Source of the DNA: a virus
IMG/VR virus record: IMGVR_UViG_3300034682_000051
Span: 1 to 23,673 of that record
Length of the DNA: 23,673 bases
Reading direction: 5' to 3' (one strand)
Both the position numbers and the translations under genes were made by a program. The notes under the pieces are model-generated. The model ran no database searches, was not told the DNA's origin, and saw nothing but the letters and a program-made list of their open reading frames with translations. The stretch's first letter is position 1, and every line of letters begins with the position of its first letter. Positions 1 to 23,673 of this stretch are shown in pieces.

Positions 1-63
1 TGCACCTGCCCGTGGACATGAATTTCGAAGGGAGCGTTGTAACTTGACATGATTGAATCGTAA

Positions 64-105
64 TGGTGCCCCGAGCCGGGATCGAAAACCCGCACGAAAT
101 GGGGC
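64..105 (-). other. tRNA 3'-end-like sequence, possible prophage attachment-site remnant
   Basis: Read on the minus strand, the segment ends in GGGGCACCA and contains TTCGATCCCG, resembling the T-arm, acceptor strand and CCA of a tRNA. GCCCC (68-72) pairs with GGGGC (101-105), and CGGG (77-80) pairs with CCCG (89-92) around an 8-nt loop, so it folds as an acceptor/T-arm-like minihelix. No D-arm or anticodon arm follows, and the T-loop is one base too long, so this is not a working tRNA. It lies past the last lysis gene, where a phage that integrates into the 3' end of a tRNA would leave a displaced tRNA end. The opposite att copy would lie outside the window, so the call is tentative. An ordinary hairpin is the alternative. 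Confidence 0.3.
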
Positions 106-116
106 TTTCTGCAATA

Positions 117-138
117 AATTGGGGGCGAATTGGGGGCG
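117..138. repeat. Tandem 11-bp direct repeat (2 copies)
   Basis: Two perfect adjacent copies of AATTGGGGGCG occur at 117-127 and 128-138, followed by CT7. They sit beside the tRNA-like element at the presumed prophage edge. Short direct repeats near an attachment site can be integrase arm-type sites, but nothing else here shows that function. No supported gene lies between 1 and 383. The rest of that stretch holds a 7-bp inverted repeat (211-217 with 230-236) and the terminator at 331-357. Confidence 0.4.
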
Positions 139-330
139 CTTTTTTTGTCTGTGAGTTATCCACGCCGTTCGCTAATGGCATGCATTTTCGCACGTTAGCC
201 AGACAAAGCTGGATTGCCGCTACAGCCTAGCAATCCTTCATGGGCGTGATGCTGGAAGTGGGGCCAGCGAACGTGATGGTGGGGGCAGACGGGATAGAAG
301 TGCCGATCAGCAGCTAAGCGCCCCTCAAAA

Positions 331-357
331 GCGGGCCCGCCTACTGCGGGCTTTTTT
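331..357. terminator. Rho-independent terminator hairpin at the end of the late operon
   Basis: GCCCGC (335-340) and GCGGGC (346-351) form a 6-bp GC stem with a 5-nt loop, followed on the plus strand by six T (352-357). An A-run at 327-330 can extend the pairing. Read on the minus strand, the same hairpin is followed by CCGC and four T, so it may also stop the late operon, whose last gene ends 27 bp away. The plus-strand reading is the stronger terminator, so a bidirectional role is inferred. Confidence 0.6.
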
Positions 358-383
358 CTGCACCTCCAGCAGCACAGGCACGC

Positions 384-563
384 TCAATCAATCCGAGGCA
401 GCGGCCCCTCATCGTTGCGCGGGGCCATCACCCGCCCCGCCCGCTCCAGCAGCTGCTGCCCCTGTTCGCGCAGGGCTCGCCGCTGGCGCTGCTCCAGCTG
501 CCGGGCGCGGCGGCGCACGCTGCGGCGGTTATCGGCCACATCTTGATCGGGGTAGCGTTTCAC
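384..563 (-). CDS. Small Arg-rich helical protein, last gene of the lysis cluster
   Basis: This is a 59-residue protein whose function I do not recognise. I chose the GTG start at 563 because it overlaps the stop of the preceding lipoprotein gene in a GTGA arrangement, like most junctions in this operon, and because GGAGG lies 7 bases upstream. An ATG at 605 would add 14 Cys/Gly-rich residues but overlap the upstream gene by 46 bp. The middle (residues about 10-45) is rich in Arg, Gln and Glu and predicted helical (RARQLEQRQRRALREQG). There is no membrane segment or signal peptide. It may be a cytoplasmic accessory of the lysis genes or simply the operon tail. The coding call rests on the start/stop overlap and Shine-Dalgarno sequence. 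Confidence 0.55.
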   Translation of the reverse strand: MKRYPDQDVADNRRSVRRRARQLEQRQRRALREQGQQLLERAGRVMAPRNDEGPLPRID

Positions 564-856
564 CTGGCACCCTCCACAGGCTTCGCAGCCACCGGGGCAG
601 TGCAAATCAACAGCGCGGCGCGCAGCCGCACCTCGTAGCCTTCGCGCCGGTCAATCTCTGCCAGGGCGGCCTGCACCAGCTCGAACAGGGCCACGCCAGG
701 CGTCAGGGCTTCGGTGGGCATCACGGGGCGATCAGGCACAGGCTCGCGGCACTCCACCGGAACCGGCACCTTCACTTGCTGGATTTCGACATGCTTTTGC
801 CCTGCGCAGCCCAACAGCAAAGCGCAGGCAGCTATTGAAAGAATAGCGTCCCTCAT
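560..856 (-). CDS. Rz1-like outer-membrane spanin lipoprotein (o-spanin)
   Basis: This 98-residue protein begins with a lipoprotein signal (MRDAILSIAACALLLGC), with a lipobox LLGC ending at Cys17. After the Cys come a short linker and a Pro-rich stretch (VKVPVPVECREPVPDRPVMP), the hallmark of Rz1-type o-spanins. The C-terminal half (about residues 50-85) looks helical and makes the protein longer than lambda Rz1. By family knowledge it would be anchored in the outer membrane and pair with the inner-membrane Rz-like protein to fuse the two membranes at lysis. Unlike lambda, it is not nested inside the Rz gene: a DUF6527 gene separates them. The ATG at 856 overlaps the upstream TGA by 4 bp (ATGA). 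The assignment is by features and position, not by clear sequence identity. Confidence 0.72.
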   Translation of the reverse strand: MRDAILSIAACALLLGCAGQKHVEIQQVKVPVPVECREPVPDRPVMPTEALTPGVALFELVQAALAEIDRREGYEVRLRAALLICTAPVAAKPVEGAR

Positions 857-1188
857 TCCAAAACCTCCACCGGGTGGAGCGGCACTGTCCGCCCTCTAAG
901 GTCGTGCGAGCAGTCGTCCAAGAACTGCGCGCAACCATCTGTGATCCATGTGTGGCACTGGTGCGCATGACCCGTATTGAGCACGCTGGGCCTCAGGGTT
1001 GGCGCTGTAGTGCTTCCATTCCAAGTCCAGCAGCCAGTGCCCTCACGCCGCCCCCTCAGCATGATGGGAAGAGTGAGGACGCCCACCGGACCAGGAATAT
1101 TCAATGTCACGTGCGTGGCATCTTCAACAGAGCAAGGCTCGTAGCCTTGGCCGTATATCAAGCGGACTGGCTTTGCAAGGCATTTCAT
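853..1188 (-). CDS. DUF6527 family phage protein between the spanin genes
   Basis: This 111-residue protein starts at the ATG at 1188, which overlaps the Rz stop by 4 bp. An ATG eight codons earlier lies inside the Rz gene and is less likely. It contains the run GTGCWTWNGS, then PTLRPSVL, then CHTWITDG and FLDDCSHDL, which I recognise as the DUF6527 pattern common in phage lysis and packaging neighbourhoods. The conserved Cys and His residues (CW, H.HQCH, DDCSH) could bind a metal, but this is inference. There is no signal peptide or membrane helix, so it is probably cytoplasmic. No biochemical role is known to me. Being coupled at both ends to the two spanin genes suggests co-expression with lysis but does not prove a lysis role. 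Confidence 0.7.
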   Translation of the reverse strand: MKCLAKPVRLIYGQGYEPCSVEDATHVTLNIPGPVGVLTLPIMLRGRREGTGCWTWNGSTTAPTLRPSVLNTGHAHQCHTWITDGCAQFLDDCSHDLRGRTVPLHPVEVLE

Positions 1189-1550
1189 GGGCTTTTCCTC
1201 CTCTGCAGCCATTCGTCAGCCAACGCCTGGGTGCTGGCGCAGGTATCCCCCACGTGCCGAGGCTTGAGGCTGAGCGTGTAGTCGGCGCGCCGGTCGCTTT
1301 GCTGGGCGGTTTTGGCTACCGCTGCCCGTGCGGGCGCAGCCGCCGCAGCACGTTGGGCGGCTTGCTCTTGCAAAGCCTCTACCGCGTCGCTGCAGGCGCT
1401 GGCGGCGCCGCGTGCGCCGTCGCGCTGCTGCTGCATGTTGGTCAGATCGGTGCTGGCCTTGGTGGTCTTGTCGCGCTGGCCAAGGTAGGCCCAGCCCAGG
1501 GCGGCGTTTGCAAGCACGCTCAAGGCCAGGATGATGTGCACGGGGTTCAT
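1185..1550 (-). CDS. Rz-like inner-membrane spanin (i-spanin)
   Basis: This is a 121-residue protein. I chose the ATG at 1550 (MNPVHII) because it overlaps the endolysin stop as ATGA. An upstream in-frame ATG at 1613 would lie deep inside the endolysin gene. Residues about 4-22 (VHIILALSVLANAALGWAYL) form an N-terminal membrane anchor, followed by a periplasmic helical region rich in Gln, Ala and Glu (about 25-90), the architecture of Rz. Cys residues in the periplasmic part could allow disulfide-linked dimers. It would span from the inner membrane to the Rz1-like lipoprotein and disrupt the outer membrane after the endolysin acts. I saw no convincing Rz1 in the alternative frame within it, which supports the separate lipoprotein gene as partner. 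Confidence 0.78.
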   Translation of the reverse strand: MNPVHIILALSVLANAALGWAYLGQRDKTTKASTDLTNMQQQRDGARGAASACSDAVEALQEQAAQRAAAAAPARAAVAKTAQQSDRRADYTLSLKPRHVGDTCASTQALADEWLQRRKSP

Positions 1551-2167
1551 GGGCGCGCCCCTTGGGCCAGCAGGCCCTCGCTGAAGTGCCCGGTGCGGCC
1601 CCACTCTGCGCACAGCTCGCGGGTGGTTTCGCGGCGATCAATGAGGCCGGGTTGTGGCAGCTTTTGGCCGCTGACGGTGCCCAGCACCCAGCGGGGCATT
1701 TGCAGGCAGGCGCCAGCCAGGTCGCCCGCATTGGCCAGCCGCGCCATGCCGGTACCGGCTGCCAGGGCGCTGGGCACGTTGTAGGCCACATCGATAAAGC
1801 TGGCCTGCACCCACACGTTGTAGCTGGCCCAGTGCTTGAGGGACGCCTTGGCAATGCGCTCTGCCTCCAGGTACTTGGGCAGCTCCAGGCGGCGGCAGTC
1901 TTCGGGCGTGTAGTAACGCTTCGGATCCACCTCTTTGCCGGTGACGCCGTGGCACACCGTCCAGGGCTGGCCCTTGCCGATCTTGTCCACGTAGGGCTTG
2001 CCAATGTGGCGTCCGCCGCTTTCGTAGTGGGCGCCAATCTCCCAGGCCAGCACTACCGCGGGGCTGGGCTTGGGGGTGTTGGCCGCTTGCTGGGTGGCAA
2101 TGCCGCCAGCACCTGCGGCCAGGGCAACGGCGGCAGCCAGCAGGCGCTTTTTCACGGTTTCGTTCAT
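1547..2167 (-). CDS. Phage lysozyme (GH24-like endolysin) with SAR-type N-terminus
   Basis: This 206-residue protein starts at the ATG at 2167, overlapping the holin stop as ATGA. It would cleave the glycan strand of peptidoglycan. The N-terminus (residues about 8-28, LLAAAVALAAGAGGIATQQ) is a weakly hydrophobic Ala/Gly-rich helix with no signal-peptidase site, as in signal-arrest-release endolysins, so export may be Sec-dependent. The catalytic region reads AWEIGAHYESGG, then KPYVD and WTVCHGVTG. The likely Glu is E43 (or E49), the Asp is D61 and the Thr is T70. WTVC.G.T matches P21-type lysozymes, but the spacing between Glu, Asp and Thr is longer than their usual E-x8-D-x5-T. Length and gene order fit the family. 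The assignment is confident, while the exact catalytic Glu is not. Confidence 0.87.
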   Translation of the reverse strand: MNETVKKRLLAAAVALAAGAGGIATQQAANTPKPSPAVVLAWEIGAHYESGGRHIGKPYVDKIGKGQPWTVCHGVTGKEVDPKRYYTPEDCRRLELPKYLEAERIAKASLKHWASYNVWVQASFIDVAYNVPSALAAGTGMARLANAGDLAGACLQMPRWVLGTVSGQKLPQPGLIDRRETTRELCAEWGRTGHFSEGLLAQGARP

Positions 2168-2514
2168 TGGGCACCCCCGCGAAAAACCTTCCACGCACCG
2201 AACACCGCCGCGCACAACCCGGCAATCGCAGTGAGGGGGCGCGCCCAACGGGCGATGCGCTCGATGAGTTGCTGCAGCCCTTCGATGGCCTGGGCCAGCC
2301 GCACAATGTCCTTTGTGTTTTCAGCCACCTCTTTGGTGGCCTTGGTGTTGCTCTCCAGCTCACCCTGCAGCCGCTCGTTGTTGCCTTCGATGCGCGACAT
2401 GCGCTCATCACCCAGCTGCAGGCGGTCGTTCACCGCTTGCATGCCCTGCGTCAGGGACTCCAGGCGCTCATAAAGCGTCTTGGCGATCAGCGCATTTCCG
2501 TAGTCGTCCTGCAT
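2164..2514 (-). CDS. Putative holin with coiled coil and C-terminal membrane helix
   Basis: This is a 116-residue protein. The ATG at 2514 is preceded by a strong AAGGGGGG Shine-Dalgarno sequence, and upstream in-frame starts would overlap the previous gene. Residues about 10-85 are a charged helical, probable coiled-coil region (ERLESLTQGMQAVNDRLQLG, LQGELESNTKATKEVAENTK). They are followed near residues 92-111 by a single membrane segment (ARPLTAIAGLCAAVFGAWKVF) and a short basic tail. This order resembles XhlA-type or class III-like holin components. It sits directly before the endolysin and overlaps it by 4 bp, which is the main support for a lysis role. It could instead be a regulator or an accessory of another holin, since only one membrane segment is visible. 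Confidence 0.6.
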   Translation of the reverse strand: MQDDYGNALIAKTLYERLESLTQGMQAVNDRLQLGDERMSRIEGNNERLQGELESNTKATKEVAENTKDIVRLAQAIEGLQQLIERIARWARPLTAIAGLCAAVFGAWKVFRGGAQ

Positions 2515-2542
2515 GGTTCCCCCCTTGTTTTGATTGCAGCGA

Positions 2543-2770
2543 TCAGTCGATTTCGATTTGGAACAGCGGCAGGTTTGGTGCCGCCCCCTCGATAGCACCA
2601 TCCCGAACAAACACTTTTTCGCCCACTTGTGCATCACCCCGCGCCAGCAGTTCACCGCCGCCAGGCAGCTGCACGCGGGCCACACCGCTAGCAACAGACA
2701 GCACCGTGGCCACCTGCAAGGGTGGGCGGGCCACCAGGTCAGAAAACGCTTTCCAGATGTTGGTGGTCAT
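2543..2770 (-). CDS. Small conserved phage protein after the tail hub gene
   Basis: This 75-residue protein starts at the ATG at 2770, with AAGG upstream and the stop of the hub gene 10 bp before it. The N-terminus (MTTNIWKAFSDLVARPPLQV) is followed by a likely all-beta core: VATVLSVASGVARVQLPGGG, then VGEKVFVRDGAIEGAAP. The pattern resembles a small OB-like or SH3-like barrel of the kind found in phage tail-tip and lysis-border proteins, but I cannot name a family. It has no signal or membrane segment. The position between tail-tip and lysis genes suggests a minor tail or assembly protein. Real coding status is supported by tight packing and the ribosome site. Function is unknown. Confidence 0.65.
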   Translation of the reverse strand: MTTNIWKAFSDLVARPPLQVATVLSVASGVARVQLPGGGELLARGDAQVGEKVFVRDGAIEGAAPNLPLFQIEID

Positions 2771-2779
2771 GGGTGCCTT

Positions 2780-4666
2780 TCAGTCGGTGCCGTGGGTTTC
2801 CACGGTGAGGGTTTGGCGCAGCGTGGGGCGCTGCCAGTCCAGCGCAGTGCCGCGCACGATGCCCACGCGAGTCACCGCGCCGTCGAGGTAGCGCACGAAC
2901 TTGCCGGGCTGGATCAGCCCCGTGGTGGCCAGCACTGGCAGGCGCAGGCTTACCGTGGCCTGGGGGCCGGTGTCTGCCAACACTGCGGCCGCGCGCTGGC
3001 GGGCTGCGTCCACATGGGTAATGAGTGGGTCGGTGATGCTGGGCGCGTCCACATCGCCAGCGGTACCGGCGCGCTTGGCCTCTACCTGCACACCACCGGC
3101 CACGCCCGCAACGTGCACCCAGTTGTAGGCGGGCTTGCTGGCCCACTCCACCCCTTCCACCTCCACCACATCGGCGGGCAGTTCATAGTCGGGCGTGAGC
3201 GCGCCCCAGGCCCAGGGCATGGCCGGGTAGCGCGGAAGTATGCGCAGGGTTTGCGCCGTGGCGTGCGGCTGCACGTAACCGCCGACGGCCGTGGCAATGG
3301 CGTTGATGGCGCTGATGTAGCTGCCCTGGTGCGCCCACAGGCCTGCAGGCACTTGCCAGTCTGTCAGGCCCCAGGCCACATCCCAGCCGATACCCACGCC
3401 ATTGAGGGTGAGCGCGTCGGCCGCCAGCTGCTGGGCGGTCTTGGTGGTGGCGTTGCCAAAGTTGAGCGATGGCGCATAGGGTGCATCGAGCACCGCGCCC
3501 AGGCCGCGGCCCTGCACCGTGATGCGGGCGCTGCCGTGGCTGCGGCTACGGGCCATGGATTCAGCGCACAGGCGATACGGCACGCCGTTCACCGTGGCTT
3601 CGACCACCACCGGCAGGCCATCCACGGGCGCCAGGTACTCGCGGGCGCTGGCAGGCAAGGTGGACGACCAGCTCCATGTCCAGCTTTCTGCGTCGATGGA
3701 CATTGAGAATGCCTCTGCCTGCAGAGGCACATTGCCCACCACGCGGCGCAGGGTGATGCTGTTGACGGTCACATAAACCTTTCGGATGGGGACAACCACC
3801 GTGCCTGGCTGTGGGCCCGGGTCGGTGCGATGGCAAATGAAGACCAGGCGGCCATCGCCCGTGTACGGTGTGTGGAAAACCAGCAAGCCCAGGCGGGCCG
3901 GGTCGTAGCACGGGGCTGGGCCTGGCGGCGTAGGTAGCAAAGACACGCCCGACCGTGGGCGCCACGCCTCTTGCCAATGCGGCCGCAGCGGCAGGCGCAC
4001 GGGCAGGCCGTCGCCGTAGCGGGTGACAAAGTGCACCTGGAGCGGCACGCCGTGCTGCCAATGGCCACGCATGGCTGCACGCACACGCAACATTTCTTGC
4101 CAATGGCTGCGCGATGCGGCGCGATGCGGCGTGGCCTGCTGCCATCGCAGGGCAACCGCCGCACGTAGGCGTTCGGCCTCTTGCCACAGCAAGTCCACTG
4201 CAGCGCGGCGCAATTGACCCTGTTGCCAGCGCGCCGCGTTGGCAGCGCGAAGCCGCCGGGTGTCTTGCCAGTAGCTTTGCAGCGCACTGCGCCGAGTTGA
4301 AGAATTCTGCCAGCTTGACTGCACGCCAAGCCGCTGCGGCTGCGCCTGCTGCCAAGCTGTACCCAGCGCCGATGCCTGCCCAATGGCTGGCTGCCAATGG
4401 CTGCGCAGCTCATGGCGCAAGCCACCCCTGCTAACGTTTGCATCCCACAGCAACTGCAGGTCTGCAGCGCCCTCTGCCGCAAACTCGGCATCGACTGCAA
4501 GCAAAACGCCACAGGCCAGCCGCACATCCGCAGCACTATCGCCCGCAAAACCAACATCAATGCTGATTTCCACATCAGGCACGACGCTGCCAGAGGTGGC
4601 GTCGCCAAGTACCAGCTTGCCGCTACCACTGGCAGGGCGCAGGAATATGAGCTTGCCGTCAGCCAC
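2780..4666 (-). CDS. Tail hub/tip-like protein with 14-residue Trp repeats
   Basis: This is a 628-residue tail-tip protein. I chose the GTG at 4666 (VADGKLIF): GAGGGG lies just upstream, and the previous gene stops at 4677. Longer in-frame starts overlap that gene. Domains: an N-terminal beta region (about 1-75) with the motif GKLIFLRPASGSGKLVLGD; a repeat domain (about 90-243) with Trp every 14 residues; a second copy of the beta motif (LLVFHTPYTGDGRLVF, about 260-275); then a C-terminal domain (about 295-628) with patterns seen in phage baseplate or tail hub proteins (AINAIATAVGGYV, TDPLITHVDAARQR, TGLIQPGKFVRYLDG). It probably sits at the distal tail, connecting tube and receptor-binding parts. 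I infer the hub role from order and pattern and have no structural proof. Confidence 0.68.
   Translation of the reverse strand: MADGKLIFLRPASGSGKLVLGDATSGSVVPDVEISIDVGFAGDSAADVRLACGVLLAVDAEFAAEGAADLQLLWDANVSRGGLRHELRSHWQPAIGQASALGTAWQQAQPQRLGVQSSWQNSSTRRSALQSYWQDTRRLRAANAARWQQGQLRRAAVDLLWQEAERLRAAVALRWQQATPHRAASRSHWQEMLRVRAAMRGHWQHGVPLQVHFVTRYGDGLPVRLPLRPHWQEAWRPRSGVSLLPTPPGPAPCYDPARLGLLVFHTPYTGDGRLVFICHRTDPGPQPGTVVVPIRKVYVTVNSITLRRVVGNVPLQAEAFSMSIDAESWTWSWSSTLPASAREYLAPVDGLPVVVEATVNGVPYRLCAESMARSRSHGSARITVQGRGLGAVLDAPYAPSLNFGNATTKTAQQLAADALTLNGVGIGWDVAWGLTDWQVPAGLWAHQGSYISAINAIATAVGGYVQPHATAQTLRILPRYPAMPWAWGALTPDYELPADVVEVEGVEWASKPAYNWVHVAGVAGGVQVEAKRAGTAGDVDAPSITDPLITHVDAARQRAAAVLADTGPQATVSLRLPVLATTGLIQPGKFVRYLDGAVTRVGIVRGTALDWQRPTLRQTLTVETHGTD
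3938..4399 (-). repeat. Degenerate 42-bp repeats encoding eleven 14-residue WQ units
   Basis: Within the hub-like protein (numbered from the GTG start), Trp occurs at residues 91, 105, 119, 133, 147, 161, 175, 189 and 203, exactly 14 apart. Tyr is at 217 and Trp again at 231, so the register holds for eleven units. The unit reads roughly x-W-Q-x5-R-A/S-A-x3, for example LWQEAERLRAAVAL and RWQQGQLRRAAVDL. The DNA shows the same period of 42 bp, with TGCCA recurring on the plus strand, but the copies have diverged. Fourteen residues is two heptads, so a helical or coiled-coil array with Trp on one face is likely. The 154-residue region has no stop or frame break. Confidence 0.88.
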
Positions 4667-4676
4667 ATGCGCCCCT

Positions 4677-5111
4677 CTACCCGACCAGGCCGGTGCCAAG
4701 CAGCACCAGACCACCCTCATACAGCAGCGTTCCCGCAGTTCCCTGCAGCACCCAGGGCCCAGCGTCACCTGTAGGCGTCAAGCCACCAGCACCGTCGCTA
4801 ACATTGCCATCCTGGTCAGTCACCTGGCCAGTGGCCAACACGGTCGCGTCATCCGCCGCCACCCACTCACCCCAGGTCGCAGCCCCGGTGGCAGTCACCA
4901 CATCGTTGTCGGTCGCCGCGCTGAGCTGGATTCGCCCATCAGCAGATCGAACGGTGCCGCAAGGCTTGGCCAGCTTGCGCACGGCAAGCAGCGTGCCACC
5001 TTCGGAGGTATAGAGCTTGATAGAGCTGACGCCAGGGCCCGCATCAGCCAACTCAATGCTGGCTGCGTTGCGTGCGGCGCGGGCATCTTGGGTCAACACA
5101 AGGCTGCGCAT
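4677..5111 (-). CDS. Conserved tail-tip protein of unknown function (144 aa)
   Basis: This 144-residue protein starts at the ATG at 5111, with the previous stop one base away (TGAC ATG), so translation is probably coupled. The sequence is mostly Gly, Ala, Thr and Val with predicted beta strands: ISSIKLYTSEGGTLLAV-like strands in the first half, then ATWGEWVAADDATVLATGQV and a C-terminal GPWVLQGTAGTLLYEGG. It has no signal peptide, membrane helix or catalytic motif. It lies among tail-tip genes and is probably a virion component. The C-terminal GTLLYEGGLVLLGTG loosely resembles the beta motif of the following hub-like protein. I do not recognise a named family. Confidence 0.65.
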   Translation of the reverse strand: MRSLVLTQDARAARNAASIELADAGPGVSSIKLYTSEGGTLLAVRKLAKPCGTVRSADGRIQLSAATDNDVVTATGAATWGEWVAADDATVLATGQVTDQDGNVSDGAGGLTPTGDAGPWVLQGTAGTLLYEGGLVLLGTGLVG

Positions 5112-5112
5112 G

Positions 5113-5451
5113 TCAAGCAGCCTTCACCGCAACCACGGGGCCTGCCGCATCGCACTCATGCGCGCCAGTCAGGTCGATAGCCACGGGGTAGTAAGAAGCG
5201 CCGACCTCCAGCCCAATAGGCCAGTAGTAGCCACCGGCGTCAGAAAGCCCTTCCCAGGCGCAATACCCATCGACCAGCCGATGCAGCCGCACACGGGCGC
5301 CAGCGATTGGCACCTCTGGCGACGTTGGGCCGGGCTTGACCATGACACGGTTGTTGTTGGTGATGGTGCCCGATGTGTCCGCAGCCAGGCGCCAGTCTTT
5401 TCCAGGGCCACTGGCGGGCCCAATCAACCGCTGAAACTCAATAGTTGCCAT
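5113..5451 (-). CDS. Small beta-sandwich-like tail-region protein
   Basis: This 112-residue protein starts at the ATG at 5451. A strong GGAGGT lies 8 bases upstream and includes the TAA stop of the preceding gene, so the two are coupled. The centre reads IAGARVRLHRLVDGYCAWEG, then LSDAGGYYWPIGLEVG and YYPVAIDLTG. The pattern G-A-x-V-x-L ... S/T-D-A-x-G-x-Y ... L-x-x-G-x-x-Y is typical of carboxypeptidase-regulatory or transthyretin-like beta-sandwich domains. Such domains often decorate phage tails. I infer a structural role at the tail tip, perhaps in sugar or surface binding. No enzymatic motif is seen. Confidence 0.65.
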   Translation of the reverse strand: MATIEFQRLIGPASGPGKDWRLAADTSGTITNNNRVMVKPGPTSPEVPIAGARVRLHRLVDGYCAWEGLSDAGGYYWPIGLEVGASYYPVAIDLTGAHECDAAGPVVAVKAA

Positions 5452-5457
5452 GGCTGG

Positions 5458-6648
5458 TTACCTCCACGGCCCGGAAATGTCAATAAGGTTGACGCCGTCT
5501 GGCGTCGAGGCAAGGCCACCGCCCGAGGTTCTATTGGCTGTCGCCAGCAGCAGGCGCCCCGCGTACTCACCAGCACCGCCAATCACACTCCCGGCAGGAA
5601 TGGAGGACAACACCCCAGACTGCGGAATGTGCAGCAGCCCCGGCACCTCAGCGCGAACAGGGCCAGCCGCTGCAGTTCCGTTGCGAAGCAACCTACGCCC
5701 ATACCAAAGTCGCCCGTCAATACTCGCGCCCAAAGCGCCAAAGGACCCATCATTCCCCGATGAGCCGGAGTCAACTGCACCCACAGCGGTCAAAGACGTA
5801 GCGATAGTGGATCCACTCGCACCACCGAATACTCGCGCCATATAGATCGATGGTGAACCCACAGAGGATGCATCAAAAGCCCCGGAGCTGTTGCTCTGCG
5901 TTGAAGTCGTAGTGCAAGAGATTGCCGCAGACCAGGCATCACCGCCTTGAGCCACTGGCAACATGTCACCAAACCCACGCACTGGCGCAGCGAGGTAAGT
6001 AGCATTGCCAGAAGAAGCGGCAGCTACAGCCATCAGGACGGTACGGCTGTCAGCGACAAGGTGGTAGTAAACGGCTGTTGCATTGGCCGCAGTGCTTTTT
6101 TGCAAATACCCACCGCCACTGATCTGCGCATCCGTCGGGAACAAGCCGCTACCCGTATCGCCGTCGCTCATTGTTTCAAAGCCACGCAGGCGGGCAACCG
6201 TGGTGCCGGAGTCCTCCACGCGGTAACAGAACTTTGCGCTGGCCGGGTCGGTGCTGCGGTACACCGCCAGATTGCTACCGCTAAAGGCCTTCTCCCAGCT
6301 GCCCACCGGCGCCACCTTGATGGTGATGACGCCCGTGGCTGCGCCATCTGGCGCAGTGGTCGCCCAGGTGATGGAGCTGCTGGTGGCGCCAAGCACACGG
6401 GCCTCGCCATTGAGAGCCGCTGGCGTAGTGGCGCCCTCCACCAGCACCACGGTGTGTTTGTCGAAAGACTGGCCACTGTTGAGCGTTGCGGTAGCAATGC
6501 CGCCAGATACCGTCACCGACAGCGCCGTGACTTGACCAAAGCCGTTGAGCAGAAAAGCGTCCAGCGCGGCGATGAGCGTGGCGGGAGTGCCAGAGATTTG
6601 CGGCGCGCCACGCATGCCGCTGTGAATCCATTTGACTGGAAAAGCCAT
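5458..6648 (-). CDS. Tail-tip structural protein of unknown function (396 aa)
   Basis: This is a 396-residue protein starting MAFPVKWIHSGMRGAPQISG at the ATG at 6648. The preceding stop is 15 bp upstream and AAAGGCG serves as a weak ribosome site. The first ~120 residues contain Gly/Thr-rich beta repeats (VTVSGGIATATLNSGQSFD, HTVVLVEGATTPAALNGEAR). The rest is beta-rich with YLQKSTAANATAVYYHLVAD, SIYMARVFGG and a GASIDGRLWYGRRLL segment. It has no signal peptide or membrane helix. The overall composition suggests an extended, possibly trimeric virion protein of the tail tip. The family appears in phages of related hosts as an uncharacterised tail protein; this is from memory and not strong. 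A receptor-contacting role is possible. Confidence 0.7.
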   Translation of the reverse strand: MAFPVKWIHSGMRGAPQISGTPATLIAALDAFLLNGFGQVTALSVTVSGGIATATLNSGQSFDKHTVVLVEGATTPAALNGEARVLGATSSSITWATTAPDGAATGVITIKVAPVGSWEKAFSGSNLAVYRSTDPASAKFCYRVEDSGTTVARLRGFETMSDGDTGSGLFPTDAQISGGGYLQKSTAANATAVYYHLVADSRTVLMAVAAASSGNATYLAAPVRGFGDMLPVAQGGDAWSAAISCTTTSTQSNSSGAFDASSVGSPSIYMARVFGGASGSTIATSLTAVGAVDSGSSGNDGSFGALGASIDGRLWYGRRLLRNGTAAAGPVRAEVPGLLHIPQSGVLSSIPAGSVIGGAGEYAGRLLLATANRTSGGGLASTPDGVNLIDISGPWR

Positions 6649-6662
6649 GGTGTTCTACGCCT

Positions 6663-8582
6663 TTAGAAAGTGCTTTCGGGGTCTCGGCCCACGTCGCCGC
6701 GCTGCACGATCCAGCAGCTGTCATCAATGCCCGCAGGGGTACCTGGCTGCGTGCAGCGCACGCAGTCAATCGGGGCCTCGGCGCCAACGGTGTCAATAAA
6801 CAGGGTGTTGCCTGCCACCCAACCAGACCCCCATCCACCAGCGGGAATCGTCATGTAGGGCACACCAGCCGCCACGTTCATGGGCGAGAAGGCCTCGCCG
6901 ATGTTTCCCGCGCCGATCTGGCCGAGGTGTTGGCCAATCAGGTCAAAGCTGGTACCGCCAGTGCGAATCCGAAGCGCCCAGCGCTCGGTGATGGCGCCAC
7001 GGTTGTTGACCTGAATGGGGAAATTCACGTTGTCAAACGAAGCCGTGGCAGGCCCTGAGGCTGGGTCAACACCGTCATACCAGGTGGTGCCGTTCCAGCT
7101 CAGCTGGTCATACACCCGCGAGACGCGCGCAAACCGGTCACCCTGGCGCAGCGCTGTGGAGAAAACGGCACCCACGGGGAAGGCGTAGCCCACGGGCTGC
7201 GTCAGCTTCACCTTGCCGTCAATGCGAACCTCGGCGATCTGCCGGTACACCTCGGTACGACCCACCACGCGAATGAGCGCGGGGTAGCCCGTCAGGTCGG
7301 TGAACTGGACGGTTCCAGCGTCCAGATTGGCCGTGTAGCCGGTGGAGATTTCAGCGCCGGTGGCGTCATCCAGCACTTGGATAAAAGACAGCCGCTCATG
7401 GCCCACGTTGTAGGTCACCAGGCTGGGCGCGAAGGCAGAACCGCCGTGGGTGACGCCCACCACACAGGTGTCGCCTGGCCGCGCATAGGCCACGCGCCCA
7501 TCGGGTGGCAGGGCCGCTGGGTCAATCCCCATCAGGCTCACATCCACCGGCAGGTAGATGTAGCTCACCGCGCTGTAGCGCAGCGTGGTGGGGTCTACCG
7601 GCCACGGGCGCCAAATCTTACCCACCTGCACAGCGCCCACCTCGGCGGCGTCATACCACCATTCGGCCTTGTCGTCTGCGGTCAGGTCGGCATCGAGTAC
7701 GAAGTCGCCAAACTGCAGCTCTACCCCACCGCGCGCAAATTCGATCTTGCCACGCATATGGCTGCCAGTGATGTTGCCCTGCGCATCGACATTTGCCGTG
7801 AGGGTTGCGCCCTGCAGATCCACCACCGTGAGCACAAAGCCACCCGGGCCAGCGCGCAGCGGCGCGGCGTCGGTGCTGAAAAACAGGCTCGCCGTGCTCC
7901 ACTGGTCAGCCACGGTGAAAAGGCTTTGCAACTGAAAGTCCGTGGAGCCTGTGCCGCCCACCACGTAGTCGGTCATCAGGGCCACACCCTCCTGGTAGTT
8001 CACCGTGCCGCTGGCAATGCCCGGGTCGGTGTCCGTGCGGCCCCGGTAAATCACCCCCTCAAAATCGGTGTAGGTCTGACCCATCCAGCGAAACTGCACG
8101 CTGCCAGGAACGATACGGTGGGCGGTATAGGGGCACAAGTCCAGCACCACATTGGGCGGGGTGAAGGTGCTAGTGCTGGCGCGTGGCGCAGCTGCCCCCA
8201 CCCGGTAGCGGGTCACCACAGAGCTGCCTGCCAGCATTTCCTCGCCCACAGTCGCAGTGGAGTATTCGCCGCCCTTTTTGGAGCTGGAGTTGCTGGAGCC
8301 TTCACCATCCATACCAACGCGCTCAAACTCGCTGGCGTCTTCATGGTCAGACTTGTAGCTGGTGGTGATGCGGTCAAACGAAATGGCCTTGAGCACCAAA
8401 GTCTTGACCGCGTAATTCACGGTGCCCATGGCACCAATGAAATTGCCCAAGCCATCATCTGTGACGGTGCGCACGGCCACGATGCGCTTGTCTGCAGTCG
8501 TGCCCGTTTCTTCGGTCAGGGTTGCACTGCTGCCGGTGGCGGTCTGGATGCGGATGGGCCGGGAGATAGATACGACGCTCAT
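6663..8582 (-). CDS. Large tail-tip beta-module protein (639 aa)
   Basis: This 639-residue protein starts at the ATG at 8582 (MSVVSISRPIRIQ), with GGAGA 7 bases upstream. A longer in-frame start would run into the previous gene. It contains TVTDDGLGNFIGAMGTVNYA (about residues 40-60) and a second degenerate copy, GTVNYQEGVALMTDY (about 220). Both match a module repeated in the neighbouring upstream protein. Other beta-rich parts include DLQGATLTANVDAQGNITG and a C-terminal section ending with paired Cys (IDCVRCTQPG ... DDSCWIV). It is probably a structural part of the distal tail acting with the 564-residue protein. There is no catalytic motif, and the exact role is unknown. Confidence 0.72.
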   Translation of the reverse strand: MSVVSISRPIRIQTATGSSATLTEETGTTADKRIVAVRTVTDDGLGNFIGAMGTVNYAVKTLVLKAISFDRITTSYKSDHEDASEFERVGMDGEGSSNSSSKKGGEYSTATVGEEMLAGSSVVTRYRVGAAAPRASTSTFTPPNVVLDLCPYTAHRIVPGSVQFRWMGQTYTDFEGVIYRGRTDTDPGIASGTVNYQEGVALMTDYVVGGTGSTDFQLQSLFTVADQWSTASLFFSTDAAPLRAGPGGFVLTVVDLQGATLTANVDAQGNITGSHMRGKIEFARGGVELQFGDFVLDADLTADDKAEWWYDAAEVGAVQVGKIWRPWPVDPTTLRYSAVSYIYLPVDVSLMGIDPAALPPDGRVAYARPGDTCVVGVTHGGSAFAPSLVTYNVGHERLSFIQVLDDATGAEISTGYTANLDAGTVQFTDLTGYPALIRVVGRTEVYRQIAEVRIDGKVKLTQPVGYAFPVGAVFSTALRQGDRFARVSRVYDQLSWNGTTWYDGVDPASGPATASFDNVNFPIQVNNRGAITERWALRIRTGGTSFDLIGQHLGQIGAGNIGEAFSPMNVAAGVPYMTIPAGGWGSGWVAGNTLFIDTVGAEAPIDCVRCTQPGTPAGIDDSCWIVQRGDVGRDPESTF

Positions 8583-8596
8583 TGAGAAGTCTCCGG

Positions 8597-10291
8597 TCAG
8601 TCGGCTTTCGGCCAGTTGATTTCCAGGCCAGCCGTGGCGGCCGGGCTCCACCACTCTGGCACCTGGGCCACGGTGCTGACGTATTCAGAGTCAGTGGCCT
8701 TGCTGGCGCTGGTGGTGTTGAGGGTGGCGCCGGAGGTGTTGCTGACCTCGCGCACCGTGGCCCACTGCACCTGCAGCGTGCCCGCCGCAGGTTGCTGCGC
8801 CAGGGTGATGGAAACGAAGCCAGCACCATCGGGCGAAGCGCCCGGCAGGGTTTCAGTGACCAATGCATCAAGCTGGCAGCTCACGGCCAGCTGCGCGCCA
8901 GGGTCTGGCATGTACTGAGGCCGCAGCAAAATGGCACGGCTGGCGTAGTCAATCACGCCGGTTGCAGCCCCAGCGAGCTTGCCCACCCCGTTGTCGGTGA
9001 CTGTGTGCAAGGTGCCGCCGCTGGTGTAGGTAATGCTCAGCGAGCCAGGCACCACGCTGTCGTTGGCAGTTTCCCCCTCGATGATCCAGGCGTACTCTGG
9101 CGGGCGTACCTGGGCGCCTTGCGCGCTGCGGTTGGTGTAAGCCACGCGGGCACCATGGGCCAGACTGATGGCGCTGCCAATGTCTGGCACCGCTTTCAGC
9201 GTCACGCTCACGCTGCCGGTGGCGTAGCTCACGGCACCAGCGCCCTGCCCCTCCAGCTTGCCCGCGCCATCGTCGGTGATGGTGTAACGCTGCCCAAGGC
9301 TCCAATAATCAATGAACAGCGTGCCAGGCTCGGGCAGCGGCTTGCACTGGAAAACGTAGGTCAGGCCCACGTTCACCTCATCCACCTTGAACCGCTGGGT
9401 GTGCGGCGTCACCCCCACTTCCACACGGCGGGGGGTTTCAGCCAGCACGATGGTGCGGCGCGCACCGGGCTGCTGATCTACGCTGGCCACCTCGCTGCGG
9501 CTGTTGGGCACCACCTGGGTGTAGATGCTGTCCACATTGAGCCAGGTGTCGCTCACCAGCGTGGCGGCAGTGAGGCGGCCTGCGCTGTAGAACATGCCAC
9601 TGTCGCTGTAGACGGTTTCGCGCACGCGGGTTTTGTTCGATTCGCGCGCAAAGGTGCGGCTGGCCGGGCTGCCCGGGAAGTCGTAAGCCAGCGCGTCGAA
9701 TAGCTCGCAGGTGGTCACTTGCGCCTCAAAGTCCACCGCTGTGCCGTTGACGACCTGCGTGAAGACGCGCACCACGGTGCTGGTGTTTTTGATGCGAATG
9801 CGCTGGCGGCGCTCGCCGCTCTGCCCCTCCAGGTAGACCAGCACATAGGTTTTGCCGAGCGTTGGCGGCGGCATGCCAACGCGCTGGAACAGCTGGATGC
9901 TGCGCATGGTGGCAAAGTGATCCTCCAGCAGATAGCCACTCCACTCACTTCCTGCAGCCATCCCCGATTCGATGCGCTTGGCAATGTCTGCCCGCGTGGC
10001 AAATGGATTCTTGAGCGATAGCAGAGTGACACTCACATTGGGGTCGGCGGGCGGCTCGGCCAGGATGACGTTGGAGCCGAGGAACGGCGTGCGATCTGTA
10101 TTGCGCAGGATGCCGAAGATTTGGTAAATCTCCACCCGCCCCACCGTGCGCGTTTCCTCGCTGATGTCAGGGAAGATTTCATTGCTGCGCCCCGAGGTGA
10201 GCAGCTGGGCAGACGGCGGGCCACCACCCTCTGGCACATCGGCCATGTTGGCAGAGCGCGCAAAACGAATATCACCGGCGAGCAGCGACAT
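8597..10291 (-). CDS. Large tail-tip beta-module protein (564 aa)
   Basis: This 564-residue protein starts at the ATG at 10291, with GGAGG 6 bases upstream. The first ~250 residues form one domain (IFPDISEETRTVGRVEIYQI ... TVVRVFTQVVNGTAVDFEAQ). The second half holds two copies of a beta module: RYTITDDGAGKLEGQGAG with VSYATGSVSVTL, and LHTVTDNGVGKLAGAATG with IDYASRAILLRP. Such modules recur in phage tail and baseplate proteins. It ends with EWWSPAATAGLEINW. The protein lies two genes after the tape measure, so it probably forms part of the tail tip or baseplate hub assembly. It has no signal or membrane helix. The family looks conserved, but I cannot assign a named function. Confidence 0.72.
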   Translation of the reverse strand: MSLLAGDIRFARSANMADVPEGGGPPSAQLLTSGRSNEIFPDISEETRTVGRVEIYQIFGILRNTDRTPFLGSNVILAEPPADPNVSVTLLSLKNPFATRADIAKRIESGMAAGSEWSGYLLEDHFATMRSIQLFQRVGMPPPTLGKTYVLVYLEGQSGERRQRIRIKNTSTVVRVFTQVVNGTAVDFEAQVTTCELFDALAYDFPGSPASRTFARESNKTRVRETVYSDSGMFYSAGRLTAATLVSDTWLNVDSIYTQVVPNSRSEVASVDQQPGARRTIVLAETPRRVEVGVTPHTQRFKVDEVNVGLTYVFQCKPLPEPGTLFIDYWSLGQRYTITDDGAGKLEGQGAGAVSYATGSVSVTLKAVPDIGSAISLAHGARVAYTNRSAQGAQVRPPEYAWIIEGETANDSVVPGSLSITYTSGGTLHTVTDNGVGKLAGAATGVIDYASRAILLRPQYMPDPGAQLAVSCQLDALVTETLPGASPDGAGFVSITLAQQPAAGTLQVQWATVREVSNTSGATLNTTSASKATDSEYVSTVAQVPEWWSPAATAGLEINWPKAD

Positions 10292-10332
10292 GGGCGCCTC
10301 CAGGGGTCAAAGTGCAGTAGCTGGTCATGGGC

Positions 10333-10719
10333 TTAAACCTCGATCAACCGCAGGGTTGCGTAATAGGGATTGGTGGCGGTGGGCAGCTCGGGGCGGCCCA
10401 CGGGCTTGGCCTCAAAGGGCGAGTCGGGCGCAAACATCACGGTGAAGGTGCGGCCATCGGCCAGGGTGAGCGTGTGGGTCGCACTGGTGGAGCCAGCCAG
10501 GGCGTAGAGCTGGGCAACCACGCCACGAGCCAGCCAACCCGCATCCACCTCACCCGCCAGGGTGATGGGGCGGCCCGCAAGGCGGGGCGCCACGTCCACC
10601 AGCAAAGCACCGGTGAGGCTGTAGGTGACGGCCCGCTCTACGGGCACCCAGTCAAATTCATCGACCCAAACCATGCCGCGCGGCACGGCAACGCTGCCGA
10701 GGGTGTGGTGTGTTGTCAT
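10333..10719 (-). CDS. Tail protein following the tape measure (128 aa, distal-tail candidate)
   Basis: This 128-residue protein starts at the ATG at 10719, overlapping the tape measure stop by 4 bp (ATGA). The sequence is compact and beta-rich: GMVWVDEFDWVPVERAVTYS, ALLVDVAPRLAGRPITLAGE and THTLTLADGRTFTVMFAPDS. The gene directly after a tape measure usually encodes a distal tail or hub-adaptor protein in siphophages. That fits the position but is inference, because I do not recognise a Dit or gpM signature in the sequence. There is no signal peptide, membrane helix or catalytic motif. A 41-bp gap separates it from the next gene. Confidence 0.7.
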   Translation of the reverse strand: MTTHHTLGSVAVPRGMVWVDEFDWVPVERAVTYSLTGALLVDVAPRLAGRPITLAGEVDAGWLARGVVAQLYALAGSTSATHTLTLADGRTFTVMFAPDSPFEAKPVGRPELPTATNPYYATLRLIEV

Positions 10720-13541
10720 TGGATGGCCGCCCCTCTGGCCTGGGCGAGTGCGCGCAGCAGGTCAACCTCTGTCTCCGCGCTCTTGGCATCGGTGTGGCGG
10801 GTTTGGCCGCGCACCATGCCCCAGTCACCCACGCCATTGATGGTGATGTTGTTGATGTAGGTGTTGCCGCCCGTGCCGGTACCTGGGCCAGGCGCTGGCG
10901 CAGGGGTGGGCGATGGGGCCGGGGCGTTGGGGTTGCGCTGGCGGTCGCGGATTTCCTTGTCGCGCTTGGCGCGCTCCACAATGTCGGCGGCCTGAATCTT
11001 GCCGGCCTCGTCGTATTTGGAGTATTCGGCCACCTTTCCCAAAGCCTCGGACAAAGTGCCGTACTTGCCAGCCCAGCGCTTTTGCGCGCTGCTGGCTTCG
11101 TAGTCCACCCCGCCCTGCGCGTTCAGGAACTGCTTGGACAGCTCTTCTGCAACCACATCTTCAAGACCTGACTGCGTGAGGTAATCAATGATGGCCGAGC
11201 GCGTCCAGACAAATTGCTGCTCGCTGGGCTTGCGGTTGGTGATACTGCTGGCCGAGGTGTCTGCGTTCTTTTGCGCCTGGGCTGCCTCCAGGAACTGCCC
11301 CTTGGCCGCCAGAGCTTTGGCGCCAGCGTCGGTGTAGGCATCGCCCAGCGCCTGCACCGAGCCCACCTGCTCACGCGCCGCTGAGGCTGCCCCCCGGTGG
11401 CCTTGCGCAACATCGCCCAAACCCGACTTGGCCTTGTGCACAGCCTCCAGCGTGGCCTTGCCAGCTTCATCCACCTCCACACGGTAGCCGCGTGTTGCAG
11501 CTTCAGCCGTCACCCACGAAGGGGCAATGCCCTTGTTTGCAGCAATCGCATCCTCCGCCGCCTTACGGAAAGCGGCAGACAAATCCTCTGCCGTGGCGGT
11601 GCCAGATTCCTTGATGGTCTGGTAATCGCGCTTTGCGTTTTCCGCTTGGCGTGTGAGGTCGGCACTACTGGTAACGCCCAGGCGCTGGAACGCAGCCGCC
11701 ACCTGGGCGGCCATGTCCTCGGCGCTTTGAGTGGTCTGCCCCATGGCCCGGTTGAGCTGCTGGAGCTTTTCAGCCGCACCCTGCAGGTCACCGTTCTGCA
11801 CCAGGCTTGCGTATTCCTCGCGCAGGCGACGCACCGATTCAGCGTGCTCTGTAGCGGCAGATTGGGCTGCGTGGTCGGCCTGCGCCTTGGCTTCCACCTT
11901 CGCCTTGGCATCGGCTGCTGCGCGGCCGCTGGCCTCGATCTCGCGGGCCATGGCCGTGATGCTGGCCTGCGCGTCTGCTGCCGCCTTACCACCCGCCTCT
12001 ACCGAGCGCACCAAGCCCTGGAACGCATCGCGTGCAGTTTGGGCGCTGGCGGCGGTGTCGTCCAGAGAGTCCGACGCTTTGTCGCGCATGGCCTGCGCAG
12101 CCTCGCCAAATGCCTGGGCGCTGTTGCGCGCATCCTCTGCAGCCAAAGCGAACGACTTGGACAGCTCGCCAAATGTCACAGCCGACAACCCGTCACGCAA
12201 CAGGGCCACGCCTTCCATCACCTTGGCGGCCACTTCGGCAAAGACGCTGCCGATGCCATAAATGGCCGTGAGCACAGCGTTAACCCCGGCGCTCATCACG
12301 CCATAGGCCAGCTGCACCGTATTGCCCGCATTGGTGGCGTACGTGCCAATTTGCGTGAAAGTCTCGCCAGTGCGGTCAGCAAAGCCGCGCAGGTCTGCCA
12401 GCACCTTGTTGAAGTCCACCGTGGCCAGGAACTCGCGCACCCACTTGATGCCCGCCTGGAAGGCTGCGGCGATGGCTTCGCCAAACTTGCCCACCGTGCC
12501 ATCGGCCACCGCGCTGCGCAGCGCACCCGCCAACTGGTCAACGCCATCCTTCAAGACAGGCAACACAGGCGTGCCCAGCGCATCCTTGACTGTCTTCCAC
12601 GCGGCAGCCAACCCTGAGAGCGAACCATTGAGGTTGTTACGCATCACCTCAGCGGTGGCAGCAGCGCTACCCTGGGCATTCTTGAGCTGGGTCGTTAAGC
12701 CATCCAGCGCGCCCATGCCCTGGTTGAGCAGCGCACGCAGGGCGGGCCCTGCCTCGGTACCCACTGCCAGGATGGCCTTGCTGCCAGCTGGGCCAGCGGC
12801 TGCCAGCTCGTGCAGTGCCTTTTCAAAGTTGTTGGTGGTGATGCCAGCCGCCGCCAGTTCATTGCGAAACTTGCTGGCCGGGTCTGCAAACTGGCTCAGG
12901 ATGGAGTTGAGCGCGGTACCGGCCCGGCTGGCGTCGATACCGGCGTCGGCAAACTTGCCGATGATGGCCACCGTGGTTTCAAGGCTCAGCCCCAGGCTGT
13001 TGGCCACGGGGGCGGCATAGCTCAGCGCCTGGGCGAGACCCTCCACGCTGGTATTGGTGGCGTTGGCACCCTTGGCCAACACATCGGCCACGCGCCCGGC
13101 GTCGGTGAACGCCAGGCCCATGCCCATGACGGCCTTGGTGACGTATTCACTTGCGGTGGCTAGTTCAATATTACCCGCCTGAGCCAGAGCCAGCACGGCT
13201 GGCAAGGTGGCGATGGCGTCTTTGCTATTCAGCCCGGCCTTGGCAAGGTTTTCAAGCGCGCCTGCGGCTTCAGTGCTGGTGAATTTGGTGGTGGCGCCAG
13301 CGTCCTCGGCGGCAGCACGGAGGGCTGCCATTTCGTCGGCACTGGCGCCGGTGGCCGATTGCACCCGGCTCAGCACCTCTTCCAAGTCTGCAGCGCCATT
13401 CACTACGCCCACAAAGGCGTTGATGCCGAAGTAAGTGGCAATGGCCGCACCCACCGCCACCACCTTCGTCTGCAAACTACCGAACACCGCCGAGGCGTTG
13501 TCCTTGGCGTTGATCAGAATTTCGATGGGCTTGAATGCCAT
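10716..13541 (-). CDS. Tail tape measure protein (TP901 type)
   Basis: This 941-residue protein sets tail length by spanning the tube during assembly. The N-terminus (MAFKPIEILINAKDNASAVF) and the section with SRVQSATGASADEMAALRAA, TKFTSTEAAGALENLAKAG and VEGLAQALSYAAPVANSLG match the TP901 tape measure core (about residues 55-260). Hydrophobic segments lie near residues 25-50 and 400-430. A long Ala/Glu/Lys-rich coiled-coil region follows (about 450-700), then a Pro-rich linker (APAPSPTPAPAPGPG) and a short C-terminal beta segment (NTYINNITINGV). I see no lytic enzyme domain. At about 0.15 nm per residue it would predict a tail near 140 nm. It starts only 23 bp after the tail tube gene, with no chaperone gene between and no clear Shine-Dalgarno sequence. 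Confidence 0.93.
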   Translation of the reverse strand: MAFKPIEILINAKDNASAVFGSLQTKVVAVGAAIATYFGINAFVGVVNGAADLEEVLSRVQSATGASADEMAALRAAAEDAGATTKFTSTEAAGALENLAKAGLNSKDAIATLPAVLALAQAGNIELATASEYVTKAVMGMGLAFTDAGRVADVLAKGANATNTSVEGLAQALSYAAPVANSLGLSLETTVAIIGKFADAGIDASRAGTALNSILSQFADPASKFRNELAAAGITTNNFEKALHELAAAGPAGSKAILAVGTEAGPALRALLNQGMGALDGLTTQLKNAQGSAAATAEVMRNNLNGSLSGLAAAWKTVKDALGTPVLPVLKDGVDQLAGALRSAVADGTVGKFGEAIAAAFQAGIKWVREFLATVDFNKVLADLRGFADRTGETFTQIGTYATNAGNTVQLAYGVMSAGVNAVLTAIYGIGSVFAEVAAKVMEGVALLRDGLSAVTFGELSKSFALAAEDARNSAQAFGEAAQAMRDKASDSLDDTAASAQTARDAFQGLVRSVEAGGKAAADAQASITAMAREIEASGRAAADAKAKVEAKAQADHAAQSAATEHAESVRRLREEYASLVQNGDLQGAAEKLQQLNRAMGQTTQSAEDMAAQVAAAFQRLGVTSSADLTRQAENAKRDYQTIKESGTATAEDLSAAFRKAAEDAIAANKGIAPSWVTAEAATRGYRVEVDEAGKATLEAVHKAKSGLGDVAQGHRGAASAAREQVGSVQALGDAYTDAGAKALAAKGQFLEAAQAQKNADTSASSITNRKPSEQQFVWTRSAIIDYLTQSGLEDVVAEELSKQFLNAQGGVDYEASSAQKRWAGKYGTLSEALGKVAEYSKYDEAGKIQAADIVERAKRDKEIRDRQRNPNAPAPSPTPAPAPGPGTGTGGNTYINNITINGVGDWGMVRGQTRHTDAKSAETEVDLLRALAQARGAAIQ

Positions 13542-13564
13542 GGCGTGGAGGCTTTTGGGCGGGG

Positions 13565-14356
13565 TTAGGTCGCTACGGGGCGGCCGTCGCAGTAAATGGC
13601 TTCGCCGTTGGCGGGCTTGAGGGCTTCGACACCGAATTCCATGGAGACCACATCGGTGCCTTCAGCGATCAAGGGCAAGTCGCCGCTGGGGGTCAGCGTG
13701 ACCTTGGGCAGGTACCAGTCGCGGTTGCCGCCGGTGGCGTTGTCAGACACCACGCGCAGTGCGCCCTGCAGCTCGGACTTGCCGCCCGACTTGACGGATT
13801 CAAAGGCAGCGGCCACAGGGGTGTAGCCAAACTGCACTTCAGAGTCCGAAGCGATGCCACCACCCTCGATGATCTGCACGCGGCCGGTTTCCAGATCAAC
13901 GTTGTAGTCAGTGCCAGCAACATAAGTGGTGGTGCCACCTGAGTTTTTGACAGTGACAGCTGTGACGTTGCGCACGCCCAGCGGGTTAGCCGCCGTGGCG
14001 CCCAGCTGGTACTGGCGGCCCTGGATGACAGTGCGCGCTTCGCCAGTGACAGGCGTGGCGGCCTGGGTCTTTTTCTGCAGCGTGCCGGACAGCCACAGCG
14101 CCGCATTGCTGGGGCTGAAGTTGTCGCAGGTCAGCGTTCCGGTGCGATCCACCTGAATGACCCAGGAGCCATCTTTTTGGCGCAGGCCGGTTTCGCTGGA
14201 GAAGTGGTCGGTCTTCTCGGTGCTGATGGTGAGTCTCAAGCCTGGGCAGTTGCCCAGCGGGAACTCGCCCGTAAGCTGTTCATTGGCATCGAACGGATCA
14301 AAGTACACCTTGCCGCGTGGAATCAGGTACTCGCTTTTGACGTGCTGAATAGGCAT
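13565..14356 (-). CDS. Major tail tube protein
   Basis: This is a 263-residue protein. The ATG at 14356 follows GGAGG at close spacing, a strong site suited to an abundant virion protein. The N-terminus (MPIQHVKSEYLIPRGKVYFD) and the section CPGLRLTISTEKTDHFSSET fit siphophage tail tube proteins. The C-terminus (LPLIAEGTDVVSMEFGVEAL) closes the fold. Position between tail terminator and tape measure supports the call. The middle (about 140-180) carries an extra Gly/Thr-rich insertion (KNSGGTTTYVAGTDYNVD, followed by GRVQIIEGG), a beta hairpin motif seen in phage structural proteins, which may face outward. No sheath gene follows, so the tail is probably non-contractile. Confidence 0.83.
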   Translation of the reverse strand: MPIQHVKSEYLIPRGKVYFDPFDANEQLTGEFPLGNCPGLRLTISTEKTDHFSSETGLRQKDGSWVIQVDRTGTLTCDNFSPSNAALWLSGTLQKKTQAATPVTGEARTVIQGRQYQLGATAANPLGVRNVTAVTVKNSGGTTTYVAGTDYNVDLETGRVQIIEGGGIASDSEVQFGYTPVAAAFESVKSGGKSELQGALRVVSDNATGGNRDWYLPKVTLTPSGDLPLIAEGTDVVSMEFGVEALKPANGEAIYCDGRPVAT

Positions 14357-14374
14357 AAGGCCTCCAAAAATTGA

Positions 14375-14785
14375 TTACTCTTGGCCCCGGTACAGGGCCT
14401 GCGTTGAAAACGTAAGTTCGACACCCGCCAAGCCCTCATCGGCAAACGCGGCATCAGCCACGGCTGCGAGCTGCAACGGCTCCCAACCGCGCCCGGCGTG
14501 AGTGCCAGGCCTCCAGCCATGCATGGCCTCGATCACGGCAGCAAAGGCGGCCTCCAGCTCATCAGCCGTCGTAGCGCTGCGGCGCACGGCCAGCACCAAT
14601 GACCAGCCGGGCTGCACCATGACGGCGCCACCACGCGCACCCGAAACGCCACCACCTGGCACGCGCACATCTACCGCAGGCAGCGTGGCGCGATCCACCA
14701 ACTCGGTGCCCGTGCGTACAGACCAGCCAGCCAGGGCTGGCAGCGCCTGCAGGCGGGCTTTGATGGGGGCGTTGAGTGCAAACAT
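14375..14785 (-). CDS. Tail terminator-like protein (Gp37/DUF1834 or gpU type)
   Basis: This 136-residue protein starts at the ATG at 14785, six bases after the previous stop region. It has a mixed alpha/beta layout: an N-terminal helix (APIKARLQALPALAGWSVRT), a strand LPAVDVRVPGG, a strand WSLVLAVRRSATTADELEAA followed by a helix, and a C-terminal strand AGVELTFSTQALYRG. This order (helix, then strands with V-x-V, then helix, then a final strand) matches tail terminator proteins that cap the tube and join it to the head. Its place between the gpFII-like joining protein and the tail tube gene is exactly where a terminator is expected. The assignment relies on order plus fold pattern, since sequence similarity to a named member is not obvious. 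Confidence 0.65.
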   Translation of the reverse strand: MFALNAPIKARLQALPALAGWSVRTGTELVDRATLPAVDVRVPGGGVSGARGGAVMVQPGWSLVLAVRRSATTADELEAAFAAVIEAMHGWRPGTHAGRGWEPLQLAAVADAAFADEGLAGVELTFSTQALYRGQE

Positions 14786-14788
14786 GGC

Positions 14789-15100
14789 TTAGGGCTTTGG
14801 ATAGACAGAGACCGTGACCCAGCCGGATTCATCGGGCTGCACCGGGCCGGATACGAGGTGGACGACACCACCCAGCACCAGCTCGGAGCCTTCAACCAGG
14901 CCAGGCGCGTGCGCCAGAGAAAACGAGGCGGTGAGCGCTGCCGTGTTGACCGACTGGGCACCAAAGGGCTCAACGCCCTCACGGCCCAGCAGCACCCCAA
15001 AAGGCCCGCCGCCCTGGAACACCCCAACGGTGTCAGCCAAGGCGCGCTCCACAGCGCTGTTGAGGCGCTGGTGCAGGCGAGCGAATGGGGCGATGGTCAT
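14789..15100 (-). CDS. Head-tail joining protein, lambda gpFII-like
   Basis: This 103-residue protein would bind beneath the portal/connector and receive the tail. It begins with a helix (FARLHQRLNSAVERALADTV) and continues with a beta domain: GPFGVLLGREGVEPFGAQSV, then LTASFSLAHAPGLVEGSELV, and the conserved ending LGGVVHLVSGPVQPDESGWV. The pattern '...G..Y/H.V...-D..GW/GWV.V.L' is typical of the gpFII family in lambdoid phages. Length agrees with lambda FII (117 aa). It starts 21 bp after the decoration gene stop, with only a weak ribosome site, so expression may depend on coupling. Confidence 0.75.
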   Translation of the reverse strand: MTIAPFARLHQRLNSAVERALADTVGVFQGGGPFGVLLGREGVEPFGAQSVNTAALTASFSLAHAPGLVEGSELVLGGVVHLVSGPVQPDESGWVTVSVYPKP

Positions 15101-15121
15101 GGCGCTGCAGCGGCTTTAAGC

Positions 15122-15469
15122 TCAGGTGCCTTCAGCCACGAACTGGCCGAGCTTGACCCAAACGGTGCCACTGGGGTTGACAGCGGCGGTGACGGCCACG
15201 CCAATGCATTCCTGGCTGGCGGTGGTCTTGTTGACGACCTTGTTGGTGGCGTCCCAGTAAACCCGGTCGCCCACCGCAATGGCGAGCGCGCTGGTCTTTG
15301 GCAGCTCAAAGACGCCTTCGGTGGCGAAGGGGCCGGGCGTGCCGCTGGCCACGTTGGTGAGGGCCACGCCAAACAGCGCAGTGCCAAAGAGGTAGCCGGT
15401 GCCGCTGGCCACGTCTGCCGCTGGGGTGAGGGTGAGCGTGTCGCCCTCTTGCTTGAAGTTCTTTGCCAT
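15122..15469 (-). CDS. DUF2190 capsid decoration-like protein
   Basis: This 115-residue protein starts at the ATG at 15469, preceded by AAGGAA. It has the DUF2190 pattern: an N-terminal KQEGDTLTLTPAADVASGTG, then LFGVALTNVASGTPGPFATE, GVFELPKTSALAIAVGDRVY and a closing IGVAVTAAVNPSGTVWVKLG. Members are small all-beta proteins encoded next to the major capsid gene and are thought to decorate or stabilise heads. Its place directly after the capsid gene fits. A strong hairpin lies in the 66-bp gap before it. Confidence 0.85.
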   Translation of the reverse strand: MAKNFKQEGDTLTLTPAADVASGTGYLFGTALFGVALTNVASGTPGPFATEGVFELPKTSALAIAVGDRVYWDATNKVVNKTTASQECIGVAVTAAVNPSGTVWVKLGQFVAEGT

Positions 15470-15502
15470 GTTGGTTCCTTGGTGGAAATGGTTTGCAAGG
15501 CG

Positions 15503-15525
15503 CTGGCCGCTGGGGCGGCGGCCAG
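15503..15525 (-). other. GC-rich hairpin between capsid and decoration genes
   Basis: CTGGCCGC (15503-15510) and GCGGCCAG (15518-15525) form a perfect 8-bp stem with a 7-nt loop, 11 bp after the capsid gene stop. No T-run follows on the minus strand, so it is not a standard rho-independent terminator. In this position it could protect the capsid mRNA from 3' decay or attenuate readthrough into the decoration gene. Both are inference. Confidence 0.5.
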
Positions 15526-15535
15526 GCGGCGGCTA

Positions 15536-17575
15536 TCAGGCGCCAGCGTTGGTGACTGCGCCGCGATAGTCCACAGCGGCCACGCCGTAGTCCAGGCGCA
15601 CCTTGTAGCGAGCGCCGTCCACATCGAAGCCGTTTTGCAGTTCGATGTAGGGCTCTTGCACGCCATCGAGGAAGGCGACTTCCAGCACGGGCGCTTCGGT
15701 AGCGTCGGCAAACAGGTAGCGGCGGGTGCCGCCCAGGCGGGGGGTGTCCACGATGTCGCGGAACAGGCCGTTGACCACGTTGGGCTTTTGCAGCTTGTTG
15801 GCGGTGTCGGGGTCGTACAGCGCTTCGTTGATGCTGCGGGCAGTGCCGCCCAGGCCGATAGGCACCAGCAGTACGGATGGGCGCAGATCCAGATAGTCGT
15901 TGCCCGACACGTCCTTTTGCGAGGCCATGGCCACACGGTCTGCATCCAGCGCAGCCATGGAGATGGCAGCGGCAGTGCTGATGTTGCCGTGGTCAGCATG
16001 GAACAGCGTCTTGCCGTCGCCCATGGCTGGGCCCAGGCCGCCGTTCAAAGCCAGCAGCGCGTACACATCCACCTCGACCGTGCGGGCAGCTGCGCGGCCC
16101 AGCATGCCAGCCAGGCCCACAAAGGCGCCCAGGTCATCGTTGATGATGGCCGTGCGGCTGAGGTTGATGATGTTGCCCTTGGTGCCTGCGGTGATGCTGC
16201 CCTTTTCGCCATCGGGGATGGATTTGTTGACATACTCGCCCAGCTCGTTGACGGCATCCAGGCTGCCGAAGGAGCCGACGCGGTAGCGGTTGTGCGCGCG
16301 GAAGTCGCTCACGCTGCCGGTGGCGCAGAAGCGATTCCAAGTGAGCGCCTGGGTGGCGTAGGCAGCCTGCAGCGCCTTGTGCATGGTGTTTTCCAGCAGC
16401 ACGGGAAAGTCGCTGGTGCCTTGGGTGAAGGCGGCTGCCACCACGTCCAACTGACCCATGCCTTCCACCTTTTTGCCTGCGCGCTCAGCGGACGCGCGGG
16501 CCAGATCCAGCAGCTTGGCGCCACGGAATGGGTTGGAGGCCATGGAGGCGCGCACCTTGTCGCTCACCTTCACGCCGGCACGCACCAGAAGCGCGTCAGA
16601 CGCGGCGGCGATGCGCTTGTCGGCTTCGTCTTCGGAGGTTTCCACCTTGGGGAACGAACCGGCGGGGTTGGCTGGCTCGGTGCCCTTACCCATTTCAGCC
16701 AGCAAGCGAGCCTGGATGGTTTCGATGGTCAGGGCTGGGTCTGCCAGCACCTCGGTCTGAAGCGCGGCAATTTCAGGGCACGAGGCAAAGGGCTTAAACA
16801 GGGCCAGCACCTTGGCGTTGTCGTCTTTGGTGCGAGCGAAAGCGGCAGGTTGAGCCGCCGGCGTGTTTTCTGCGGGCATGGAATGCTCCTGTGGTTTGGC
16901 GGCGGCTGCCGCAGGTTGAGAAAGTGGTTTGTGTGCGGCAGCGGCAGGCGCGGCTGCAGGCTTGAAGCGGGAAAGGTCAAAGCTGCTGGCCAGCGATGCA
17001 GCCACAGCAGCTTCAGCGCCAACGGTGTCGGCAAAGCCCTCTTCCACGGCTTCGCTAGCCAGGAACCAGTGGTCTTTGCCATCGGTGAGCATGGCCAGGG
17101 CTTCGTCGTATGTCTTGCCGCTCTTGTCGGCGTAGGCGCTGGCCATGGCCTTGGCGTAGCGATCCAGAATGTCGGCCTGCTCGCGCAGCTCCACGGCGTT
17201 GCCGCCTGCGTAAGACCAAGGGGCGTGAATCATCATTTGGCTGTTTTCAGCCATGGTGATGGTGTCGCCCGCCATGGCGATGTAGCTGGCGCAGCTGATG
17301 GCCACGCCATCGATGTGCACGGCCACAGTGGCACGGTGGCGCTTGAGAGCGTTGTAGATGGCCAGGCCATCAGGCACGCTGCCGCCGTAGCTGTTGATGC
17401 GCAGGTTGATGGCGTCCACATCCAGCGCAGCCAGATCACGCACCATGTTGGCAGCGATCACGCCGTCTTCATTCCAGCGGTCGCCAATGTTTCCGTAGAT
17501 GAACACATCAGCAGCCACCGGCTTTTCACCAGCGGCCTGCGGTGCCTGGGCTTTGATTTCATACCATTTCGCCAT
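15536..17575 (-). CDS. ClpP-like prohead protease fused to major capsid protein
   Basis: This 679-residue protein joins two roles. Residues about 20-195 are a ClpP/S49-type protease: INSYGGSV (60-67), GVAISCAS with the likely catalytic Ser94, IAMAGD (99-104), and MMIHAPW with the catalytic His117. It would cleave head proteins during prohead maturation. Residues about 205-232 are an Ala/Pro-rich linker. Residues about 233-330 are helical and charged, as in scaffold or delta domains. The rest is a HK97-fold capsid region resembling Mu gpT-type proteins (AARTVEVDVYALLALNGG, GKTLFHADHGN). The ATG at 17575 follows GAAGG. Such protease-capsid fusions are known in some phages. A strong internal start at 16879 suggests that capsid protein is also made alone. 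Self-cleavage near the linker is likely. Confidence 0.9.
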   Translation of the reverse strand: MAKWYEIKAQAPQAAGEKPVAADVFIYGNIGDRWNEDGVIAANMVRDLAALDVDAINLRINSYGGSVPDGLAIYNALKRHRATVAVHIDGVAISCASYIAMAGDTITMAENSQMMIHAPWSYAGGNAVELREQADILDRYAKAMASAYADKSGKTYDEALAMLTDGKDHWFLASEAVEEGFADTVGAEAAVAASLASSFDLSRFKPAAAPAAAAHKPLSQPAAAAAKPQEHSMPAENTPAAQPAAFARTKDDNAKVLALFKPFASCPEIAALQTEVLADPALTIETIQARLLAEMGKGTEPANPAGSFPKVETSEDEADKRIAAASDALLVRAGVKVSDKVRASMASNPFRGAKLLDLARASAERAGKKVEGMGQLDVVAAAFTQGTSDFPVLLENTMHKALQAAYATQALTWNRFCATGSVSDFRAHNRYRVGSFGSLDAVNELGEYVNKSIPDGEKGSITAGTKGNIINLSRTAIINDDLGAFVGLAGMLGRAAARTVEVDVYALLALNGGLGPAMGDGKTLFHADHGNISTAAAISMAALDADRVAMASQKDVSGNDYLDLRPSVLLVPIGLGGTARSINEALYDPDTANKLQKPNVVNGLFRDIVDTPRLGGTRRYLFADATEAPVLEVAFLDGVQEPYIELQNGFDVDGARYKVRLDYGVAAVDYRGAVTNAGA
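16877..16890 (-). promoter_or_regulatory. Internal ribosome binding site and ATG for capsid-only product
   Basis: Inside the fused gene, AGGAG (16890-16886) stands 6 bases before an in-frame ATG (16879-16877), which is codon 233 (MPAENTPAAQPAAF). This site is better than the one at the gene's own start. Initiation here would give a 447-residue scaffold-plus-capsid protein without protease, in excess over the fusion. The position just after the Ala/Pro linker, at the domain boundary, argues for function. It resembles the nested C/Nu3 arrangement of lambda in logic. Confidence 0.7.
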
Positions 17576-17583
17576 GGGTTGCC

Positions 17584-17606
17584 TTCACATATCGGTTGCA
17601 TGTGAA
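17584..17606 (-). promoter_or_regulatory. Hairpin overlapping the ribosome site of the protease-capsid gene
   Basis: TTCACAT and ATGTGAA form a perfect 7-bp inverted repeat around a 9-nt spacer. On the minus-strand mRNA, the 3' arm ends in AUGUGAA, whose GAA is part of the GAAGG Shine-Dalgarno sequence before the ATG at 17575. Folding would mask part of the ribosome site, so it could tune translation. It could also be a protein-binding dyad in the DNA. It directly follows repeat element A. Confidence 0.5.
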
Positions 17607-17607
17607 T

Positions 17608-17647
17608 GTGCCCAGTTGGCTGTCCAAAATCTCAAAAATACTGGACT
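17608..17647 (-). promoter_or_regulatory. Repeat element A: dyad upstream of protease-capsid gene
   Basis: This 40-bp segment matches 22556-22595 at 35 of 40 positions with no gaps. It contains the dyad GTCCA-N15-TGGAC (17622-17626 and 17642-17646), with centres about two helical turns apart, plus a shorter dyad CCA-GT-TGG next to it. Element A lies between the terminator at 17666-17692 and the protease-capsid start, where a new promoter is needed. TGGACA on the minus strand resembles a -35 box, but no good -10 follows, as expected for activator-dependent promoters. The Mor-like protein encoded near the other copy is a candidate binder (inference). Confidence 0.6.
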
Positions 17648-17665
17648 ACTTTCATGCCACCCCAG

Positions 17666-17692
17666 CAAAAGAAAAGCCGCCCGAAGGCGGCT
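17666..17692 (-). terminator. Rho-independent terminator after the fibre cassette
   Basis: On the minus strand, AGCCGCC-TTCG-GGCGGCT forms a 7-bp stem closed by a stable TTCG tetraloop, followed by TTTCTTTT. It begins 20 bp after the stop of the 96-residue gene and precedes repeat element A. It should end or reduce transcription coming from the portal and fibre genes before the protease-capsid unit. Confidence 0.85.
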
Positions 17693-17712
17693 AGGCCAGA
17701 GCAGCACACGCA

Positions 17713-18003
17713 TCAATTCGGCTGCTGGTATTCGGCAGGCAAGTTCTTTCGTGCCCGCTCCTTCAAATAGGCCTTGTAGCAATGATCCGGCCCCTGCCAG
17801 AAGAACAGCAGGTTGATGGGCTTCATGGTGAGCTTGCCGAAAATCTTGCCGTCCCGGTATGCGCGGTAGCTGCGCGCAGAGAGCGTTTCGTCGGCGTAGC
17901 TGATCGTGCCGTCCAGTGGCGGAATCAGAGCGTTCACCAGCTGGTCAGCCGCGATGAACACCTGCTCACAGTAGGCTTTTATCAAACGTAATGCCTGCAG
18001 CAT
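17713..18003 (-). CDS. Conserved phage protein of unknown function at end of fibre cassette
   Basis: This 96-residue protein begins at the ATG at 18003, which follows GAGGAGGAAGCAA, one of the strongest ribosome sites in the window. This start overlaps the end of the DUF4376 gene by 38 bp. The sequence has an N-terminal helix (MLQALRLIKAYCEQVFIAAD), then LIPPLDGTISYADETLSARS, and PINLLFFWQGPDHCYKAYLK with a basic end. I recall the motif YADETLSAR...LLFFWQ..HC..AY from small proteins in other prophages but know no function. There is no signal peptide. The exposed hydrophobic LLFFW and the nearby Cys-His are worth noting. High expected translation compared with its neighbours suggests a specific role. 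Confidence 0.7.
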   Translation of the reverse strand: MLQALRLIKAYCEQVFIAADQLVNALIPPLDGTISYADETLSARSYRAYRDGKIFGKLTMKPINLLFFWQGPDHCYKAYLKERARKNLPAEYQQPN

Positions 18004-18541
18004 TTGCTTCCTCCTCGATGGATGTGGGCCAGCCCGTTGAAAAGTCGTAGTCCTGCGGCGCCTCGCTGGCTTCCATGGCAAGGCGGTGCGCTTCGGCGGC
18101 AGTGAAGATGGCGGTATCGCTGGCGGCTGTGGCGGCGACGATGGCCTGAGCCAATGTGGGCGTCATGGCCACAAATACAGGCGGCGGGGTGAGCGTGAGC
18201 GTTTTCCACTGCAGCCCTGCGGGGATGTTGGAGCCGAGCAGCACCAGGCCGAGCTGCTGGGTGCGGCTTTTCTGGTCGCTGTGGAACCAGTGCTGGCCGA
18301 CCTTCACGCCGAGGGATGCACGGCGGTCGCGCTCTGCCTTGATGGATTCCCAGGCGGCGGCGCGGCGCTGCTCGATTGGAGTCAGCTCTGCGGGCTCCGG
18401 CACTCCGCCAGAAATGAGCCACTGCTTGTATTCCAGATAATCGGGATTTGTGTTTGGCGACTCAGGCGTGTCAACCGTCGGAATCGTGATGTTTCCGTTT
18501 TTAATGACATGCCCCTGCCCTGTCAGCTTATAGGCTGTCAT
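17966..18541 (-). CDS. DUF4376-containing fibre-associated protein
   Basis: This 191-residue protein starts at the ATG at 18541, overlapping the fibre gene stop by 4 bp. The N-terminal ~60 residues resemble the short region common in fibre assembly proteins (YKLTGQGHVIKNGNITIPT ... NPDYLEYKQWLISGGVPEP). The remainder fits DUF4376: WESIKAERDRRASLGVKV, HWFHSDQKSRTQQLGLVL, LQWKTLTLTPPPVFVAMTPT and IFTAAEAHRLAM. DUF4376 proteins usually follow phage fibre genes and act as fibre chaperones or as small C-terminal fibre parts. That is the likely role here. Because the cassette lies in the head genes, the target fibre might be on the head and not the tail. Confidence 0.78.
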   Translation of the reverse strand: MTAYKLTGQGHVIKNGNITIPTVDTPESPNTNPDYLEYKQWLISGGVPEPAELTPIEQRRAAAWESIKAERDRRASLGVKVGQHWFHSDQKSRTQQLGLVLLGSNIPAGLQWKTLTLTPPPVFVAMTPTLAQAIVAATAASDTAIFTAAEAHRLAMEASEAPQDYDFSTGWPTSIEEEANAAGITFDKSLL

Positions 18542-19863
18542 AGGTATTGACCCCCTGCGCTCACAGTACCAGCCACGTTTCCAGGGTAGTAGGTCGCCCC
18601 CGCGCTGTTGCTAAGAATGACGCCGTTCGCGGTGACGTCGTATCGTTTCCCAGTGGCCGCACCCGAGAACGTTGCCGCGTAATAGACGCACTGCCCACAG
18701 AACAGGGCTTGAACAAAAGCCCCACTGAAAGCTGGAGTGCCGACAAGTGTTGTTGTGATGGCCTGCTCCGAACGAAAAGCACCACCTGCAGTGGCCCGCG
18801 CGTGATACCACGCACCGGCTGAAATTTCGTAACTACCGACCACGCGCAACAAGCCACCATTTGCGTACAGATGAACGCCGAACGCGCCCACAGCTCCGCA
18901 TACGATATTGCTCACCTCGACGTTGCTGTAATCTCTGGAGGTGATTGCACTAGCGCTTGTGGACTCGACCTTGACGCCTTGAACGCGATACAAGCCAACT
19001 CCAGCAAAGAGCAACGTATTAGTTGATGACGTTAGAACCACAGACGATGGGCTTGCGGCATTGCCCAGCAGGATGACCCGGCCAGAACCAATCGTCGCAC
19101 CGCCTGTGGACGCCCCCGTGTAGGTGCCGTCGGCTATCTGAATTGTCAAGTCGTAGGTGCCAAGATCCAGGTTACCAGCCACAGTGAGGGCTTTCTGGAT
19201 TGTCAGAAACGCACCGCCTGCCGTGTTGGTCAGGCCGTCGTTGCTGTCGCTGCCATCCGTGCGAACGTAATACGTCCGAGGTGCAGACAGTTTTTCGCGC
19301 ACGGCGGCTTCGTCTGCCTTGGCACCGATCTGTGCCTGCAATTTGCCGATGGCTGCGAGCACTGTGTCAGTTGCAACAACCGCAGCGCTCGTCGCAGTGG
19401 ACAGTCCTGTGAGCACCGCCGCGCGCACATCAGTTGCGAAGTCGCGCCAGGACTTGTCCCCACGCCAGTATTTCGCAGCGGTATCGGCTGTGATCTCTGG
19501 CTCTGCACCGATGGCAGCACGCGCAGCGGCCTCGTCGGCGCCGGCAGCGATGACGGCAGGCTTGTCGGCAATGCCAGCCCACGAAGTGGTGCCAGCAGGC
19601 CCAGGGTCTCCAGTTTCACCCTTTGGCCCCTGAATGCCCGGCAGGCCTTGCTCGCCCTGCGGGCCCTGGGCGCCCCGCTGGATCCACGCCACTGGCTCGG
19701 CAGCCGCAAGCATCCACTCGGTTTGGTCAGATAGCTGCAGGCAATACTTGCCCAGATCGGCAGGCAGGGGCACCAAAGCCAGCCGCGCGGCCTCATCGAC
19801 TACGCGCCAGTTGTGCGGTGCGTGCACTTCGCCTGGCTCAATTTCTGAGTGTTCGATGGTCAT
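18538..19863 (-). CDS. Phage fibre with collagen-like stem and beta-helix domain
   Basis: This 441-residue protein starts at the ATG at 19863, overlapping the previous stop as ATGA. Residues 1-63 form a virion-anchor type domain (GEVHAPHNWRVVDEAARLAL ... TEWMLAAAEPVAWIQ). Residues 64-91 are nine Gly-X-Y triplets (GAQGPQGEQGLPGIQGPKG onward), predicting a collagen-like triple helix and so a trimer. Residues about 92-195 are helical and Ala-rich. From about 196, TYYVRTDGSDSNDGLTNTAG and FLTIQKAL begin a right-handed beta-helix domain typical of phage fibres and tailspikes, ending in YYPGNVAGTVSAGG. I see no obvious catalytic motif. The role is probably adhesion to a surface glycan or protein. 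The location between portal and protease genes is unusual. Confidence 0.82.
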   Translation of the reverse strand: MTIEHSEIEPGEVHAPHNWRVVDEAARLALVPLPADLGKYCLQLSDQTEWMLAAAEPVAWIQRGAQGPQGEQGLPGIQGPKGETGDPGPAGTTSWAGIADKPAVIAAGADEAAARAAIGAEPEITADTAAKYWRGDKSWRDFATDVRAAVLTGLSTATSAAVVATDTVLAAIGKLQAQIGAKADEAAVREKLSAPRTYYVRTDGSDSNDGLTNTAGGAFLTIQKALTVAGNLDLGTYDLTIQIADGTYTGASTGGATIGSGRVILLGNAASPSSVVLTSSTNTLLFAGVGLYRVQGVKVESTSASAITSRDYSNVEVSNIVCGAVGAFGVHLYANGGLLRVVGSYEISAGAWYHARATAGGAFRSEQAITTTLVGTPAFSGAFVQALFCGQCVYYAATFSGAATGKRYDVTANGVILSNSAGATYYPGNVAGTVSAGGQYL

Positions 19864-20330
19864 GTTTTCACTACGTATTGGCCGTTAACCACCACGGCCT
19901 GGCCGTTCACGGTCACGGCGTTTGCAGGCACACCGCTGCCAGCGGATAGCTGGATGCCGATGCGGTAAACGCTGGTACCGCGGCGAATGAACATTTCGTC
20001 GCCCGCCTCGACGGTGGTGGTGGGCTGCACGGCGTTGGGGTCAAAGCCCTTGACGATGGTGGCCGAGCCACTGCTACCACCACGTGCGCCAGCAGGCCCG
20101 CGCAAATCAACCCACTTACCCCAAGCGCCGGTGGGCAGCTCAAAGCGCAGCTTAGTGCCCTGCCACTGGTGGCTGGGCATGGGGCCGGTGTCGCCCTTGT
20201 CTCCTTTGGCGCCCTTCTCGCCACGCTCGCCCTGCGCCTGGGCAATGGCGGCGGCTACCAGGCGCGCATCGGCTGCGGCGCGCGCCTGGCGCAGCCGCTT
20301 TTGCTGCAGGAGCATGACGGCAGTGGTCAC
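19860..20330 (-). CDS. Small collagen-like virion protein
   Basis: This is a 156-residue protein. The start is GTG at 20330, overlapping the portal TGA (GTGA), and the stop overlaps the next ATG, so it is coupled on both sides. Residues about 8-32 are a helical Ala/Arg-rich region (LLQQKRLRQARAAADARLVA). Residues about 34-50 are Gly-X-Y triplets rich in Lys/Glu/Asp (GERGEKGAKGDKGDTGP), favourable for a triple helix. Next comes HQWQGTKLRFELPTGAWGKW, a motif seen in phage collagen-like proteins, with a second short Gly-rich part (GPAGARGGSSGSA). The C-terminal ~60 residues are beta (AGDEMFIRRGTSVYRIGIQL). It could be a fibre base, adaptor or head decoration. The precise function is unknown. Confidence 0.72.
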   Translation of the reverse strand: MTTAVMLLQQKRLRQARAAADARLVAAAIAQAQGERGEKGAKGDKGDTGPMPSHQWQGTKLRFELPTGAWGKWVDLRGPAGARGGSSGSATIVKGFDPNAVQPTTTVEAGDEMFIRRGTSVYRIGIQLSAGSGVPANAVTVNGQAVVVNGQYVVKT

Positions 20331-22330
20331 GCTGGCCCCTGCAGTTCTGCCAGCGCGGCCTCGGCAGCTTGCAGGTCGATTGCTGCAATGCTGGCGCGGT
20401 GGCGCGCTTCTACTTCGGCAATGGCGTACAGCGCCTGGGCGCGTTGCTCTGCGGCCTGCAGGGCTGCGGCACGGGCGTCAGCATCGGCCCAGGCCTGGGC
20501 GGCCTGCTCTTGCAGCACCGCGAGTCGTTGCTGCAGCTCAGCATCGCTGGCCTTTGCCTGGGCTTCTGCTTTGGCTTGATCCAGCGTGGCGCGAGATTTT
20601 TCCGCATCGGCCTGAGCCAGCAGCAAGGCAGCGCGGGCGTCTTCGGCCTGGGCTGTGGCATCGGCAGAGTTGGCATTGGCAATACGCTCTCTTGTCTCGG
20701 CTTCGATCAACTTTACGCGGCAGCGCTCAAGCTCTGCACGCGCATCGGCCAGGGCTTTGGCGTGGCCGTCGCCCGCCTGCTGGCTGTGCAGCTGAGCCTT
20801 CACCAAGCGAGCCTGGGCCTCAGCCAGCTTGGCTCGGGCCTGCACATCTGGCGCATCGTTGGCGGCTTGCAGCGCTGCGTTGTGGGGGATGCCTTGCTTT
20901 TCCTTTTCGCGGCGCCAGCGGGCTTCCTGCTCCAGCGTGTCGATGGGGTTGCCGCCGCGCTTGCGCACGATTTCTGGGCCGCTGGCGTAGGCGCGGTCTT
21001 CCAGCAGGGCCCAGGCTTCGGCCTCTTTGCGTGGGTCGATCCACGGCATGGCGGGGGGCATGTAGGTGGCGTCGTCCACCGTTTCAGGCTTGACGCCACG
21101 CGGCACTACCAGCGTGCCGCTGACCACGGCGGTGGCGATGAAGCGCTCGTACACGGGGCGCACGATGCGGCTGATGAATTCTTCAGACAACGTGGCGTAG
21201 GCGGCGTACCCTTCCACCAGCTCTTGCCGCTGGGCGCTATAGGTACCGTTGTAGGTGCGGGCAATGCTGCTGAAGGTGGGGCCCGTACCAGCTGCGATGG
21301 CCTTCATTTGGCCGCTGCGGTATGTCTCCAGATTGGGGTTGGGCCGGTTGGTGTCGATCATGCCAATGTCTTCACCGGGGCGAAGGTCATCGAACACCAT
21401 GCCGGGCCGGAACTTCATTTGCCGGGGGGCGTCGTCATCCACTGAATCAGGGTTGTAAGTGTCTGGCGCGCCTTTCTTGATGTAGGCGGCCATGCTGGCG
21501 GCGATCTTGGCGGCGATACGCTCGCTCTCTTCGTAGTCCTTCAGGTCGTCAAACCGGTTGAGCACGCTGGCAAAGATGCTGACGCCACGCAGCTGGCGAA
21601 TGCGCGTGACGTTTTTGAGGTGCAGCATGCGGTCTGCCGTGATGCGCTTGGTACGCCCGCCCAAGCTGGCCGAGGACGCAGGCTCATCGCGCAGGACGTG
21701 GTACGCCACTGGGGCGCCCCAAGCGTTGGTTTCAATACCCTGGCTGATGTTGGCCGGGGTGGTGGACTGCAGGCCCATGGGCACATAGTCGGCCTCAAGC
21801 AACTCAAGACTGAAGGGCACGCGGCTGCCGTGGTTGAGGCTGGCCATGACGCCCGCCACCAGTTGCGCGAACACCTCGCCATCACGCAGCCAACTGCGGC
21901 ACAGCAGGCGCTGGGCGCTGGGCCAGTCGTGCTGGCGGGTGACTTCGGGGTTGGCCTGCCAGTCGCGCCAGAGCTCAAGAATCTGCCGGGCCAGTTCATC
22001 ATTGATGCTGCCGTCAGCGTTGCGCGGCTGGGGTTCAATGCCGATGCCTTTGGCTCCCACCACGTTGACCACCAGGGTGTTGAGCACGCCCAGGGCAAGA
22101 TCGTAGTTTTGCTCCAGGTGGCGGGCGATTTCACGCAGGGTGCTTCCAGCGCGTTGCACTTCGTCATTGGCACTGCCCGTGGCGCGACGGCCCTTGCGCA
22201 GGCGGTCTGGCCGGGCGGCTTCGTAGTAGTTGAGCACTGAGCGTGCCTGGGCACGGCGCACTGCGGCGCCAGGCGCGAACCAAGCCACCACGCGGTCGGC
22301 CAGGTTGAATTGCGGGTGTTTTGCAGCCAT
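20327..22330 (-). CDS. Portal protein, lambda gpB type, with coiled-coil extension
   Basis: This 667-residue protein forms the ring through which DNA enters the head. AAGGGG lies 5 bases before the ATG at 22330. Core features of lambda-type portals (about residues 1-490) are LNYYEAARPDRLRKGRRATG, a helix REIARHLEQNYDLALGVLNT, NVVGAKGIGIEPQP, RLLCRSWLRDGEVFAQLVAG, GIETNAWGAPVAYHVLRD, YKS-like parts, and FSSIARTYNGTYSAQRQELV near residue 350. Residues about 490-667 are an extra Ala/Glu/Gln-rich helical extension (AKLAEAQARLVKAQLHSQQA, AEAQAKASDAELQQRLAVLQ), a long coiled coil absent in lambda gpB (533 aa). It may reach into the head as a barrel or scaffold contact. The last codons overlap the collagen-like gene. 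Confidence 0.93.
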   Translation of the reverse strand: MAAKHPQFNLADRVVAWFAPGAAVRRAQARSVLNYYEAARPDRLRKGRRATGSANDEVQRAGSTLREIARHLEQNYDLALGVLNTLVVNVVGAKGIGIEPQPRNADGSINDELARQILELWRDWQANPEVTRQHDWPSAQRLLCRSWLRDGEVFAQLVAGVMASLNHGSRVPFSLELLEADYVPMGLQSTTPANISQGIETNAWGAPVAYHVLRDEPASSASLGGRTKRITADRMLHLKNVTRIRQLRGVSIFASVLNRFDDLKDYEESERIAAKIAASMAAYIKKGAPDTYNPDSVDDDAPRQMKFRPGMVFDDLRPGEDIGMIDTNRPNPNLETYRSGQMKAIAAGTGPTFSSIARTYNGTYSAQRQELVEGYAAYATLSEEFISRIVRPVYERFIATAVVSGTLVVPRGVKPETVDDATYMPPAMPWIDPRKEAEAWALLEDRAYASGPEIVRKRGGNPIDTLEQEARWRREKEKQGIPHNAALQAANDAPDVQARAKLAEAQARLVKAQLHSQQAGDGHAKALADARAELERCRVKLIEAETRERIANANSADATAQAEDARAALLLAQADAEKSRATLDQAKAEAQAKASDAELQQRLAVLQEQAAQAWADADARAAALQAAEQRAQALYAIAEVEARHRASIAAIDLQAAEAALAELQGPA

Positions 22331-22339
22331 GCGCGCCCC

Positions 22340-22546
22340 TTAGTCGGAAAAGTCGGCCAGCTGGTGGCGTGGGTAGGGGCGCGGCTTTGCAGCGGCTGCC
22401 ATGTCGGCCAGGATGACCGCGCGGGCTTTGAGCAGGTCATCGGTATCACGGTAGGTGACGGTTTTGCCGTCTGCGCCGCGAATGCTCAGCTCGCCGCTGG
22501 CAATGGCCGCATCAATAGCGGCAAGGTCTGAGGTGGTGAAGGCCAT
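22340..22546 (-). CDS. gpW-like head-tail connector protein
   Basis: This 68-residue protein is the same length as lambda gpW. It has the family layout: an N-terminal helix (FTTSDLAAIDAAIASGELSI), a beta hairpin with DGKTVTYRDTDDLLKARAVI, a second helix and a basic C-terminus. gpW proteins bind below the portal to close the filled head and allow tail joining. Position between terminase and portal agrees with lambda. The ATG at 22546 has no Shine-Dalgarno sequence. Instead a 6-bp hairpin (TTGGGC/GCCCAA) reaches the A of the start codon, and repeat element B lies directly upstream. Confidence 0.85.
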   Translation of the reverse strand: MAFTTSDLAAIDAAIASGELSIRGADGKTVTYRDTDDLLKARAVILADMAAAAKPRPYPRHQLADFSD

Positions 22547-22563
22547 TGGGCTAGGGTGCCCAA
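22546..22563 (-). promoter_or_regulatory. Hairpin abutting the gpW start codon
   Basis: TTGGGC and GCCCAA pair perfectly over a 6-nt loop. On the mRNA, the 3' arm includes the A of the gpW AUG. With no Shine-Dalgarno sequence upstream, this structure could hold down gpW translation until ribosomes or a factor open it. It overlaps the left end of element B, so a DNA-binding function is also possible. Confidence 0.5.
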
Positions 22564-22595
22564 CTGGCTGTCCAAAATCTCAAATTTTCTGGACT
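22556..22595 (-). promoter_or_regulatory. Repeat element B: dyad upstream of gpW
   Basis: This is the second copy of the 40-bp element (35/40 identical to 17608-17647). It has the same dyad GTCCA-N15-TGGAC (22570-22574, 22590-22594), and the neighbouring small dyad is CCA-AC-TGG in place of CCA-GT-TGG. The central bases differ between copies (TTTT against AATA), while the outer arms are unchanged, as expected for a dimeric protein site. It fills nearly the whole 49-bp gap between the stop of the Mor-like gene and the gpW start. A role as activator or operator site for the head gene unit is inferred. Confidence 0.6.
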
Positions 22596-23018
22596 TTATG
22601 AATTGCCGCGCGGCTTCCTTGAAAGGATGTTGTAGAACAACGCCTTGGAGATACCGAACTGGCGCATCACTTCCAGACGATTGCGCCCGTTGAAAGCCAG
22701 CCAAACTTCACGGTCACGCAGCGCCCTGGCGTCGCGCTTGGTGACATAGCGGCCCCCGATGCGTGGAGCCAGGCGGCGGGCAACCTCTGCAGCCAGGGCA
22801 TCCAGCTCGGCACCCCTCACGCCATCACGGAAGGCGGCCAGCCCACGGTCGCGGCTGCACTCTGCCAGGATGCAGCGCACGTCTTCACGCAGAGTAGCGC
22901 CGTCGCCATCGCCAGCCTCTTCGCCAAAGAGTGAGGGCGTGTCAGTCACGGCGATCAAATCCCCATCCGTCATCTGCATGGCTTGCGGCTCTTGGTTTGT
23001 GTGTGGTTCGTTGTGCAT
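22596..23018 (-). CDS. Mor/C-family-like transcription activator
   Basis: This is a protein of 140 residues, or 127 if it starts at the in-frame ATG at 22979 (a weak AAGAG lies upstream of that one). The C-terminal third reads IGGRYVTKRDARALRDREVW, LAFNGRNRLEVMRQFGISKA and LFYNILSRK. This matches the Mor/C family of Mu: a short strand before a helix, then a helix-turn-helix with FGISKALFYNIL as recognition part. Mor and C activate middle and late promoters of Mu as dimers. The preceding ~85 residues (LREDVRCILAEC ... LAAEVARRLAPR) look helical and could dimerise. It overlaps the terminase end by 77 bp (38 bp with the later start). Lying at the head of the late genes with element B downstream, it may regulate late transcription. 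Family call good, target inferred. Confidence 0.75.
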   Translation of the reverse strand: MHNEPHTNQEPQAMQMTDGDLIAVTDTPSLFGEEAGDGDGATLREDVRCILAECSRDRGLAAFRDGVRGAELDALAAEVARRLAPRIGGRYVTKRDARALRDREVWLAFNGRNRLEVMRQFGISKALFYNILSRKPRGNS

Positions 23019-23673
23019 TTTTGCTACTATTTTGATAGCTGATAGCGCTTACTGGATGTGGCGCAGGAATTGAAAACAGGTCTTCAGGTGGCTGCACCTG
23101 GGCTTCAAGGCGCGACCATTGGGCGTCGGTGTACTTGTGCAGGCCTTGGGCCATGGCGGCGTGGTAGGCGTAGTTGCGGTTGTCCAGCTGTTCGTTGCGC
23201 GGGCGGCGCTTGATCCAGCGGTAGGACTCTTTGCCGTTGACCTTGGCCAGCACGCGCTGCTCGGCGGTGAGCTGTTCGTAGAACTCGCGCGGCAATTCGT
23301 TGCTGAAATGCAGATAGCCGGGGCCAGGCTCCAGAATGCCGAGCTGGCCGTGCAGCAGATCTTTTGCGGTGTCCACCCCCACGCGCCAGAGCTTCACGCC
23401 GTGTTTCTTTTTGCGGCCGCGCCAGTCAATGTCCTGAAAGCTGCTGGGGCCGAGGATGGGCACGCCCTCTGCGCCATCGCCCTTGATGGCCCGCACGTTC
23501 GGCAGCAGGTGCTGCACCTTGCTCACCCAGTTGTAGACGGCCTGGGTTTGGTCGGATGAGTCGATGCTGGTGGCGCTGATGCCCATGCTGCCGCCGTGCC
23601 AGGCTTGCACGTAGCGGCGCTGCAGTTGCAGGGTGAGGGCGTCCCATTCCTCATCCACGGCGGGGTTGCCTTC
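22942..23673 (-). CDS. Terminase large subunit, GpA family (C-terminal part, cut by window edge)
   Basis: This is the last 243 residues of a lambda GpA-type terminase. The reading frame is open to the right edge, so the ATPase part is outside. Visible is the nuclease domain that cuts the concatemer: ATSIDSSDQTQAVYNWV (the family's Asp-Ser motif), VRAIKGD, LWRVGVDTAKDLLHGQL, LHFSNELPREFYEQLTAEQR, and the conserved RPRNEQLDNRNYAYHAA. After QPPEDLFSIPAPHP, the last ~37 residues are low in conservation and partly encoded by the short repeat at 23019-23056. The 3' end overlaps the Mor-like gene. The large subunit acts with a small subunit whose gene is outside the window. Confidence 0.9.
   Translation of the reverse strand, partial: EGNPAVDEEWDALTLQLQRRYVQAWHGGSMGISATSIDSSDQTQAVYNWVSKVQHLLPNVRAIKGDGAEGVPILGPSSFQDIDWRGRKKKHGVKLWRVGVDTAKDLLHGQLGILEPGPGYLHFSNELPREFYEQLTAEQRVLAKVNGKESYRWIKRRPRNEQLDNRNYAYHAAMAQGLHKYTDAQWSRLEAQVQPPEDLFSIPAPHPVSAISYQNSSKNAQRTTHKPRAASHADDGWGFDRRD
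23019..23056. repeat. Short Comamonadaceae-type intergenic repeat inside the terminase end
   Basis: The plus-strand segment with TTTTGATAGCTGATAGCGCT followed by TACTGG resembles a short dispersed intergenic element that I remember from Acidovorax, Comamonas and relatives (TTTTGATAGCTGCTAGCGCT type). It contains inverted TAGCT/AGCTA-like and AGCGCT palindromes. It begins directly before the ATG of the Mor-like gene and encodes part of the terminase tail (VSAISYQNSSKNAQ on the minus strand). The identification is from memory. Only one half of the usual longer element is visible. Confidence 0.5.

Follow-up and report, generated by a model that had tools for sequence, protein, structure and literature searches.

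The tail hub protein encoded in the virus sequence analysed here (IMG/VR record IMGVR_UViG_3300034682_000051, positions 1 to 23,673, hereafter "the window") carries, ahead of its hub fold, an array of eleven 14-residue units that is hypervariable in sequence and fixed in number in nearly all relatives, and that is swapped between phages as a cassette together with the genes upstream of it. As a whole, these properties are best explained by a fixed-size beta-repeat domain borne on the hub and exchanged as a cassette, which would serve in adhesin docking and host recognition, a reading to which we assign a probability of about 0.5.

A repeat array within a tail hub protein

2780-4666, minus strand: tail hub gene, 628 aa, GTG start at 4666 assigned by homology (PHROG 6079 tail protein, E 4e-143; hub fold by Foldseek)
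2783-3814, minus strand: gp27/gp44/VgrG-type hub domain
3935-4396, minus strand: array of eleven 14-residue units with the consensus [WFYH]-Q-[ED]-[AG]-x-[RP]-[LV]-R-x-[AG]-V-x-S-[RP]
3977-4018, minus strand: unit 10, the Tyr unit, distinct family-wide, with Phe favoured at position 0 and Gly at position 1
3935-3976, minus strand: unit 11, array end (WQEAxxPxxG), the most conserved unit
4607-4657, minus strand: N-flank hairpin (GKLIFLRPASGSGKLV), closer to the same protein's C-flank than to the C-flanks of others
4430-4600, minus strand: two degenerate repeats of about 29 residues between N-flank and array, variable in number in relatives
3833-3889, minus strand: C-flank hairpin (GLLVFHTPYTGDGRLVFIC), inside which DNA identity with the related locus L001 resumes

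The hub protein matches PHROG 6079 over nearly the whole profile (9-603 of 605, E 3.8e-143). An alternative start proposed by the ORF tool (GTG 4768) overlaps the upstream gene, and GTG 4666, which sits behind a GAGGGG motif, is preferred because the starts of relatives match it. Residues 300-628 were modelled by AlphaFold (monomer) with pLDDT above 90 and match tail hubs by Foldseek, including Neisseria 3d37 (E 7e-20), Mu gp44 (1wru, E 3e-15), VgrG, and T4 gp27, while a Foldseek comparison to viral models returned mainly hub-type matches and a profile match to 1wru was obtained at E 0.017. The C-terminal half of the protein is a gp27/gp44-type tail hub. The tape measure gene (10716-13541) lies upstream on the same strand and in the same tail cluster, and the protein is best read as the central hub, putatively trimeric, of a non-contractile tail.

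The array spans residues 91-244 (154 residues, read from 4396 down to 3935) without an indel, its units being, in order, WQPAIGQASALGTA, WQQAQPQRLGVQSS, WQNSSTRRSALQSY, WQDTRRLRAANAAR, WQQGQLRRAAVDLL, WQEAERLRAAVALR, WQQATPHRAASRSH, WQEMLRVRAAMRGH, WQHGVPLQVHFVTR, YGDGLPVRLPLRPH, and WQEAWRPRSGVSLL, with Trp as the aromatic of the first nine, Tyr in unit 10, and Trp again in unit 11. This uninterrupted eleven-unit register, reported in a first-pass annotation of the window, was confirmed by a shuffle test, in which the longest chain of Trp or Tyr at any constant step of 5-40 residues reached 11, compared to a maximum of 5 in 5000 shuffles of the protein. The placement of the array in a tail hub-like protein likewise stands, although the coordinates first given (3938-4399) were one codon off. 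No tandem repeat is left in the DNA of the array region, and the register is therefore kept at the protein level; the earlier proposal that selection acts on register also stands. The further statement that the array belongs to no described family also agrees with our searches, since Pfam and NCBIfam gave no family match for the hub protein and PHROG 6079 is labelled just "tail protein".

The two flanking hairpins (LxF, LNLG, and similar motifs) are more alike within than between proteins (35.8 vs 26.8, p 7e-26), as if both met or capped the same fold. The adjoining repeat of about 29 residues (xLxGxLPxLxGxVxL) occurs in one to about five copies across relatives (e.g. L016), unlike the fixed array. 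In Vibrio phage 2.096.O (MG592666.1; L384, 1631-1772), two CRISPR spacers with 84 nt spacing are annotated within the start of the hub gene; this stretch translates to 28-residue coding repeats of the LxF hairpin, and its annotation as CRISPR is very likely wrong.

Fixed unit number across relatives

Loci from Comamonadaceae, other Burkholderiales, Marinobacter, and others emerged when viral contigs and bacterial genomes were scanned; the bacterial genome scan gave no match with a single-protein query and yielded loci with an alignment query. Phage records with the array include Curvibacter PCA1, Acidovorax ACF1, Pseudomonas Haddon, Stenotrophomonas S1, and marine phages. The array is shared as a family feature by PHROG 6079 and its distant marine relatives. 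Three loci (L094, L095, and L096) hold an identical prophage-like sequence in bins named Eggerthellaceae, Aeriscardovia, and Clostridia, most likely through binning errors.

Within the family, aromatic residues recur at lags of 14, 28, 42, and 56, and pairs of Trp in relatives are strongly enriched at lag 14 (172 vs 18 expected) and lag 28 (202 vs 17 expected). Unit position 0 is occupied by Trp, Phe, or Tyr and often by His, above all in the Marinobacter group, and position 3 by Ala or Gly. Because a generic cyclic profile undercounted units in divergent groups, we relied instead on anchor distances in 192 aligned proteins from which near duplicates had been removed. Counted from a conserved Arg ahead of the array to the last unit's aromatic, the distance was 150-158 residues in 185 of these, which corresponds to 11 units plus a few single-residue insertions. 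These insertions fall in units 4-8, mainly at unit position 8-9 and, in two units, at position 3 or 5, so that the regular Trp spacing expected from the first-pass annotation holds in relatives except for single residues added at defined places in the middle units. The seven exceptions comprise six Pseudomonas-type and L198-200 hubs that are about 40 residues longer, with an inserted FxF hairpin visible in Haddon, and one misplaced anchor (L294).

Among more distant members, 11 units were counted by eye in Stenotrophomonas S1 (26% identity), 10 or 11 in Shewanella 1/44, Vibrio 1.055, and Vibrio 2.096, depending on the chosen start of the array, and probably 10 in Pseudoalteromonas HS6. An apparent count of 12 in the L030 group was rejected, as the additional Trp sits within the last unit. 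The unit number is fixed at 11 in nearly all relatives, and the gain and loss in steps of 14 residues that had been raised for comparison was not seen among them. A copy number kept across very distant phages with nearly free letters represents an unusual case in protein evolution.

Hypervariability and joint exchange with upstream genes

3849-7488, minus strand: block dissimilar in DNA to L001, with identities of 92% (hub side) and 70% (upstream) in its flanks
4677-5111, minus strand: 144-aa gene for a virion structural protein (PHROG 3758), within the exchanged block
5113-5451, minus strand: 112-aa gene, likewise within the exchanged block, judged by eye a possible counterpart of the small connector domain phrog_27013 of relatives
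5458-6648, minus strand: 396-aa tail gene in the exchanged block (PHROG 9998/9600), candidate adhesin
2543-2770, minus strand: 75-aa downstream gene (PHROG 5076), part of a hub fusion in L007

Hubs that are 94-99% identical may carry arrays with just 25-33% identity, as for the window and L001 (hub 94%, array 25%). Synonymous change approaches saturation in the array and is much smaller in the hub (e.g. pS 0.77 vs 0.10 for L371/L373), indicating that the array is replaced by recombination. Across 122 pairs of near-identical hub DNA, 98 had similar arrays, 24 had unrelated arrays, and none was intermediate, these pairs being non-independent and the exchanged ones coming from few lineages (mainly S1-like, window/L001, and L319/L326/L342). 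In the 24 array-swapped pairs, the 300-1200 nt upstream were replaced too (0.03 vs 0.70), and the sequence 2-3 kb upstream was often conserved. On the downstream side, the S1 group has its breakpoint near unit 11, and the window/L001 pair has it inside the C-flank hairpin. Overall, the array is swapped between phages as a cassette with its upstream genes, and it shows the exchange between near-identical backbones that marks receptor-binding cassettes.

Where synonymous sites were unsaturated, dN/dS was mostly 0.16-0.36 in the array compared to 0.03-0.14 in the hub, which places the array under relaxed purifying selection, and no positive selection on the array was seen in these pairs. Hub values above 2 (L055/L058, L302/L306) were left out as an alignment artefact in which hub codons were paired from unequal ends, as was an N-region value of 9.7 (L008/L364) that rests on unequal start sites.

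In relatives, the upstream genes often encode lectin-like Laminin_G_3 (Laminin_G/ConA-like), F5/8 type C (discoidin-like), and WD40-like (propeller) domains, and several of these proteins end in the small common domain phrog_27013, which is a separate gene in others. The window genes at 5458-6648, 5113-5451, and 4677-5111 appear to correspond to these upstream genes; the 112-aa gene had no family match in the window. On the other side of the hub gene, an uncultured freshwater phage (L007, 1852-4233) has hub and PHROG 5076 protein as a single fusion, hinting that the two proteins touch.

Elsewhere in the window, a ClpP-type prohead protease and a major capsid protein (Phage_capsid_4) are joined in one protein (15536-17575), a fusion already known from PHROG 133 and 4523. 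For the lambda-type portal (20327-22330), the Pfam match stops at residue 379 out of 667, and the protein's long C-terminal extension, in which Ala, Glu, Gln, and Arg abound, looks coiled-coil-like by eye. Between the portal and protease-capsid genes, and outside of the tail cluster, sit a DUF4376 gene and two adjacent genes whose products contain collagen-like stretches of the tail fibre type (17966-20330).

Predicted fold and possible role of the array

Averaged over units, hydrophobicity in the array has a period of 2, with positions 0, 4, 6, 10, and 12 high and most odd positions low, and this even/odd pattern recurs when three divergent groups (WQ, S1-like, and His) are taken one by one, each with a permutation p of 0.02-0.03 after position 0 is left out. 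Columns at the same unit position are coupled one unit (14 residues, z 7.5) and two units (28 residues, z 14.2) away, with no coupling at neighbouring offsets, although such in-register coupling may also arise from duplication or homogenisation of units. Within one protein, a unit resembles the second-next unit more closely than its neighbour, and the real repeat is therefore 28 residues. The array thus combines the period-2 strands and the in-register coupling between coils that are looked for in a beta-solenoid. A parallel, in-register coil of two strands accounts for these data most simply, with homogenisation of unit pairs as a caveat, and the array is probably a beta-repeat domain of a solenoid-like kind. 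Each unit would contribute one strand, about nine residues long and running through positions 5-14 up to the aromatic, plus a short Q-E/D-A turn of polar character, and units would pair into 28-residue coils with like positions stacked in register, the resulting two-strand solenoid being closed at each end by the related hairpins. Sequence searches found no solved structure resembling the array, and AlphaFold monomer prediction gave no confident fold for it, drawing one strand per unit in the S1 homologue (starts at 57, 71, 84, 99, 112, 127, 141, and 157; pLDDT 44-50) and a helix over part of the array in the window protein (residues 129-203; pLDDT 63-76).

A beta array with another topology, either an antiparallel meander, sheet, or barrel, or one interwoven among the three hub chains, seems to us possible but somewhat unlikely. 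One strand per unit and odd/even alternation would fit strands of alternating direction, and failure of the monomer prediction is what an interwoven trimer would produce; however, the column coupling gave no antiparallel signal at any turn centre, and a three-chain beta-helix should show coupling at three units, not two.

With regard to function, the faces of a solenoid scaffold would vary freely, while recombination exchanges the whole array between phages along with the upstream genes. The array may then dock an adhesin on the hub, or form a host-binding adhesin jointly with the upstream gene products, and a fixed unit number would preserve the fit to the hub. Exchanged cassettes of this type are generally known to set host range. 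We infer a role in recognition from the gene neighbourhood, the pattern of variation, and this general role of such cassettes. An unlikely alternative is that the array is purely structural, a spacer or anchor that engages the distal tail protein or the tape measure through its aromatics, its variation reflecting drift and general mosaicism. Its fixed length and register would suit such a part, and tape measure proteins do use Trp/Phe markers at fixed steps as anchors (PMC3271669). Yet tape measure repeats vary in number, and the divergence of the array follows the upstream genes more than it follows the hub or genes further upstream.

The first-pass annotation had read each unit as two heptads of a regular helical structure, and a long coiled-coil shaft on the hub trimer would draw on that length of 14 and on the helix modelled in the window protein. 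This reading is unsupported, and a coiled coil was rejected as very improbable: the hydrophobic period is 2 rather than near 3.5, Pro and Gly recur at set positions (22% of units have Pro at position 5, and 31% have Gly at position 9), there is no helical i+4 or i+7 signal in the column coupling, at least one Pro falls within the modelled helix segment in 87 of 93 aligned relatives, and the homologue is predicted with strands. Least credible of all is a beta barrel that the hub trimer would insert into the outer membrane to open it, with the aromatics as a girdle. We know of no precedent for this, and despite amphipathic strands, strand-end aromatics, and tight polar turns, the hydrophobic face is too polar (Ala, Ser, Thr, Gln, and Arg are common at positions 8, 10, and 12).

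If the array is a docking or recognition surface, one compact module with known borders could allow host range to be read and tested for a large set of siphophages of beta- and gammaproteobacteria, and the hub, commonly regarded as a conserved core, would be the place where specificity is attached. Tentatively, and with less than even confidence, the array may represent a general phage recognition scaffold, in which 11 units are frozen, the faces are free, and the whole is traded as a cassette with matching adhesins. The logic would be comparable to that of repeat-based recognition proteins, but with the copy number frozen.

Comparison with known systems

The hub fold of residues 300-628 is shared with gp27/gp44/VgrG-type hubs such as Mu gp44 (1wru) and Neisseria 3d37, for which, to our knowledge, no N-terminal 14-residue array is known. 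The window protein agrees with PHROG 6079 over nearly its full length, and the tested relatives match this family as well; the descriptions of the "tail protein" families PHROG 6079 and 1887 include no repeat, fixed number, or exchange. Beta-solenoids with 14-15 residue coils and in-register ladders exist, e.g. the ryegrass antifreeze protein, and have a similar repeat length; they have no sequence relation to the array, the fold of which is a predicted one. Tape measure proteins carry Trp/Phe markers every 11 or 18 residues, in a number of repeats that is variable and scales with tail length (PMC3271669). Aromatics at fixed steps are thus common to both systems, whereas the array is fixed in number, beta-like, and located in a hub, and a ruler of the tape-measure type was rejected on the constancy of its unit number. 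Alishewanella phage LSH1 gp25 is a single-chain hub with a C-terminal antireceptor (PMC13243795); the hub chain carries the presumed receptor-binding part in both cases, at the C-terminus in LSH1, in contrast to the N-terminal and repetitive variable part of the window hub. No description of such an array was found in the family libraries or the open-access literature searched: the hub is already known, and what is new is a repeat family that keeps its copy number frozen and is exchanged between phages.

Follow-up and report, generated by a model that had tools for sequence, protein, structure and literature searches.

Introduction

Late gene control in lambda-like phages is usually seen as antitermination or as the work of a distant activator. 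At MerR-type promoters, the -35 and -10 elements are separated by a spacer of 19-20 bp, and an activator bound to a dyad between the two realigns them. The half-sites of lambda CII, which flank the -35, are direct repeats of TTGC spaced 6 bp apart. At Mu Pm, a Mor-family activator replaces the missing -35: Mor occupies a 16-bp site with a 6-bp G/C-rich spacer, centred at -43.5 (PMC4390567). At Mu Pmom, the promoter elements are out of phase and the C site overlaps the -35; unwinding of the DNA by C lets RNA polymerase in (PMC4461284). Both Mu proteins have been solved in RNA polymerase initiation complexes (9l0x and 9vw8 for C, 9l0y for Mor). The two C entries hold four C chains each, and the Mor sequence accounts for five chains over 9l0y and 1rr7. 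These chain counts hint that each promoter may be served by two dimers.

We analysed a viral DNA stretch of 23,673 nt (the window), in which a preliminary description had proposed that a twice-used 40-bp element marks activator-dependent late promoters read by an adjacent Mor-like protein. The locus shares with Mu Pm a Mor-family helix-turn-helix (HTH) protein, 5-bp inverted half-sites, a putative activator site at the -35 region and a -10-like motif. Unlike Pm, it has a site of 24-27 bp with a 14-17 bp spacer and an inferred centre near -36. Its half-sites lie two helical turns apart and straddle a -35-like TTGANA hexamer inside the site, and a start codon stands at the predicted +1. By sequence layout it is also like Pmom, whose activator C is the closest solved relative: arms sit astride a -35-like hexamer, and a weak -10 follows after a spacer of 19 bp. 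However, half-site spacing differs, and C serves four scattered late promoters, whereas here, in the records searched, two sites are the rule, at head genes beside the regulator. The long spacer recalls MerR-type promoters, but here the -35 is enclosed by the half-sites and the protein belongs to another family. CII half-sites flank the -35 as well, but they are direct repeats read by a sequence-unrelated protein. The papers that we searched do not describe such a promoter.

Two copies of one element in the head module

The head-module genes of the window are all read from the minus strand: terminase comes first, then the Mor-like regulator (22596-23018; Pfam Mor, PHROG 532), first element copy, gpW-like head-tail adaptor (22340-22546; PHROG 2545), portal protein (20327-22330; Phage_portal_2), tail-fibre-like and small genes (17713-20330), terminator, second copy, head maturation protease fused to the major capsid protein (15536-17575; CLP_protease and Phage_capsid_4, PHROG 133) and cement protein. 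The portal C-terminus (20327-20800) forms a long Ala/Gln/Glu-rich, coil-like extension ahead of the tail-fibre genes.

When recomputed, the repeat (family D12) gave the identity previously noted, 35/40 between 17608-17647 and 22556-22595, and both copies are intergenic. This is the top same-strand 40-mer match of the whole window; eight Markov-resampled windows reached maxima of 28-29/40. The window contains the dyad GTCCA-N15-TGGAC at two places and no more; shuffled sequences held 0.04 on average and never reached two. The gpW-copy dyad (22570-22594, minus strand), supported by the repeat, the shuffles and the relatives, is a putative binding site of the Mor-like protein; the dyad of the protease-capsid copy (17622-17646, minus strand) is supported by the repeat and the shuffles.

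On the minus strand, the gpW copy starts directly past the stop codon of the Mor-like gene and ends 9 bp short of the gpW ATG (22546). The protease copy lies behind an intrinsic-terminator-like hairpin (17692-17675, minus strand) that closes the upstream unit, and ahead of the protease-capsid fusion gene. Similar hairpins were seen by eye just upstream of the element in the relatives L026, L028 and L031. Both placements, after a terminator and before protease-capsid, and right after a Mor/C-type gene and before gpW, are thus as first described.

The adjacent gene encodes a Mor/C family protein

The Mor-like protein matched Pfam Mor with 30.4 bits (cut-off 24.9, E 4.3e-7) and PHROG 532, 'late transcriptional activator' (6e-8). 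Profile comparison matched it to Mu C (2.1e-10) and Mor (8.4e-5), and a Foldseek search with its structure model (pLDDT 70) returned Mu C and Mor as the top six hits, with E values of about 0.02-0.2. We therefore assign it to the Mor/C activator family, with a C-terminal HTH. In the model, Ala126 (codon 22641-22643) opens the second HTH helix, the recognition helix (125-133, in a block with pLDDT above 90). In the alignment, Mu C has Pro at this position and Mu Mor has Asn.

Element and regulator occur together in relatives

Relatives were gathered by scans with the Mor-like protein, its alignments, the element itself and the protease, which gave one Burkholderiales prophage besides phage contigs. 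At least 28 relatives of the Mor-like gene had an element of this layout before gpW, before protease-capsid or before both, and in core relatives it was always oriented with transcription. L006, the closest relative, carries the element at the same two places, together with a regulator about 76% identical; it has nothing where the window carries the tail-fibre-like and small genes 17713-20330. Both of its copies have GTGCA/TGCAC arms, versus GTCCA/TGGAC in the window.

Identical arms in both copies of one genome were found in the window, L006, L008, L009, L011, L013, L015, L031, L037, L038, L089, L091 and L094. Between phages the arms differ (GTCCA, GTGCA, TTGCC, GTCTC, GTCCG), and more distant protease relatives carry TTGCC (L089, L091, L096), GTGCC (L088), GTCTC (L090, L094) or TTCTC (L095). 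In L129, the L111 prophage, whose proteins are only about 45-50% identical to those of the window, the gpW and protease copies are one identical 27-bp palindrome with arms that differ again. The Mor-protease pair of L015 and L016 lies apart from the gpW-portal pair (about 13 kb off in L015), and each pair has an element, with matching right arms. In records searched whole, two sites per genome, both at head genes, are the rule. A protease copy was absent from L043 and was not found in L128, and no clear gpW copy was found in L095.

Head modules are split or rearranged in L007, L012, L015 and L016; there Mor adjoins or shortly precedes the protease and the terminase is distant, suggesting that Mor and protease-capsid travel together. 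Such shuffling of head modules, together with the position of the copies on either side of the gpW-portal-tail fibre block, would fit a non-regulatory repeat that arose by duplication or recombination or came with a small mobile element. We regard this origin as scarcely credible: the same two places and one orientation are kept at the protein identity seen in L129, spacing is invariant, the arms covary with Mor, and every gpW copy sets a -10-like motif 7-9 bases ahead of the gpW start.

The element was found in one of 399 Burkholderiales genomes, namely the one with a close Mor. Together with the 28 or more relatives, this bears out the co-occurrence of element and Mor-like gene for which the preliminary description had suggested a search. 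Most Burkholderiales Mor-family genes (L046-L074, L109-L124) fall into groups that are more distant and show no clear element, and only L050, L071, L111 and L118 yielded pairs. The element thus appears restricted to a subset of the Mor family. Among INPHARED phages there was no relative, by DNA or by Mor protein. Matches of 19-mer and 25-mer scans in the unrelated contigs L003-L005 were discarded as chance.

Copies in unrelated positions and without a regulator, which the preliminary description had named as counter-evidence, were met with in part in L075, a 17-kb partial record. L075 carries two copies 507 bp apart (804-836 and 1311-1343), before two paralogous small AlpA-like regulator genes that adjoin a tape measure gene (both named by inspection of sequence), and no Mor gene is in view in the record. 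These copies perhaps represent another late promoter, or part of a phage that answers a Mor encoded elsewhere.

One arm base covaries with one recognition-helix residue

Comparing the first 18 core Mor proteins, only one of 107 columns fully separated GTCCA phages (Ala) from GTGCA phages (Arg), and supported branches forced at least three switches. In the pooled table, arm base 3 and the residue at position 126 were concordant in 28/28 pairs (Arg with G in 19; Ala, Ser or Thr with C in nine), and the residue-126 column was the sole full separator of the two classes among 98 columns. The best tree of the 28 pairs has six switches, four if only supported branches are counted, all concordant; in the supported set a sign test remains above 0.05 because the independent switches (four to six) are too few.

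One pair was predicted beforehand. The arms of L095 (TTCTC) called for a non-Arg Mor, and the Mor later found elsewhere in its 45-kb record has Thr. Further pairs came from prophages of other genomes: L118 (Ala, GTCCA), L111 (Ser, GTCCG), L071 (Ala, GTCTC) and L050 (Ser, TTCCA). These four weigh less than the core, since they were picked out in part by eye and with a pattern search across many loci, which also yielded chance palindromes. The distant L098 group (TGTCA-N15-TGACA, Mor with Ser) was left out of the pair table, its arms not being placeable in register. Judged by sequence, this covariation across relatives indicates which Mor would read which element.

The element has a promoter-like anatomy

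Among the relatives, the left arm is separated by 14-17 bp from the inverted right arm, and a -10-like nnYANNNT follows 9 bp further on. The arms are two 5-bp inverted repeats, such as GTCCA/TGGAC, and nearly every copy is symmetric; variation in arm spacing (14-16 bp in core copies) is confined to the left side. The A and T of YANNNT (-11 and -7) are invariant in 26/26 distinct core copies, and Y is A in one copy. TTNANN occupies the -35-like place in 28/29 copies; as TTGAGA, TTAAGA, TTGATA or TTTAGA it stands a fixed 19 bp ahead of YANNNT in all but two core copies. The arms had been described as identical around a variable centre. The former holds, but the centre is not free: it contains this TTGANA-like hexamer, which is conserved and keeps a fixed distance to the -10-like motif; the latter lies partly beyond the 40 bp first delimited.

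Within the gpW copy of the window, the -35-like TTGAGA (22578-22583, minus strand) falls within the dyad and is separated by 19 bp from the -10-like CACCCT, which has GG ahead (GGCACCCT, 22553-22560, minus strand). The protease copy has TTGAGA at 17630-17635 and the -10-like CACATT (GGCACATT, 17605-17612), both on the minus strand. These -10 hexamers are poor, and a 19-bp spacer with a CANNNT -10 is found in nearly all copies. No promoter of ordinary spacing was found in the region. A sigma-54 promoter, considered from a GGCA motif, was rejected because the GC dinucleotide is missing at the required -24/-12 distance.

The weakness of this core promoter also bears on whether the Mor-like protein might repress. 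It would then bind both dyads, cover the -35 region and keep gpW and protease-capsid off until titrated or removed. The dyad does overlap the -35, where repressors commonly bind, and covariation as evidence for binding fits repression as well as activation. However, the best-matching solved relatives, Mu C and Mor, are activators, and a promoter with a 19-bp spacer and a CANNNT -10, in a region where one of ordinary spacing was not found, looks too weak to need a repressor. We consider repression improbable.

Start codons agree with the predicted transcription starts

In all 11 distinct core copies before gpW, the gpW ATG begins 7-9 bases past the T of YANNNT, and no Shine-Dalgarno sequence was seen ahead of it. 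From this spacing, the transcription start in the window is predicted at the A of the gpW ATG (22546, minus strand), which makes a leaderless gpW mRNA probable. Equally tight spacing is seen at the protease copies of L031, L037 and L044; at the others the leader is longer and in many cases contains AAGG or AAGGAG. In the window, transcription of protease-capsid is predicted to start near 17598, followed on the minus strand by a short leader with GAAGG (17582-17586) and the ATG at 17575. Start codons coincide exactly with the predicted start or follow well downstream of it, in the latter case usually with a ribosome site, from which we infer that the prediction is right.

These fixed distances also count against an element acting in RNA, where a hairpin in read-through transcripts would control processing or translation of gpW and protease. 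Pairs 1-5 of the dyad are almost always complementary and pairs 6-9 often (G-U at pair 6 in 19/26 copies), its orientation is always that of transcription, and the gpW start codon and some of the protease ribosome sites can be drawn within additional hairpins. However, a free stem has no reason to keep equal arms within a genome and different arms between genomes, nor should its third base track the recognition helix of an HTH protein. A -10-like motif with a pinned start codon lies at a fixed distance, and there is no Rfam match. An RNA element is therefore very unlikely in our judgement.

A proposed class of Mor-family late promoters

Co-occurrence of element and Mor, the 28/28 covariation and the spacing of -10 and start codon together support the late promoters of the preliminary description. 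On these sequence grounds, both copies are likely sigma-70-type promoters that depend on the Mor-like protein (22596-23018). Each recognition helix would read one 5-bp arm, so that a dimer or a pair of dimers would straddle the TTGANA -35-like element at about -37 to -32. The protein may thereby make usable a promoter with 19-bp spacing between -35 and -10 and a weak -10 (CANNNT). The gpW transcript would start at the ATG or a base or two ahead of it, and the protease transcript usually 15-45 nt upstream of its ATG, with a Shine-Dalgarno sequence. A terminase-Mor unit would be expressed first, and Mor would then turn on gpW-portal and protease-capsid as two units. Since two sites per genome are the rule, genes further downstream would be reached by read-through from both promoters.

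With somewhat less assurance, we favour the broader reading of a separate Mor-family late-promoter class in lambda-like phages, defined by a two-turn regulator span astride the -35, a 19-bp spacer, a leaderless head gene and specificity that rests largely on one recognition-helix residue (Arg with G; Ala, Ser or Thr with C). If one residue largely sets specificity, regulator and both operators would have switched together several times. A regulator inside the head module would then read two dedicated promoters beside itself. The natural matched regulator-operator pairs would supply the Mor/C family with a ready-made specificity code and with orthogonal activator-promoter pairs as tools, and the pinned start codons would allow transcription starts and leaderless mRNAs of head genes to be predicted for phages that are available from metagenomes only.

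Further inverted repeats lie close to the start codons. Palindromes resembling CCAT-N-GGGC-N6-GCCC-N-ATGG span the gpW start codon (22546-22563 in the window; also L006, L009, L011 and L013) and would be relevant only to read-through transcripts. Short inverted repeats also surround the protease Shine-Dalgarno sequence in the window (17575-17605), in L006 (12229-12258) and in L007, L012, L015 and L016, for example CCTTCAAA-GCGTTA-TTTGAAGG, GCAGGCTC-AAAG-GAGCTTGC and GCAGAC-..-GTCTGC. Their arms are altered between phages yet still pair, and it is possible that these repeats control translation of the protease-capsid gene.
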